A stretch of DNA of 54,859 nucleotides from IMG/VR virus record IMGVR_UViG_3300020347_000834, positions 1 through 54,859 of that record. One strand, written 5' to 3'. The DNA comes from a virus. The notes below the pieces were generated by a model, which saw only the letters and a program-made list of their open reading frames with translations, had not been told where the DNA came from and made no database searches. The stretch's first letter is position 1. Each line of letters begins with the position of its first letter. Of the stretch, positions 1 through 54,859 are shown one piece after another. The translations under genes were made by a program, and so were the position numbers.

Positions 1-849
1 AAAATATTTTTTATATTCAGGATCATTTCTAATATCCCACATAGTTTCTTTTGGTTGCCATCTTTCAAAACCAGAACCGTACTGGATATACTTTTCTTTC
101 ATTAGTTTTTTATATTTACTAACCATGTAGGCAGGACTAGAATGAAACCATTGTACTATAGCAGACCTATTGAAGTTTGCTCCTGTAAAACCATGATAAG
201 AATTAGGCTGAACAGCAAAAACAAATATAGAGTTATTTTTTGGAGGAATATCTTTTATTTTGCTGTGAAATTTATAATTGCCGTATATGCTTGTTCCTCC
301 GTCACTTGGGTGGTCTGATTCATTGTTTAAATAATACAACATAGCTACGCTTCTGGCTATTTTTTGAGCCTGCGGGGTCATGGTAGCAGTATCATCAGAA
401 TAATAACAATTGCCAGTTAAGGTGTAATCTGTAGCTCCATCATCAATAACTGAACATATATTGTAGTCGTTATGAATAAATCCGGGTTTAGCTGGTGCTT
501 CATGCCAGTGTGCGCTCATCGCTATATATTTATTAAGTATAATACCAAATGTTGCCATATTAAAATTTTTCCAAATATCATCTACAAAAAAATCATAACC
601 ATAGTTACAATCTTCTTTTTTAAGACCATATATATAAGCGGCATAATCATGTACAGCACCTGGTAGATCTTTGTAAGGCTTTGTTCTTCCTATCATTTCC
701 ATAAAACGACTGGATATCATCTCATATATATTTTCTTTAAATAAATTATTGATAATTATATAAGGAAACGGATCTTCATTCATCTCTATATGAACATCAT
801 CGCTAATATAGGGATGCTGTTTGAGGTATAGAATATTGTTATTGATCAT
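1..849 (-). CDS. 2OG-Fe(II) oxygenase-like protein, 3' end missing
   Basis: This open frame starts at the ATG at 849 and runs off the window edge after 283 codons, so the C-terminus is missing. It shows an H-x-D pair at H126/D128 (GFIHND), a distal histidine at H219 (PNSYHGF) and an arginine at R228, the iron- and 2-oxoglutarate-binding pattern of prolyl-hydroxylase-like dioxygenases. Phages often carry such enzymes, and here glycan genes are close, so a sugar or protein hydroxylase is possible; the substrate is unknown. Its start overlaps the end of the upstream gene by 11 bases, indicating co-transcription with the minus-strand genes up to 2024. Family assignment rests on motif spacing only. 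Confidence 0.6.
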   Translation of the reverse strand, partial: MINNNILYLKQHPYISDDVHIEMNEDPFPYIIINNLFKENIYEMISSRFMEMIGRTKPYKDLPGAVHDYAAYIYGLKKEDCNYGYDFFVDDIWKNFNMATFGIILNKYIAMSAHWHEAPAKPGFIHNDYNICSVIDDGATDYTLTGNCYYSDDTATMTPQAQKIARSVAMLYYLNNESDHPSDGGTSIYGNYKFHSKIKDIPPKNNSIFVFAVQPNSYHGFTGANFNRSAIVQWFHSSPAYMVSKYKKLMKEKYIQYGSGFERWQPKETMWDIRNDPEYKKYF

Positions 850-1378
850 ATACCTCTACCTCAATATCAGGCAGGATATCATCTAGAAGGTCGTCAACAA
901 AAGACCAATTACATCCAGTAAAAGCAACACATTTTTTATCTATAAAAATTCTAGACATAGGATTCTCAGTACTATTTACGTTCGACCTGATGAAACCAGC
1001 TAATTGCTGGAGGCTTAACCCTAGAGCATAGTAATTAATAGTCCTGTTTTTAGGTGTTTTTTTACCTGAACAAGCATATAAATTGGCTACATATAATTTA
1101 TGACTATATTCTTTATTTTGATCTACAAGAACAGGCTGACATTTGCCTAAATTGGTTCTACCAACCGCCTCTCTGTTAGCTAGTACTAATGGATATCTGC
1201 TATATACTTTCTTATTAAATGCATTAACATGTACATGCTGGCTATTGCAAATATTAACAATAATTGCATTACAGCCATTTGATGTGCATTTGATTTGTTC
1301 TTGTGCGCTATCAAATAAGTTGTATTTATTATTGTGTACGTAGTTTTTTCTTTTATTCTCTTGCTTTTTTATTTTCAT
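839..1378 (-). CDS. Macro-domain-like (Appr-1''-p processing type) protein
   Basis: A 179-residue protein after a basic N-terminal stretch. The layout resembles phage macro-domain proteins: an early GCNAIIVNICN segment where the family has its first ADP-ribose-binding loop, a central YVANLYAC strand, and a late FTGCNWSFVDDLLDDI segment matching the usual G-x-A-G-G-x-W region. Macro domains bind or hydrolyse ADP-ribose derivatives. The glycines of the canonical loop are poorly kept, so binding activity is uncertain. It overlaps neighbours on both sides (26 and 11 bases). An alternative is a macro-fold remnant without catalysis. Confidence 0.5.
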   Translation of the reverse strand: MKIKKQENKRKNYVHNNKYNLFDSAQEQIKCTSNGCNAIIVNICNSQHVHVNAFNKKVYSRYPLVLANREAVGRTNLGKCQPVLVDQNKEYSHKLYVANLYACSGKKTPKNRTINYYALGLSLQQLAGFIRSNVNSTENPMSRIFIDKKCVAFTGCNWSFVDDLLDDILPDIEVEVYDQ

Positions 1379-1628
1379 TATTAATTTCTTTCGACCATTT
1401 TCCAGCAGGGCATTCTTGATCTGCCCAAGCTAGTTTATTAAAGAATTCTTTTTTGTTATTTAAATTGCATCCACATATATTACATATAGAATATTCTTTA
1501 TTAAATTCTTCGCAGACTAAACATGTATTCCATCTTTTTAAAATTTGATCTTTACTACATTTTGGAAACCCAGACCATACGTGAAAGAATAGAGATTTGA
1601 TAAAGTTAGATATTCTTATTAGGATCAT
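1353..1628 (-). CDS. Small zinc-ribbon-like phage protein
   Basis: A 91-residue protein with an N-terminal hydrophobic/basic segment and two closely spaced Cys pairs (CLVC and CNICGC) plus a late Cys (QECPAGKW). This is the arrangement of a small zinc ribbon. The DQECPAGKW ending is reminiscent of short phage proteins of unknown function. It overlaps the upstream and downstream genes, so it belongs to the same transcription unit. No enzymatic role can be proposed. Confidence 0.6.
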   Translation of the reverse strand: MILIRISNFIKSLFFHVWSGFPKCSKDQILKRWNTCLVCEEFNKEYSICNICGCNLNNKKEFFNKLAWADQECPAGKWSKEINNENKKARE

Positions 1629-1848
1629 CAGCGTCCTCTGATCTAATGTGTTTTAAATTACTGTCTTGGTCTATTGTGTATAAAACCACGATTTCTACTG
1701 TTTCAGACGGACCAAACCAACGACTAACTCCGTTTTTTAAACTAAGACCCAATCTATCACCATTTTTCTTGAAATCTGAAGACATCAGGAAATTATCTTC
1801 CTTATAATAAAAACACTGACCAGCATCTATTTCTTCTATATATTTCAT
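1606..1848 (-). CDS. Hypothetical protein, 80 aa
   Basis: A small acidic protein with no recognised domain; a short beta-rich stretch (GDRLGLSLKNGVSRWF, VEIVVLYTID) suggests a compact fold. It overlaps the next gene by 23 bases and its ATG overlaps the stop of the gene before it (ATGA at 1845-1848), the main support for it being real. Confidence 0.55.
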   Translation of the reverse strand: MKYIEEIDAGQCFYYKEDNFLMSSDFKKNGDRLGLSLKNGVSRWFGPSETVEIVVLYTIDQDSNLKHIRSEDADDPNKNI

Positions 1849-2024
1849 TTTTGATTATAAAACCTATCCCAATCTTCCCATTCGTCTTCTTCTAGGCCTA
1901 TTTGTCTTTCTCTTTTGCTCCGCACCTTTGCTTTATGTTCCATAGCATCAGAAGTATGATACTTGTCTCTTTTCTTCTTATCTATTTTAGTTTTTCTGAT
2001 ATGTTTCTTGTCTTCTTTTTCCAT
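1845..2024 (-). CDS. Hypothetical highly charged protein, 59 aa
   Basis: ATG at 2024, TGA overlapping the next ATG. The product starts MEKEDKKHIRKTKIDKKK and ends in an acidic/aromatic EDEWEDWDRFYNQK stretch. It is strongly basic at the front and acidic at the back, with no known domain. It is the first gene of the minus-strand operon, right behind the divergent promoter region at 2025-2203. Confidence 0.6.
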   Translation of the reverse strand: MEKEDKKHIRKTKIDKKKRDKYHTSDAMEHKAKVRSKRERQIGLEEDEWEDWDRFYNQK

Positions 2025-2043
2025 CTTTCTGTTTCTTTGAGAG

Positions 2044-2099
2044 TATCGTTACAAACAAATTAACTATTTTTATAGTACTTACTTACTATACAAAGTCAA
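2044..2099 (-). promoter_or_regulatory. Promoter region of the leftmost minus operon
   Basis: On the minus strand a TTGACT -35-like box (2094-2099) precedes AT-rich TATAAA at 2069-2074 (19-base spacer, long). An AACGATAC element at 2043-2050 resembles the CGATA element found in the other minus-strand promoters but sits downstream of the -10. Candidate only. Confidence 0.35.
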
Positions 2100-2134
2100 G
2101 ATAAATAAAAAAAAACATATGCATATTTATTAAC

Positions 2135-2163
2135 TTGACTAGCTGTGATTTATCATTAATATT
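2135..2163 (+). promoter_or_regulatory. Candidate plus-strand promoter of glycan cassette 1
   Basis: TTGACT at 2135-2140 and AATATT at 2158-2163 with a 17-base spacer, 41 bases before the ATG at 2204. The -10 is poor, but this is the only good -35 in the divergent region facing the plus operon. An AGCAGGAG sequence that could act as ribosome-binding site lies at 2170-2177. Confidence 0.35.
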
Positions 2164-2203
2164 TATGCAGAGCAGGAGATTAATACTCTAACTAAGTACA
2201 TAT

Positions 2204-3832
2204 ATGTCATCTAAAACAACCCTAGTTACTGGACTATGGGATCTAGGAAGGTCTGATCTTGACAAAGAATGGTCGAGAAATTTTTCTACATATCTAAGTA
2301 ATTTAGATAAACTATTAGAATCTACACAAGATACGAATATAGTAGTATTTTCATCTGAGGATATTAAGGAAAGAATACTTAATAAAAGAAGTGAAAGATT
2401 ATTATGGATTAAACATGAGATATCAGATTTCTGTTCTGACTTTTTCCCTTTCTGTGAACAAGTTGAAAAGATTAGGACAGATGCTAAGTGGCTTAATCAG
2501 GTTGGCTGGCTATCTGGTAGTACGCAAGCAATGCTGCAAATGTACAATCCTGTAGTAATGAGCAAGATGTTTTTCTTGCATAACGCCAGCATTATGAATA
2601 CTTTTGATTCTGAATTTTTTTACTGGATTGACGCTGGTATTAACAACACTGTGCATCCAGGATATTTTAGTCATGATAAGGTCATTGATAAACTAGAAGA
2701 TATAATAGATTCTTTTATGTTTATAAGATATCCTTATGAGACAAATTCCGAAATTCATGGATTCGATATTAAAGAGATGAATAGGATGTGTGGGAAAAAA
2801 GTCGATCATGTATGTAGAGGAGGATTTTTTGGAGGTAGAAAAGATAATATATCTAGCATTAATGGCGAATATTATCAACTGCTTAATGATACTCTTAATA
2901 ATGGATATATGGGCACTGAAGAAAGTATATTCTCATTAATAGCAAAACTAAATAATACCATACAATTATTTGATATAAATGGAGATGGTTTGGTATTTAA
3001 ATTTTTTGAAGATGTTAAAAGTCGCAAAAAACCAGTAATAATGAACAGCAATGTATCAAGTACTGTTAGACTCTATATAAATACTTATAATTCTCCTAAA
3101 CAATTAAGTTCTGTAATTAAATCTTTCGAAGAAAAAGATAAGGACTTTTTGGATAAGACTCAAAAGATATTAATCAATAATAGTACTAAAGAAAAGTATG
3201 ATTCAGAATATAACGAGATATGTACCACTTATGGGTTTGAGCAGGTTAAAAAAGGAAATATGGGCATCTGTGGGTCAAGGCAATTTGCTGCTGAAGATTT
3301 TGAAGAATCCAACGATAAGTATATGATGTTTTTTGAGGACGATATGTTGTTGGATTTTTCTGGATATTGTAACTTTGGTTTTAGAAAAGAGGTTAAAAAT
3401 CTTCTTAGGACTATTGTTAAAATAATGGACAAAGAACAGTATGACTTTTTGAAAATGAGTTTTAGCGAATTTTATGGCAACAATAGTGAACAATGGAGTT
3501 GGCATAATGTACCTCAAGATAAAAGGTTTTTATACTTTGGAAAAACACACAAAAGACCACCAACTGAGTTTAAATGCATCAAACAGATCAATAGAATACC
3601 ATACGCAGAAGGTGAAATTTACTATTGTAATTGGCCACACATAATTAGTAGAGATGGTAATCAAAAAATGTTTTTGAATACAAAATGGAAATACCCTTAT
3701 GAACAGACATGGATGAGTCATATATACACTCTTACTAAAGAGAATAAGATAAATCCAGCTATACTACTAGCTAGTCCAATTACACATAACAGAACTGAGC
3801 ATTACGAAAAGTCCGAAAGGAAAGAAAGCTAA
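2204..3832 (+). CDS. Two-domain glycosyltransferase: HtrL/YibB-type plus GT-A domain
   Basis: 542 residues. Residues about 4-270 resemble the WlaTC/HtrL (YibB) family: TTLVTGLWDLGR at the front, WIDAG at 141-145, and GGFFGGRKD around 206-214. Residues about 285-540 form a second domain that begins like a GT-A nucleotide-sugar transferase (RLYINTYNSPKQL) and has an EDD acidic motif at 378-380, a likely metal site. A two-step sugar transfer by one polypeptide is therefore plausible. Its stop overlaps the ATG of the following methyltransferase (TAATG). Donor and acceptor are unknown. Confidence 0.65.
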   Translation: MSSKTTLVTGLWDLGRSDLDKEWSRNFSTYLSNLDKLLESTQDTNIVVFSSEDIKERILNKRSERLLWIKHEISDFCSDFFPFCEQVEKIRTDAKWLNQVGWLSGSTQAMLQMYNPVVMSKMFFLHNASIMNTFDSEFFYWIDAGINNTVHPGYFSHDKVIDKLEDIIDSFMFIRYPYETNSEIHGFDIKEMNRMCGKKVDHVCRGGFFGGRKDNISSINGEYYQLLNDTLNNGYMGTEESIFSLIAKLNNTIQLFDINGDGLVFKFFEDVKSRKKPVIMNSNVSSTVRLYINTYNSPKQLSSVIKSFEEKDKDFLDKTQKILINNSTKEKYDSEYNEICTTYGFEQVKKGNMGICGSRQFAAEDFEESNDKYMMFFEDDMLLDFSGYCNFGFRKEVKNLLRTIVKIMDKEQYDFLKMSFSEFYGNNSEQWSWHNVPQDKRFLYFGKTHKRPPTEFKCIKQINRIPYAEGEIYYCNWPHIISRDGNQKMFLNTKWKYPYEQTWMSHIYTLTKENKINPAILLASPITHNRTEHYEKSERKES

Positions 3833-4461
3833 TGCCTGTCAGTACATGTATATTTAAAGAACAAACAATAGAATATATTACTAAATACATTAATACTGAA
3901 TCTAATATTATTGACATTGGTGCTGGTGCTGGTACTTACTATAATAGATTATATCCTTTGGGATATAAAAACATAGATGCTGTGGAAGTGTTTGAGGAAT
4001 ATATACTAAAATTTAATTTGAAAGATAAATATAATAATGTTTTTTATCAAAATGTTATATCTTTAGATATAGATTTAAAAAAATACCAGTTAGCAATTTT
4101 TGGAGACATAATAGAACATATGTCTTATGTTGATGCAATAACTACTTTAAGTAAATTTAATAATGATTGTGAAGATGTTATTGTAGGAGTACCATTTAAT
4201 GCTGAACAAGAAGCTGAATTTGACAATCAATATGAGATTCATATACAGTATGATCTTAGTAATGAAAAGTTTTTAAGCCTATATAGAGATTTTGATATAT
4301 ACTGTTTGAGATATGATTATGGTATCTATATAAAAAATAATGCCAAAAACTCAGAAGTGCCAATATACATATTAGACGCAACAGAAGAAGACAAGGATTT
4401 TCTAACTAATTACTCAGATAGACCTATCGTAGATATGAATTTACTACACATTCAAGAATAA
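3832..4461 (+). CDS. Class I SAM-dependent methyltransferase
   Basis: 209 residues with motif I IDIGAGAGTYYNRL near residue 27, an acidic VEVFEEY strand end after it, and a FGDIIEHM motif comparable to the D-V-L-E-H segment of small-molecule methyltransferases. No DNA-recognition domain is seen. Placed between glycosyltransferases, it probably methylates a sugar or lipid-linked glycan. Its ATG overlaps the stop of the upstream gene. Confidence 0.7.
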   Translation: MPVSTCIFKEQTIEYITKYINTESNIIDIGAGAGTYYNRLYPLGYKNIDAVEVFEEYILKFNLKDKYNNVFYQNVISLDIDLKKYQLAIFGDIIEHMSYVDAITTLSKFNNDCEDVIVGVPFNAEQEAEFDNQYEIHIQYDLSNEKFLSLYRDFDIYCLRYDYGIYIKNNAKNSEVPIYILDATEEDKDFLTNYSDRPIVDMNLLHIQE

Positions 4462-4477
4462 AAAAACAAAGTGATTT

Positions 4478-5743
4478 ATGAATAAAAACAATAAAAGCAA
4501 AACAATATTCGTTCAGATAGCATCTTATAGAGATCCTCAATTATTGCCCACCTTAGATGACATGTTTTCTAATGCAGATAATCCTGACGATATCTACGTA
4601 GGAATAGCTTGGCAACATAGTGAAGAAGATGAATGGGATAATCTAGATAAATATAAAGATGATAAAAGAATAAGAATAATAGATATTAATTATAAAGAAG
4701 CGAAAGGAGTTTGTTGGGCAAGAAATGCCGTCCAGTCATTATATGAAAATGAAGACTACACTTTACAATTAGATAGTCATCATAGATTTGTTAAGGGCTG
4801 GGATACTAAACTCAAGGATATGATTAAAGGCTTGCAGGATCTCGGCCATAAAAAACCTTTAATTACTGCATATATACCAAGCTTTGACCCAGACAATGAT
4901 CCAGAATCTAGAGTACGGTTGCCTTGGAAAATGAATTTTGATAGATTTATACCTGAAGGTGCTGTTTTCTTCCTACCGGCAAATTTTGATAATCATGACG
5001 ACTCAACTAAACCTTTGCCTGCTAGGTTTTACAGTGCTCATTTTGCTTTTTCTTTAGGGTCGTTTGCTACTGAAGTTAGGCATGACCCTTATATGTATTT
5101 TCATGGAGAAGAAATTAGCATAGCAGCTAGAGCTTTCACTCATGGCTATGATTTATTTCATCCTAATGAGCTTATATGTTGGCATGAATATACAAGAAAA
5201 GGAAGAACTAAACACTGGGATGACCACAATAACTGGCATATAACCAATGACAGATCTCATTTAAGAAATAGAAAATTATTTGGCATGGATGGAGAAAAGC
5301 AAGACGAAGATTTTGGAGAATACGGCTTCGGTACTGAAAGAAGTTTACTTGAATACGAAAAATATGCAGGGTTGTGTTTTAGTAAGAGAGCAATAAGTCC
5401 TCAAACTAAAGACAAAATAGCTCCTAACGTCAATAATAATATATCAGACGAAGAATTTTATGGGTCTTTACTTTCTATTTTTAGACATTGTATCGACATA
5501 TCTTTTGAACAAGTTCCTTTGCAGGATTATGATTTTTGGTGTGTAGCCTTTAAGGATGATCAAGGAAATGATATTTATAGACAAGATGCAAATAAAGATG
5601 AAATTCACAGAATGAAAACAGATCCTGACGGATACTGTAAAGTGTGGAGAGAATTTCAAACAGAAATCAAACCAAATAGTTGGATAGTATGGCCTTATAG
5701 TAAATCTCAAGGCTGGGCCGTACCTATTACGGGGTTGCTTTAA
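4478..5743 (+). CDS. GlcNAc-transferase-like glycosyltransferase (PF11397 type)
   Basis: 421 residues. The front part (FVQIASYRDPQLLPTL near 11-26, GVCWARNAVQ near 77-86, LQLDSHHRF with a D-x-H metal motif at 99-101) matches the GlcNAc transferase family related to the Skp1 alpha-GlcNAc transferase of Dictyostelium. A FHGEEISIAARA segment and a WHEYTRKGRTKHW segment follow, typical of the catalytic C-terminal half. About 100 further residues at the end are not assigned. It lies in the plus-strand glycan operon 17 bases after the methyltransferase. Confidence 0.75.
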   Translation: MNKNNKSKTIFVQIASYRDPQLLPTLDDMFSNADNPDDIYVGIAWQHSEEDEWDNLDKYKDDKRIRIIDINYKEAKGVCWARNAVQSLYENEDYTLQLDSHHRFVKGWDTKLKDMIKGLQDLGHKKPLITAYIPSFDPDNDPESRVRLPWKMNFDRFIPEGAVFFLPANFDNHDDSTKPLPARFYSAHFAFSLGSFATEVRHDPYMYFHGEEISIAARAFTHGYDLFHPNELICWHEYTRKGRTKHWDDHNNWHITNDRSHLRNRKLFGMDGEKQDEDFGEYGFGTERSLLEYEKYAGLCFSKRAISPQTKDKIAPNVNNNISDEEFYGSLLSIFRHCIDISFEQVPLQDYDFWCVAFKDDQGNDIYRQDANKDEIHRMKTDPDGYCKVWREFQTEIKPNSWIVWPYSKSQGWAVPITGLL

Positions 5744-5746
5744 ATT

Positions 5747-6466
5747 ATGATTGATATCAATAGTGTTCCTAAATTTATTATAAATCTAGACAATAGACCA
5801 GATAGATGGAATCATATAGTTAAAGAGTTTGAATATATGGAATGGGAGTATCATAGATTTCCCGGAATTAATACTGGCAGTCATGTGGGCTGTGCAAAAA
5901 GTCACATGGCAGTAGCTTTACTGGGTATTGAAAAAAATCTTGACTACTTAATGGTTTGTGAAGACGATATATTTTTTCTACCTCACGCAAAACAACATTT
6001 AGAGGATTGTCTAAAAGCTTTAGATAAAGTTGAATGGGACATGTTTCATCTAGCTCCCAGTTTACATAGACCATTAAAGATGGATAGGAATGATTGTTTG
6101 ATTAGTTTGAGAGATGTGCCCCCTAAAGAAGAAAAACACACCAAAATATATGGGCTAAGTGCTGTTATATATAAAAAATCTCTTCTATCAGAAGTTTTAA
6201 AATGGCCTCTAGTGTTTAAAGAATGGAATAATGACGGAATGATGCAGGCTATAGATACATTTTTTAGTGATTATATTTATCCAAATTTCAATTGTTTTTG
6301 TGGTAATTTGCCAATCGTTACTCAAATAGCTGATCCGTCAACAATCAATCGTGGACAAGTTATAGATAATCACTACCTTATGACCTATAATTGGAAATTA
6401 TATGCTAATAAAAATCTCCCTCAAAGACTGATGGACTATGGATACTGCAAAAAAAATAGACAGTAA
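5747..6466 (+). CDS. GT25-type glycosyltransferase
   Basis: 239 residues with FIINLDNRPDRW at the start, GCAKSHMAV near 48-56 and CEDDIFF at 71-77. These are the hallmarks of GT25 (LPS beta-galactosyltransferase-like) enzymes: N-L-D-R-R-P-D-R, G-C-x-x-S-H and E-D-D. It is in the middle of a run of four sugar-transfer genes. Donor sugar unknown. Confidence 0.75.
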   Translation: MIDINSVPKFIINLDNRPDRWNHIVKEFEYMEWEYHRFPGINTGSHVGCAKSHMAVALLGIEKNLDYLMVCEDDIFFLPHAKQHLEDCLKALDKVEWDMFHLAPSLHRPLKMDRNDCLISLRDVPPKEEKHTKIYGLSAVIYKKSLLSEVLKWPLVFKEWNNDGMMQAIDTFFSDYIYPNFNCFCGNLPIVTQIADPSTINRGQVIDNHYLMTYNWKLYANKNLPQRLMDYGYCKKNRQ

Positions 6467-7391
6467 AGCTACTTTAGTTACAGCAATATATCACCATAGC
6501 CATAAAGAAATAATAGGTGGCAGAGGATGGTGTTTTGATTTTTACTCACCTCCTTTTTTAAATATACTGAAATTAGATTTACCTATAATAATATATACAC
6601 ACGAAAAAGTATTTGGTAAGTTGAGTAAGTTTATGCAAAAGCATAGGCATGATGATGACTATAAAATTATTATACAAGATTTGAATGACTTTAAATATGG
6701 CTCTAGGATATTAGATATAAAAAGAAAGTCTGGATGGTTTTTGAACGACAGGTTAAAATCAGATATTCCTTATACATACAACGATAGAAATCACACTCTT
6801 TGTTTGTCTAAGCTTTATTGGTTAAATCAGGCAGTTAATGATAATTATTATAATTCTAATAGTTTCTTTTGGATAGATGCAGGATTATTTCATCACGGTA
6901 TTTTTCCTGAAAAATTTGGAGGTAGAGAAAAATTTAGTAAGCAAGAAACAAAACCAGAACTTTATTACCCAGAGAATAAAGCTAGTATTTTTACTCCTAA
7001 TATGGGTAAGTTTCTATCTGATTATAAAGAAAAAATTTTAACAATAGTAAAAGAAGAAATGCCTATAAGACCTAGAATTAAAGAATTAATAGCACCTTCA
7101 GCAAATAGACATATAGATTATATAATAGGAGGTTTATTTGGCGGAGATCCTAAAACTATAAATTCTGTACATAGAGACTTTGATGAAGGTTTGCAGATTT
7201 GTTTGGATAATAATCTTGTCACTTTAGAAGAAGAGCTTTTGTCCTGTATTGCTTTAAAGAACCCCGATTTATATAACAAGTTTTATTTTTATCAATGGTG
7301 GCACGACATAAAAGAAGATCCTGCATACTATGATATAGGTGAAGATGAGAAATGTTTTTATAAACTTTTCAAGAACGAATTCCAAGCATAA
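6438..7391 (+). CDS. HtrL/YibB-family glycosyltransferase-like protein
   Basis: 317 residues, a single HtrL/YibB-type domain: ATLVTAIYHHSH near 11, LPIIIYTHEKVF near 48, FFWIDAGLF at 143-151 and IIGGLFGGDPK late in the protein. It is a relative of the N-terminal half of the gene at 2204. The ATG at 6438 overlaps the preceding gene by 29 bases. These proteins are associated with surface polysaccharide; the exact reaction is not established. Confidence 0.7.
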   Translation: MDTAKKIDSKATLVTAIYHHSHKEIIGGRGWCFDFYSPPFLNILKLDLPIIIYTHEKVFGKLSKFMQKHRHDDDYKIIIQDLNDFKYGSRILDIKRKSGWFLNDRLKSDIPYTYNDRNHTLCLSKLYWLNQAVNDNYYNSNSFFWIDAGLFHHGIFPEKFGGREKFSKQETKPELYYPENKASIFTPNMGKFLSDYKEKILTIVKEEMPIRPRIKELIAPSANRHIDYIIGGLFGGDPKTINSVHRDFDEGLQICLDNNLVTLEEELLSCIALKNPDLYNKFYFYQWWHDIKEDPAYYDIGEDEKCFYKLFKNEFQA

Positions 7392-7397
7392 GACGCC

Positions 7398-7426
7398 TTG
7401 TGAGGTATGCTACGTTGGACTACTAT
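7398..7426 (+). promoter_or_regulatory. Candidate sigma70-type promoter
   Basis: TTGTGA (7398-7403) and TACTAT (7421-7426), 17-base spacer, in the 68-base gap before the secreted protein at 7460. It would allow that gene to be expressed separately from the glycan operon. Confidence 0.4.
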
Positions 7427-7459
7427 ATATAGTTGTATACTTTAACAGAAAGATTGGTT

Positions 7460-7774
7460 ATGTTTAGAAAAATTTTATTAACGATTATCTTATCCGTTTT
7501 TTGCACCACTGGTTCTGCACAGCAAATGGTTGGTAATAGCATGAGTAAATTCATGAACTTCGCTAACAACGGAGGTCGCTTGACTACTTACAATCAAATA
7601 CAGTATCAGCAGTATCCTATCTACACTAGTGTCTATGATGTTGATGGCAGAGAGTACGCAGAAATACAAAAAGAACGAGCATTTGCTGTCAAGGTATTGA
7701 AACGGTTAGGCGTAGACCCTCTACAGACACCATATTTTTCCTACTATAAAGATCAAGAGAAAACTAAAAATTAA
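7460..7774 (+). CDS. Small secreted protein
   Basis: The frame is open from 7433, but the ATG at 7460 gives a proper signal peptide (MFRKILLTIILSVFCTTGSA, cleavage near A-Q-Q) and has AGAAAGA upstream, so I choose it. The mature part of about 84 residues is Gln/Tyr-rich with no known domain. It probably acts outside the host inner membrane. Its end overlaps the convergent subtilase gene by 11 bases. Confidence 0.6.
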   Translation: MFRKILLTIILSVFCTTGSAQQMVGNSMSKFMNFANNGGRLTTYNQIQYQQYPIYTSVYDVDGREYAEIQKERAFAVKVLKRLGVDPLQTPYFSYYKDQEKTKN

Positions 7775-7788
7775 ATTTTCTTGGATCT
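7750..7788. terminator. Candidate bidirectional terminator at a convergent overlap
   Basis: AGATCAAGAGAAAA at 7750-7763 and TTTTCTTGGATCT at 7776-7788 form an imperfect hairpin whose loop holds both stop codons. T-rich flanks on both strands fit intrinsic termination, but the stem contains bulges. Confidence 0.35.
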
Positions 7789-8687
7789 AAAATACCATGA
7801 CCTTCATATGATTTGTTATTTTTATACTTTGCATTTTTTAAAGGCGTAGTATACTTTTTAAGATATTCAATATAGTCGTTTGCTGTTGTTAATTTAATTC
7901 TGTGTTTTTTAGCCCACTCACAAAGCAACGCAGCACATCCAACCACATAGGGGTTTGCCATACTAGTACCACTCATAACCGCATAGCGACCATTCATCAT
8001 GGTACTTAATATATCTGCACCGGGTGCTAGAAAGTCTAACTCTTCCCCGCTACAACTAAATAGTGTTCTATTTTGATTTATATCTATGGCGCCTGTACTA
8101 ACCGTTAACTCAAACTTAGCAGGATAGAGGATGTCTGTTTTTTCACCAGAGTTTCCCGCTGCACAAAAACATACAGCACCTCTATTCAAGGCTCCCATAA
8201 TTGCTTTCTCTAAATGTCTACTACCATGTTTAGAACCTAAAGACATACAGATAATATCTGCGCCATTTTTACCGGCCCATTCTACAGCACTAGCTACATT
8301 AGCCGTTGATCCTGCTCCGCTTTTATCAAACACTTTAATAGGCATGATCTTTGCATCAGGTGCTACCCCCACAACTCCCTGACTATTATTAACAGCAGCT
8401 ATTGTACCAGCTACATGAGTGCCGTGACCATTCTCGTCAAGTGGGTCTTTATTTTTATTTATAGTATTGTATCCTTCTATATAGTTGCCTCTTAAATCAG
8501 GGTGATTTAGTTCACATCCGCTATCAATAACGGCAATTACTACATTTTGACCAGTATATTTACCCCATAAACGGGGTATGTTATATTGTGATATTGACCA
8601 AGGGATCTGCTGACGATCTGAGAAATTTGAATATATGTCTTCTTTTACATACGGGAAAAGAAACGAATCTTTGCGGCTGAAAAACAT
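7764..8687 (-). CDS. Subtilisin-like serine protease (S8), no signal peptide
   Basis: 307 residues with a complete catalytic triad: D55 (AVIDSGCELNHPD), H88 (NGHGTHVAGT), S242 (SGTSMANPY), and the oxyanion Asn in AAGNSG. No signal sequence, no long propeptide and no C-terminal extension are present; the start MFFSRKDSFLFPY is hydrophilic. It may act in the host cytoplasm, be delivered at infection, or be released at lysis. It is a lone minus-strand gene between two plus-strand glycan operons. The ATG has a strong AAAGGAGATTACTG leader. Confidence 0.9.
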   Translation of the reverse strand: MFFSRKDSFLFPYVKEDIYSNFSDRQQIPWSISQYNIPRLWGKYTGQNVVIAVIDSGCELNHPDLRGNYIEGYNTINKNKDPLDENGHGTHVAGTIAAVNNSQGVVGVAPDAKIMPIKVFDKSGAGSTANVASAVEWAGKNGADIICMSLGSKHGSRHLEKAIMGALNRGAVCFCAAGNSGEKTDILYPAKFELTVSTGAIDINQNRTLFSCSGEELDFLAPGADILSTMMNGRYAVMSGTSMANPYVVGCAALLCEWAKKHRIKLTTANDYIEYLKKYTTPLKNAKYKNNKSYEGHGILDPRKFNF

Positions 8688-8748
8688 CAGTAATCTCCTT
8701 TGTTTATTATAATGTAGTTATAATTAGTATACACTAAAGGATGACAAT

Positions 8749-9099
8749 ATGAGGCAGGGAAAAATCTGGGGTAATACAGAATGTCTGTTTGATAAAAATA
8801 ATGTTTCTATGCATCGCATAGAAGTGCATAAAGGCTATATGTGTTCAAGACACTATCATTTACATAAACACAATATGTTTTATGTAGAAAAAGGAAAGCT
8901 TAAAATAGAAGTTTGGCAAAAAGATTATGATTTAATTGATGAGACTATAATAGCTGATGGACAAAGCACTTCCGTATCTCCCGGACTACAACATAGATTT
9001 TCTGCTTTAGAGGACACCATAGCATTTGAAATATACTTTGTAGAGCTAGATAATAACGATATTATTAGAATTGATAAAGGACACAAAATAAATGACTAA
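8749..9099 (+). CDS. Cupin-fold protein (sugar isomerase-like)
   Basis: 116 residues with cupin metal ligands: H35, H37 (SRHYHLHKH), E47 region (FYVEKGKLKIEVW) and H82 (SPGLQHRF). It resembles the type II mannose-6-phosphate isomerase/WbuC-like cupins found in polysaccharide clusters. First gene of the second plus-strand glycan operon, with AAAGGA seven bases before the ATG. It overlaps the next gene by 8 bases. Substrate not known. Confidence 0.7.
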   Translation: MRQGKIWGNTECLFDKNNVSMHRIEVHKGYMCSRHYHLHKHNMFYVEKGKLKIEVWQKDYDLIDETIIADGQSTSVSPGLQHRFSALEDTIAFEIYFVELDNNDIIRIDKGHKIND

Positions 9100-9751
9100 A
9101 TCTATTATGCAAACTAAGCCAAGTTTTGAATTTGGTTCATTGAATATATTGAGTGATTTTACAGTTGCTTATCAGAGAGATATGTCTTTATCTATTGATT
9201 ATAGTAAAGAATATTTTAATAAATATATTAGTTACGAAAATACAGAAATATCAAAAAAATTAAATGAGTTTAGAACACATATAACTAGTAAATATTGCAA
9301 TTCGGTACTAGATATAGGAATAGGTTCTGGTGAATTTATTAAGAAGTATAAAAATAAAACCTTTGGTTATGATATAAACCCATATGCTATTACAATGTTA
9401 AAAGAAAAAGATATATATCTGGACCCTTATTCAGAAAATTTAGATGATATTGATGGTTTTACTATGTGGGATGTTTTAGAACATATTAAGAATCCTGACA
9501 TACTACTGAATAAAATACCTAAAAATAAAATCGTAATAGTTTCTATTCCTGTATTTGACAATATACTCAAAGTTAAACAAAGCAAGCATTATAGGCCGAA
9601 TGAACATTATTATTATTATACTATCAATGGTTTAATTAGTTTTTTTAGTGAAATGAATTATATTATTCTGGAAGTATCTGATCAAGAATCTGTATGCGGT
9701 AGAGAAAATATAATGTCGTTTGTTTTCCAGAAAAAATACAAGAAAAGATAA
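9092..9751 (+). CDS. Class I SAM-dependent methyltransferase
   Basis: 219 residues with VLDIGIGSGEFIKKY (motif I, near 69-83), a FGYDINPYAI acidic strand, and MWDVLEHIKNPD. This D-V-L-E-H-I pattern is common in UbiE/Coq5-like and sugar methyltransferases. Its position between a cupin and a sugar transferase suggests modification of a sugar residue. It is not closely similar to the methyltransferase at 3832 outside the SAM motifs. Confidence 0.7.
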   Translation: MTKSIMQTKPSFEFGSLNILSDFTVAYQRDMSLSIDYSKEYFNKYISYENTEISKKLNEFRTHITSKYCNSVLDIGIGSGEFIKKYKNKTFGYDINPYAITMLKEKDIYLDPYSENLDDIDGFTMWDVLEHIKNPDILLNKIPKNKIVIVSIPVFDNILKVKQSKHYRPNEHYYYYTINGLISFFSEMNYIILEVSDQESVCGRENIMSFVFQKKYKKR

Positions 9752-9752
9752 T

Positions 9753-11135
9753 ATGCTACACATAAGAGGAGAAAGCGGATTAGGAGATTCTATATACTTA
9801 TATCCGATCGTAAAATCTTATTTAGATAATGTTAAAGAGCCTATAGCGGTTTACAGTAATTATCCAGAAGTTTTTGAAGATTTAAAATGCCTTGTGCTGC
9901 CTTTTTCAAAAAACATAGATGATGAGGCAAAAATATTTAGTTACTTACCTAATAAGTCTAATTCAGAAACTACAATTCTAGAAGACATAACCTCCTCTTG
10001 TCCTTATCAGATTAATTTTTATAAAGAACATAAAATAAAAAATCACAATTTTATTAAAAATATATTAAAAAATAAGCCAAATAATAAAAAAATATGTATT
10101 GTTAGATATATAGAACCTAGACATAATAAAAAGAGACTAGACAATGTTGATTGTAATCCAAATTTAATTAATCGATTTATATCTGAATTTAAAAAAGATT
10201 ATTATTTTGTAGGCATTGGAACAAACAACTACTACAAAATAAAATGCGACATGGATTTAATGGGGCAGACTTCTGTTTCGGACTTGTTTGATTTGGTTTT
10301 TATTTCTAATTTAGTGATTGCACAAGTTGGTTACACCGTACCTCTGTGTGAACTTCTACATAAAAACAACATAGCTATATTTCCTAAAAAATGGCAAACG
10401 GCCAATCTTTTCTTAAAAACAATAACGCCTAATAAAATTTGCGGACAATATACTAGTCATACTTATGATGATCAAGATTTTAAAGATATCAGTAGGCCTA
10501 AGATTACAGTTGAGACAACGGAAAAAATAAACCATATAGATATTGCGAATTTTTTAAACAATAGCAAAAAAATTGCAATTGTTGGAAATGCTACTTCTAT
10601 AAATAATTATAATCGTGGTGAATTTATAGATAGTCATGATTGTGTCATCAGAATGAATAGGTGTCTTGTAAATAAGAAGGTAGGATATAAGACCAATATA
10701 TGGGTTACTGGATTTTGGCCGAATATAGTGTATCCACAATTTAATAATCTTAAACCCAATTATATTATATGGAATAATTGGAGTGATGAAGGAATACGAA
10801 GATTTTTAAATCTGTGCCTCAAAAAACAACAGTACAATAAATTAAAAGATAGACTGATTATAAATGTTAACTATCAAAAAAATCAACAAGAATTTAATAA
10901 CAATTACAATCAAAAACTGATACTAACTACTGGTATGCATACAATATTATACATTTTAGATATTCTCTTAAATATAAACAATCATAAAATCAATATTTTT
11001 GGTTTTGACTTCTTTAAAAGTCCAACTACAGGAACATCTAGCATAAACTTTTATCAACATCAGCCAAAATTAGAAAAAAAATACATATATGATATATTAC
11101 TACCTTCTTATCAAAATATCAATATTATACAATAA
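9753..11135 (+). CDS. GT9-like / GT29 sialyltransferase-like fusion protein
   Basis: The frame is open from 9720, but the ATG at 9753, two bases after the upstream stop and behind AGAAAAGATA, gives the natural start MLHIRGESGLGDS; 460 residues. Residues 1-about 250 resemble GT9 heptosyltransferases (GLGDS at 9-13, GQTSVSDLFDLVFISNLVI with the late G-x-T-S-x-x-D-L pattern). Residues about 272-460 resemble GT29/CMP-sialic-acid-type transferases: IAIVGNATSINN, CVIRMNRC and LTTGMHTILYIL. A fusion of these two is unusual. In a cassette with heptose-activation genes, a heptosyltransferase-like front half is consistent. Confidence 0.6.
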   Translation: MLHIRGESGLGDSIYLYPIVKSYLDNVKEPIAVYSNYPEVFEDLKCLVLPFSKNIDDEAKIFSYLPNKSNSETTILEDITSSCPYQINFYKEHKIKNHNFIKNILKNKPNNKKICIVRYIEPRHNKKRLDNVDCNPNLINRFISEFKKDYYFVGIGTNNYYKIKCDMDLMGQTSVSDLFDLVFISNLVIAQVGYTVPLCELLHKNNIAIFPKKWQTANLFLKTITPNKICGQYTSHTYDDQDFKDISRPKITVETTEKINHIDIANFLNNSKKIAIVGNATSINNYNRGEFIDSHDCVIRMNRCLVNKKVGYKTNIWVTGFWPNIVYPQFNNLKPNYIIWNNWSDEGIRRFLNLCLKKQQYNKLKDRLIINVNYQKNQQEFNNNYNQKLILTTGMHTILYILDILLNINNHKINIFGFDFFKSPTTGTSSINFYQHQPKLEKKYIYDILLPSYQNINIIQ

Positions 11136-11137
11136 CA

Positions 11138-11500
11138 ATGATTACAATTTTAAAAAAATGGGGTTATGAATTATGGATAGAAAATAACAATCTGTATTGC
11201 GGAAAACATTTGCATGTTTTAAGTAATAAGTGGTGTTCTGTTCATTATCATAAAAATAAGAAAGAAACATTTTACGTTATTGGTGGAGAACTTTTACTGC
11301 AACACTCTAAAAACTTAGAATTAGAATTTTGGCAATCAGAACTTTTTGATACTATTATATTAAAGAAAGGTCAGTCTTTTACTATAGAGGCTGGAGTGGC
11401 TCATAGATTTACTAGTAATCTAGATTATCCGTGTGACTTTATAGAAATTTCTACTCACCATGATGATGACGACTCATATAGGATTATAAACAGCAAATGA
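11138..11500 (+). CDS. Cupin-fold protein
   Basis: 120 residues with cupin ligands H36, H38 (SVHYHKNKKETFYV), E43 and H89 (AGVAHRFTS). The KKWGYELWIENN start and NKWCSVHYHK motif differ from the cupin at 8749, so these are distant relatives rather than a recent duplication. It could be a sugar-phosphate isomerase or epimerase supplying the heptose-like route. The stop is followed directly by the HAD gene (overlap at ATGA, 11497-11500). Confidence 0.65.
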   Translation: MITILKKWGYELWIENNNLYCGKHLHVLSNKWCSVHYHKNKKETFYVIGGELLLQHSKNLELEFWQSELFDTIILKKGQSFTIEAGVAHRFTSNLDYPCDFIEISTHHDDDDSYRIINSK

Positions 11501-11793
11501 ATTATTACGTAGATATAGACAATACTATTTGTATTACCCTTAATGGAGATTACATAAACAGTAAGCCCATTAAGACAAGAATACAACACATAAATAATCT
11601 TTTTGAAGCCGGAAATACAATAATATATTGGACTGCGAGAGGTTCTGCTTCTGGTAAAAATTATGAGGCACTTACTGTACAACAGCTGAATAAATGGGGA
11701 TGTAAAAGACATAAGATTATATTCGGAAAACCTTCTTATGATATTTTTATAGATGATAAAACTATACATCCTGAGGAGTTTTTTAATGAGTAA
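11497..11793 (+). CDS. Capless HAD-superfamily phosphatase
   Basis: 98 residues, a minimal HAD core: D6-x-D8 nucleophile pair in YVDIDNT, WTARGS as motif II, a Lys in FGKPSYD and FIDDK as motif IV. With the kinase and nucleotidyltransferase that follow it could play the GmhB role (dephosphorylating heptose-1,7-bisphosphate), but it is much shorter than GmhB (about 190 residues) and lacks its zinc Cys cluster. Start overlaps the upstream stop. Confidence 0.7.
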   Translation: MNYYVDIDNTICITLNGDYINSKPIKTRIQHINNLFEAGNTIIYWTARGSASGKNYEALTVQQLNKWGCKRHKIIFGKPSYDIFIDDKTIHPEEFFNE

Positions 11794-12538
11794 AAGATAT
11801 GCTGTTATAGGAGACTCTTGCATTGACAAATATATTTATGGTGTTTGTGAAAGAATATGTCCAGAAGGCCCGGTACCAATAATAAAAGTAGAAAGTTTTA
11901 AAGAGTGTTTAGGAATGGCCGGTAACACTCATGCAAACGCTAAAATATTTTGGGAAAATCAGATAGATTTTATATCTAATAATCCTGAAGAAATTAGAAA
12001 AATTAGATATGTAGACAGTAAAACAAATCAATTGCTATTGAGATGTGATATTAACGATTCTGTAGCTAGAGTTAACACAGAGATTAAATTAGACTTTTCT
12101 TGTATTATAGTTTCTGATTACTGCAAAGGCTTTCTTTGGGATATAGATGTAGAAAAGTTAGGCAGGGCAGCACCTCTAACTGTTTTAGATACTAAACGCA
12201 AATTAACTAAAAAAATAATCGAAGGCTATAACTTTATTAAACTGAATGAACAAGAATTCTCCAATAATGCAGATATAGTAGATAAAGAAACCATTAAAAA
12301 AATAATTATAACAAGAGGAAGCAAAGGTGTTTTATATAATGAACAAGAATTTCTTCCTCCTAAGGTATTGCAGACTTTTGACGTTTCTGGCGCAGGAGAT
12401 GTTTTCACGACAGCTTTTACTTACGCTATTGATTGCGGTAATCCTATTACAGAAGCAATAGAATATGCTCAAAAATGCTGCAACCAAGTAATAAGAAAAA
12501 AGGGAACTTGTGTTTATGAAAAAAATAATATGGACTAA
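11786..12538 (+). CDS. PfkB-family sugar kinase, HldE kinase-domain-like
   Basis: Start chosen at ATG 11786 because GAGGAG lies 7 bases upstream; 250 residues. It has the PfkB layout: YAVIGDSCIDKYIYG at the front, an E-G-P-V-P-I segment like HldE (RICPEGPVPIIKVE) and DVSGAGDVFTTAF with catalytic D205. HldE kinases phosphorylate D-glycero-D-manno-heptose-7-phosphate at C1; their usual domain is about 315 residues, so this one is shortened between residues 60 and 110. It overlaps the HAD gene by 8 bases and the transferase gene by 23 bases. Confidence 0.75.
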   Translation: MSKRYAVIGDSCIDKYIYGVCERICPEGPVPIIKVESFKECLGMAGNTHANAKIFWENQIDFISNNPEEIRKIRYVDSKTNQLLLRCDINDSVARVNTEIKLDFSCIIVSDYCKGFLWDIDVEKLGRAAPLTVLDTKRKLTKKIIEGYNFIKLNEQEFSNNADIVDKETIKKIIITRGSKGVLYNEQEFLPPKVLQTFDVSGAGDVFTTAFTYAIDCGNPITEAIEYAQKCCNQVIRKKGTCVYEKNNMD

Positions 12539-12917
12539 TGGCTGTTTTGATATTATTCACCAAGGACACATAGAGTTGTTTAGATATGCTAAATCATTGG
12601 GAGATAAACTTATAGTAGGTATAGACGCAGATACAAGAATAAAACAAAGAAAAGGTTTGGATCGACCTATTAACGGTCAAACATATAGGTATAAAAAACT
12701 TTTAGAAATTAATGAGATAGATGAAGTTTTTGTTTTTGATTCTGATTCAGAACTAAAAATGCTTATCAAGTCTTTGAGTGTCCAAACTATAGTGGTTGGA
12801 GATGACTATAAAGATAAGCAAATTGTAGGATCAGAATGTGTAAAAAATGTTATGCTATTCCCTAAAATTCCTGGATATTCTACTACAGATATCATAAAGA
12901 AAAATAAAGCAATATGA
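12516..12917 (+). CDS. HldE-C/RfaE2-like sugar-phosphate nucleotidyltransferase
   Basis: ATG at 12516 preferred over an in-frame GTG six bases upstream; 133 residues. The H15-Q-G-H18 motif in TNGCFDIIHQGH and the late GYSTTDII motif are the signature of cytidylyltransferase-fold enzymes such as the ADP-heptose synthase domain of HldE. Length equals that domain. Together with the upstream kinase it forms a split HldE. ADP-, GDP- or CDP-heptose cannot be told apart by eye. Confidence 0.75.
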   Translation: MKKIIWTNGCFDIIHQGHIELFRYAKSLGDKLIVGIDADTRIKQRKGLDRPINGQTYRYKKLLEINEIDEVFVFDSDSELKMLIKSLSVQTIVVGDDYKDKQIVGSECVKNVMLFPKIPGYSTTDIIKKNKAI

Positions 12918-13513
12918 AATACTACATAATAGCAAATAACATAGAACTCACACAAGAATCTATAGATAAATTACAATTAAACGGTGAAAACTTACTGGTT
13001 TTATTTAATTATTTGTGGCCCTTGAGGTTCCAAGAAGTGCTTGACTATGACAATAAAATCTGTATATCTAGGAAAACAGCAGAGAGAAAACACGGTAAAG
13101 AAGCATACGCAAATATAAAGCAATTAAAACAGGACCAAGAATTATTTAAAAAGATATATTTTCATACACATCCTTCTTATATGTCTGAAATTTCAAAAAG
13201 ATTTTATCAAAGAGAAATAGACAAATATCGTTTTGATGATGATAAGCTAGGAATTCTAGATCCAAATAAAACAAACATAAGAAATAAAGTAGGTTATCCA
13301 TCTGGTAAAAATATAAGTACTGGAATGATAGCATACGAATACTTTATGGATGTTAAAAATTATCGTGACGAGATAATATTAGTTGGATTCAATTCTAAGA
13401 TATCCACTAAGTTTCACAACTCTCAATGGGAAAAATTATATATGCTTCGTCAAATCTATATGAATAGATGCAAATTTATACAGTGTTATGGTCTGATGGA
13501 AAGAATTTCGTAA
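12914..13513 (+). CDS. Putative glycosyltransferase, sialyltransferase-like (GT42/GT29 region)
   Basis: 199 residues, ATG overlapping the upstream stop (ATGA). A YIIANNIELT start, a PSGKNISTGMIAYEYFMD segment and DEIILVGFNSK resemble the S-T-G-x-x-A and G-(F/I)-(D/N) regions of GT42/GT29-type enzymes, and the C-terminal half of the gene at 9753. Too divergent for a firm call. Last gene of the plus operon, ending one base before the convergent protease gene. Confidence 0.4.
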   Translation: MKYYIIANNIELTQESIDKLQLNGENLLVLFNYLWPLRFQEVLDYDNKICISRKTAERKHGKEAYANIKQLKQDQELFKKIYFHTHPSYMSEISKRFYQREIDKYRFDDDKLGILDPNKTNIRNKVGYPSGKNISTGMIAYEYFMDVKNYRDEIILVGFNSKISTKFHNSQWEKLYMLRQIYMNRCKFIQCYGLMERIS

Positions 13514-13514
13514 A

Positions 13515-14297
13515 TCATTGTGCTGCTTTGGCTGCTTTTATAGCTTCACTAAGCACTGTTTTAACTTTTTCTATCCACTCTACATAATCGCTTACTCTTG
13601 TGCTACAACCAATATCTCCATAATCAGAATCTCCCTTACCATCAGTGGCAGAAACATAAGAGTGTATACCTGCTAATTTTTTATCTATAAATAAACCTCC
13701 GCCGCTATCTCCCGGACATATTAAAAACTCTAATTCTGTTTTATCTCCTGAGTGTACAGAGTACTGTAATACATTCTTACTTACTCCGTCAATGATATTC
13801 GATCCAGCCCTTCTTTGATTATCAAAAGTACTCATAATCCATCCACTATTAAAATCTCCGTGATGACCGAACCCAGAAAGGCCGCAGACTTTATCAACTT
13901 CGTCTCTGTCTTTATACAATTCGGGATAAAAGTCTAATTTTATTGGTCTTTGCAATCTAGCTATAGCAATATCGTTTTTGCCCATAACACCGGACTTATA
14001 ATCTCCGTGAACAGCTACGATTGAGCAAGGATATGCTTCATTTTTATATATTACATGCTGAGTTATGGAATTGTGTACAACATGAGCAGCAGTTAGTATG
14101 TGATATTCATCTATTACTACGCAAGACCCCCTAAACTGCGCATTTAAATCATTATTCATGACTCCTAATATGGGTAAAACACACTCATATTTCTCTCCGT
14201 ACTCTAAATATTTAGCGTCAGAAACGGTAGGGTCAATAGTTCCGCAATAAGCCTGAATAGGCAAAAGCAATAGTATTGCTACAATAAGGTATTTCAT
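13515..14297 (-). CDS. Secreted trypsin-like serine protease
   Basis: 260 residues with signal peptide MKYLIVAILLLLPIQAYCG and a full S1 triad: H72 (LTAAHVV), D109 (KNDIAIARL), S198 (CPGDSGGG). The C-terminus is a short Ala/Lys helix. It should act in the periplasm or outside the cell. With the subtilase at 7764 the window encodes two unrelated serine proteases. It ends at 13515, back-to-back with the plus operon. Confidence 0.9.
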   Translation of the reverse strand: MKYLIVAILLLLPIQAYCGTIDPTVSDAKYLEYGEKYECVLPILGVMNNDLNAQFRGSCVVIDEYHILTAAHVVHNSITQHVIYKNEAYPCSIVAVHGDYKSGVMGKNDIAIARLQRPIKLDFYPELYKDRDEVDKVCGLSGFGHHGDFNSGWIMSTFDNQRRAGSNIIDGVSKNVLQYSVHSGDKTELEFLICPGDSGGGLFIDKKLAGIHSYVSATDGKGDSDYGDIGCSTRVSDYVEWIEKVKTVLSEAIKAAKAAQ

Positions 14298-14316
14298 CTC
14301 AATACCCCTTTCATTA

Positions 14317-14637
14317 TTATTTGAAGGGTTTATTTTTAACCTTATTATAATACACCTTAGAATCCTCTATAACATTAGTATTCCAGCTTTTATAATTCAT
14401 TAAATGGCCGAAAAGGAAATGACAGTATTTATCGCATAAAGTTATAAGATTATCAGGGTCTAGCTCTTTTGATGGGTCTAGATGAACCGGCACAATATGA
14501 TGCACTTCCGGCCTTTTACAAGACCCACATGCCTGACAACATGGTTGTTTTTCTATATGTTTCTTTCGTAATGCAGACCATCCCGGTGATCTGACGGCAT
14601 ATCTTACTTCTTTTCTGAATATAGATAATAAATTCAT
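14317..14637 (-). CDS. HNH endonuclease
   Basis: 106 residues: zinc pair CQAC (C34, C37), H46-H47 (EVHHIVPVHL), N63 (PDNLITLC) and C68/H73 region (CDKYCHFLFGH). This is a complete small HNH nuclease as found free-standing in phages, either homing or packaging-associated. It sits between a GT25 gene and the secreted protease. No intron is evident nearby, so the homing role is not supported directly. Confidence 0.85.
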   Translation of the reverse strand: MNLLSIFRKEVRYAVRSPGWSALRKKHIEKQPCCQACGSCKRPEVHHIVPVHLDPSKELDPDNLITLCDKYCHFLFGHLMNYKSWNTNVIEDSKVYYNKVKNKPFK

Positions 14638-14640
14638 AAT

Positions 14641-15324
14641 TTACTCCATTCTTTGACTGTGTGTTTTCCATATGTCATAAATATAGTTATGATATGATGT
14701 GTGTCTATTTTCTATCAAACTCATACCTTCATGTGTTTCGCATATATAGGGATCGAAAGTATATGATTTATTTTGTTGATTCAGGTTTTTCAAAATATTA
14801 TCAGCACAACACATAGGAAAACTTTTACAAATATTGTTGAAATATGCGTTTAAAATTTTATTGTAGTATTTAGAATTTAATCCATAAGCTATAGTACCGA
14901 GCATTCTGCCTGATGTAGATAGTTGAGAAGATATCGGTATCAATTTCTCATGAGGACTACCTCCAAAGTACAAAATATCCCAATCCTTTGGTAATTCAGA
15001 TAATCCGACCAACATCCTTTTATGGTAGTCTTGACTAAAAAAAGTATCATCTTCTATAATTAAGCAGTTATCGTACTGTTTGTCAACTGCGTCGTATACT
15101 GCTTTCATATGACTCAAAGAACATCCTAATACTCCTGCTTTTTTGAAATTGGTGTTGTTAAAATTTCCAGCAGGAGCATCGACATATATAAATTCAACTC
15201 TATCTTTTATTTTTAAATTTTCAAAATGTTTAGATATAGTTGTTTTTCTATCTGAGGATTGAGGTAAAGATATACAGTATATATGTTGAAAAAAATCAAA
15301 TGGATTTTCTGATAAATTTACCAT
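14641..15324 (-). CDS. GT25-type glycosyltransferase
   Basis: 227 residues. IYCISLPQSSDRKTTI at the start, GVLGCSLSHMKAV near 68-80 and LIIEDDTFF near 93-101 give the GT25 pattern. A second GT25 gene lies at 5747 on the other strand, clearly divergent. Isolated from the big glycan cassettes, between HNH and the actin-like gene, so it may modify a different target, such as a virion protein. Confidence 0.75.
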   Translation of the reverse strand: MVNLSENPFDFFQHIYCISLPQSSDRKTTISKHFENLKIKDRVEFIYVDAPAGNFNNTNFKKAGVLGCSLSHMKAVYDAVDKQYDNCLIIEDDTFFSQDYHKRMLVGLSELPKDWDILYFGGSPHEKLIPISSQLSTSGRMLGTIAYGLNSKYYNKILNAYFNNICKSFPMCCADNILKNLNQQNKSYTFDPYICETHEGMSLIENRHTSYHNYIYDIWKTHSQRME

Positions 15325-15334
15325 ACATAATTAC

Positions 15335-16336
15335 TTACTCTAGTATACTAGCAGCAATTAAACATCCCTTAGATACAGAATGAAGTGGATCGGCAGCGTG
15401 CTTGACTACTTCTATCTCTAAAGGGAAATCTGCTGCTAATAATTTCTCGTGTAGTTTCTCAATGTATCCATCTGCTTGTGATGTACCACCAGCAACTACA
15501 ACTTTAATAGCATTTTTAAATTTAGGTAACGATTTGTGTCCAGCTAAAGCTGAAGATAATTGTTTGGCTGTATATTCTACTAGTCTGTCGTAATAAGATG
15601 CTACTGCACTTAATACAGGACTATCGTTTGGTTCGCCTACTTTAAAACCACCACCTTCTTTCTCAACCTGAACAACACTATCTGGTTCTCCGGTAGCTAC
15701 GGCACTCATGCGGTCTACCCAATCACCTGACTTTGTTGTACTAAAGACTACGGTTGGTTCGCCGTTAAGCATAACACAAACATTGGTCATACCTGCTCCA
15801 CAACTAATACCAATTCCAGTATAATCGCTATCTTCTAATTCAGAATAACATAATGCTTCAGCTTCATTTACTGATCTAGCATCATATCCAACTTCTGATA
15901 AAATAGTCTTGACTACATCTTCATGGTAGCCTACGTCAAAATCATCATCTTCTTGATCCACTGGCTGCGCAGGAACACAGAAAACCAGCTTTTCGTTAGG
16001 TTCGCTTGCTTGACCTACAACTTCTTTTAGTATATAAGCCAATATTCTTTTCGCGTCTTTTTCTTTAACAGATACTACGCCTCTATACATAGGGCGGCGA
16101 GCAGTTTCATTTCTTTCTACTGCTTTTTCTATAGCGTCTTTTCCTAGTATTACAAAAGAACCATCTGTATCTTTAATAAATATTTTACCCTTCAGACCTT
16201 TTTCTACCATCTTTGTAGCAATAGGTGTGGTTGGTTTAATTACATAAAAGGCATCTCTAAAGTCATTAAACTCGATTTTATCTCCATTGTAAGAAGAAGC
16301 AACAATAAAACTTGTGCCGACATCAAGACCTATCAT
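15335..16336 (-). CDS. Actin-like (ParM/MreB-superfamily) ATPase
   Basis: 333 residues with the actin-fold nucleotide motifs in order: phosphate 1 IGLDVGTSFIVA at the very start, phosphate 2 GIGISCGAGMTNVCVML near 173-189, and the adenosine motif VVVAGGTSQADGYIEKL near 285-301. It may form filaments that position phage DNA or machinery, as ParM-like systems do for plasmids. The gene directly upstream (16338-16643) encodes a membrane-anchored protein one base away, a likely partner. Hsp70-like or cell-shape-like roles are alternatives. Confidence 0.75.
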   Translation of the reverse strand: MIGLDVGTSFIVASSYNGDKIEFNDFRDAFYVIKPTTPIATKMVEKGLKGKIFIKDTDGSFVILGKDAIEKAVERNETARRPMYRGVVSVKEKDAKRILAYILKEVVGQASEPNEKLVFCVPAQPVDQEDDDFDVGYHEDVVKTILSEVGYDARSVNEAEALCYSELEDSDYTGIGISCGAGMTNVCVMLNGEPTVVFSTTKSGDWVDRMSAVATGEPDSVVQVEKEGGGFKVGEPNDSPVLSAVASYYDRLVEYTAKQLSSALAGHKSLPKFKNAIKVVVAGGTSQADGYIEKLHEKLLAADFPLEIEVVKHAADPLHSVSKGCLIAASILE

Positions 16337-16337
16337 A

Positions 16338-16643
16338 TTATTTACCTTTCATGCTTTTAAGTTTGTTTACAGAACTAGAAATATCATTTTTGACACTTTT
16401 AGATTCTGTCATTTTGTCAAATTTTTTCTCCATACCACCTGTGTCTACTTTTAAAACCACTTTTGTATCATCAATTTCTATATTGCTATTTTGACCAGTA
16501 TTCTTTCTGCCTTGGCTTTTCAAAAAGCTAGAGGGTTTGGTTTCTGTATGACTATTGTTCATAAATCTACCAACATATAGACCAGCACTAAAAATTAATA
16601 TGGCTAAAGTTATTATCAGTAATATTTCTAAAGTGTTTGACAT
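16338..16643 (-). CDS. Single-pass membrane protein upstream of the actin-like gene
   Basis: 101 residues: one N-terminal transmembrane helix (about 5-26, ILLIITLAILIFSAGLYV) and a Lys/Ser-rich cytoplasmic tail with a likely amphipathic segment (KVVLKVDTGGMEKKFDKM). No domain recognised. One base separates it from the ATPase gene, so they are almost certainly co-translated; it could anchor filaments to the membrane. GGAGATATATA precedes the ATG. Confidence 0.6.
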   Translation of the reverse strand: MSNTLEILLIITLAILIFSAGLYVGRFMNNSHTETKPSSFLKSQGRKNTGQNSNIEIDDTKVVLKVDTGGMEKKFDKMTESKSVKNDISSSVNKLKSMKGK

Positions 16644-16651
16644 TATATATC

Positions 16652-16683
16652 TCCAAAAAAAAATACACCGAAAAGGTGTATTT
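16652..16683 (-). terminator. Intrinsic terminator after the SDR gene
   Basis: On the minus strand a perfect 9-bp stem (AAATACACC / GGTGTATTT, 16661-16669 and 16675-16683) with a 5-base loop is followed by a run of T. It ends transcription from the RuvB-SDR unit, and the ribosome-binding site of the membrane-protein gene begins right behind the T-run. Confidence 0.75.
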
Positions 16684-16716
16684 ATGGAGCAATCAGATAG
16701 TAGAATATGGCTAAAT

Positions 16717-17340
16717 TTAGCCGTTTATTTTATAGTTATTATTCTGGTCTAGAACGTGCAAGGTAGCTGTTTCTGTCCCCTCTATAAAGTTTTGCATACT
16801 GCTTAGGATGGTTTCGTAACTAACATAATAAGGAAAACTATTGGGACATATAGCATTGACTCTAACTTTGCCTGTAAAAGATTTAGCTAAATCCACAGTT
16901 ATTCTATTCATGGCAGATTTGCAGGAACCATAAGTAGTTTGTGTAATGTCATAAAAATTTACTCCAGCAATACTAGATATATTTAGTATGTTTTTATTTC
17001 TAGACCAATCGCCCTTTGTATTCCATTTTTTATATAAATAACAAGCTGATTCAAAAGGAACAACCAATCCTACATGAAGTTCCTGTAGAAATCCATGACT
17101 ATATTCTTTTGGGTCGATCATATTATATGCATAGGCATTATTTATCCAGCAGTCTATATCTGGAATACTATCAATAATTTCGTTGCATCTACCCAGACCT
17201 TTATTAATATGATGATACTGGAAAGTATTATTTTTATTTTTTGTAGATATGCCATATATATTATAAGTGTTTTGGTAACAACCAATAAACTGCTGACCTA
17301 ATCTACCTCCACAACCAGTAATAACCACATTCTTTTTCAT
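16717..17340 (-). CDS. Short-chain dehydrogenase/reductase
   Basis: ATG at 17340 overlaps the RuvB stop (ATGA), so I use it; 207 residues. NAD(P) motif TGCGGRLG at 8-15, N-N-A-Y after it, Ser in NISSIAG near 122, and the Y137-x-x-x-K141 pair (YGSCK). A full SDR active site. The substrate may be a nucleotide sugar or a small ketone; the coupling with RuvB is probably only positional. Confidence 0.8.
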   Translation of the reverse strand: MKKNVVITGCGGRLGQQFIGCYQNTYNIYGISTKNKNNTFQYHHINKGLGRCNEIIDSIPDIDCWINNAYAYNMIDPKEYSHGFLQELHVGLVVPFESACYLYKKWNTKGDWSRNKNILNISSIAGVNFYDITQTTYGSCKSAMNRITVDLAKSFTGKVRVNAICPNSFPYYVSYETILSSMQNFIEGTETATLHVLDQNNNYKING

Positions 17341-18236
17341 GGACAACCGCCTCCTACTACTCTACCTTTAGGCGTTCTAACTACATAACCCATTCTAACC
17401 ATGTAAGGCTCAATATTATTTTCGATAGTTTCCATAGCAATACCTGTCATAGAAGATATACTTTTAATACCCAAAGGATTACCTCTGTTTTTCTTCAACA
17501 CCTCTAGGTATGAATTATCATTAGAATCAAACCCGTTTTCATCAATACCCTGACTATTATATATGTCATCAATAGTATAATCATTATCTTCATAAAAAGA
17601 AGTATAATTTCTGTACCACTGTAGTCTAGCATTTAAAATTCTAGGAGTGCCTTTGCTTCTTCTAGCTATCTGAATCATTTGTTCTGGAGATACATCAACT
17701 CCTATCTTATCAGCGTTCGATCCTGCTAGTTCAGCTAACTCTTCAGCAGAATAAAACTGAAGATGTTCTTTAATTACAAACCTATCATAAAAAGGCTGAC
17801 TTAAACTACCTCCACTAGTAGTAGCACCTACCAAAGTAAATACTGGCAAATCAATAGTTTCTGGCTTTCCATCTGTAAGAATATCCATACGGTAATCTTC
17901 CATAACAGGATATAGAAACTCTTCTACTAGCTTAGGCAGTCTATGAATTTCATCAATGAATAAAACTGATCTGCCTTCAAGACCCATCAAGTACGGTATA
18001 ATATTTTTAATACTTCTAATATTAGCTGCATTGACGGTATACAGATTAACATCCATCTCTTTAGCTATGGCGCTAGCTATCGTCGTCTTACCGAGGCCGG
18101 GAGGCCCATCTATTAAAGTATGACACATAGCTTGTCTTGTTTTTTTACAGCCAGCTACGATGATCCTCAAGCGTTGTACGACATCTTGCTGACCTACAAT
18201 GCCGTCGAATGTTGACGGACGAACACAATTAGACAT
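17337..18236 (-). CDS. ruvB: RuvB-like Holliday-junction branch-migration helicase
   Basis: Start at ATG 18236 behind GGAGCAATA; 299 residues. Walker A GPPGLGKT (44-51), Walker B DEIH (95-98), sensor 1 GATT (137-140), Arg finger R152 (FYDRF), a K-G-T-P-R-I sensor 2 and a C-terminal winged helix ending YVVRTPKGRVVGG. The RPSTFDGIVGQ beginning is also typical of RuvB. Slightly shorter than bacterial RuvB (about 335). No RuvA or RuvC homologue is visible here, so it would use host RuvA, a phage resolvase elsewhere, or act alone. Confidence 0.85.
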   Translation of the reverse strand: MSNCVRPSTFDGIVGQQDVVQRLRIIVAGCKKTRQAMCHTLIDGPPGLGKTTIASAIAKEMDVNLYTVNAANIRSIKNIIPYLMGLEGRSVLFIDEIHRLPKLVEEFLYPVMEDYRMDILTDGKPETIDLPVFTLVGATTSGGSLSQPFYDRFVIKEHLQFYSAEELAELAGSNADKIGVDVSPEQMIQIARRSKGTPRILNARLQWYRNYTSFYEDNDYTIDDIYNSQGIDENGFDSNDNSYLEVLKKNRGNPLGIKSISSMTGIAMETIENNIEPYMVRMGYVVRTPKGRVVGGGCP

Positions 18237-18258
18237 TATTGCTCCAATTCTTATATAA

Positions 18259-18669
18259 CTAGTCTTTTTTAACCCAAAAAATAAAGTCGTTCTTTTCTTC
18301 ATCAAACGCAGATTCTACTAATCCTCTGTTAACCAAGTTACGAACAATATTCGATATCATTCGTTCGCTTAATTGCCTCAATATAGTATCATAATCAGAT
18401 TCTAAAATTGATGTTTTAATACTTAATGTTTTTTTATGTCTTTGTTGTCTCACAAAGGGTTTGAATATTGCTCTAGCTTCAGACAAAGAAAGAATACTGT
18501 TCATTTCTTGCTTTTGGTCTTCTGGCATGTTTTCTACTAATTCTAAAAAACCCGCATCAGAAACATCAGTGTATTCTTCTCCTAAATTTGCATATACAAC
18601 TTTTCTACTAAAATTTATTAACTTATCTAAGTTAACTATATTCAACCATTGGTCGTCTTTGTTTTCCAT
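18259..18669 (-). CDS. Hypothetical protein with C-terminal D-E-x-N-x-x-x-FWV motif
   Basis: 136 residues, mostly helical, with a motif near the end (SAFDEEKNDFIFWV) that matches the end of the protein at 41770 (CAWDDEQNKMVFWV). The two appear to be distant paralogues. No function is known; co-directional with RuvB, 22 bases upstream of its start. Confidence 0.6.
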   Translation of the reverse strand: MENKDDQWLNIVNLDKLINFSRKVVYANLGEEYTDVSDAGFLELVENMPEDQKQEMNSILSLSEARAIFKPFVRQQRHKKTLSIKTSILESDYDTILRQLSERMISNIVRNLVNRGLVESAFDEEKNDFIFWVKKD

Positions 18670-18676
18670 TTTATTC

Positions 18677-19069
18677 CTAATTCATAATATCAAATAAAGA
18701 TTTATAATATTGAGGTTGTGATAAAAAATGTTTAGCATGTGATCTGATATGAGCATTATACTGTTTATCTATTTCATTTACTACAAAATATTTATTTTTC
18801 CATATAGGTTCTTGGAACGAATTATTCCCAAGATATGCAAAATATTTACTGTCTAATTGTTTTTCGCTTTTTTTATCTGACTTACTATTGGTGACATACC
18901 AGACGTTATTTTCTTCTGTGATATCTTTCATGGCTTGTAATAGCCAAGATTCCCAAGCATCCCAATCAAACTTAAACTGTTTAGGATATCCGTATTCGTT
19001 ATACTCATTAGGATAATTCTTAAATTCGTCGTCATCATATTCATAATGTTCTGGGTCTGGATCGTACAT
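18677..19069 (-). CDS. Hypothetical acidic protein, 130 aa
   Basis: The first 30 residues are rich in Asp, Glu and Tyr; the rest is mixed with a helical FDWDAWESWLLQAMKDI segment. No family recognised. A promoter candidate lies about 45 bases upstream. Confidence 0.6.
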   Translation of the reverse strand: MYDPDPEHYEYDDDEFKNYPNEYNEYGYPKQFKFDWDAWESWLLQAMKDITEENNVWYVTNSKSDKKSEKQLDSKYFAYLGNNSFQEPIWKNKYFVVNEIDKQYNAHIRSHAKHFLSQPQYYKSLFDIMN

Positions 19070-19113
19070 AATATATACCTCATGCGATATAAGAAATGAA
19101 TCTGACTATCTTT

Positions 19114-19141
19114 ATAATACCCCGTAAAACTATATAATCAA
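19114..19141 (-). promoter_or_regulatory. Candidate promoter of the 18677-19069 gene
   Basis: Minus strand TTGATT (19136-19141), 16-base spacer, TATTAT (19114-19119). It lacks the CGATA element seen in the main promoter family. Confidence 0.4.
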
Positions 19142-19148
19142 CCTTTAA

Positions 19149-19195
19149 AGAGGTGTGGTGGGATCGAACCACCTTAGCCCTAATTGCTCACCTAC
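19149..19195 (-). other. tRNA-like 3' half (T-arm plus acceptor strand)
   Basis: On the minus strand GGTGG-TTCGATC-CCACC forms a perfect T-arm with the canonical seven-base T-loop, followed by ACACCTC, an acceptor 3' strand. A matching 5' AGGTG lies only about 20 bases upstream, so there is no room for D and anticodon arms. This is either a decayed tRNA, an attachment-type remnant, or a minimal tRNA-like structure at the end of the rIIB transcript. Confidence 0.4.
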
Positions 19196-19216
19196 TATCA
19201 CAGGAATCACAGGACA

Positions 19217-20068
19217 TTAAAATTCGTCGTAATTATCTTCATCATCATCGTCTTCAAACTGATCCCAATAATCCTCATTATATTCATCATACACAGTTTG
19301 ATATTCTTCGTCATCAACGTAAGAGTCTGCTTCAAACTCTGCCTTATAAAGAGGTTTTGGTAATTCACCCTGATAAAGACCGACTACTTCATATTTGCAA
19401 GTGCGAAGTTTCTCGCAGTTACAGTCGCTGGGAACACTGACAACATCTTCAGGATTAATTTTAACAATTACGATATTATCACCAGCATCAACATTACCAT
19501 AGTTAGCAACATAGTTCAAGGCTCCCGCATGAAGACCTTGTGAGCATCCAACTTTACGATTGTCGTCTACCTTTGCTCGACGCATTTCGCAGACCTGACC
19601 AACCTTATTGTCGAATGTTCCTTTCCACTTGTCTTTAAAATCACTATTGACTGCCTTGTATGCAAGGAAACATCCGTCTTCGGTGATAGGAAGATTCTCA
19701 TGCTCCAAGAAGTCATACAATTCTTGCTGACTCTGCATACTTGGATTTTCCATAAGATTTTGCAAGAACTTTACAAGAGGCTCAAAAGGCAAACCCTTAC
19801 TCATAAATTCTATAATTCTCTTACTGATGCTACCGTGAACTTCTTCACCTTCAAACATCACCTTGCCATTTACGATTGATACTTGTCCGTCACTAAAACT
19901 AGCAACAGCTTTCTCAATGTCTACCAGTTCTAGCAACTCATCTTCTGTTGCTGTTGGTAGTGCTTCCAGAATCAGCTTGTAATTAGTATGATCTGGAATT
20001 ACTTGGTGAGCCTTATTCTTTAAGATCACCGTTAAGTTACCGTCAACCCACATGAAAGGAACACTCAT
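19217..20068 (-). CDS. rIIB: rIIB-like protein
   Basis: 283 residues. The middle part resembles T4-type rIIB proteins (GSISKRIIEFMSKGLPFEPLV, FLEHENLPITEDGCFLAYKAV, CSQGLHAGALNYVANYG). The C-terminal 40 residues are extremely acidic (mostly D, E, Y), not typical of T4 rIIB. It follows rIIA after 23 bases, in the same order as in T4. In T4 the pair affects lysis control and exclusion by lambda Rex; the molecular role is not settled. AGGAG precedes the ATG. Confidence 0.75.
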   Translation of the reverse strand: MSVPFMWVDGNLTVILKNKAHQVIPDHTNYKLILEALPTATEDELLELVDIEKAVASFSDGQVSIVNGKVMFEGEEVHGSISKRIIEFMSKGLPFEPLVKFLQNLMENPSMQSQQELYDFLEHENLPITEDGCFLAYKAVNSDFKDKWKGTFDNKVGQVCEMRRAKVDDNRKVGCSQGLHAGALNYVANYGNVDAGDNIVIVKINPEDVVSVPSDCNCEKLRTCKYEVVGLYQGELPKPLYKAEFEADSYVDDEEYQTVYDEYNEDYWDQFEDDDDEDNYDEF

Positions 20069-20091
20069 AATTAAACTCCTGTGATTAAAAC

Positions 20092-22737
20092 CTAAACCAA
20101 ATTTCCTATTGCTGTTCTCAGTTCGCTGAGTTCAACATTGTCAAACCATTTGTCTCGACCATAGTAACCAGTGTTATGAATATCTGTAGGGTCATTAGTC
20201 TTGATCCTCTCAACATCCAAATCGTCGTTACTACTAACAATATACTTTAGTATCGGTGACTTGTCAATAGTATCTTTAAGAATTTTTCTAAGAGCATCCA
20301 TTTTAGGCAGGGTCTTGATGATTGCCTGACTACGGGATTTGTTGCCAGTTGGCAACTCTTCGTAACCATACAGTTTCTTAAATTCAAAAAGCATATTGTT
20401 TAGTTTAAGCATTTTAGCATTAATATCCTTTGCACCTTCTGTGATATTATATACACTTGCTATATTGTCTACATGCTGTTCAAGTCTTTGTCTACTAAAT
20501 ACTCTAAGATTAAAGTATTCACTATTTGCAACTTGAGAAAAGTAGTATATAAGTAGCCACTGATCCATCGCCTGAGTGACTGTCTCATCTTTAATATAAT
20601 CCTTGTAGTCAAGGCCATAGATATTTAAAAGATTAGCCATTAGAACTCTATCTGAACGCTCTGGACTGCTGTGCCAACTTCTTTGCTTCTTAAAGTCTGA
20701 GGTAGAATATTCTTTATCACAATGATTAATGACTGCATCATACTTACCTACTTCTTGTCTTAATTTCTTAGACATTTTTGCAGCCTTACTCTTAAACCAT
20801 TTATTAAAGCATACTAAGTTAATACCCTGCTTTTGTAACTTAGCTACTGAACTTTGTTTGATAGCATAGATGTTATATCTGCTAAACAAAATACTACCTA
20901 AAACATTATCCTTTTGTGCTAAACCATAGATGTTATGAAGATTGGGATAAGGACTAACAGACTTATATCTAGTGATAGGAACATATATTACTTGTTCAGC
21001 ATCTTCTAGTCCTTCTACCAGACTATCGCTCAGTTCGCTAAGTTGGGCAGAATCATTGAGATTATTACCGCTAAGATTAGAACACTCTTTCTTATTATAA
21101 TCTTTAGAACTTTTTAGAAGAAAGATTTCGTCTTTACTAATCATACCAGCACCAGTGCCAGTTCTTCCCTTGGTGCTAGATTGTAGCAGACTACGGTATT
21201 CAGAGATGTTCTTGACGTTCTCTTCGCCACCAATATCTTTAATAAGTTTAGCGAAACCCTCACCAGAATCTTCTGCTGGATTTTGAGTGTCAACCATAAG
21301 ATACGCCATGCAATCATTCTTATTACAATATCTGATAGCAATCTTCTTGGCAGTCTCAGGACTTCTAGTGTCACAGACAAAGAAGGCTAGAGGATTAGTC
21401 TTACGGGTTTTGTCCCAGTAGTTTGATGATCTGCCTTGTAAAGTCTCATGATGGATTTTATGTGTAAGATACAACATTCTCTTGGAACGATGACTAGCAG
21501 TACGATAATTAATAACATACAACTGTTTGTGTTTACCTAATTTATAATCTAAGTCTTCACCAGCAGACAAATCATGTTTCTTACCTTCTGCATTGACCCA
21601 TTCTGCACCAGCAGTATATCCACCAGCAATATCAGCCAGCTTATAATATGTTTGGTAAGCATCTATAAGATTAGTACACTCTTCAACCTTTGTTGACATA
21701 TTGCTCTTGAGTTGTAGATAAATATCTTGGGTCTTTTCTCTAAGAGTTTTAATAACACCCTTAGTATACTGTAGACCTTCTCTACTAACATCCATCTCTA
21801 GTTCACCAATATTACAGGTGATCTCAAGATATAGACCAGAGTTTAATATCTCTTTGACTAGATTAGTCCAGTTGTCTACATCGGCTTTCTTGAATGCTCT
21901 ATTCCATCGCTGAATAGCATCACTCTTTTGTTCTTGTTCTTCTTTGCCGATAATTTTATCGGAATCTACTGGGTACGCAATATTACCCATGATAGCCACA
22001 ATACCAGCACCGGGACTGTTATATGTACTAGGATATTTGTCGTCATTATCAGATATTCTACCAACACGCCAGTTAGTCCCTTCTACAATAGTATTAGTAT
22101 GAGAATACTCATGGTTCTGAAGAAGTTTACAAGTACCACCCTCCATCATTGGCTTAGTCTTAAAGTAATGAAAGATTCTCTTAGACTTATTAGTAAACTC
22201 TTGGAAGTCGCTCTGCTTTACTGCAAAACTGATTTCAAGGCCATTAGGTTCATCAGTATGAGTGACCCCAAACAGACTTAGACTAGGCACTCCACCTTCA
22301 TCCATAGCAGCTATGTAATTGTACGCTTTGCCATTGAAGAAAGAAGTTGTGCTAAAACTTTTAGTGTAAGCAAATGGACTCTTAGAACCAAGACCAAGAC
22401 AACCAGTAAAATCGTTACTGTCATTCTTGTTACTAGCCCCATAAGTTGTATAGAGTTCTTCCATATCTTCTTGAGATAATCCAGTACCATAATCTCTCAC
22501 CGTAAAGTTAGGGTTTGCTTGTGTAGGTAAACTAACCTTGAAAGGATTCCTGTTGCCTGATGCCACATGAGCATCATTAGCATTTGTAGAAAGTTCACGA
22601 ATTACTGCCATTACTTTATCAGAATACAACGAGTCTGACAAAATCTTAAACATTTTGCTGGTTTGTGCAATGCTAAACTGATTACTAGCGTCAACACCGT
22701 TTGAATGAATTTCTACTGTACGATCTGCAAGTTTCAT
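20092..22737 (-). CDS. rIIA: rIIA-like protein with GHKL ATPase domain
   Basis: 881 residues, longer than T4 rIIA (725). The N-terminal Bergerat-type ATP site is clear: N-box E48-x-x-x-N52 (IRELSTNANDAH), G1 box D82-x-G84-x-G86 (RDYGTGLS), G2 box GLGSKSP near 115-121. The remaining about 600 residues have no known domain. It is the first gene after the best promoter of the window (22780-22808). In T4 it is membrane-associated and acts together with rIIB. Confidence 0.8.
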   Translation of the reverse strand: MKLADRTVEIHSNGVDASNQFSIAQTSKMFKILSDSLYSDKVMAVIRELSTNANDAHVASGNRNPFKVSLPTQANPNFTVRDYGTGLSQEDMEELYTTYGASNKNDSNDFTGCLGLGSKSPFAYTKSFSTTSFFNGKAYNYIAAMDEGGVPSLSLFGVTHTDEPNGLEISFAVKQSDFQEFTNKSKRIFHYFKTKPMMEGGTCKLLQNHEYSHTNTIVEGTNWRVGRISDNDDKYPSTYNSPGAGIVAIMGNIAYPVDSDKIIGKEEQEQKSDAIQRWNRAFKKADVDNWTNLVKEILNSGLYLEITCNIGELEMDVSREGLQYTKGVIKTLREKTQDIYLQLKSNMSTKVEECTNLIDAYQTYYKLADIAGGYTAGAEWVNAEGKKHDLSAGEDLDYKLGKHKQLYVINYRTASHRSKRMLYLTHKIHHETLQGRSSNYWDKTRKTNPLAFFVCDTRSPETAKKIAIRYCNKNDCMAYLMVDTQNPAEDSGEGFAKLIKDIGGEENVKNISEYRSLLQSSTKGRTGTGAGMISKDEIFLLKSSKDYNKKECSNLSGNNLNDSAQLSELSDSLVEGLEDAEQVIYVPITRYKSVSPYPNLHNIYGLAQKDNVLGSILFSRYNIYAIKQSSVAKLQKQGINLVCFNKWFKSKAAKMSKKLRQEVGKYDAVINHCDKEYSTSDFKKQRSWHSSPERSDRVLMANLLNIYGLDYKDYIKDETVTQAMDQWLLIYYFSQVANSEYFNLRVFSRQRLEQHVDNIASVYNITEGAKDINAKMLKLNNMLFEFKKLYGYEELPTGNKSRSQAIIKTLPKMDALRKILKDTIDKSPILKYIVSSNDDLDVERIKTNDPTDIHNTGYYGRDKWFDNVELSELRTAIGNLV

Positions 22738-22779
22738 CTGCGATAGTCTCCAAAAAAGTTATTGTCCTGTGATAGCCTA

Positions 22780-22808
22780 AGTATATCATCGTCTATAGAT
22801 GTTGTCAA
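22780..22808 (-). promoter_or_regulatory. rIIA promoter with spacer CGAT element
   Basis: Minus strand TTGACA (22803-22808), 17-base spacer, TATACT (22780-22785). The spacer carries AGACGATG just before the -10. The leader then contains TATCACAGGAC and TTTTGGAGA, shared with the leader of the gene at 31537. Confidence 0.8.
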
Positions 22809-22819
22809 GCATTAATCTT

Positions 22820-22906
22820 TTATTCAGTCCAAATACTATCTACACACGGTAACAGAGGATATTCTAAATCTTCATCAGGTAATTCAAACCAATCTTCAAA
22901 ATCCAT
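22820..22906 (-). CDS. Possible acidic microprotein, 28 aa
   Basis: ATG at 22906, overlapping the end of the upstream gene by 11 bases; product MDFEDWFELPDEDLEYPLLP followed by CVDSIWTE. Acidic, with regular overlap as in the neighbours, but only a weak ribosome-binding site. Confidence 0.4.
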   Translation of the reverse strand: MDFEDWFELPDEDLEYPLLPCVDSIWTE

Positions 22907-23198
22907 GTGTATCTTCGTCAGGATCGTAGTCTTCGTATTCTTCTGGTTGAAAATCTTCGTCATTGTAGGGCGACCAATCTGTATTATAATCTTCTATTTG
23001 TCGCTCTATTTCTTCTTCTATAATTTCAGCAGCATCAAAGACAATTTCAAATTCTTGTATTTTATTAACAAGTAAAGAAAGATTTCTTTCTATCTTAGAT
23101 AGTATTTTTTTGATATCTTTATTATCTTTTTGTATATCTTGTATACTCTTTTTATTATCTAGTATGGATTTGTGTAGTTTTTGATTATCTGTATCCAT
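22896..23198 (-). CDS. Coiled-coil protein with acidic tail
   Basis: 100 residues: residues about 5-50 are a strong Lys/Asp/Ile heptad coiled coil (QDIQKDNKDIKKILSKIE), the last 35 are Asp/Glu/Tyr-rich. No known family. The start overlaps the stop of the preceding gene by one base. Confidence 0.6.
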   Translation of the reverse strand: MDTDNQKLHKSILDNKKSIQDIQKDNKDIKKILSKIERNLSLLVNKIQEFEIVFDAAEIIEEEIERQIEDYNTDWSPYNDEDFQPEEYEDYDPDEDTHGF

Positions 23199-23503
23199 TA
23201 AATAACCTTGTATTCTTTGATATCTCCATTTTCTACAATTTTTTTGTCTTCATACGGAGATGCCATGCGTCTATATAGTTCTTGCTTTATATTCTCTAAT
23301 ACACCAGTAGCAATAGCAATTTTAGTATAAGATACTTGACCAATAGTTTTGGCTATTATTCTACTAAAAGTATAGTTAATTTCACCGCAAATAACAGCAA
23401 ATTCCTCACTTGTTAATTCTTCATTACCGTGAGTCAAACAATCTACCATAGATTCTATACATTCGTCTAATTCTTTTCTAGCATTCTCTTTAATATAAGG
23501 CAT
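23198..23503 (-). CDS. Conserved small phage protein (DUF6899-like)
   Basis: 101 residues. The pattern MPYIKE near the start, GEINYTFSRII in the middle, and GVLENIKQELYRRMASPYEDKKI near the end matches, from memory, a short family widespread in phages and some bacteria. Function unknown. One-base overlaps with both neighbours show tight operon packing. Confidence 0.6.
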   Translation of the reverse strand: MPYIKENARKELDECIESMVDCLTHGNEELTSEEFAVICGEINYTFSRIIAKTIGQVSYTKIAIATGVLENIKQELYRRMASPYEDKKIVENGDIKEYKVI

Positions 23504-24393
23504 TATAATTGCTCCTTGATCCAGTTTTCTAGTTCTATTTTAGGTTCCCATTTAAGTAGTTTTTTTGCCACTGTAATATCGGCCAAAGTTAATTTAGGCT
23601 CTATTCTTTTTTCTGTGTATTGTTTTTGTGATTTAAACATATCTGCTATTTCATTTACAGAATAGTTTTTACCACTGCCTATATTTATAGAGTCTCCTTG
23701 TCTATTAGAGCATTCCATCGCTGCTAAATTAGCGGATACTACATCATCTACATGAATGAAATCTCTTCTTTGATTACCATCATTTACTATATTGAAAGGT
23801 TTTTTATTAAAATAGGCTTCTAAAAATACACTTAAAACACTTCTATACGCTCCTGTGTTCGTCATTCTACAACCATATACATTAAAATATCTTAAACATA
23901 TAGTATTTATATTATAGATTTTATAATATAGCTTACAATATTCCTCTCCTTGATATTTATTTAAAGCATATGGACTTAGAGGTTTTATTGTTTCGTTTTC
24001 ATTTGTCGGTATATCAACAGCGTCACCATAGCAAGAGCATGATCCGCTATAAACTAATTTTATATTATATTTTCTGGCTACTTCTAACATTTTAACTGTA
24101 GAAATTAAATTTGAATTAATAGTAGATACAGGATTTTCTATAGAATTTTGTACATTAGGAGATGCTGCCATGTGAAAGATGCCATCAGCACCTTCGCAAA
24201 TTCTATTTAATTCTTGAGGCAGAGCCATAGTGATATCTTTATATGTAAAACACTCATGAACGTGTTCACTAATATTATCAAGATTTCCAGTAGAAAGGTT
24301 GTCAACAATAATTACTTCATGATCTTCAGATAATAGCCTATCAACTAAATTAGAACCAATAAATCCAGCACCACCCGTTACAACATATTTCAT
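23503..24393 (-). CDS. NAD-dependent nucleotide-sugar epimerase (GalE-like)
   Basis: ATG at 24393 with GAGGA upstream is preferred over the in-frame TTG at 24402; 296 residues. Extended SDR: TGGAGFIGSN at the start, a DNLSTG loop, S-G-S-C/S region (YSGSCSCYGD) and the Y-x-x-x-K pair in SPYALNKYQGEEY, followed by RYFNVYG. It likely interconverts UDP-hexoses for the glycan cassettes. Substrate specificity cannot be read from sequence. Confidence 0.8.
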   Translation of the reverse strand: MKYVVTGGAGFIGSNLVDRLLSEDHEVIIVDNLSTGNLDNISEHVHECFTYKDITMALPQELNRICEGADGIFHMAASPNVQNSIENPVSTINSNLISTVKMLEVARKYNIKLVYSGSCSCYGDAVDIPTNENETIKPLSPYALNKYQGEEYCKLYYKIYNINTICLRYFNVYGCRMTNTGAYRSVLSVFLEAYFNKKPFNIVNDGNQRRDFIHVDDVVSANLAAMECSNRQGDSINIGSGKNYSVNEIADMFKSQKQYTEKRIEPKLTLADITVAKKLLKWEPKIELENWIKEQL

Positions 24394-24959
24394 TAAATAC
24401 AATCCTCATGAGTTAAAGCTACAGAACAATAACATTGATACTTGTTGCAGTATGGACATTTTGGCCCCGGTTCTTCATAACCCCAAGCATTACAATATGG
24501 GGTAAAACTTTCTGCTCCTGTATCTATACATACCAGTAATCTTTTACTGCCTTTTTTAATATAGCCAATATTTGTCCAGTGACAATCCCAAAATTTAAAA
24601 CCTGTTTTATCTTTTATCTTATTGACAAGACACTGTAGTTTATTATAAGGAGTATCGTCTACATCAACAAGCATAGCTTTCTCTGTCACATACCCCCAAG
24701 AGGTTACAGTTTCTTCTGGATTCCAATGTTTTAAAAGTTCTGGATCATATGAGTATGGAATTTTACAAAGGTCTGTGACGACTCTTGGGGCTAAATCAAA
24801 TTCAGCTAATATTAATTGATTATCTATAGATTCTATTGCTCGTTTTTTTGTCTTAAAACTTTTAAATCCTAGATTATTTTCTCCTCTGATGGGCATAAAA
24901 TCGCAATACCCACCAGAGTCGCACCAACTCATATCTACCAAATAATCGTTATTTACCAT
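24393..24959 (-). CDS. Protein-kinase-fold-like protein with C-terminal Cys cluster
   Basis: 188 residues. A FWDCHWTNIGYI segment followed 11 residues later by LLVCIDTGAESF resembles the catalytic D-x-H-x-x-N loop and the metal-binding D-x-G of small-molecule/RIO-type kinases, but the N-terminal Gly loop is not evident. The last 30 residues contain a CPYCNKYQCYC zinc-like cluster. Could be a degenerate kinase; low certainty. Confidence 0.4.
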   Translation of the reverse strand: MVNNDYLVDMSWCDSGGYCDFMPIRGENNLGFKSFKTKKRAIESIDNQLILAEFDLAPRVVTDLCKIPYSYDPELLKHWNPEETVTSWGYVTEKAMLVDVDDTPYNKLQCLVNKIKDKTGFKFWDCHWTNIGYIKKGSKRLLVCIDTGAESFTPYCNAWGYEEPGPKCPYCNKYQCYCSVALTHEDCI

Positions 24960-25167
24960 TTACATTCCTGTATTCCTCATCAGTCCACATTTTGTAGACC
25001 AAATAAAAATCTCTAGGTTTCCATTGTTTTACTTTTTCTTCACTAGAGACTTCTCTTGGTGGAATAAAGAGAAGCATTGCTAGTGCTAAAGTAAATAAAC
25101 CAACAACAATAATCCAACTTTTATCTTTAATTAGTCTCTCCACCTGCTCTTGTAAGTAAAGCAGCAA
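24949..25167 (-). CDS. Small membrane protein, 72 aa
   Basis: One transmembrane helix (about 18-36, WIIVVGLFTLALAMLLFI) and a polar C-terminal domain. The first ATG gives a 41-base overlap with the prepilin-like gene; a GTG a few codons later would shorten this. No domain known. Confidence 0.5.
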   Translation of the reverse strand: MLLYLQEQVERLIKDKSWIIVVGLFTLALAMLLFIPPREVSSEEKVKQWKPRDFYLVYKMWTDEEYRNVNGK

Positions 25168-26092
25168 ATACAGATAAGTCTACATTCTCATTAATGGTTC
25201 TAACAGAACCGTCAGCATAACAAGAGTTCATAATGCCGGGATGAAAACTAAATGCTTCACCATTATTAGTAACTCCAAAAGGAATATTACCAGCACAATT
25301 CTTACACTTATCTCCATTGCTATCCATACCATCTAACTTAAAAGGCCCAACACTATCTGCCCACCCAATACACTGATTAGTAGCACCAGTAGGAGTTGCT
25401 CCATTATTAGTATCAGCCTTATAAGTATCGGGTCTACTTCCACATTCTATAATTAATAAAGTATTAGAAAACCCATCTCTAATATGAGCATCTCTAGTTA
25501 CTGCGTCTTTAATTAAACAACCTTCATTCCTATCTTTTGCTGCATAAATATCAGAAGCAGCAGGAAAAACTTTACTTTTAATGCCTGTAAAGGTTTCGTA
25601 GTCTGTATATCCAAGATTATTGGGATTCATGGTAGTAGCAGCACTGTCGTCATCTCTAGTAGGGCCATCTACACTAGCATAACCACCAGCAGGAAGCATA
25701 GCAGAAGGACATTTAAATACAGATAAGTTTGCGCTTAATACTGTAGCATTTTGTTCCCACCAGTTTTTACTAAAATCATATTGATCTGCTATCGCTCTTT
25801 GCTCCATCTGTGATAACAATGAGGCTCTCCAACTATGTTCTGTACCTGAACGATTACCAGTGGAAGATTTACCAGCAGAATCAACTGTCCAAGAAGCGGC
25901 AGGAAAATATCTTTGTGAATCCATACTTGTATGTGCTGCTAAACCTTGTTGTTTTAGATTATTAGCACAAGACATTCTTCGTGCTGCTTCTCTTGCCGAC
26001 TGAACAGCAGGGAGTAATAATCCTACTAAAACACCAATGATTGCAATAACTACCAGTAATTCGATGAGAGTAAAACCTTTGCGATTTTTCAT
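25127..26092 (-). CDS. DUF1559 prepilin-like protein (type II/IV pseudopilin N-terminus)
   Basis: 321 residues. The N-terminus MKNRKGFTLIELLVVIAIIG is a perfect prepilin peptidase site (cleavage after G6, E at +5 of the mature protein) followed by the AVQSAREAARRMSCANNLKQ segment and the ending FHPGIMNSCYADGSVRTI, diagnostic of the DUF1559 family. That family is expanded almost exclusively in Planctomycetes and related phyla. The host peptidase could process it. It is the best host clue in the window and an unusual gene for a phage. Confidence 0.9.
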   Translation of the reverse strand: MKNRKGFTLIELLVVIAIIGVLVGLLLPAVQSAREAARRMSCANNLKQQGLAAHTSMDSQRYFPAASWTVDSAGKSSTGNRSGTEHSWRASLLSQMEQRAIADQYDFSKNWWEQNATVLSANLSVFKCPSAMLPAGGYASVDGPTRDDDSAATTMNPNNLGYTDYETFTGIKSKVFPAASDIYAAKDRNEGCLIKDAVTRDAHIRDGFSNTLLIIECGSRPDTYKADTNNGATPTGATNQCIGWADSVGPFKLDGMDSNGDKCKNCAGNIPFGVTNNGEAFSFHPGIMNSCYADGSVRTINENVDLSVFAALLTRAGGETN

Positions 26093-26114
26093 TTTGTATT
26101 CCTTATAGAAAAAG

Positions 26115-26160
26115 TAAATATTATAACCCTAAAAAATTATAATACCCTCTTAAATCATTC
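26115..26160 (-). promoter_or_regulatory. Candidate promoter of the prepilin-like gene
   Basis: Two TATAAT boxes on the minus strand (26136-26141 and 26120-26125) each preceded by AGGGT, forming a near-direct repeat 16 bases apart; no good -35. A separate promoter fits this gene's host-like nature. Confidence 0.35.
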
Positions 26161-26178
26161 CGGCATATTAGTATTTTG

Positions 26179-27216
26179 TTAGATTTTATTAAACAGCCAT
26201 CTGTCGTTATTTATAGTCCAATTCACTACTTCTTCGAGTCTGTTTTTAACAGAAGATGGTTTCCAACCCATCTGTTCCATTTTAGTCCCGTCTAAAGCAT
26301 ATCTTAAATCATGTCCCGGTCTAGCGGTATGGAAATCTACCATTTCATATTTAAGTTCTTTGTTTTGTGAATTAGCAATAATTTGGGCCAACGCTAAGTT
26401 GTCTATTTCTTCTGAGCCTACTATATTAAATTTGTGGCATTTAGCACCACCAAAATCATCGGAGACTAATTTGCTACTGTCATAATTCATAAGGAACCAA
26501 ACAGCATCAGCAACATCTTTGGCATGTATATAATGTCTTGATCCTGCTTTTGTTTTCTCTGGATTACTATGTATAGTTACTTCTTCATTATTTTGTATTT
26601 TAGAGATACACATAGGAATAAATTTTTCTGGATGTTGTCTTTCTCCAAAAACATTCATAGTATGAGTGATATAACAAGGTAAACCATATGTATTTTCATA
26701 AGCTACCACTAATTCCTCGCCTCCCGCTTTACTAGCACTATAAGGATTAGTAGAGTTATATCTATCATTTTCTTGGTACTTAATACCTTCTGGTGCAGGC
26801 CCAAATATCTCGTCGGTAGAAAAGTAAATAAATCTTTCTAGGTTTGTGCAGGTTCTAGCATAATCCAATATGCTAACTGTGCCTACAACATTATCCATAA
26901 CAAATTCTAAAGGGTTTTCTATACTTCTATCAACATGACTTCCTGCTGCCATGTGAACAATGTAAGATATATTATCTCCTATAGACTTGGAGATTTGAGA
27001 GTTTAAAGGCGCTTTTAAATCATGGAATATTGTTTTTACTCTATGGAGTTCTGTTTTGTTAAGCTGATTAGTTACTTCATACAGTCTATTAAGATTGCCG
27101 CTATAATCTAATCTGTCTATAGTTACAATGTCATAACTGGTATTTTTAAGGATATAATCTACGAAGTGATGCCCTATAAATCCAGCACCTCCCGTAAGTA
27201 ATATTTTTTTGTTCAT
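26179..27216 (-). CDS. dTDP-glucose 4,6-dehydratase-like enzyme
   Basis: Start at ATG 27216 (the frame continues upstream but overlaps the next gene); 345 residues. LLTGGAGFIGHHF Rossmann motif, the T-D-E dehydratase triad in FSTDEIFGPAPEG, Y-x-x-x-K in NPYSASKAGGEE, and NVFGERQHPEKFIP as in RmlB. It should produce a 4-keto-6-deoxy nucleotide sugar. With the epimerase at 23503 it supplies donors for the glycosyltransferases. RmlA, RmlC and RmlD are not in the window. Confidence 0.8.
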   Translation of the reverse strand: MNKKILLTGGAGFIGHHFVDYILKNTSYDIVTIDRLDYSGNLNRLYEVTNQLNKTELHRVKTIFHDLKAPLNSQISKSIGDNISYIVHMAAGSHVDRSIENPLEFVMDNVVGTVSILDYARTCTNLERFIYFSTDEIFGPAPEGIKYQENDRYNSTNPYSASKAGGEELVVAYENTYGLPCYITHTMNVFGERQHPEKFIPMCISKIQNNEEVTIHSNPEKTKAGSRHYIHAKDVADAVWFLMNYDSSKLVSDDFGGAKCHKFNIVGSEEIDNLALAQIIANSQNKELKYEMVDFHTARPGHDLRYALDGTKMEQMGWKPSSVKNRLEEVVNWTINNDRWLFNKI

Positions 27217-27220
27217 AATA

Positions 27221-27541
27221 TTAATAAGAGTAGATATGTACGGGATTACCTGTAAGTTCTTCAATTAAAAGCATAGCATCTTTTATATTATAGTAGTCTC
27301 CTATGGCTTTTCTATTTCTAAAATAACCATCTTTGTATACTGCGAACACTCTATAAAATGCATCGTCTATACCAAATTCATCAGTATCTAAAAAATCTTC
27401 TGCTGTTTTTAATTCTTGTATCATAGTACCACCTCCATAGTCATTCATTTCTCTACAGGTGATAATTTCAAAACCTTTGATAACAGATTTATTATTAGTA
27501 TTCAATGTAAACGCATTACACAGTCTGTTCGACCGTTCCAT
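27221..27541 (-). CDS. Hypothetical protein, two possible starts
   Basis: 106 residues from ATG 27541 (AGGAGAAAGAAA upstream), or 67 residues from an internal ATG at 27424 that has an even stronger GGAGGTGG. Both could be used. The C-terminal half (MIQELKTAEDFLDTDEFGID) looks like an independent compact domain. No known family. Confidence 0.5.
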   Translation of the reverse strand: MERSNRLCNAFTLNTNNKSVIKGFEIITCREMNDYGGGTMIQELKTAEDFLDTDEFGIDDAFYRVFAVYKDGYFRNRKAIGDYYNIKDAMLLIEELTGNPVHIYSY

Positions 27542-27719
27542 TTTCTTTCTCCTGTTCTCTTTGTAATTCTAGTATCTGTGCTTGGGCCTTTTTTAATTGT
27601 CTAAGTCTTTCTGTTTCTAGATATCTAAAATATCCCATAAAGACCTGAGAAGTGATTACGCCCATCCCTGCGATGAGCGTAACCACAATGCCGCACACAA
27701 AAAGTGCGAAATTATCCAT
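27516..27719 (-). CDS. Small membrane protein with coiled-coil tail
   Basis: 67 residues: one transmembrane helix (about 5-28) followed by a Glu/Gln/Lys-rich helix (RYLETERLRQLKKAQAQI). Overlaps neighbours by 8 and 26 bases. Function unknown. Confidence 0.6.
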   Translation of the reverse strand: MDNFALFVCGIVVTLIAGMGVITSQVFMGYFRYLETERLRQLKKAQAQILELQREQEKENGTVEQTV

Positions 27720-27876
27720 TAAAATAACTCCCTAATGCAAGGATACTGGGAACCCATAGGCCAACAAAGATACCTTGTTCATGTGCAACAGCTTGATCTC
27801 CAAGAAACCAAAGCGAAACACTTAAAACAAAACTGGCAAACGCTGCTACAATAAAGTAACTCTTACTATTCATCAT
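27712..27876 (-). CDS. Two-helix membrane microprotein, 54 aa
   Basis: MMNSKSYFIVAAFASFVLS then a second helix around GIFVGLWVPSILALGSYF. The G-L-W-V-P-S-I-L-x-L-G-x-Y ending resembles short membrane proteins recurrent in T4-like cyanophages. Ends 8 bases inside the next gene; AGAAAGAT precedes the start. Confidence 0.6.
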   Translation of the reverse strand: MMNSKSYFIVAAFASFVLSVSLWFLGDQAVAHEQGIFVGLWVPSILALGSYFNG

Positions 27877-27924
27877 CTATCTTTCTAGTTAAGGTAAAAC
27901 AAAAACACTTTTGTATTTATTGAA

Positions 27925-27998
27925 TAGGGCTGGTCGGACTCGAACCGACACTGTACGGATTTTAAGTCCGTTTTCTCTGCCTATTGGAATACAGCCCC
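27925..27998 (-). tRNA. tRNA-Leu, anticodon UAA, short variable loop
   Basis: Cloverleaf on the minus strand: acceptor GGGGCTG/CAGCCCT, anticodon arm ACGGA-CTTAAAA-TCCGT (anticodon TAA at loop positions 34-36), T-arm GTCGG-TTCGAGT-CCGAC, discriminator A, CCA not encoded. The variable region is only five bases, whereas bacterial tRNA-Leu has a long variable arm. UUA is a favoured codon in this AT-rich genome. Confidence 0.85.
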
Positions 27999-28003
27999 TC
28001 ATA

Positions 28004-28276
28004 TTAGTTAGTTCCGAAATGTTGGGCTTTTAATTTATTTACAATCTCCACCATATTATCGACATCGCTTAAAGTGCCGAACTTTCTTTTTCTTTCCATT
28101 CTAGGAAGTTTAATATCTTGTTTAAGTAATGCTTTCTTTGTTCTAGAATATCTTGCCATTGTGGAAGTAACTTTTTGTCCTGTTTTTCTTGCTACTTCGG
28201 CATAAGTTTTACTTGAGTAAACTGCTTCCAAAAATTTCTCATTAGAACAATGAACTCTTTGCTTCTCGTCAGTCAT
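28004..28276 (-). CDS. Small helix-turn-helix DNA-binding protein
   Basis: ATG 28276, with TTTGGAGA upstream, is used instead of the in-frame TTG at 28288; 90 residues. The segment FLEAVYSSKTYAEVARKTGQKVTSTMARYSRTKKALLKQ is a good helix-turn-helix, followed by a basic stretch. Such small HTH proteins are frequent phage regulators. Its own promoter (28310-28337) carries the CGATA element, so it is a candidate for the regulator of that promoter family. Confidence 0.6.
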   Translation of the reverse strand: MTDEKQRVHCSNEKFLEAVYSSKTYAEVARKTGQKVTSTMARYSRTKKALLKQDIKLPRMERKRKFGTLSDVDNMVEIVNKLKAQHFGTN

Positions 28277-28309
28277 TGTGTTCTCCAAATGTTTGCTTAT
28301 AACAACTTT

Positions 28310-28337
28310 ATTATATCATACTATATCGGCTTGTCAA
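28310..28337 (-). promoter_or_regulatory. Promoter of the HTH gene with CGATA element
   Basis: TTGACA (28332-28337), 16-base spacer, TATAAT (28310-28315); AGCCGATA lies directly after the -35. Confidence 0.75.
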
Positions 28338-28356
28338 TAGGAAAAACTGAAATGAA

Positions 28357-28758
28357 TTACTTCTTTTTCCCAAAACAGACACACCAATAAATAATATTAG
28401 AATTATTGTAATAAAATCCACACCCTATACTATCTACAGATGTGCTTAGTATATTTCTTCTATGACCGGGACTTTTTAACCAAGTTTTCATAACCTTGTC
28501 TTCTGTCTTTTGTCCATAGGCTATATTCTCTGCCACACTTGAAAAACCTAAAGACATTATATCCTTCATATCGCTATGTATTAATCTACTACGTTTAGCC
28601 ATTTCTTCGGCCCAATCACTAGCGAAAGTCATTAAATCCATATTCATAGACAATGGATCAAGATTCCACATCCAAGAATTATTAGTTCTAGCTTCATTAT
28701 GCAAATCTATTAATTTAGAGAGATTGGGCATGTGCCATACACTATCAGAATCATTCAT
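28357..28758 (-). CDS. CAP/SCP-domain protein (YkwD-like)
   Basis: 133 residues covering one CAP domain: LIDLHNEARTNN, DLMTFASDWAEEMAKR, SVAENIAYG, and WLKSPGHRRNILS followed by IGCGFYY. These are the CAP signature regions, including the paired His/Glu positions. No signal peptide is seen in this frame. CAP proteins are usually extracytoplasmic; the gene overlaps the secreted HExxH protein gene upstream by 4 bases, which suggests a joint envelope-related job. Confidence 0.8.
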   Translation of the reverse strand: MNDSDSVWHMPNLSKLIDLHNEARTNNSWMWNLDPLSMNMDLMTFASDWAEEMAKRSRLIHSDMKDIMSLGFSSVAENIAYGQKTEDKVMKTWLKSPGHRRNILSTSVDSIGCGFYYNNSNIIYWCVCFGKKK

Positions 28759-29585
28759 TTGATAAATACTCCATCAAATTCTTTGTTTAAAAAATCTCTA
28801 ATAGGTTTAGCTTTAGGGTGATTTTGTAAATTATTTAGTAAATTTTCTTGTCTTTCAGAAGGGAATATAAATCTACCCTCAAAGAATACTTTTTCTGAAC
28901 GTACTAAAAAGAATTTTATAGTGTTTTTAAATTTAGGATAGTTCTCCCAGTACTCTCTGTCCTTTTCTTTAATCGTTTTTGCTAATGCTGTACAATACAC
29001 ACTAAACTCTAAAGCACCAGACACACTATCTGATTTATTTTTATCATTCAACACATTACTAGTATAATCATCTACGGCACATTCAGCACCACATATATAA
29101 GCGCTCCATTCATCAACCGGATACAGACCCACATCTTGCCAGTATTTTAATTGACTAACAAAATATAAAGTATAGCGATATTCTTTTAGTATATCTGGTA
29201 TGTTAGGAATTATGTCTATCATGGATACATCAGGTTCTTTTAACCATAGACCTCTAGACATACCACAATAAAATCCTCTGTAACCTTGCTTGCTATTACT
29301 CAGAGCGTTGTTAATACCATGAACAGTTTCGTGTACATTAGTAGTTCTACCGTGTTTATTTCCGAAAGGTTTAGCAAAGCAACTCATAACTCTACTATAT
29401 ACAGAATTGGTATCTAATTTCTTTTTTTCTTCTAACAAGAAAATATCTATATCTATTGGCGTTGATCTTAGTTGCATTTCTGAAGCAGTTTTAATTTTAT
29501 CATTCTGATTACCTAAAGCAATTTGAGATGATGAAATAAATACTACATAGCAAGATAATAGTATTAGGGTTGTGATTCTAACCAT
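28755..29585 (-). CDS. Secreted putative zinc metallopeptidase (HExxH)
   Basis: 276 residues with an N-terminal signal sequence (about 1-25). HETVH at 85-89 in NVHETVHGINNAL is an HExxH zinc site, and E159 in DEWSAYICGAEC could be the third ligand of a gluzincin-type enzyme. Overall family not recognised. It overlaps the thioredoxin-like gene by 22 bases and the CAP gene by 4. Confidence 0.5.
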   Translation of the reverse strand: MVRITTLILLSCYVVFISSSQIALGNQNDKIKTASEMQLRSTPIDIDIFLLEEKKKLDTNSVYSRVMSCFAKPFGNKHGRTTNVHETVHGINNALSNSKQGYRGFYCGMSRGLWLKEPDVSMIDIIPNIPDILKEYRYTLYFVSQLKYWQDVGLYPVDEWSAYICGAECAVDDYTSNVLNDKNKSDSVSGALEFSVYCTALAKTIKEKDREYWENYPKFKNTIKFFLVRSEKVFFEGRFIFPSERQENLLNNLQNHPKAKPIRDFLNKEFDGVFIK

Positions 29586-30043
29586 TTAATATAATCCTTA
29601 TTCCTATATCCTATCTTTCTAGATAGTTCTTTACCTGCCTTATCTACTAAAACAGATGTTGGTAAATTCCTTGGCTTGTACCTATTTATATCTGATTGAT
29701 TTGATTTTTTATTGTCTGTGTCTAAAAAACAAACAATATATTTATCTAACTGTTTTATTGATTTAGAGTCTTTTTTCAATACTCGACAATAAGGACACCA
29801 TTCAGCACCGAATACTATAACAACTTTTTTTTTGTGAAAAGACGCTAATGCTTTAGCTTTATCTAAGTCGTCATATACAAAATTAGATTCTAACTTAGGG
29901 ATAACCACCGGAACATTGTCGTCTGTATCAATAACAGTAACAGGAGGATTAGGTTTCTCTGGAGTAACACAAGCCCCCTGTTGTTTAATAATTAACAATA
30001 GAAGAATAATCAATACAATATAGAGAGTGGTTTTGTTAGACAT
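29564..30043 (-). CDS. Membrane-anchored thioredoxin-like protein
   Basis: 159 residues: hydrophobic N-terminal anchor (about 7-20), a Pro-rich linker, then a thioredoxin fold with C83-P-Y-C86 (FGAEWCPYCRVLKKD) and cis-Pro region NLPTSVLVD. It probably acts as a periplasmic disulfide oxidoreductase or reductase for the secreted neighbours. The Cys at 25 could be lipidated, but the lipobox is weak. Confidence 0.8.
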   Translation of the reverse strand: MSNKTTLYIVLIILLLLIIKQQGACVTPEKPNPPVTVIDTDDNVPVVIPKLESNFVYDDLDKAKALASFHKKKVVIVFGAEWCPYCRVLKKDSKSIKQLDKYIVCFLDTDNKKSNQSDINRYKPRNLPTSVLVDKAGKELSRKIGYRNKDYIKWLESQP

Positions 30044-30070
30044 GATTGATCCCCTATATCGTATATTAAG

Positions 30071-30253
30071 TTAATTTTCGGTTGGTAATATAATGCCCAT
30101 CAACAAATAAACCCAAAATAGTATACTTGCGCTACACAATGCTCCAACCACAAAACCAATTCTAACTATAGCAGGATCAATACCCAAAGTTTCTGCTAAA
30201 CCAGCACAAACTCCAAATATCATCTTATTTTTACTTTTGTGCAATCTACTCAT
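30071..30253 (-). CDS. PspC-domain membrane protein
   Basis: 60 residues forming one PspC domain: KSKNKMIFGVCAGLAETLGID, then PAIVRIGFVV and a hydrophobic C-terminal helix ending LLMGIILPTEN. PspC proteins sense or respond to inner-membrane stress. A stand-alone PspC in a phage suggests protection of the membrane or interference with the host envelope-stress response. Confidence 0.8.
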   Translation of the reverse strand: MSRLHKSKNKMIFGVCAGLAETLGIDPAIVRIGFVVGALCSASILFWVYLLMGIILPTEN

Positions 30254-30320
30254 TTTTTTATATACCTCAATTATTTTAAAGACACAAATACTCTAAAATA
30301 ATAATACACCGAATCAGCAG

Positions 30321-30419
30321 TTAACGAGTTGATACGGTTAAGCTGTTTATAATATCGGGATTAAGGCCATATAATATATATATTTCTTTTAAGGCCATAA
30401 TATGAGACAGTTCTTGCAT
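30321..30419 (-). CDS. Microprotein, 32 aa
   Basis: MQELSHIMALKEIYILYGLN then PDIINSLTVSTR. GAGGATTATT just upstream of ATG 30419 and a 9-base gap from the previous stop support it. Probably a short helix; function unknown. Confidence 0.5.
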   Translation of the reverse strand: MQELSHIMALKEIYILYGLNPDIINSLTVSTR

Positions 30420-30428
30420 AATAATCCT

Positions 30429-30578
30429 CTAAGAAGAAATTTGTTCAGTTAATTTTAAATTATCTAACAGATATTTAAGTCTTTGGTTTTCTAATTCTAG
30501 AGTATTTGCTATGTAATTAGCTTGAGTAATTGCTTTATGAATATCTTTAATAGTTGCTGTTTGATTAGAGTCTGACAT
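30429..30578 (-). CDS. Microprotein, 49 aa, coiled-coil
   Basis: MSDSNQTATIKDIHKAITQA at the front, then a Leu/Asn-rich coiled-coil helix (ANTLELENQRLKYLLDNLKL). Strong GAGGAGATATA before the ATG. No known family. Confidence 0.65.
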   Translation of the reverse strand: MSDSNQTATIKDIHKAITQANYIANTLELENQRLKYLLDNLKLTEQISS

Positions 30579-30624
30579 TATATCTCCTCAATATAGTTTT
30601 ATGCAATAATTATTATTACACCAA

Positions 30625-30729
30625 TTACTCTTTATCTCTAGTCAGTTTAACAAAAAAGTATACCACACTTAAATCCACTAAAACCACGATCCACCATACG
30701 CTTAATACATCCAGTAAAGTATGATTCAT
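30625..30729 (-). CDS. Membrane microprotein, 34 aa
   Basis: MNHTLLDVLSVWWIVVLVDL and on to KLTRDKE: one transmembrane helix with a charged tail. Start overlaps the upstream stop (ATGA), AGGA upstream. Confidence 0.55.
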   Translation of the reverse strand: MNHTLLDVLSVWWIVVLVDLSVVYFFVKLTRDKE

Positions 30730-30833
30730 TTATTTTTTTTCCTAAAAATTTTTTCATAGTTTTTACACCACTGTTTATAAGATACACTTTTCGGCCTATT
30801 TGTGTCGCCTTTGCCATTTTTATTTTGACTCAT
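30726..30833 (-). CDS. Basic microprotein, 35 aa
   Basis: MSQNKNGKGDTNRPKSVSYK then QWCKNYEKIFRKKNK: very Lys/Asn-rich, could bind nucleic acid. Lies 2 bases after the glycosylase stop, ATGA overlap with the next ORF. Confidence 0.55.
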   Translation of the reverse strand: MSQNKNGKGDTNRPKSVSYKQWCKNYEKIFRKKNK

Positions 30834-30835
30834 AC

Positions 30836-31537
30836 TCAACCTTCTAAAACATAAGACCAGTAACGGCTATCTTCTTTCTCTTGCAGGGCATCCCAATATA
30901 CACATCTAGCAATATAGGAAGGAACTTTTAGTTTGCCACAGTTAACACTCCAATGTTGCTCCATGCGCTTATATTTAGTAATACCCTGTTTACTCTTATT
31001 ATAGGTTAAATGCTCCATACCGTAAAGCCTTAATTGATGAACATCTCCACATAAAACTCTAGCAAAATTGGGATGAATCATCTCTAAGGCAAAACTAACT
31101 TTAGCCATTCCAAGTCCAACAATTTTATCAACAATAGAGTCTCTTTTTTTAACATGATACTTCTTAGTGGTAAAATAAAAGTCTTTAGGATTTTTCCAAA
31201 ACTGAGTAGCAAAGTCCCAGATATACTTTGTCCTGTTATTGTATAGACCTACCCCAGAATTTTTAAGTTTGTCTAATAGTGTTTCTTTGTTATCGACCCA
31301 CTCTTCGTAGTTCTTAATGGCATTGTAGCCACGACAATTCCCCTGCCAACTTGTATGAACAGAGCAATAAGCAAAGAGATAACGCCTAAAAATATCACCA
31401 TCATTCTGTGGTCGTACACTTTCCCAGTACTCCTTGTATGCTTGAATTTTTTCTGAGGGAAATGTCTTAAAGAAATCGTCTGCTTTAAAACGAGAGTATG
31501 TAGTTTGCTTTACTGGTTTAGTTTCCAAAGTTTCCAT
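30836..31537 (-). CDS. HhH-GPD-type DNA glycosylase-like protein
   Basis: ATG 31537, with TTTGGAGACTATC upstream, is used (the frame also offers a TTG 12 bases earlier); 233 residues. IVDKIVGLGMAKVSFALEM is a helix-hairpin-helix, followed by CGDVHQLRLYG where HhH-GPD enzymes have the catalytic D-x-H/V. It is a base-excision enzyme candidate (8-oxoguanine type). The protein at 51867 has the same order of elements. Confidence 0.6.
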   Translation of the reverse strand: METLETKPVKQTTYSRFKADDFFKTFPSEKIQAYKEYWESVRPQNDGDIFRRYLFAYCSVHTSWQGNCRGYNAIKNYEEWVDNKETLLDKLKNSGVGLYNNRTKYIWDFATQFWKNPKDFYFTTKKYHVKKRDSIVDKIVGLGMAKVSFALEMIHPNFARVLCGDVHQLRLYGMEHLTYNKSKQGITKYKRMEQHWSVNCGKLKVPSYIARCVYWDALQEKEDSRYWSYVLEG

Positions 31538-31573
31538 GATAGTCTCCAAAAGTTAAGTCCTGTGATACTAACG

Positions 31574-31602
31574 ATTGTATACTACTATTATCGTCTTGTC
31601 AA
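31574..31602 (-). promoter_or_regulatory. Promoter of the glycosylase-like gene with CGATA element
   Basis: TTGACA (31597-31602), 17-base spacer, TACAAT (31574-31579); AGACGATA directly after the -35. The leader holds TATCACAGGAC and TTTTGGAGACTATC, nearly identical to the rIIA leader. Confidence 0.75.
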
Positions 31603-31616
31603 GTAGTATTCTTGAA

Positions 31617-32288
31617 CTAAAAACTATAATTGCCTAATTCTATTATCTTTGCATCTCTATTTCTAATATACTCAATACTTTCATCGTCATAGTAATCTCT
31701 ATAAGATTTATTTTTAGTGGTTGCATTCATATGGGGCAATCTCCATTGTGTTATATGAGCATCGGGCAATATTTTTTTAACAATCTTTTTAAAGTCTTGT
31801 TCTATATTCTCTACTTTGCCAACAAAATCAACCATTAGTTTTCCATCTTTATCAAATATATAATTATGTGGAGACCACCGGTTACTTCTCATAATAAAAT
31901 TTTTAGGCGGTTGATTTAGTGCCATTTCTATGTTCTTGATATTAAAATCTTTTGGGTATTTATTTTTGCTCATAACCTGTCGATGATATTCATACGCAGA
32001 AACTTCCCTTTCCCAAGGATTTCTGATAAAAACAAATTTAAAATAATCATCCCACCTATACCCTCTTTCATCTAAATACTTTTTAATATCACTTGCAGAA
32101 GAGTGCGTCCACAAATTAGTATCTACTTTTGGATATTCTTCTTTCCAGTTTATATCTTTTTTTGTGTGCCACATCGGGTGAATATCCGTTTGGAAAATAG
32201 GATTGGTTTGCAGCAATTTTCTTATTGAAGTACCTGCACACTTTGGTAAATGAATCCATATAAATTTTTTTCTATGAGATATTATCAT
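31617..32288 (-). CDS. Carbohydrate sulfotransferase (sulfotransferase family 2 type)
   Basis: 223 residues. The 5'-phosphosulfate loop is WIHLPKCAGTSIRKLL near 11-26 and the 3'-phosphate segment is FVFIRNPWEREVSAYEYH near 85-102, both typical of PAPS-dependent carbohydrate sulfotransferases. It likely adds sulfate to a glycan made by the adjacent glycosyltransferases. PAPS would come from the host; no ATP sulfurylase or APS kinase gene is present here. Overlaps the upstream gene by 4 bases. Confidence 0.8.
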   Translation of the reverse strand: MIISHRKKFIWIHLPKCAGTSIRKLLQTNPIFQTDIHPMWHTKKDINWKEEYPKVDTNLWTHSSASDIKKYLDERGYRWDDYFKFVFIRNPWEREVSAYEYHRQVMSKNKYPKDFNIKNIEMALNQPPKNFIMRSNRWSPHNYIFDKDGKLMVDFVGKVENIEQDFKKIVKKILPDAHITQWRLPHMNATTKNKSYRDYYDDESIEYIRNRDAKIIELGNYSF

Positions 32289-33829
32289 TTTAATGTTTCT
32301 TTCTGGTTTTTTTGTAATGACTCTACTATATTTTTATTTTTATAGTGCTTACTCCTATAATCATCAGAATGTGGTATATGAAATATTGGAACAAAATTTT
32401 TATTGAATTTTATTGTTATTCTTTGAATCCCTATACCCTCTAGCCGTTTGTATAAATCGCAGTCATCGTATCCGTATCCATGTTGATTGCCCTGATATTT
32501 ATTAACTTGAATTAAATGTTTTTTATCAATAAAACAAAATCCGTTTAAGTTTTCTAAGAAACCAATTCCATTATCTTTGTTCTTTTCAGTCCAACAGCCA
32601 GTAATGAAACTTTTATCGCTATCAATAAGTAGCCAATCCGATAACAAATTATAAGGATTAATTATATAGTCTACATCAAGTTTTAAAATCATATCATTAG
32701 AAGTATTGTCTATAGCAATATTATAAGCCTTGGATAAATTAAAATATTCCTCACCCTTAACTTCTATGATTTTGATTCTTGGGTCTAAATTTTCAAAATA
32801 TTCCTGATCAAAATCATCTGATGAATAATCTACAATAACTATCTCTTTAATATCATTATGAATTAACCAAGAATTTATGGATGTTTTTAATATTTTATTT
32901 CTGTTTTTAGTAACTGTAACTACAGAAATATTTGTTTTTCTTTGCAAATTAGTTGGGGTTTTATCTGTTAATAATTCTAAATTAGTATGTCCAACTATAC
33001 TAGATATTTCACTAAATGTACTCCAATTTGTACCATAAATTTTTCTAGTTTTAGAAAGCAGAAACATATCTATTGTCGCTTCTTTTTGCAGTGGTTTATT
33101 GTCGTTTACTGTTAAAGAAGGGTCTGTAAAATTTTTATTACTAACAACAATGTTGTCGAATTTTTGTGTATAGTGTTTTTCGGTTGCTTCTGAGTCTGTA
33201 GATAAAAAAACTGGAGTATCAACATATGCTCTTATAATATTTTCAAAATATTCGTCTTTAGATTCTTTGTAGTGTTTAGACCAAGGGCCAGTAATAGCGT
33301 CACCCTTACGAATATGTACGCCTATATAATTTTTATCCACATCACATTGGCTTATGTATTTTTGTAATTCTGGTGATGGATGTATGTAATTTTTTAAGAA
33401 CATATATCTATGTTTAAGTTGAATATCAAATATCCAGTCTATGGATGCATAAGAGTTTAAACAAAAAGTATTAACAGATTTTAATAATCTTTTTATCTCT
33501 ATATCTGTAACATACTTCAAAGTATTTAGGTCTTGTGTAAAAAAGTGATCTAAATTCAGAAATTCTTTAGCAGCATCGTTGTATTGTGTATCGCTAATTA
33601 GAGATATGTTATTAGGTAGTTGATCCAAATCAAACAATTCACCAAAGGACTCATCAGAAAAACCCTCACTTTTAACCCAACATAAATATATTTGGTTATA
33701 TTGAAATTCTCTAGCAAAAGCATATACAGAATCTAGTAACAATAATCTATTGCCTAAGCCTTGATTTGGTTTTAGATAAATGCAACGGAAAGAGCTGGGT
33801 ATATGTTTAAAACTATGGGTAATAGTCAT
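32285..33829 (-). CDS. Two-domain glycosyltransferase: fucosyltransferase-like plus GT2
   Basis: 514 residues. Residues 1-about 290 resemble NodZ/FUT8-type fucosyltransferases: LKPNQGLGNRLLLLDSVYAF near 19-38, GVHIRKGDAITG in the middle and GTNWSTFSEIS as the late motif. Residues about 300-514 are a GT2 domain (NISVVTVTKNRNKILKTSI, IVIVDYSSDD, LKLDVDYIIN with D-x-D). A fused enzyme could add two successive sugars. No Shine-Dalgarno sequence is obvious, so the true start may be further upstream. Confidence 0.65.
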   Translation of the reverse strand: MTITHSFKHIPSSFRCIYLKPNQGLGNRLLLLDSVYAFAREFQYNQIYLCWVKSEGFSDESFGELFDLDQLPNNISLISDTQYNDAAKEFLNLDHFFTQDLNTLKYVTDIEIKRLLKSVNTFCLNSYASIDWIFDIQLKHRYMFLKNYIHPSPELQKYISQCDVDKNYIGVHIRKGDAITGPWSKHYKESKDEYFENIIRAYVDTPVFLSTDSEATEKHYTQKFDNIVVSNKNFTDPSLTVNDNKPLQKEATIDMFLLSKTRKIYGTNWSTFSEISSIVGHTNLELLTDKTPTNLQRKTNISVVTVTKNRNKILKTSINSWLIHNDIKEIVIVDYSSDDFDQEYFENLDPRIKIIEVKGEEYFNLSKAYNIAIDNTSNDMILKLDVDYIINPYNLLSDWLLIDSDKSFITGCWTEKNKDNGIGFLENLNGFCFIDKKHLIQVNKYQGNQHGYGYDDCDLYKRLEGIGIQRITIKFNKNFVPIFHIPHSDDYRSKHYKNKNIVESLQKNQKETLK

Positions 33830-33912
33830 TTGATATTTATGTCCTAATAATTCTAATTCATCAGAAAGGTTTTGTTCAACGATACCTCTTGTTTCTTAAT
33901 CGTAGTATGATC

Positions 33913-33942
33913 TATACTCTTTCCTCCTGATCGGCCTGTCAA
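33913..33942 (-). promoter_or_regulatory. Likely promoter with CGAT element, weak -10
   Basis: TTGACAGGCCGATC (-35 at 33937-33942 plus the shared element) is clear; the -10 is poor (AGTATA at 33913-33918, 18-base spacer). Lies upstream of the fucosyltransferase-like fusion. Confidence 0.5.
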
Positions 33943-33967
33943 GTCTGCTTTCTTTAATTAAACCTTC

Positions 33968-34699
33968 CTAGTCTTTTATAAAGTACCCTAGCTTGTTTTC
34001 TATCTCCCAATCAATGCCTTTATCTATTATTTGTTTTATCTCTGGTTCTATATGGTATGGTTTTTTCTCTATAGGCTCCATTATAGGCATCTTCATAGGA
34101 ATATGATATTTATTGCTCCATTCTGTTACGATACTCCAAGGGTCATTACAAAAGTCTTCATATTTTATTAACTCATAATTCTTTGCTATGTTTGGCATAG
34201 TATTATATAAATAATGAAGTTTTTTACTTCGCATTTTAAATATATTCTCATAACGAAGACCAGTTTCAAAATCTCTATCTCGCATTTTTTCTTCTCCATA
34301 TGTTTTGCTTTTTTTTTGGTGATCTATAGAGTACCATTCATTAGTCAAGAAACTTATTATGTCATGATTTTCTGGTGGAACATGATGTAAACTTCTACTT
34401 AGAGCAACAATCCAATCATAAGGATTTCTTACAATCCCTATGAATATAACATCCGATTCTATTTTAATATTTTCGTCATAAAATCCAAAAAAATGTTTTG
34501 CTCCAAAGTTATTTTTTCTGACAGTGTGTTTTTCTGTAGGAATTTTATAATCGTCAAAGTATGACGTATTTAAAACAGGAATGTGCATAAAAGCTGGTTG
34601 AGGACAAAATAAATGATAAGACTGTCCTGTTAGTAAAGTCTCTAAATAATTAGTTCCGCTATTACGTTCACCGTATATTACAAAAGATTTTTTTATCAC
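33968..34699 (-). CDS. Sulfotransferase-like protein
   Basis: 243 residues. GERNSGTNYLETLL near 10-23 matches the 5'-phosphosulfate-binding loop and FIGIVRNPYDWIVALSRS near 86-103 the 3'-phosphate segment (R-N-P-x-x-W). A sulfotransferase of the broad Sulfotransfer_1/3 type, different from the genes at 31617 and 36001. Eight bases separate it from the next gene upstream. Confidence 0.7.
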   Translation of the reverse strand: MIKKSFVIYGERNSGTNYLETLLTGQSYHLFCPQPAFMHIPVLNTSYFDDYKIPTEKHTVRKNNFGAKHFFGFYDENIKIESDVIFIGIVRNPYDWIVALSRSLHHVPPENHDIISFLTNEWYSIDHQKKSKTYGEEKMRDRDFETGLRYENIFKMRSKKLHYLYNTMPNIAKNYELIKYEDFCNDPWSIVTEWSNKYHIPMKMPIMEPIEKKPYHIEPEIKQIIDKGIDWEIENKLGYFIKD

Positions 34700-34707
34700 G
34701 ACACACC

Positions 34708-35988
34708 CTACTTATAATTATTAAATACAGCAAAAAATCTACTACTAGGATTTAAATACATTTTGTATCCATTTTCGTATAGCTTTTTATGAAATTGAAC
34801 ATGCTCACTACCAAGTTCTGCTCCATATCTTCCAGATAAAAAAGCCTCTGTTTTATAGATCGACAATCCACCAAAACAAGAATTAAAACGAACTGGATCG
34901 GAACCGATTAATGGATGCCAATTTGTAAACCACCGTCTTTGTTTATCATAATCTATATTAGGTTCCCAATCATTCAATCTGGAAGCGAACGAGTCGTAAT
35001 GGGCCAGCTGCCTTTGCCGATTAAAGCACAAAGAATATGAACCTATGCCTCCAGCATTATCTAAACTACGAAACCACCCAATACTATTATAAATACCCTC
35101 TACAGAAAATCCGAGATCAGCATCTAAGTCTAGCACCATAACATAATCATAGTCTGAGCAATTATCTTTAACCCATTCTATACAAATGTTTCGATATTCT
35201 GCTAAATGAGTTGTTCTGTTTAGAGACATATCTTGCAGGTATTCTCTTTTATTTGAAATACATTTTATTTGCATGTTGTCATATTTCTTTTCATTATCTA
35301 ATAATATATCTTTAGTGTTGTCCTCCGAGTCATTCTCGAAGATAAAAAGTTTTAACTCTTTACATTGAATACTTTGAATACTATTAATTGATTTTTCTAA
35401 TGCTTCGTCACAATTTCTAGCTAATCCAACAACACAAATACTACTATCTTTAGATATGTCTTGGCCTCTTTTTAGATATTTATCGTATTGTTTTGCAAAA
35501 CTTCTGTGTGAAGGAAGAAATTGATCAATAGTCTTTAATTCAAGATCGGCTAAATGTCTAATACGAAAATAATAACTTTTAAGTAAATCTACATAGCTAG
35601 TAATGCGTATTTTTTCAGCTTTAGACTTATCGTCGGAAAAGTAAAAATAACTATGATAAAACAATCTTTCTCTATCACTTATCCCATTCTTATCACAATA
35701 TTCTTTATAAAAGTTTTTAGTATGTGGATTTGATTGTAGATAAGTCTTGTGGTCGAAATCCTTGTCAACATCGTGATATAAATAGAAATTAATTATATCT
35801 TGAGATTCTTGAGGCAATACATGAGACATATAATGAAAAAACAACCTATGCTTATCGTCAATACTATTTTCTTTACAAAAGGGCTGATAAAAATCTTTTG
35901 CTTCAGGTTTCCATTTGAGATGTAGTGTTTCGTCAAAGTCTGGATCGACTATATTATTTTCGTAAAATTCTTGTATGGATAAGTTCAT
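34708..35988 (-). CDS. GT-A glycosyltransferase with two N-terminal repeat domains
   Basis: 426 residues. Residues about 4-58 and 64-115 are two copies of a repeat (pattern F-D-E-T-L/Y-L...P-x-x-K-x-F-Y-x-x-Y/F-C-x-x-N-x-I-x-D-x-x-R-L-F-x-H) also found in the protein at 37709. Residues about 180-426 are a glycosyltransferase: SSICVVGLARNCDEALEKSI, FIFENDSEDNT, VMVLDLDADLG (D-x-D) and FNSCFGGLSIYK, resembling GT62/GT69 mannosyltransferases. The repeat may bind the glycan acceptor. Confidence 0.7.
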   Translation of the reverse strand: MNLSIQEFYENNIVDPDFDETLHLKWKPEAKDFYQPFCKENSIDDKHRLFFHYMSHVLPQESQDIINFYLYHDVDKDFDHKTYLQSNPHTKNFYKEYCDKNGISDRERLFYHSYFYFSDDKSKAEKIRITSYVDLLKSYYFRIRHLADLELKTIDQFLPSHRSFAKQYDKYLKRGQDISKDSSICVVGLARNCDEALEKSINSIQSIQCKELKLFIFENDSEDNTKDILLDNEKKYDNMQIKCISNKREYLQDMSLNRTTHLAEYRNICIEWVKDNCSDYDYVMVLDLDADLGFSVEGIYNSIGWFRSLDNAGGIGSYSLCFNRQRQLAHYDSFASRLNDWEPNIDYDKQRRWFTNWHPLIGSDPVRFNSCFGGLSIYKTEAFLSGRYGAELGSEHVQFHKKLYENGYKMYLNPSSRFFAVFNNYK

Positions 35989-36000
35989 TAGTAATTACCT

Positions 36001-36816
36001 TCACATTAAATTTAAAGTTTTATAATATTCGTCAATGGTCTCATATTCTGATAGGAATTGTTCTTTATTAGAAAAAGCATCTACTTGTTTTATTATACGA
36101 GATTGTTTTTTTACTATGGGCTGTTTAAGAGGATGTTCGTGTCCTATCGCCTTACTAATTATTTCCATTCTTTCTTTTTCACTAGATTGAATTAATTTTT
36201 CATAATATATTATGTTGTATTTCATATCGTGAGACTTAATTAAATTCAATACGTCATCGTAAAAAGAAATGTAGTTTTCTGAAAAAGTTAAGAAGCCCTC
36301 TTTGTTCCAAGTAAATTCTTGATCATAAATTGGATCGTATTTTCTTATTCTAGTCCATTTTCGAGTTTTTTGTGATCTTTCTCGGCTTATAAAAACATCT
36401 AGTATGTTCTTTCTATAATTTACAATAAGCCTATCTGAAATGTCTATTATGTTTGAATACAAAGTAGGATGATCTAATGAAACCCAGTTGGTCGGGATCA
36501 CCTTATGAAAAAAATATTTATAATGTTCTTTTCTTAAAATTTCTATCACATCCAACAGCATTTGATAATTATAAGCAGGAAAATTACCCTCCTTTATAGG
36601 CGCATTTAAAAGTTTAGAAAAATAGCGTTTATATGCTTCGGTAAAAGGTATATCATATTTGAAAAAAGTATTAGTAACAACTCTTTTAAAGTGAGTCATA
36701 TTCCATGCTACAAAAAATTCCATAGCGTTAAATGTTATGTCTTCGACAGGTTTAATATGCTGATGGAAATATGTAGAACCTGTTCTAGCACGGCCTATGG
36801 TAGTAATTATTTTCAT
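36001..36816 (-). CDS. Sulfotransferase-like protein
   Basis: 271 residues. TIGRARTGSTYFHQHI near 6-21 is the phosphosulfate loop and RLIVNYRKNILDVFISRERS near 128-147 the 3'-phosphate segment. Third sulfotransferase-type gene within 5 kb; the three share only the PAPS motifs, so they probably act on different positions or sugars. Confidence 0.65.
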   Translation of the reverse strand: MKIITTIGRARTGSTYFHQHIKPVEDITFNAMEFFVAWNMTHFKRVVTNTFFKYDIPFTEAYKRYFSKLLNAPIKEGNFPAYNYQMLLDVIEILRKEHYKYFFHKVIPTNWVSLDHPTLYSNIIDISDRLIVNYRKNILDVFISRERSQKTRKWTRIRKYDPIYDQEFTWNKEGFLTFSENYISFYDDVLNLIKSHDMKYNIIYYEKLIQSSEKERMEIISKAIGHEHPLKQPIVKKQSRIIKQVDAFSNKEQFLSEYETIDEYYKTLNLM

Positions 36817-36827
36817 TAATTAAAACC

Positions 36828-37712
36828 TTATTGTTCTCGTGTTGTTGCTAAATTTCTTTTATTAAAATAATTTGAGATAGAGGTTTCGAGTTCTGGATGT
36901 AATATTTTATATAAACCATTATCGTCTATCTCTAAGTGTATTTTTGGATCGAAAGCATATTTATTTAATAAACATTCTCTATAGCTATATCCTCTATTTA
37001 ATACTTTACCATGATAAAAATGCTCTAGGCAACCAGAACAGTATCCTATATTATATTGCTTTGCGGGCATTTTCCTACAGTAATCAATCCACGAACGAAC
37101 TATATCGTCACTGTAATTTCCTATAAAAGACCTATTAAGTATGTCTAATGTTACGGACTGAATTTGTAGCAAATCGCTTGACCCTAATATATGCTTATCA
37201 TAAAAATAACCATTAGGCATGATTGAACGATTAATGGCCCAAGTTAAACCAAAAGCAGGATCGTAACAGTCTGACGCACCTGTATCTGTATAATCTCTTA
37301 ATGTCTTAGCATATCCACTGGTATTTAAACAGCTGTTTGCAGAAATAGTAGAATCATGATATTCATAGACAGTCTCAAAAGGTTGAACCATATCATACTG
37401 ATCTAATTTTAATTCCAGTTCTTGCATCATATCATAGTTTTGAAACGATATGTCGGTATCAACCCATAAAATCTTATCGTATTTTTCATCTAAGTTTTCT
37501 AATAATAGATTAAATGCTCTTTCTTTTTGCCATAGAATGTTATCGTGGCTAGCTATGATCTTTGTACTGTCATCTATAAAAAAATCCCTTTCTTTCAAAC
37601 ATATCTCTATGGTTTTTAAAGGGTGTCGAAACTTCTTTCTAAATTTTATATAATTATTTTTTCTTACTTGATTATTACCCCAATTAAAATAACAACATAT
37701 TGATGCTATCAT
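36828..37712 (-). CDS. GT-A-fold glycosyltransferase
   Basis: 294 residues. MIASICCYFNWGNNQVRK at the start, ILWQKERAFNLLLENL, and KILWVDTDISFQN with a D-x-D metal motif near 83-85. The C-terminal part has several Cys/His pairs (IGYCSGCLEHFYHG). Similar in plan to phage glycosyltransferases that act on nucleotide sugars. Overlaps the upstream gene by 4 bases. Confidence 0.65.
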   Translation of the reverse strand: MIASICCYFNWGNNQVRKNNYIKFRKKFRHPLKTIEICLKERDFFIDDSTKIIASHDNILWQKERAFNLLLENLDEKYDKILWVDTDISFQNYDMMQELELKLDQYDMVQPFETVYEYHDSTISANSCLNTSGYAKTLRDYTDTGASDCYDPAFGLTWAINRSIMPNGYFYDKHILGSSDLLQIQSVTLDILNRSFIGNYSDDIVRSWIDYCRKMPAKQYNIGYCSGCLEHFYHGKVLNRGYSYRECLLNKYAFDPKIHLEIDDNGLYKILHPELETSISNYFNKRNLATTREQ

Positions 37713-38191
37713 AATATCTCGTCCTCCAAATCAGAACATCCTTTAATCAGACTGGAAAAAATATTACCCTCGACTAAAAACTCAAGCATCTCTAAAAAAT
37801 CCATTCTTTGTTTATAATATTGACACAATCTTAATCCCCTATTCTTTTTAAATAATTTTAGAATTTTTATAAGAATTTGATTAACTATAGAGTTAGTGAG
37901 TTCGAGTACCTCAAGATTATTCCCTGCTGTATTGGTAAGTGATATTCCTTTAGCTGCTAATATAGCCTGAACTAATAAAGCATTATCGTCATTATGGTAC
38001 GTATAACCCTCTGCTCCAAACAAAGAATAGTGATAATAAAGTCTTTCTTTTTCCCCAATATTATGATTTTTACAATAAGGTTGATAGAAATCCGATGTTT
38101 CTGGAAACATCTTTGCATATAATACTTCACTAAAATTTTCATCCACTATATTAGACAGATAAAATTCATCTATTGAAATTATATCACTCAT
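37709..38191 (-). CDS. Repeat-domain protein related to the GT at 34708
   Basis: 160 residues. Residues about 4-60 (SIDEFYLSNIVDENFSEVLY, P-E-T-S-D-F-Y-Q-P-Y-C, ERLYYHYSLFG) match the N-terminal repeats of the glycosyltransferase at 34708. The rest is helical, without catalytic motifs. It may be a non-catalytic glycan-binding or scaffold subunit of the cassette. Confidence 0.55.
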   Translation of the reverse strand: MSDIISIDEFYLSNIVDENFSEVLYAKMFPETSDFYQPYCKNHNIGEKERLYYHYSLFGAEGYTYHNDDNALLVQAILAAKGISLTNTAGNNLEVLELTNSIVNQILIKILKLFKKNRGLRLCQYYKQRMDFLEMLEFLVEGNIFSSLIKGCSDLEDEIL

Positions 38192-38822
38192 AGTATTCTC
38201 CTAATATAAACTTAGTACCAGTAGTGATTGAGGTTTGCTTACTAACTTTATAATCCAATCTTTTTAAAACGCGAAAATCTAGACTCACCCTAGTTTTTCC
38301 TGTGCGATTTGGTAAATTGCCATGAGTGCATTTATTACCATTGAACATAAAAACTTCTCCCGGTTCCAATTCTATTTGTTTAAAATCTTTTAGTCCCGGT
38401 TCGCTTTCGGTGATAATTGTATTGCTTTCAAACATTCTAGTAATAGGTAATAAAAAATTTATTTCATCATCTGGATGATTAAACTCAGAATCCGTATGCC
38501 AAGCACCAACAGCTAAATTGTTTGGTAAATGAACTCTAAACGTAGGCCATTTTTGATAGATAATAGGTTCTTGGATTTCTGCTTGTACAAATTCTTTTAT
38601 GAAAGACTTATAAGTATGAAGAAAATCTTCCCATCCACTTCTCATCTTATCATAGAAAATTTGATGATATAAAGTATCAGAGTCTTTTGAGGGTTTGTCA
38701 AAAAAACTATATTCTTTTTTGTCTTTATTATGTAATAGTTCTAATTTGTGACCACCAAATAAATTTGATATATGTTTTACAAAAGGGTAATCCGATTGAT
38801 TATATTTAAATATTTTATACAC
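38184..38822 (-). CDS. 2OG-Fe(II) dioxygenase
   Basis: 212 residues with H109-x-D111 (VGAWHTDSEF), distal H167 (CTHGNLPN) and R178 (TRVSLDFR), a complete Fe(II)/2-oxoglutarate site. The ordering resembles StrG/phytanoyl-type small-molecule hydroxylases. In this cassette it may hydroxylate a sugar or a lipid carrier. Overlaps the ligase gene by 8 bases. Confidence 0.75.
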   Translation of the reverse strand: MYKIFKYNQSDYPFVKHISNLFGGHKLELLHNKDKKEYSFFDKPSKDSDTLYHQIFYDKMRSGWEDFLHTYKSFIKEFVQAEIQEPIIYQKWPTFRVHLPNNLAVGAWHTDSEFNHPDDEINFLLPITRMFESNTIITESEPGLKDFKQIELEPGEVFMFNGNKCTHGNLPNRTGKTRVSLDFRVLKRLDYKVSKQTSITTGTKFILGEYYE

Positions 38823-40134
38823 TTCTCATTTCACCATGCAATACTTTAAATGTTGGAAATCTAAGACTGATACCTCCCTCCTGATTCTTAGTCTCTTCAA
38901 AATATTGTACGGTTATAATTTTGCCTAAGATAGCATCAGGGTTTTTATAAAAGTCCTGTCTTTGCTCTATAGTAAACCCACTACCTACTCTGACAACATT
39001 ATCTTTGTGTTTAATGTAGACACAGGACAACATTTCCTCTTCACATTCTTTACCATCTAATGTTAAGGGAAACATTCCCATCTCTGTATCTACCACCTGA
39101 TATTCTGCATCATGGAATGTCTTTACTTTTAACAAATCTTTACTACGCTTACCTTTATATTGTACATTTTTACGAAGCATAACACCTTCCCAATTATCAT
39201 CATCTGCTTTAGATACCCACTTTTGGAAATGTTCGTCGTTATTTACTATCTCCATTTCTAATACAGATAGACAAGGGCATTCGTTATCCTCCATAGTAAA
39301 CAATAGTTCTTTATATCTTTGATAAAGATTGTCATCACTTTTCTTTGCTTTAAACTCGTCTTGCGTCATCATATCAAAGATTTTATAAGAAGGATTTTCA
39401 ATAGTATGTTCTTTCTTACGAAGTTGTTTCATAATACCTTGGAAGTCTTCGTTGCCATCTTCGTCAATTAAACAGAGTTCCCCGTCAAACACAACATCAG
39501 ATAAACCAAGACTTGCAATCCCATCGGCAACAACACCCAAGGTAGTAAATTCTTTGCCTGTTCGGGAGTAGAAAGTAGTATTGCCAAAACTATCGACAAT
39601 AGCCAAACATCTAACCCCATCAAGTTTACGAGATACAAACCACTCATCTTCCCACTCCACTAATTTAGGCTGATACTTTTCTGCAAGAGCGACACTAAAC
39701 TCTGGGATAAAATCAGGAATAACTTTATTAATAAGTTTAACACCAACCTTAGTCTTTAGGTCTTTGTCTAGGATACAATGTACAAGTTCTTCTTGTTCTG
39801 GATGCTTATTGATATAAGTATTAACAATCCTGATAGCATCATGTCCTGTATATCTTCTGTTGTTCAAATCGCTAAACAGTTGACACAAACCATATCCCGG
39901 TTCACAATCTCCGAAAGATAAGTCTGATCGCTTCTTAACTTGACTACTTGTCAAACCATACATGAGATAGTCATTATGTGCTAGGTTTAATACATTTCTA
40001 GCATGAAGTTGATCTCCATTATCCTCCTCTTTACCTGCCTTACAATACTTGGTAATAATTTCTTGCTTGGCAATAGTGCCGCTGTTGTTACGCAGTTCAT
40101 TAACCATAGCCATAACATATTCTGTGCTGTTCAT
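38815..40134 (-). CDS. ATP-dependent DNA ligase
   Basis: 439 residues. The adenylation motif K170-L-D-G (WFVSRKLDGVRC) is followed by YSRTGKEF (motif Ia/III area), VFDGELCLID (motif III), EGVMLRK (motif IV) and DLLKVKTFHDAEYQVVD (motif V), then an OB-like C-terminal domain. The order is that of T7/T4-like phage ligases and it should seal nicks in replication or repair. Driven by the promoter at 40172. Confidence 0.9.
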   Translation of the reverse strand: MNSTEYVMAMVNELRNNSGTIAKQEIITKYCKAGKEEDNGDQLHARNVLNLAHNDYLMYGLTSSQVKKRSDLSFGDCEPGYGLCQLFSDLNNRRYTGHDAIRIVNTYINKHPEQEELVHCILDKDLKTKVGVKLINKVIPDFIPEFSVALAEKYQPKLVEWEDEWFVSRKLDGVRCLAIVDSFGNTTFYSRTGKEFTTLGVVADGIASLGLSDVVFDGELCLIDEDGNEDFQGIMKQLRKKEHTIENPSYKIFDMMTQDEFKAKKSDDNLYQRYKELLFTMEDNECPCLSVLEMEIVNNDEHFQKWVSKADDDNWEGVMLRKNVQYKGKRSKDLLKVKTFHDAEYQVVDTEMGMFPLTLDGKECEEEMLSCVYIKHKDNVVRVGSGFTIEQRQDFYKNPDAILGKIITVQYFEETKNQEGGISLRFPTFKVLHGEMRSV

Positions 40135-40171
40135 TATAAAATCCTGAGTCCTTGTGTAATCCTGTCCGTAT

Positions 40172-40200
40172 AGTATACAGTATCGTCAATGCAAAGTCAA
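40172..40200 (-). promoter_or_regulatory. DNA ligase promoter with CGATA element
   Basis: TTGACT (40195-40200), 17-base spacer, TATACT (40172-40177); TGACGATA in the middle of the spacer. Confidence 0.75.
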
Positions 40201-40204
40201 GTCT

Positions 40205-40486
40205 TTAGTTCTTGTCTGCTAACTTCGATTGATAATGGTATACTATTTTTTTAAATGCTTCCACTCTGGTTTTAAGAGACAGATATTCATTCTGATCTGT
40301 AAAAACTTTATTTAATTTATTGGTAAGTTTAGAACCCGTTTGCGCTAATACGCCGGGAATCAATCCATGAATTATTAAAAGTAGCCCAGATTTAATACAG
40401 TTTATTCCATGTCCAGCAGCAAATATAAAATGCTCTAAATATCCCATGTTGTTATCGGCTAAATGCCTTTTAGATTTTTTAAACAT
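40205..40486 (-). CDS. DUF6356-like membrane protein
   Basis: 93 residues. MGYLEHFIFAAGHGINCIKS followed by a hydrophobic helix (GLLLIIHGLIPGVL) and QTGSKLTNKL resembles, from memory, the DUF6356 family of small bacterial and phage membrane proteins (Y-x-E-H-x-x-F-A...H-x-x-x-P). Its stop sits next to the ligase promoter. Confidence 0.6.
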   Translation of the reverse strand: MFKKSKRHLADNNMGYLEHFIFAAGHGINCIKSGLLLIIHGLIPGVLAQTGSKLTNKLNKVFTDQNEYLSLKTRVEAFKKIVYHYQSKLADKN

Positions 40487-40534
40487 AGGTGATCTCCAAT
40501 AGTGTTATATTTTCTCAACACTATAATATACACC

Positions 40535-40816
40535 TTATGTTTTTACAAACTTAATATATCTCCAATGAAATGTATGATGTATGTGAAGGTTTTCACAAAA
40601 TAAATATATGTTCAGACATTGAAAAGCAGCACAATCTTTTCTTATCTCTGGTTCAATAACTTCAATTTCGATATGTGTAAACATAAATGTACTATGAAAG
40701 TATACTATCTTCTTTGGTCTGCCGTCTATTAAAAACCTACATACCTGATTATGCCGAATTGTTTCGATGCCGTTTAAAAGCAACAACAACGATATAAGAA
40801 TAGCTTTAGTTTTCAT
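40535..40816 (-). CDS. Hypothetical secreted or anchored protein
   Basis: 93 residues starting MKTKAILISLLLLLNGIETI, a signal-like sequence. The rest contains several His and Cys but no domain. It begins 4 bases after the tmRNA 3' end and lacks a good ribosome-binding site, so it may be poorly translated or an accidental frame. Confidence 0.4.
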   Translation of the reverse strand: MKTKAILISLLLLLNGIETIRHNQVCRFLIDGRPKKIVYFHSTFMFTHIEIEVIEPEIRKDCAAFQCLNIYLFCENLHIHHTFHWRYIKFVKT

Positions 40817-40819
40817 AAG

Positions 40820-41158
40820 TGGAGGCGAGGGGAGTCGAACCCCTGTCCAGTGTAAATTCCATATAAACTTCTACATCGTTAGTCTGTTGTTATTAATACA
40901 TCAGACAAAACTATTTGTCTTTCCAACGTCAAAGTGTTTACACTTATCTCTATATTTAATTCAGGTATAAATTCCCTATCCGATTATCGGAGTCAGCCTA
41001 ATTGGGCGAGAAGGTTTAGGCAACCTCCCTCACTAAGCAGCGAGTGCTAATACAGAAGTATCGGCAACTAAAATGTGATCTATTTTTAAACTGGCCTTTA
41101 GATCAACCAGTCGATGCGATCTATACTTCTATTCACCTGTCGAAACCAGTACGCCCCC
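40820..41158 (-). ncRNA. ssrA: tmRNA
   Basis: A complete tmRNA on the minus strand. The ends form a tRNA-like domain: 5' GGGGGCG pairs with 3' CGCCTCC, T-arm GGGG-TTCGACT-CCCC, and CTGGTTTCGACAGG near the 5' end is the typical tmRNA start. The resume context TTTTAGTT is followed by codons GCC GAT ACT TCT GTA TTA GCA CTC GCT GCT TAG (41065 to 41033), giving the tag A-ADTSVLALAA with the usual LAA end recognised by ClpXP. CCA is not encoded. It rescues ribosomes stalled on broken mRNAs; a phage copy could serve when host RNA is degraded. Confidence 0.93.
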
Positions 41159-41332
41159 TTATATAATTCTTTCTTTTGGTGCTAATTCAAAAGTTCTTAT
41201 CTGCGGTCTTATTATAACGGGTGCTATTTCTTTTTCAAGTTCTTTTATTTGCGACGATTGAATCCAGTTGGTTGCTATGCTAATCATAAGCAGACCCCAT
41301 AAAATCCATGTCGCGGGGTGTATTCTATCCAT
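41159..41332 (-). CDS. Membrane protein, 57 aa, upstream of tmRNA
   Basis: ATG at 41332. One transmembrane helix (PATWILWGLLMISIATNWI) then a polar C-terminus ending APKERII. The stop codon abuts the first base of the tmRNA, so both may come from one transcript processed at the tmRNA 5' end. Confidence 0.6.
   Translation of the reverse strand: MDRIHPATWILWGLLMISIATNWIQSSQIKELEKEIAPVIIRPQIRTFELAPKERII
41211..41238 (-). promoter_or_regulatory. Candidate tmRNA promoter inside the 57-aa gene
   Basis: TTGAAA (41233-41238), 16-base spacer, TATAAT (41211-41216), about 53 bases before the tmRNA 5' end; the region between would be removed by RNase processing, as is normal for ssrA. Confidence 0.45.
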
Positions 41333-41453
41333 AGTGAAACAACATTAAATAGGTATTATAAAAATAGCGGGATGGCAAGCCTAACCATCTAAATCTATTT
41401 GATATATAAGATATACCCTTGAGCCTTTATTGGGCCGCTATAATTATTTGAAA

Positions 41454-41675
41454 TTATTTCTTACACTTCCTTTTCTTCATTGCTGTTGCTCCATATCTGG
41501 TTTCTCCATATCTACCAGTTGAGCGCACTACAGCAAGTCCTTCTGACTGTAAAGTAGGCTTAATATCACTAATAGTTGCTCGAAGATTACCTACTTCAAA
41601 CATACTATAAGCACTATCTTGACTGAGAGTTCTTCCTCTTCTGAGATAATTCATTACTCTATCTTGCTTTGTCAT
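41454..41675 (-). CDS. Small winged-helix/HTH protein
   Basis: 73 residues. RVMNYLRRGRTLSQDSAYSMF, NLRATISDIKPTLQ and VVRSTGRYGETRYG form a helix-turn-helix followed by a beta wing, as in short phage helix-turn-helix proteins. A basic KKRKCKK tail. Possible transcription regulator or DNA organiser. Confidence 0.65.
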   Translation of the reverse strand: MTKQDRVMNYLRRGRTLSQDSAYSMFEVGNLRATISDIKPTLQSEGLAVVRSTGRYGETRYGATAMKKRKCKK

Positions 41676-41700
41676 TTAATCTACCTTTTTGTGACTGTTT

Positions 41701-41769
41701 TTAAAGTCCTAAGTTAAAGATTTCGCCGTCACTAACAAAAACTTTACCAACATTTCCTTTATAATAATA
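41701..41769 (-). other. In-frame 22-codon extension behind a UGA stop
   Basis: Directly after the TGA at 41770-41772 the same frame continues YYYKGNVGKVFVSDGEIFNL-GL to a TAA at 41701. The composition looks coding, but there is no start codon. It may be a readthrough product, a damaged C-terminus or chance. Confidence 0.3.
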
Positions 41770-42132
41770 TCAAAAAGGGTTAGAGTCAATAATTTTTTCA
41801 CTATTAGAACCTACCCAAAACACCATTTTATTTTGTTCGTCGTCCCAAGCACATTGTATCAAGTCTTGTGAGGCTACTTTACACAAAGCAGATTGATATA
41901 TAATAGAACTAACTTGTTCAAAAATATTATCAAATATTCCTTCATTGATTACAAATAGACCATCATTATCTAAACCGAGGCTTTCTTTTTTTATAATATT
42001 AATTACTTGATTTAAAGTAATAAATGTATGTATAATTTTACTATCGTATTTGCCGCCTGATAAATCTGAAGCAGCACCATCCCGAATAGTCTCTGCAAAA
42101 TTAGAAATTTCTGTTATGCTATATTCGCTCAT
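41770..42132 (-). CDS. Hypothetical protein, FWV-motif paralogue
   Basis: 120 residues ending LIQCAWDDEQNKMVFWVGSN, matching the end of the protein at 18259. Mostly helical before that. An in-frame sequence continues beyond its UGA stop. Confidence 0.55.
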   Translation of the reverse strand: MSEYSITEISNFAETIRDGAASDLSGGKYDSKIIHTFITLNQVINIIKKESLGLDNDGLFVINEGIFDNIFEQVSSIIYQSALCKVASQDLIQCAWDDEQNKMVFWVGSNSEKIIDSNPF

Positions 42133-42172
42133 TATATTAATCTTTTAAAGATAGATTATGGTATGACTATAA

Positions 42173-42607
42173 TTACACCATGCTAGGTACTTGATTCCTT
42201 CTATTATCTTTTTTTTCTTTTGTTTGTAATTTAACAAGTCTGTGTTTAGTTCTATGAACCTTTGTTAGTGGAGAAATATCGTCTTCGCCCATCCAGATAT
42301 GACAGAAGCCTCCTTCTTTTACTCCATAAGCTATAATACCATTCTTATCAAGACCCAGCACAGTAAACTTACCTCTACATCCCATAGGAATATATTCTCC
42401 ATCTACTACTGAGTATGGGCCTCCTGTAGCTTTAATTCTATCGCCTTTTTGTAATTCTCTCCAATCGAACTTCCTAATCATTCGAGTGGTTTTCTTTTCT
42501 TTGCTTTGAACAGCAAACATAAAAGGATGTTGGCATTCTGGACACATATATGCTCTTGGGCCACACTCATGTCCACATTTTTCGCAAGTCTTTTTACCTT
42601 TGGGCAT
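42173..42607 (-). CDS. Zinc-ribbon protein
   Basis: ATG 42607 with AGGAG eight bases upstream; 144 residues. Two Cys pairs at the start (CEKCGHECGP and CPECQHPF) form a zinc ribbon. The middle (GDRIKATGGPYSVVDGEYIPMGCRGKFTVLGLDKNG) looks like an SH3-like beta barrel. Possibly a DNA- or RNA-associated protein. Transcribed from the promoter at 42643. Confidence 0.6.
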   Translation of the reverse strand: MPKGKKTCEKCGHECGPRAYMCPECQHPFMFAVQSKEKKTTRMIRKFDWRELQKGDRIKATGGPYSVVDGEYIPMGCRGKFTVLGLDKNGIIAYGVKEGGFCHIWMGEDDISPLTKVHRTKHRLVKLQTKEKKDNRRNQVPSMV

Positions 42608-42642
42608 AATCAATTCTCCTGTGAAATTAAACCGATACTACC

Positions 42643-42671
42643 AGTATACCATATCTATCGGCAGTTGTCAA
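42643..42671 (-). promoter_or_regulatory. Promoter of the zinc-ribbon gene with CGATA element
   Basis: TTGACA (42666-42671), 17-base spacer, TATACT (42643-42648), TGCCGATA near the -35. The -35 contains the stop codon of the gene at 42668. Confidence 0.8.
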
Positions 42672-42898
42672 GTTGAATCTTTAGATTGTTTTTCTAATCT
42701 TTCGTTATATCTTCGTTTGCTCTCTTTAGCTTTTTGTATAAAATTAAAGAAGGCTTGTTCTGCACCACCTTCGTCTTTTGTTGAAGAGTAAACGTCATCA
42801 GACATAGTTTCTGGATAGACTGAAGGCATTGGAATTTTTTCGACATCAGCAGGTCTTGGTGTGCTAGGATCAAGAGGAATACGTTCAGGTTCTTTCAT
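42668..42898 (-). CDS. Hypothetical Pro/Ser-rich protein, 76 aa
   Basis: The first 50 residues are proline- and acid-rich and probably disordered; the end is a basic helix (FFNFIQKAKESKRRYNERL). No family. GGAGATTTATA precedes the ATG. Confidence 0.5.
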   Translation of the reverse strand: MKEPERIPLDPSTPRPADVEKIPMPSVYPETMSDDVYSSTKDEGGAEQAFFNFIQKAKESKRRYNERLEKQSKDST

Positions 42899-42909
42899 TA
42901 TAAATCTCC

Positions 42910-43056
42910 TTATTTGGAAGCTAATAAATATAAACCAATATTTGAAAAACTATATCCCAAATATGCTATACCCATACCCAAATTACCCTTGTATATTTGT
43001 TCCAAACTAACATATAGATAAATTAATCCGGTCAAAACGATTAACCATCCACTCAT
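42910..43056 (-). CDS. Two-helix membrane microprotein, 48 aa
   Basis: MSGWLIVLTGLIYLYVSLEQ then a second hydrophobic helix to LLASK. ATGA overlap with the UvdE stop. A Y-x-x-x-x-L-E-Q-x-x-x-G-N motif is typical of short phage membrane proteins. Confidence 0.65.
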   Translation of the reverse strand: MSGWLIVLTGLIYLYVSLEQIYKGNLGMGIAYLGYSFSNIGLYLLASK

Positions 43057-43976
43057 GCAACTAACATCCCTTCGTAATATTTAGATATAGCTTTATCTTT
43101 CATTTTAAGTTCCATATCTAAGTCAAAGTCGAGTCCATATGTACTGAAAGAATTTTCTGCATAATCTGCATGTTTTCTTGGATTTGTATTTTCTGGATCG
43201 CGGCATGTCTCACTATAATGAAACAAAGGTCTATATTCGCCCCATGTCATATAGCACTCTTCTAATGCTTGTTGTTCAGTCCAAGTGTCTGGGTGACAAT
43301 TCTGATGTAAGTAGTCAAATGTAATTGGGATATTAGTTTTAGGATGAAAATCTTCTATAAGTTGTTTTACAGACCAGCAATTAAGTTTATCGTCGTTTTC
43401 AATAACAATACGGTGACGACAATTATCGCTAAGTCTATTATAATTTTGTATAAATCGCTTGGTAATCTCATCGTTACTTCCTTGTCGATTATTGATGTGT
43501 AAATTCATAGGCGAATTATAATCTGCTGGGCAACCGATCATGTCAAGAAAATTACTATAAAAATTGAGTTCTGTTACAGTTCTATCTACTGCATCTGTGT
43601 TTGTAGATGCTAATACATTAAATTCGCTAGGATGACAACTAATGCGAACATTATGCTGCTGTATAGTATATGCTATATTATCTATGGCTTGTAATATATC
43701 AGAGTATTGAGGCAGATCGCTGAGAGTAATATTAGCAGCGCGATAGGTAATAAGAGGAAAAAGATCGCTACTGACCCTATAACAGTAGTCATGCTCTGCA
43801 CAGTGTAGAATGGTAGCATTTGTAACCTCCATGTTATTTAGTATTCTGGAACCTAATGTAGACAGTGCTTCTGAACGATCTAGCTGGCTAAATCGTTTAA
43901 ATGTCATAGTTTGAAACCTGAGTGGTTGCTCAAGTTCTTGCAAGTCTAGTGATATACAGCATAATCCAAAACGCAT
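43053..43976 (-). CDS. uvsE: UV-damage endonuclease (UvdE/UVDE)
   Basis: 307 residues, normal length. FGLCCISL start, TFKRFSQLDR, RISCHPSEFNVL, MNLHINNRQG, IVIENDDK and PITFDYLHQNCHPD are the metal-binding strands of the UVDE TIM barrel. It nicks DNA 5' of UV photoproducts and other lesions. It belongs with the ligase and glycosylases as a phage repair set. Confidence 0.9.
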   Translation of the reverse strand: MRFGLCCISLDLQELEQPLRFQTMTFKRFSQLDRSEALSTLGSRILNNMEVTNATILHCAEHDYCYRVSSDLFPLITYRAANITLSDLPQYSDILQAIDNIAYTIQQHNVRISCHPSEFNVLASTNTDAVDRTVTELNFYSNFLDMIGCPADYNSPMNLHINNRQGSNDEITKRFIQNYNRLSDNCRHRIVIENDDKLNCWSVKQLIEDFHPKTNIPITFDYLHQNCHPDTWTEQQALEECYMTWGEYRPLFHYSETCRDPENTNPRKHADYAENSFSTYGLDFDLDMELKMKDKAISKYYEGMLVA

Positions 43977-43994
43977 ATTAGTCTCCTACCTCCG

Positions 43995-44023
43995 ATTATA
44001 TAATAATATCGGATGCCTGTCAA
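43995..44023 (-). promoter_or_regulatory. UvdE promoter with CGATA element
   Basis: TTGACA (44018-44023), 17-base spacer, TATAAT (43995-44000), ATCCGATA mid-spacer; TAAAGTTTGC just upstream of the -35 as in two other promoters. Confidence 0.8.
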
Positions 44024-44062
44024 GCAAACTTTAACTCCATTCTGAATAGAATACACCGAATA

Positions 44063-44695
44063 TCAAATGTAATCAAGTATTCTTCCGCATTCATATTGAC
44101 CGAATTTTAAAAAATGAATTTTTGCTTTTTCTGGTTTATATTTTATATGAGGATTAGCAGATAAATCTTGATTTAAAGAAATGTATTTTTCAGCTTGAAA
44201 TTCGTTTGCTTTTAAAATCCAATTATCTCTAAACACTCCATATCTCTTTAAATATCTTTGATATACATTATTTTTTATATTAGATTTGTTGGGTTCTGTA
44301 AAATATTTATTATAGATATATGTTTCAGTTTTATTGTTTGTTATACAGAATACCGAACAATGATTTATCGTAATAACTTCATTTAGTAAATCTAGACAAT
44401 TTTTTAGTTTGTTTGCGTCAAATTGATAAGTTCCAGATTGATTATCTAGATAGATAACATCTCCGTTTAAATCGACTACAATAGAACCTGCCATCAGTAC
44501 ATTGTCTGTAATTGTATCTGATTGTTCCGTAATGAATTTATGTTTTAATCCTATAAATATCTTTTTGTTGTTGTCTAAAATAAAATCTAGTTTTTTATTG
44601 TAGCAAAAACTCGATTGATGAAAAAATATTTTTTTGTTTACATTTAAAATATCTAATAAGTTATTAGAATATCTATATCGTATTTGTGGTTTCAT
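44063..44695 (-). CDS. Hypothetical protein with C-terminal Y-L-x-x-N-x-D-L repeat
   Basis: 210 residues. The last 45 (KYISLNQDLSANPHIKYKPE, AKIHFLKFGQYECGR) fit the short repeat seen in bacterial glycosyltransferase-associated proteins (Y-L-x-x-N-P-D-L...A...H-F/Y-x-x-x-G...E-x-R). The N-terminal 150 residues are unknown, with a beta-rich NVLMAGSIVVDLNGDVIYLD segment. Overlaps the next gene by 23 bases. Confidence 0.5.
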   Translation of the reverse strand: MKPQIRYRYSNNLLDILNVNKKIFFHQSSFCYNKKLDFILDNNKKIFIGLKHKFITEQSDTITDNVLMAGSIVVDLNGDVIYLDNQSGTYQFDANKLKNCLDLLNEVITINHCSVFCITNNKTETYIYNKYFTEPNKSNIKNNVYQRYLKRYGVFRDNWILKANEFQAEKYISLNQDLSANPHIKYKPEKAKIHFLKFGQYECGRILDYI

Positions 44696-45209
44696 TGTGC
44701 CACTTAATAAATTTATACATATCTCCTAATTGATTATACTGTACTTCGTATCTACTTTGGTCATAGGTAAAATTATTAGTCTTATGTCCCGCTTCTTTTA
44801 ATGTCGCTATTTGAAAGAATTTAGTTTTAGATGCTATTCCACATATCCAAGTTTTAGAAAAATCATTTTTTACTCTACTAAATATATAATAATCTGTATC
44901 TCTATTTCTCTGTTCCTCATACAATGTAGCACTATAAAAGTCTAAAGGCTTAGTGTTACATCCTTGTGCTTTAGAATCTATTGTGCTAGAGTGTAAAATA
45001 AAATCCACAAAATAGTCATCACTGTATTTGATTTCAGGAAATTCGCTATGAATACACGCTTCAGCCAAATATCCTGTCATTCTTTGTCTCTCTTTATTTG
45101 TTCTATGTGTTCCAGAGTGGCCGAACCTCTCATAATATCTATCGTTTCTTTCTTTTGCTTCTGATAATATCTCTGGAGTTATAATAACTTCAATCATCAA
45201 TTCATCCAT
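44673..45209 (-). CDS. PD-(D/E)xK nuclease-like protein
   Basis: 178 residues. GYLAEACIHSEFP followed by DDYFVDFILHSSTIDSKAQ gives an E...D-x(n)-D-x-K arrangement of a restriction-endonuclease fold. A PD-(D/E)xK nuclease of unknown target is the best guess. A second ATG four codons later, overlapping the ThyX stop, is an alternative start. Confidence 0.5.
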   Translation of the reverse strand: MDELMIEVIITPEILSEAKERNDRYYERFGHSGTHRTNKERQRMTGYLAEACIHSEFPEIKYSDDYFVDFILHSSTIDSKAQGCNTKPLDFYSATLYEEQRNRDTDYYIFSRVKNDFSKTWICGIASKTKFFQIATLKEAGHKTNNFTYDQSRYEVQYNQLGDMYKFIKWHNETTNTI

Positions 45210-45859
45210 CCTAATGCTTCAGATATAATAGGAAATCTCGTCATAAAAATATATTTACAACTTAGTGCAATATCTTGATGCTCTTTCTGAGTACCATTAG
45301 CACTTCTTAAATCTATATAATGAATCCAACTACGAATACTACCACTCATATATAACCTAGTAGGAGTAGCTAGAGGTAATATAAATCTAGCACACTCTTT
45401 GGCAACACCTTCTGCCAGCATAGTATCATATAATGCTTTTGATTTAGCAAATAATTCTCTCATTTGTAGATTGTACTTGTTTTTTACTTCTTGGTCAAGA
45501 TCGTCTATGCTATTTTGTCTGTTCTTATGATCCTGTGATCTCAAATCTGGTAATGGTATATTATTGCCGAGATCATTTGTGTCTGCATATCTTTGACTAA
45601 ATTCTTGGAAAGTGAAACTTCTATGTCTTAATACCTGTGCTGCTATACCTCTATTAGTATTAATCTCAACAGTCATAAATGCCATCTCAAAGATAGACCA
45701 ATGCTTATGTTTAATACAATAATTAAGTAAGCCAGCAATACTTTTATTATCTTGATTGTTTGGGTTGGACACTCTAGCACAGTATGCTATACTTTTTTCT
45801 GCGTCTGGAGATGCATTTACTAATGTAGCATAATGATTTTCGTTGAGTTTATTTTTCAT
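45197..45859 (-). CDS. thyX: FAD-dependent thymidylate synthase
   Basis: 220 residues. The ThyX motif runs from R78-H-R80 to R90-Y91 (RHRSFTFQEFSQRY), and FARFILPLATPTR-like (ECARFILPLATPTRLYMSG) and R-S...HIDLR segments follow. It makes dTMP from dUMP using FAD and methylene-tetrahydrofolate. Together with the AT-rich genome it supplies thymidine nucleotides. The motif's Ser-x-N-E is F-x-Q-E here, a known kind of variation. Confidence 0.9.
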   Translation of the reverse strand: MKNKLNENHYATLVNASPDAEKSIAYCARVSNPNNQDNKSIAGLLNYCIKHKHWSIFEMAFMTVEINTNRGIAAQVLRHRSFTFQEFSQRYADTNDLGNNIPLPDLRSQDHKNRQNSIDDLDQEVKNKYNLQMRELFAKSKALYDTMLAEGVAKECARFILPLATPTRLYMSGSIRSWIHYIDLRSANGTQKEHQDIALSCKYIFMTRFPIISEALGWMN

Positions 45860-46016
45860 TGTCTTTGTTCCACCATTTAACTAATCTGTCCCATACTGGC
45901 CTAAAGAAAAACAATACAACATAAGCAACAACTGCTTCTATAGCTTTACCAAAAATGGTGGTCATTGTTATTGATTGTTTTTTAATTGGCTCATCTTTAC
46001 CATGCTGATCGTTCAT
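45849..46016 (-). CDS. Small membrane protein
   Basis: 55 residues from ATG 46016 (66 from an ATG at 46049). One transmembrane helix (AIEAVVAYVVLFFFRPVW) with a Trp/Lys-rich end. Overlaps ThyX by 11 bases. Function unknown. Confidence 0.55.
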   Translation of the reverse strand: MNDQHGKDEPIKKQSITMTTIFGKAIEAVVAYVVLFFFRPVWDRLVKWWNKDNEK

Positions 46017-46260
46017 AGTCAATTTCTTTCTGTAGCTGTTCTTGAGCATATCTTTTTTGATGTTCTACATGCTTATTGTCTGTAATATCATTGTAGATAT
46101 TCATGGCAATTTTACTCAAGCTATTTGTAGCACCATGTCTTGTAGGATCATCCAATAATTTCCACTCATAATTATAAGGATTAGCTTCGTCACCAGATTT
46201 TTCTCTGTCAACCTTATATCCTTTATCCTTAGCCCATCGTTTTATATTAGTCCAATTCAT
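45997..46260 (-). CDS. Hypothetical protein, 87 aa
   Basis: Basic N-terminal WAKDKGYKVDREK, then a short beta segment (YEWKLLDDPTRHGATNSLSKIAMNIYND). Possibly a small DNA-mimic or nucleic-acid binder, but no family. ATG overlaps the upstream stop. Confidence 0.55.
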   Translation of the reverse strand: MNWTNIKRWAKDKGYKVDREKSGDEANPYNYEWKLLDDPTRHGATNSLSKIAMNIYNDITDNKHVEHQKRYAQEQLQKEIDYERSAW

Positions 46261-46544
46261 TTCTTATAACTCCTAGTCTCAGGGTCATACTCATCCAAAT
46301 TTTTATCATATCTTTTCCATGCGTCTATATGTTTAATAGCAATCATTTGTTTTTCTTGCCTCATTTGTTGCAGCATTTGATGCTCTATTAATTTATAAAG
46401 ATCATCTATGTGTCCTCTAACCTCATGGCAATTACCCATACCATCAAGCACTTGAGATATATATTGTTTAATATCTGGTTGAACACAAGCATACTTTAAA
46501 GGTAGCTTGTCTTTTTTGCTCATTTGTTTATATTCTTCAGACAT
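46257..46544 (-). CDS. Hypothetical helical protein, 95 aa
   Basis: Charged, Met/Gln-rich, mainly helical (HIDDLYKLIEHQMLQQMRQEKQ). A single CHEVRGH motif is seen but no clear metal site. Overlaps both neighbours. Confidence 0.55.
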   Translation of the reverse strand: MSEEYKQMSKKDKLPLKYACVQPDIKQYISQVLDGMGNCHEVRGHIDDLYKLIEHQMLQQMRQEKQMIAIKHIDAWKRYDKNLDEYDPETRSYKK

Positions 46545-46773
46545 GCTTTAATCTTGGATAGATTTCAAGAACCTTTTCTAGCATAGAGATAATCTCAAAC
46601 AAATATATACTTTGAGTATTATTAATATCATCAATGTGATCTAAATCTTCAACCATGTATCTAAAAACATTTTCATATCCAACTTGTTCTAATAAGTTTC
46701 GGATATGTTCTTTGTTTTCAAGATAAGTTACTTCTTTTTTAATATTCTTTTTTTGTTCTTTGCTAATTGTCAT
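46537..46773 (-). CDS. Hypothetical helical protein, 78 aa
   Basis: Lys-rich start, then alternating Leu/Ile helices (IRNLLEQVGYENVFRYMVEDL). No known domain. Overlaps the next gene by 8 bases. Confidence 0.55.
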   Translation of the reverse strand: MTISKEQKKNIKKEVTYLENKEHIRNLLEQVGYENVFRYMVEDLDHIDDINNTQSIYLFEIISMLEKVLEIYPRLKHV

Positions 46774-46776
46774 ATT

Positions 46777-47019
46777 TTACTTTGTACTTGTTTTTGTATT
46801 ATCTTGTTGTTCTTCTTCATTATTTGTAAACAATGTTCTAAGAGTGTCTAACTTGCTTTGATTTTCATCTAACATAGTTACATAAGTATCTAGAACCTCT
46901 AGAATATCTGGATGTTCACCAATCCCTACAGATTTTGTAAGGTATAAATCTATTGTGGCTAAGGCTTCCTCTACTTTTGCTTGATATCTTGCTTCTAATG
47001 CTCTAACATATCTAGTCAT
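46777..47019 (-). CDS. Hypothetical protein, 80 aa
   Basis: A predicted long helix pair (RALEARYQAKVEEALATIDLYL) with a polar tail. The ATG overlaps the 38-aa ORF before it. GGAGGATTTAA lies upstream of the ATG. Confidence 0.55.
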   Translation of the reverse strand: MTRYVRALEARYQAKVEEALATIDLYLTKSVGIGEHPDILEVLDTYVTMLDENQSKLDTLRTLFTNNEEEQQDNTKTSTK

Positions 47020-47128
47020 TTAAATCCTCCGAATAAGTTACATAAAACAAAATAGTTTTATTAATTGAAGTTAGTGTTTGAGTATCCGTATCTTTCAGAA
47101 ATATTATTTCTTGGTTTTCATTCGTCAT
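47012..47128 (-). CDS. Microprotein, 38 aa
   Basis: MTNENQEIIFLKDTDTQTLT then SINKTILFYVTYSEDLND. It overlaps both neighbours (8 and 11 bases), a pattern typical of real phage genes. Confidence 0.5.
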   Translation of the reverse strand: MTNENQEIIFLKDTDTQTLTSINKTILFYVTYSEDLND

Positions 47129-47294
47129 AATTATCCTCTAATATATCAGCAGAAATATTATCTATAGGTTTTGAAATATAAACAGGACGATCTTCTTGAT
47201 TTTCAGTCAATATAGACATTATAATACTGCCCAATCCACAAAATGTCAATAGGCCAATTATTGTAATTAATATATGACCAGATGTTATTTCCAT
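47118..47294 (-). CDS. Membrane protein, 58 aa
   Basis: MEITSGHILITIIGLLTFCG with a helix to about residue 29, then an acidic tail (ENQEDRPVYI ... LEDNYDE). GAGGATATT before the start. Confidence 0.55.
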   Translation of the reverse strand: MEITSGHILITIIGLLTFCGLGSIIMSILTENQEDRPVYISKPIDNISADILEDNYDE

Positions 47295-47362
47295 AATATC
47301 CTCACAATAGAGTTTGCTATAACTACCGCAATAGTTATCTCTAATATATTGCTAATATCCAT
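47285..47362 (-). CDS. Possible membrane microprotein, 25 aa
   Basis: MDISNILEITIAVVIANSIV then RILWK: one hydrophobic helix, between two overlapping genes; weak ribosome-binding site. Confidence 0.4.
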   Translation of the reverse strand: MDISNILEITIAVVIANSIVRILWK

Positions 47363-47652
47363 TATCTTACATACATAGGTTGATAATACCACTGTACTTG
47401 TGGTTGATAAGTAATTTGTCTTTCTCTTCTTAAAAACCAACAGCGTCTTTCTGTTACTACTGGAACATTATAGTAATACGGAACCAAACCGTAAATTACT
47501 GTCGGTTGTGGTACTGTATAAGTTACCGTAGGAACAGGAGTTGTTACCACCATTGGTGGTGGTGCAGGCGTAACTGGTACGCTTGCTACCCACTCACCAG
47601 TATATCCGACAGAACTCCACAATGCAACTGTTAAAAATAAAAATGTCCTCAT
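47362..47652 (-). CDS. Secreted Pro/Val/Tyr-rich protein
   Basis: 96 residues: signal peptide (1-about 18), then a Pro/Thr/Val repeat-like stretch (VPVTPAPPPMVVTTPVPTV) and an aromatic end with RRCWFLRRERQ. It resembles short secreted proteins typical of Planctomycetes. Possibly a host-derived surface component. Confidence 0.6.
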   Translation of the reverse strand: MRTFLFLTVALWSSVGYTGEWVASVPVTPAPPPMVVTTPVPTVTYTVPQPTVIYGLVPYYYNVPVVTERRCWFLRRERQITYQPQVQWYYQPMYVR

Positions 47653-47670
47653 AACATTCCTCTTTCTTTG

Positions 47671-48222
47671 TTAAAATTTAATATGATTATTATATATACC
47701 TCTCATCTCATCCCTGAGTCTGAAAGCCCTATCTGTTTCTCGGCTATTTAAACTACCGTTCTCCAGATAATCTATCATGTCTTCATCATCCCAAGGTTCT
47801 CTAGCCTCATCTTCATAATAATATTCCCAAGGTTTCCATCTAATTCTAGTATGGTCTATATTTATTTTTGTATTTCCATTGCTATCTGTATAACTATATT
47901 TGCACCAATACCATTCTTCTGCCGCCATTGCTTCTTCTATAACTTTAAAATCTTTAGGATAATGATTAAATGCCCATATTTTATATTGTCCCGTACCATA
48001 TAACCATTCTAATACGCCCTCATCTTCAAAGTCCATAGCAAAAAACGTGTTGTAAAAAGAAGTTTGAACAATAGGATACTTCCATCCCACCCATTCTGCA
48101 TTAACAATAAATCCTATAGATATTCCTACAAATAATAATAAAAATTGATAAAACAAAGTTCTGCAAACTGTTATAAGTATCATAATAAGCCCTGTAGTTT
48201 TCAAGAGAGGTAATAATGGCAT
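47671..48222 (-). CDS. Membrane-anchored acidic protein
   Basis: 183 residues; a shorter start at 48183 is possible. One or two hydrophobic segments at residues 15-42, then a Trp/Tyr/Asp-rich domain (KPWEYYYEDEAREPWDDED). No family known. Confidence 0.55.
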   Translation of the reverse strand: MPLLPLLKTTGLIMILITVCRTLFYQFLLLFVGISIGFIVNAEWVGWKYPIVQTSFYNTFFAMDFEDEGVLEWLYGTGQYKIWAFNHYPKDFKVIEEAMAAEEWYWCKYSYTDSNGNTKINIDHTRIRWKPWEYYYEDEAREPWDDEDMIDYLENGSLNSRETDRAFRLRDEMRGIYNNHIKF

Positions 48223-48239
48223 GATACTTATATTTACAC

Positions 48240-48323
48240 CTATCTATCATATCTATTAAAATAATGACAAGCTATTGTTTCTAAAACTATAATAATAGCT
48301 ACTGTTATAAGAAATTCTGTCAT
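48240..48323 (-). CDS. Membrane microprotein, 27 aa
   Basis: MTEFLITVAIIIVLETIACH then YFNRYDR: one helix; ATGA overlap with the upstream stop supports translation. Confidence 0.5.
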   Translation of the reverse strand: MTEFLITVAIIIVLETIACHYFNRYDR

Positions 48324-48505
48324 CTATTTAATTTATTTATAATATTGAGTATTCTTCTCGCCAACGCCGCTTGCCCTACGATTCTGCCGTCATCATAGTC
48401 ATTATAGTAACCAGAAGTAGATTCATGTTTAAATTGTTGTTGAATCTTTTCATTGCATAGTTTTACAATTTGTGATATTTTATTATCTAATGTAGGATCA
48501 TTCAT
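48320..48505 (-). CDS. Hypothetical protein, 61 aa
   Basis: A helical protein (KISQIVKLCNEKIQQQFKHE) with a later ALARRILNIINK helix. The start overlaps the preceding stop by 8 bases. No family. Confidence 0.5.
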   Translation of the reverse strand: MNDPTLDNKISQIVKLCNEKIQQQFKHESTSGYYNDYDDGRIVGQAALARRILNIINKLNR

Positions 48506-48722
48506 CTTTATATTTACTTCTTACATAATCAACTATTTGACCAGCAGTAAAAGGAATGTTATTACCACCCCAATAATATTCTGACATTAATGTTCTTACT
48601 TCTTTTGTTATCTGCATATCACTATATATTTTATTATATACTAAATTATATTCTATTAATATATACTTTCTGACTTTAGCAGAAAACCTTCCAACAAATT
48701 GTTCTGATCTTTTCTTTTTCAT
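48498..48722 (-). CDS. Small protein of a three-member paralogue family (A)
   Basis: 74 residues. F-S-x-x-V...Y-I...Y at the front and FTAGQIVDYVRSKY at the end match the proteins at 48719 and 50149. Mostly helical; role unknown. Confidence 0.55.
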   Translation of the reverse strand: MKKKRSEQFVGRFSAKVRKYILIEYNLVYNKIYSDMQITKEVRTLMSEYYWGGNNIPFTAGQIVDYVRSKYKDE

Positions 48723-48913
48723 GGATTTAATCTGAGCATAGCTATAATTTTATTTGCTGTTTTCTCGACAGAATATTCTTTAGATAAACTATCAGATAGT
48801 ATTTTATCCACAGTATTTGTATTGTCTTTATTTTTTACTTTTCTTAGTAAATTTTTATTATAAGTATTTTCTATAAAAGCAAAAACTTCTGAAGTAAAGC
48901 TAGCAGTTTCCAT
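48719..48913 (-). CDS. Small protein of the paralogue family (B)
   Basis: ATG 48913 (AGGAGAAA upstream) is chosen; 64 residues. FTSEVFAFIENTY front and YSVEKTANKIIAMLR end match the neighbouring gene at 48498. ATGA overlap with it. Confidence 0.55.
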   Translation of the reverse strand: METASFTSEVFAFIENTYNKNLLRKVKNKDNTNTVDKILSDSLSKEYSVEKTANKIIAMLRLNP

Positions 48914-48929
48914 TAAAAATTTTCTCCTA

Positions 48930-49427
48930 TTAGTAAGAATGAACAGTCCAAGTAGTTTCGGTAATATGATCCATCTGTAATGTATTAGCGAGTTCTTCAC
49001 CCAGCTTTGTCATTTTTGTTTCAAACAAATCGTAAGGTTCAAACATAATGTATAGAACATCAGTCATTATATCATAACCTGATTCCCTGCTATTGTCAAA
49101 TATTCTTATGCTCCACTCAGGTAAATCATCAACATCAATTCCTGTATGCTGGCAAAATGTCCTAATCATAAATTCATTACGTTCACGATCATTTTCATAT
49201 CCAGATGAGTATTCCCCCTCTTCCATACTAAGTTCAGCAGTAAATGTTTCGATAAATCCATCTCTGTTTTTAACCATAGTAGCAAGTGCTTCTTCATCAA
49301 TATATTTTTCTTGATATAAAGTATTAGCAATTAATTCTCTGTTTGCTTTCTTCTTGATTTCATTTCTCCGAAGAAAGTTTACCATCTCAACAGCTACAGC
49401 ACTTTCTGTAAAAATATCACTTCCCAT
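48930..49427 (-). CDS. Hypothetical acidic protein, 165 aa
   Basis: Mixed fold with a helical front and a WTVHSY end; acidic overall. No domain recognised. One-base overlap with the upstream gene. Confidence 0.55.
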   Translation of the reverse strand: MGSDIFTESAVAVEMVNFLRRNEIKKKANRELIANTLYQEKYIDEEALATMVKNRDGFIETFTAELSMEEGEYSSGYENDRERNEFMIRTFCQHTGIDVDDLPEWSIRIFDNSRESGYDIMTDVLYIMFEPYDLFETKMTKLGEELANTLQMDHITETTWTVHSY

Positions 49428-49600
49428 TATTGATCCTCCTCTTTAGCGAACCTATAGTATAATCTTTCTACTTCTTTTAAATTATAAGAATATGGAGCAA
49501 CATTGTTTTCATTCTTATTGTTCCATCTCATATCTTCATGCAAAGAATCGAGGGCATCAAGAACAATATCCATATCAGTTTCTTCAATAAGATATTTCAT
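49427..49600 (-). CDS. Hypothetical protein, 57 aa
   Basis: Start at ATG 49600, overlapping the upstream stop by ATGA. Charged, helical (DMDIVLDALDSLHEDMRWN). No family. Confidence 0.5.
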   Translation of the reverse strand: MKYLIEETDMDIVLDALDSLHEDMRWNNKNENNVAPYSYNLKEVERLYYRFAKEEDQ

Positions 49601-49929
49601 GTTTCTACTCCGCACCTTTGTCCTGCTTCATAACTTAATTGTGTAATATCGTCTAGTTCACAGAATAAACTATCTGACATATCAAGAATCCAATCTTCAC
49701 CAGAATATCCTTTGTGAAATATTTCCTGACAAATTTCCCATAGCATATTATTTGTTTCGCCTTCGTGAATCATTCGATGAACGCAGCCACTATCACTGTA
49801 ATCTTCTACGTCTTCTTCAGTATATTCTGGGTTAGAGTTTAGATAACCATCAATGTAATGATCCATTCTAGGTTGTGCTACTTCTCTCCACCAATGATCA
49901 AACGCTTGAAATTCTAAGGCTTTATTCAT
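49597..49929 (-). CDS. Hypothetical acidic protein, 110 aa
   Basis: ATG 49929 with GGAGAGG upstream is preferred over an in-frame ATG at 49947. Asp/Glu-rich with Trp and Cys residues (HKGYSGEDWILDMSDSLFCELDD). No domain recognised. Confidence 0.5.
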   Translation of the reverse strand: MNKALEFQAFDHWWREVAQPRMDHYIDGYLNSNPEYTEEDVEDYSDSGCVHRMIHEGETNNMLWEICQEIFHKGYSGEDWILDMSDSLFCELDDITQLSYEAGQRCGVET

Positions 49930-50152
49930 CATCCATATCCTCTCCATACATTTTTTTCCAGCAGTCGTTACAAGTATTACTAATTAATAATTCTCTCTCT
50001 GAGGCAGTAAGATAAGCCAAAGCATCTTGAATATATGCTTCTCCCTCTTGCCATTCATCAAAATCTTTTTCATTTAAAAAAATAGCATATTCTTTAGAGC
50101 AATGATTGCATGAGACATGCATAACGTCATTTCTGTGATTTGAAGCTATCAT
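49922..50152 (-). CDS. Conserved small phage protein with two Cys pairs
   Basis: 76 residues: CNHC at 15-18 and CNDC near 61-64, with EGEAYIQDALAYLTASERELLIS between. This pattern recurs, from memory, in small proteins of many phages (GYIQD...YLSA-ERELLIS...C-x-x-C-W). Probably zinc-binding; role unknown. Confidence 0.65.
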   Translation of the reverse strand: MIASNHRNDVMHVSCNHCSKEYAIFLNEKDFDEWQEGEAYIQDALAYLTASERELLISNTCNDCWKKMYGEDMDDE

Positions 50153-50367
50153 AATTGAATCTCTCTAATAAATTCCATAATGTGACTTGCTGTATTATTA
50201 ATGCTTTCTCCATCATCATAACAACTATTAATAATAGAGCCTAAAATATTTCTAAATTCATCATTAACAGGTATTTGTTTAGTGATATCTCCATATTCAG
50301 CACTAAGATAATCGGCTATAGCATTACTAAAATCATTCATAGTATTAATTTGTTCAACACGCAACAT
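50149..50367 (-). CDS. Small protein of the paralogue family (C)
   Basis: 72 residues. NDFSNAIADYLSAEY front and NNTASHIMEFIREIQL end align with the genes at 48498 and 48719. Overlaps the next gene by 4 bases. Confidence 0.55.
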   Translation of the reverse strand: MLRVEQINTMNDFSNAIADYLSAEYGDITKQIPVNDEFRNILGSIINSCYDDGESINNTASHIMEFIREIQL

Positions 50368-50377
50368 TATACAAATC

Positions 50378-50560
50378 CTATTCTATGTCCCAGTTAATGC
50401 TCATAACTAATTTATTATCAACTTCAAAAACATCACAAGGATATTCGTCGTCAGTTTCTAAATTATGGAGCATAACATCATCTTCAGATGGTAGTTCGCC
50501 TCGATCTTTTAAGTCTTGTAGAAAAGCTAGTAAGTCTAACCAAGTAAGTTTTTTAAGCAT
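50378..50560 (-). CDS. Hypothetical protein, 60 aa
   Basis: LTWLDLLAFLQDLKDRGELP followed by DDVMLHNLETDDEYPCDVFEVD: one helix plus a beta unit, a recurrent small phage fold. It has the promoter at 50587 and GAGGGATACC before the ATG. Confidence 0.6.
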   Translation of the reverse strand: MLKKLTWLDLLAFLQDLKDRGELPSEDDVMLHNLETDDEYPCDVFEVDNKLVMSINWDIE

Positions 50561-50586
50561 GGTATCCCTCTTTCCTCTTTCATATG

Positions 50587-50615
50587 ATTATATCATATGT
50601 TATCGGCATTGTCAA
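50587..50615 (-). promoter_or_regulatory. Promoter of the 60-aa gene with CGATA element
   Basis: TTGACA (50610-50615), 17-base spacer, TATAAT (50587-50592), TGCCGATA near the -35. CATATGATATAATCATATG around the -10 is palindromic. Confidence 0.8.
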
Positions 50616-50624
50616 CGGTAAACT

Positions 50625-50783
50625 TTAGTACCAATTCAGGATTATGTTAGCAACTATAAAAAAATTTGTAATTACAGCCTGTAATACCAGTATAGTTCTA
50701 ATAAAAGCAATACCATCGCTTTGTCTGTCAGTTGTACCAGATTTTTCGCCCAATGCTTTGCACCAGACTTTCCAAATATTCAT
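50625..50783 (-). CDS. Small membrane protein, 52 aa
   Basis: Start at ATG 50783, overlapping the upstream stop (ATGA). MNIWKVWCKALGEKSGTTDR then a transmembrane helix (FIRTILVLQAVITNFFIVA). The N-I-W-x-V-W-C-K-A-L-G motif resembles short phage membrane proteins of unknown role. Confidence 0.6.
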   Translation of the reverse strand: MNIWKVWCKALGEKSGTTDRQSDGIAFIRTILVLQAVITNFFIVANIILNWY

Positions 50784-51058
50784 GGGCCAACATTTATCCA
50801 TATTAGACTTTGAACATAACAAATTAAACTAATCATTACTATAATCAGAACAATAGGTGCAATCCAATAATGAAGGAGAATGTTAGAGCGTATATGAATA
50901 GCGAAATAATCACTGATCGCATTGTCAATTTCGTCCTTTGAATATCCTTCATTTTTTAGTATCCAACGTAATTGTTCTTCTGTTAATTGATCTTCTTCAT
51001 CCCAGTATCTTCGCACCATAATTAAAAGTCGTTCATCTTCATCTATATTTCTGTACAT
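50780..51058 (-). CDS. Membrane protein, 92 aa
   Basis: Cytoplasmic acidic/helical N-terminal part (LTEEQLRWILKNEGYSKDEI, UBA-like) and a C-terminal transmembrane helix (about 64-82). Function unknown. Confidence 0.6.
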   Translation of the reverse strand: MYRNIDEDERLLIMVRRYWDEEDQLTEEQLRWILKNEGYSKDEIDNAISDYFAIHIRSNILLHYWIAPIVLIIVMISLICYVQSLIWINVGP

Positions 51059-51093
51059 TTTTTATCATTATTTCTACCGCCTTTTGGTAAAAA

Positions 51094-51438
51094 TTACTTA
51101 CTATATCTGCGACAACAATACCACATACCGTATTTACTCTGAGCATAACCCACATCAACTGTGACCATACTACTTTTGCTGTAACAACAATTATTATATG
51201 CTTGATCTTGAGTCCATCCACTCCCACAACCTTCATACATACCTCCATGACCACCAAAATGACTCACACAATTTCTCGATGCCATCGTATTAGCAACGCC
51301 TTGAGCCGAACCATTGTCTACAGAAGTAGCATATGTATATTGATAATTCGTACTGTTTTTCTTTCTGTTTCTTCTAGCCTCACAAACATTTGTTAATAAG
51401 GTTATTGCGATTAAACATAATACTATTTTTTTCATCAT
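51094..51438 (-). CDS. Secreted Cys-rich protein, Planctomycetes-like
   Basis: Start at ATG 51438 behind GGAGGAAATA; 114 residues with a signal peptide (to about 20). The mature part contains FGGHGGMYEGCGSGWTQDQA and NNCCYSK then GMWYCCRRY. This order (G-G...E-G-x-G...CCY...W-Y) recalls secreted planctomycete proteins. Possibly a host surface mimic. Confidence 0.6.
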   Translation of the reverse strand: MMKKIVLCLIAITLLTNVCEARRNRKKNSTNYQYTYATSVDNGSAQGVANTMASRNCVSHFGGHGGMYEGCGSGWTQDQAYNNCCYSKSSMVTVDVGYAQSKYGMWYCCRRYSK

Positions 51439-51490
51439 TATTTCCTCCATGAAATAGAAGGGGGATTGATATTATCTCACCCCCATGAGA

Positions 51491-51802
51491 TTACTTGCAA
51501 TTACAAGTATTGCCATTACAAATTGTTCTACTAAAAGTTCTTGAACGAAGAACATTGTCACATCCGTCTGTAACAGTTCTAGTTCTCGAATATGTGCTGC
51601 CTGTCTTATTGGAAGCACAATCTGTAGAACGAATAAAATATCTCCTGCCAAACAAGCCTCTACGAACCCTACAGTTGCTACTACTGCAACTACCGCAATC
51701 GCTTGAGGATGCTACGACTTCTGGGGTTGGTGCTACTGGTGCTTCACCAGCAAAAGCAGTAACAGCAAAACTTGATAAAATAAGTGCTAAAAATAGTCTC
51801 AT
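51491..51802 (-). CDS. Secreted Cys/Ser-rich protein
   Basis: Start at ATG 51802 (GGAGAAAAT upstream); 103 residues, signal peptide MRLFLALILSSFAVTAFA. Mature part rich in Cys (SDCGSCSSSNCRVRRGLFGRR, CDNVLRSRTFSRTICNGNTCNCK). No family. Likely disulfide-bonded and extracellular, paired with the gene at 51094. Confidence 0.6.
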   Translation of the reverse strand: MRLFLALILSSFAVTAFAGEAPVAPTPEVVASSSDCGSCSSSNCRVRRGLFGRRYFIRSTDCASNKTGSTYSRTRTVTDGCDNVLRSRTFSRTICNGNTCNCK

Positions 51803-51835
51803 ATTTTCTCCATAAAATAAACTAACTAACATGCC

Positions 51836-51855
51836 ATCGTAAAACATATTACGAT
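51836..51855. repeat. 7-bp perfect inverted repeat
   Basis: ATCGTAA (51836-51842) and TTACGAT (51849-51855) with a six-base spacer, upstream of the secreted-protein gene at 51802. Possible operator. Confidence 0.4.
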
Positions 51856-51866
51856 TTAAAGCAAGA

Positions 51867-52445
51867 TCAATCTAATCGTCCACTCATCTCTGTCCAAATC
51901 ATAAGGTCTGCTTGAGCCAGTGTCAAGCCGGGATAATGTGTTTCCATGAGATATTTGCATAGTCCTGCATACTTAGCATATTTTTCTGGAACCTGTGGAG
52001 TATTCTTAGGAGCATCTTTTATATCACACTTAACTCTCATCCAGTTGAGAATATGAGTATCAAGAACAACTTCGTCACAAAATTTCCTAGTATGTAACAA
52101 GAAAAATCGTGCAGTCTTTGGCCCAACACCATGAATATCCATCAGATCGTCTCTTGTGCAAGTTCTTAGGTCTAATCTTGCAGAGAAGAATAAAGCCTTA
52201 CGTATTCTATCGTACTGTCCCGTCTTATGTGCAGTTAAATAATTGTGTAGTTCCACAAGTTTAAGACTTCGTATAAATTCAAAGGGAGTCTTATCTCCTC
52301 TATTTTTTAATAGCTTCGTAACTAATCTGGAGGTAGTATCACTATTCTTTCCTGCAACAAGAATACAGAATATCCAGAAAGATTCTAGTTCAACATCTGT
52401 ACGATTGTAATTAGTAATATCTTTAGGATCAATCAAAGTTTCCAT
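51867..52445 (-). CDS. HhH-GPD DNA glycosylase/endonuclease III-like protein
   Basis: 192 residues. LMDIHGVGPKTARFFLLHTRK is a helix-hairpin-helix with a Lys, followed by VVLDTHILNWM where the family has the catalytic Asp (D-T-H). No C-terminal 4Fe-4S cluster is seen. It removes damaged bases, probably oxidised purines. Same order of elements as at 30836, so a second, divergent copy. Confidence 0.7.
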   Translation of the reverse strand: METLIDPKDITNYNRTDVELESFWIFCILVAGKNSDTTSRLVTKLLKNRGDKTPFEFIRSLKLVELHNYLTAHKTGQYDRIRKALFFSARLDLRTCTRDDLMDIHGVGPKTARFFLLHTRKFCDEVVLDTHILNWMRVKCDIKDAPKNTPQVPEKYAKYAGLCKYLMETHYPGLTLAQADLMIWTEMSGRLD

Positions 52446-52472
52446 AATATGTTCTCCAAGAGCGTTTCCTCA

Positions 52473-52500
52473 AGTATAACATATTATCGTCTTGTGTCAA
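52473..52500 (-). promoter_or_regulatory. Promoter of the glycosylase gene with CGATA element
   Basis: TTGACA (52495-52500), 16-base spacer, TATACT (52473-52478), AGACGATA in the spacer; TAAAGTTTGC upstream of the -35. Confidence 0.75.
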
Positions 52501-52514
52501 TAGCAAACTTTAAT

Positions 52515-53129
52515 TTATTTACTACTGCGTGGATGTCCCTTTGGTAGTAGATCGTTGTCTTGTTTATAACCAGAGTTTGCCGGTCTGCCTGTTCTTAGCA
52601 GTGTAAGAAAAGCATTAACTCTTGCCATAGCCCAACCATCTCGGCTCATTTTAGGAGCATGAGAAGTAGAATAAGCACCAGCACCTCTTCGATATACTGC
52701 CTTTAACATACCTAATGTAGCTTTACTACCTTTACCTTTTTTATTATGTTCGCTAACTTTATTTTTTAATTTTGTAGTAGTATTTTCATTAAAAGTAACC
52801 TTGCCTTTATCATCTTTAGCACTATCAGGCTTATTTTTCTTGCTACCTTTTTTCTGATCTTTTTTAGGCGCAGGAGTTCTACGAGGGTCTTTTGGCGCTG
52901 GCTTATCTGCTTTAGCTTTTTTCTTCTTTAAATATTCTTCATGGGTTTTACCCGGCATGAAAACATTCTTACCATTCTTATCTTTATGATTATGCATACC
53001 TTCTAATCCCATTTCTTTTGCTCTCTTCATAGCTTCACCGGGATTATCAAAAACATCTTTAGATAGTTCTTCTGCTTTTCCCTGAGTACAGCGTTCTTTA
53101 ATTGATTCAAGATATTTATTTGTATGCAT
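52515..53129 (-). CDS. Conserved basic phage protein (DUF5824-like C-terminus)
   Basis: 204 residues. N-terminal part GLEGMHNHKDKNGKNVFMPG-KTHEEY is a small conserved phage module; then a Lys/Pro-rich linker; then LKAVYRRGAGAYSTSHAPKM, GWAMARVNAFLTLLRTGRP and a DLLPKGHP end, which resembles the DUF5824 family of phage proteins. It is probably virion- or DNA-associated; exact role unknown. Confidence 0.7.
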   Translation of the reverse strand: MHTNKYLESIKERCTQGKAEELSKDVFDNPGEAMKRAKEMGLEGMHNHKDKNGKNVFMPGKTHEEYLKKKKAKADKPAPKDPRRTPAPKKDQKKGSKKNKPDSAKDDKGKVTFNENTTTKLKNKVSEHNKKGKGSKATLGMLKAVYRRGAGAYSTSHAPKMSRDGWAMARVNAFLTLLRTGRPANSGYKQDNDLLPKGHPRSSK

Positions 53130-53170
53130 AATATATGTCTCCTTTATAATAATAAAATTACACCTTTGTA

Positions 53171-53551
53171 TTAATTTTTTTTACCTTTTAAATCAGCTAT
53201 ATTTTGTGCGATATCCACTAACCTGTCCCAATTTTCATCTATGTATTTTTCTGGCCCACCCATATCAGCCTGTGCTACTGCTATCTCTTCAGTAGGAACC
53301 ATCTCAATAGCATCCCAAGGACAGACTTTAACATCATACATCTTGCCCTTATTACCGGGAACATGAATACATTGTTCACAACCTATGCAAGTAGATAGAT
53401 CAATCTCACACCATTGAGTTACTCCCTGTTTTATCTGGAATATACAATCAACAGGACATACTTCTAAACAAGCCTCGCAACCAGTACAATTATCTGCTTG
53501 AATAATTGCTAATTCTTTAGGAATCTTTTTTCTTGGTTTGTTTTTTGCCAT
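53171..53551 (-). CDS. 2[4Fe-4S] ferredoxin
   Basis: 126 residues. First cluster C22-x-x-C25-x-x-C28-x-x-x-C32, second C55-x-x-C58-x-x-C61 with the last Cys displaced to C77 by an insertion (C-P-W-D-A-I). The KKIPKELAIIQ start and CTGCEACLEVCPVDCI motif resemble planctomycete ferredoxins. It could donate electrons to an iron enzyme, such as an oxygenase or a radical-SAM enzyme. One-base overlap with the DUF1501 gene upstream. Confidence 0.8.
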   Translation of the reverse strand: MAKNKPRKKIPKELAIIQADNCTGCEACLEVCPVDCIFQIKQGVTQWCEIDLSTCIGCEQCIHVPGNKGKMYDVKVCPWDAIEMVPTEEIAVAQADMGGPEKYIDENWDRLVDIAQNIADLKGKKN

Positions 53552-54846
53552 TATGCTATAATATCATGTTGAATATTTCCAAATACATCAGTCAATCTAA
53601 AATCTCTACCGCTATATCTATATGTTAATTTACTATGGTCAATACCCATTAGATGCAATATAGTAGCATGTAAATCGTGCATGTCCATACTATCTACTGC
53701 TTTATGTCCAAAGTCATCAGTAGAACCATATCTCATACCACCTTTAATACCACCTCCCGCCATCCACATAGAAAATCCACTATTATTATGATCTCTACCT
53801 GTTGCTCCTTCTTTTATACCGGGAGTTCTACCAAACTCACTTCCAAATAATATAATTGTATCTTCAAACAATCCAGAGTCTTTTAAATCTTGGATCAAAG
53901 CTCCGATAGGTTTATCAATAGCAGTTGTATTCTTTTTTAAATTATCATTAATATTCTGGTGCATATCCCAACCACCATGACCAATCTCTACAAATCTAAC
54001 TCCTGCCTCACTAAATTTCTTAGCTAATAAACATTGTTTACCAAACTTAGCAGTAGCTTTATCATTGATACCATACTTCTGTAAGGTTTCTTGTGATTCT
54101 TTAGATATATCAACAGTATTAGGAACACTTGTCTGCATTCTAAAAGCTAACTCATAACTCTCAATCAATCCTTCTAGTCTACTATTCTCCGCACCATCTT
54201 TTAGGTGCATCTGATTAAAGTCTCTTAATAAATCTAAATCTTTTCTTTGTCTGTCTTTAGTTGTAGATGTATTTACAAGATTGGGTATAGCACTTTTACT
54301 ACCAGCATTAATAGCAGTACCTTGATATACTGCCGGTAAGAATGAACTACCATAATTATCTGGCCCAATGTTAGCATCTATAGTTATAAACCCCGGTAAC
54401 TCTTTATTCTCTGTGCCTAATCCATACAATAACCAACTACCCATACTAGGTCTACTGAATTGAAAATTACCAGTATGCAATAAACTTCTGGCTTGATTAT
54501 GATTACCTGTTTTACTCTTCATACCATTCAACAAACATAAATCATCTGCGTGTTTACGCAAGTGTGGGAAGTTCTCGCTAATTTCTATACCACTATCTCC
54601 TGCTGGAGTTAAAGGTACTCCCGGTTTCATAATCTTTCTACCTTTACTTACAGGATCATCTATACCTGCTTTTTCCACCATTAAAGGCTTATGATCAAAA
54701 GTATCAGTATGAGTCATACCACCATTCATATACATGAATATAACTCTCTTATTACTTTTCAGAGCCTCTTCTGCCATCAATCCTTTTAAAGCTAACATAC
54801 CGAAACCAAAACTACTGGCTTGTAATAAATTTCTTCTATTTAACAT
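53551..54846 (-). CDS. DUF1501 protein with Tat-like signal
   Basis: 431 residues, complete, GGAGAATTTCGTA before the ATG at 54846. The start MLNRRNLLQASSFGFGMLAL has a twin-arginine-type R4-R5. FMYMNGGMTHTDTFD, DDLCLLNGMKS, FVEIGHGGWDMH and LFGSEFGRTPG are DUF1501 hallmarks; the family belongs to the alkaline phosphatase/sulfatase fold and is greatly expanded in Planctomycetes, usually next to DUF1549/DUF1553 genes, absent here. Export and function in a phage context are unknown; the family's usual length is about 430-480 residues. Confidence 0.85.
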   Translation of the reverse strand: MLNRRNLLQASSFGFGMLALKGLMAEEALKSNKRVIFMYMNGGMTHTDTFDHKPLMVEKAGIDDPVSKGRKIMKPGVPLTPAGDSGIEISENFPHLRKHADDLCLLNGMKSKTGNHNQARSLLHTGNFQFSRPSMGSWLLYGLGTENKELPGFITIDANIGPDNYGSSFLPAVYQGTAINAGSKSAIPNLVNTSTTKDRQRKDLDLLRDFNQMHLKDGAENSRLEGLIESYELAFRMQTSVPNTVDISKESQETLQKYGINDKATAKFGKQCLLAKKFSEAGVRFVEIGHGGWDMHQNINDNLKKNTTAIDKPIGALIQDLKDSGLFEDTIILFGSEFGRTPGIKEGATGRDHNNSGFSMWMAGGGIKGGMRYGSTDDFGHKAVDSMDMHDLHATILHLMGIDHSKLTYRYSGRDFRLTDVFGNIQHDIIA

Positions 54847-54859
54847 TACGAAATTCTCC

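Follow-up and report, generated by a model that had tools for sequence, protein, structure and literature searches.

A probable glycan-sulfation cassette with sulfotransferases of three families at an insertion hotspot of an uncultivated phage lineage

Phages recode the surface sugars of their hosts by glucosylation and acetylation, as in seroconversion of the O-antigen type. Planctomycetes are noted for their sulfated-polysaccharide metabolism and, to our knowledge, few planctomycete phages are known. Sulfotransferases have been found in phages before: phrog_3347 is a phage 'galactose-3-O-sulfotransferase' family (PF03567), Stenotrophomonas phage DLP6 has a sulfotransferase, and marine phages carry sulfotransferases whose function has been called unclear (PMC10580990). 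Among bacteria, a sulfated exopolymer and a cluster of sulfotransferase and glycosyltransferase genes have been described for a marine PVC bacterium (Pontiella cluster; PMC7356697). The original prediction for the locus studied here, that phage-encoded glycan sulfation is rarely described, thus has to be narrowed, since single phage sulfotransferases are known. What appears to be new is the occurrence of several families in one exchangeable cassette at a recurring hotspot, which was not found described in the open-access literature searched (most subscription journals lie outside it).

The DNA analysed (the window) spans the whole of one virus record in IMG/VR (54,859 bases). A second record, IMGVR_UViG_3300020352_000789 (G001; 71,928 bp), contains all of the window in the same gene order and with 99.99% identity; the gene order is therefore not a one-off assembly error. 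The genes of the cassette and its borders are listed in their order of transcription, followed by a block that is replaced in close relatives (G006 and G007).

38815–40134, minus strand: ATP-dependent DNA ligase, bordering the hotspot upstream (PF01068, E 6e-18)
38184–38822, minus strand: 2-oxoglutarate/Fe(II) oxygenase of a carbohydrate-cluster kind (TIGR04324 SpoChoClust_2, E 1.2e-7, under the curated cut-off)
37709–38191, minus strand: short predicted hybrid ORF at the block border (blastp, and a nucleotide match to G006/G007 ending at 38029)
36828–37712, minus strand: putative GT-A type glycosyltransferase (WVDTD motif only)
36001–36816, minus strand: ST3, predicted Stf0-like sulfotransferase, 271 aa (relatives match PF09037)
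34708–35988, minus strand: CAP59-like glycosyltransferase with N-terminal repeats (PF11735, 29.0 bits against a cut-off of 28.8)
33968–34699, minus strand: ST2, phage family of predicted sulfotransferase fold, 243 aa, GTG start (fold model and relatives)
32285–33829, minus strand: glycosyltransferase with a C-terminal GT2-family domain (PF00535, E 2.2e-10) and an N-terminal HIRKGD motif
31617–32288, minus strand: ST1, Sulfotransfer_2-type sulfotransferase, 223 aa (PF03567, E 1.7e-13)
30836–31549, minus strand: Ogg-like DNA glycosylase, bordering the hotspot downstream (PF22175 Ogg-HhH, E 4e-9)
33932–38028, no strand: replaced block with ST2, the CAP59-like glycosyltransferase, ST3 and the putative glycosyltransferase (blastn borders in G006 and G007)

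The packing is operon-like: most neighbouring pairs overlap by 4–8 bp (8 bp for the ligase and oxygenase genes) or are separated by gaps of less than 15 bp, the exceptions being 138 bp before the GT2-type gene and 67 bp before the Ogg-like gene. The original prediction placed three sulfotransferase-like genes at 31617, 33968 and 36001. All three were confirmed as minus-strand ORFs, and profiles, relatives and a fold model showed them to be sulfotransferases of three different families. The search with Pfam sulfotransferase models that it proposed recognized ST1 (PF03567) directly, and ST2 and ST3 only through their relatives. The two PAPS-binding motifs ascribed to each protein are fully present in ST1 and ST3 and approximate in ST2, where the serine of the 3′-site is replaced by alanine. 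Interleaving with three glycosyltransferase genes was borne out by profile for two of them (PF00535 and PF11735), the third (36828–37712) being recognized by its DTD motif only.

Controls with reversed proteins yielded a single match for the ST2 profile, with an E of 1.8e-4, and none for those of ST1 and ST3, so that matches below 1e-5 stand above the background. Searches of the PDB with the single sequences of ST1, ST2 and ST3 returned chance matches only. ST1 exceeds the Pfam cut-off for PF03567 (51.7 bits against 22) over positions 4–214 of the 252 in the profile, and matches phrog_3347 over its full length (PHROGs, E 2.1e-15). Its 5′-PSB motif is PKCAGTS and its 3′-PB motif RNPWEREVS (R89...S97); the orthologues in G006 and G007 are 80% identical.

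ST3 alone has no sulfotransferase match in Pfam (none to PF09037 at E 1), PHROGs or NCBIfam, and was therefore named Stf0-like rather than a member of that family. In the same phage lineage, four of its eight relatives match Stf0 (PF09037, best 4.8e-7). When compared with the PDB, the ST3-family profile found NodH (9vki) first (E 2.8e-4) and Stf0 (1tex) second, the latter weakly; the P-loop, the E-F-F motif and the Arg-Ser-Trp stretch line up with both structures. The ST3 motifs are ARTGST, E33-F-F and RKNILDVFIS, and the Glu of E-F-F corresponds to the proposed catalytic base of Stf0. Residues R11, G13, E33, F35, R135 and S144 are invariant in the family alignment, R135 and S144 being kept in 11/11 relatives. 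It is through its relatives only that ST3 is established as a predicted Stf0-like enzyme.

For ST2, too, Pfam, PHROGs and NCBIfam gave no sulfotransferase match to the protein by itself. The family defined here comprises 52 distinct phage sequences (ST2 and 51 relatives), which are short (about 216–243 aa), and has no relative among 50,697 GenBank phage records. Sulfotransfer_1 and Sulfotransfer_3 are weakly matched by ST2 relatives (4/17, the best with PF00685 at 2.4e-5), and the ST1-family profile independently finds relatives of ST2 (best E 2.4e-9). An AlphaFold2 model built from 49 sequences had a pLDDT of 92.3; an earlier model from five close sequences (pLDDT 49.9) was set aside. The 28 best Foldseek matches of the model in the PDB were all sulfotransferases, headed by 3rnl (E 9.3e-6) and then SULT2A1 and StaL, with modest TM-scores (0.52 at best). 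Most of the named matches near the top in a viral structure library were also sulfotransferases. CmeR, which the ST2 profile ranked over sulfotransferases in the PDB, was judged a chance match. The relatives, the confident model and the Foldseek matches place ST2 in the sulfotransferase fold as predicted.

The motifs of ST2 are GERNSGTN and RNPYDWIVA, together with K68-H69, R91, R157 and K160. The position of the canonical 3′-site serine is occupied by Ala in ST2 and, across the 52 homologues, by Ala in 33, Ser in 10 and Gly in 9. The absence of this serine in 42/52 homologues, and the lack of a match between ST2 alone and any curated sulfotransferase profile, would suit a protein that has kept the sulfotransferase fold but transfers no sulfate, binding instead PAP or another nucleotide in a role such as that of a regulator or anti-defence sponge; the same might perhaps apply to ST3. 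We consider this improbable. The 5′ motif, K68, H69, R91 (kept in 52/52), R157 and K160 vary little or not at all among homologues that are 31–72% identical to ST2, and the residues that substitute for the serine are small, which suggests a working pocket. Comparison of the family profiles with one another gave the highest score for ST2 and ST1 (probability 42%, E 2.6e-4) and lower ones for the other pairs; since these scores are weak, descent of the three families from one another inside the cassette is not claimed.

The CAP59-like gene adjoins ST2 in the distant relatives L004 and L005 as well. The 36828–37712 protein and its three homologues match no profile. The HIRKGD motif is at most a lead to a possible fucosyltransferase-like function of the N-terminal part of the 32285–33829 protein, for which the searches gave no support (NodZ only at E 0.14, no PDB relative of this part). 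The oxygenase gene has a 94% identical copy in G006, and its product also matches PhyH (E 0.0012).

Comparison of the window with G006 (157,014 bp) and G007 showed 86–94% nucleotide similarity on both sides of the replaced block. In both relatives the blastn similarity stops at 33931 and 38029, and the 4,097 bp between are replaced by an unrelated 2.1 kb that encodes a 551-aa glycosyltransferase and another Sulfotransfer_2 protein (PF03567, E 7.9e-13). G007 has a further Sulfotransfer_2 gene beside ST1, which brings its sulfotransferases to three. The first ~54 codons of the 37709–38191 ORF match the N-terminus of the relatives' 551-aa glycosyltransferase and its end does not; this ORF is predicted to be a hybrid left at the block joint. 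The genes for which comparable pairs were available are under purifying selection, with ST1 the least constrained (dN/dS 0.52 for ST1, 0.30 for the GT2-type gene, 0.19 for ST2 against L004 and 0.16 for the relatives' extra gene).

The cassette fills an insertion hotspot between the genes for DNA ligase and the Ogg-like glycosylase. The Ogg-like protein has no match among the 50,697 GenBank phage records, and hence no isolate relative. When its gene was used as bait in IMG/VR, 252 stretches were found to encode a relative, 80 of which were used. The ligase–Ogg interval could be followed in 137 loci among the matches listed, with 72 distinct arrangements and lengths from 37 bp to 7,265 bp, that of the window being the largest seen. 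A set of 59 loci with distinct ligase proteins served for a tree test: 58 from the Ogg bait (among the matches listed) plus L005, which was first found via ST2; the other loci found with ST2 as bait were left out against counting bias. The interval held a sulfotransferase of the three families in 26 of the 59 loci and other ORFs in 19, and was empty in 14. On a quick tree of the ligases, sulfotransferases must have appeared or disappeared at least 12 times, nine of these changes being forced by well-supported branches, and the interval state must have changed 18 times overall. Shuffled labels give more changes than those observed, which points to a mixture of inheritance and exchange. The sulfotransferase counts are low because other types were left uncounted, such as that in the interval of L061 (PF00685, E 1.1e-24). 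A lone ST2-family gene is often the sole insert, and many phages have ST2 without a glycosyltransferase in the interval, so that the link to glycans is weaker for ST2 alone. Overall, the interval suggests that phages of this lineage repeatedly swap sugar-sulfating tools.

The planctomycete-type host put forward in the original prediction gained support from two genes. At and beyond the right end of the window, G001 encodes a PSCyt1-PSCyt2-PSD1 protein (PSCyt2, E 4.2e-80; PSD1, 4.7e-71), an architecture typical of Planctomycetota and their relatives. The window itself encodes a DUF1559-type pilin (H-X9-DG motif) whose best full-length match, with 34% identity, is in a Gimesia MAG. From these two planctomycete-type genes, the host probably belongs to the Planctomycetota. 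The proposed search for PAPS-synthesis genes in the phage was negative: a phage-borne PAPS supply was rejected since APS kinase was absent from the 17 phage records inspected. It is present in 5/6 planctomycete genomes, so that PAPS could come from the presumed host. Among 294 planctomycete genomes, the ST2 profile found matches in three and the ST3 profile in three, some of them weak; with relatives this scarce, a recent acquisition from hosts is not established. In planctomycete G182 (contig G182:C47), an ST2 homologue lies beside genes for Sulfotransfer_2, Sulfotransfer_3, GT2 and MBOAT proteins and an ABC exporter, and in G180 an ST3-profile match (Sulfotransfer_3 by Pfam) belongs to a cluster that includes Wzy and Wzt genes.

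Taken together, these data make it likely that the locus serves a phage from a large uncultivated lineage as a glycan-sulfation cassette, acting with host PAPS and located at a cargo hotspot. We infer catalytic activity, expression as an operon, a benefit to the phage and a glycan substrate, the latter from the genes next to the enzymes in the phage and next to their homologues in the planctomycete polysaccharide clusters. In such a scheme, three PAPS-dependent sulfotransferases would be co-expressed in one operon with the glycosyltransferases and the oxygenase. Using PAPS made by the host, ST1, ST2 and ST3 would attach sulfate to hydroxyl groups of a polysaccharide on the cell surface or the virion, probably with a separate sugar position for each enzyme, and the glycosyltransferases would lengthen or branch that glycan. 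The modification might serve either to mask the host surface or to decorate the virion; both fit. Sulfotransferase genes would be repeatedly gained, lost and swapped at the hotspot, the turnover that one would expect from shifting selection on the glycan pattern, be it for masking receptors against competing phages or for matching the coat of a given strain. A bolder version, in which the ligase–Ogg interval of a widespread lineage would be reserved for sulfation and switch rapidly, with changeable sets from at least three families, and in which a stand-alone ST2 would rewrite the sulfation of host polysaccharide for phage–phage or phage–host competition, is possible but on balance doubtful.

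A different target, the phage DNA, would be suggested by the position of the hotspot between two DNA-metabolism genes, the ligase and Ogg-like neighbours then belonging to the same theme, and by the lone ST2 genes so often found there without glycosyltransferases. The sulfotransferases would in this case be real enzymes producing sulfated hypermodified bases, and phage base modification with sulfotransferases has been mentioned (Iyer et al. 2013, as cited in PMC10829341). This explanation is very unlikely, since the ligase and Ogg-like genes persist where the interval is empty and the planctomycete homologues are located in polysaccharide clusters. Thymidylate-synthase-family enzymes are the usual source of hydroxymethylated pyrimidines, and none was found in 14 related phage records (the controls matched; the records may be incomplete). 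A search for Tet/JBP base oxidases found none in 13 phage records, with no positive control matched either. Equally hard to sustain is that the cassette consists of host polysaccharide genes caught at a tolerant spot as neutral flotsam of no benefit to the phage, as could be read from its rapid content turnover, the empty interval of many relatives and the hybrid remnant of block exchange, but not easily from dN/dS values of 0.16–0.52, the recurrence of the same kind of gene in 26/59 loci or the tight operon packing.

If the glycan-sulfation reading is correct, phage-driven change of sulfated surface glycans becomes testable, and a new family of compact sulfotransferases (ST2) is gained. ST1 resembles phrog_3347 over its full length, but the latter is known as a stand-alone phage gene family, while ST1 is one of three families in a glycosyltransferase cassette. 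With Stf0 and the LPS sulfotransferase NodH (PF09037; 1tex, 9vki), ST3 shares the P-loop, E-F-F and R...S...W signature, although the ST3 of the window alone falls below the Pfam model. The ST2 model shares its fold and motif order with enzymes of the SULT types (bacterial 3rnl, human SULT2A1, StaL and Teg12; Sulfotransfer_1 fold), from which ST2 differs in having no single-sequence match, an Ala for the 3′-site Ser, and a short length. The grouping of sulfotransferases with GT2-type glycosyltransferases is common to the phage cassette and to PVC polysaccharide clusters (G182:C47; Pontiella, PMC7356697), but the latter are chromosomal and include export or polymerase genes, neither of which is present in the cassette. 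Finally, like the O-antigen seroconversion cassettes, the locus would recode a surface glycan, but it would do so by sulfation and from a hotspot between the ligase and Ogg-like genes.

The gene for an Ogg-like glycosylase (window 30836-31549, minus strand) served as a marker of the lineage: 252 matching stretches were found in IMG/VR, and none among 50,697 GenBank phage records. In a close relative, phage G006, several proteins encoded by window 13515-16643 (minus strand) were 100% identical in amino acid sequence, while their neighbours reached only 69-95%. This suggests either unusually strong conservation or recent exchange. The segment includes an actin-like protein (15335-16336, minus strand; Pfam Volactin, E 6e-66), identical to its G006 counterpart over all 333 aa.

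Two planctomycete-type proteins were found to be phage-encoded. One is a DUF1559-type prepilin (window 25127-26092, minus strand) with a GFTLIE leader and a C-terminal H-X9-DG motif, 78% identical to the G006 copy. The other, complete in the longer record of the same phage (G001), lies at the window's right end and past it:

G001 59085-61445 (186-2546 of its stretch L267), minus strand: PSCyt1-PSCyt2-PSD1, planctomycete cytochrome-type (DUF1549/DUF1553)

A GlcNAc-type glycosyltransferase (window 4478-5743, plus strand; PF11397, E 2.9e-78) belongs to a second gene group, on the plus strand at 2204-7391. G006 encodes, next to a repeat-domain protein, a 550-aa protein (83438-85090, plus strand; 2939-4591 of its stretch L268) that starts with a sulfotransferase-like P-loop (FSNPRHGTTFLID) and gave no Pfam sulfotransferase match.

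A short way upstream of the ATP-dependent DNA ligase gene lies a tmRNA gene (window 40817-41158, minus strand), which matched Rfam RF00023 at 114 bits and for which ARAGORN gave the tag ADTSVLALAA. Such genes are rare among phages.
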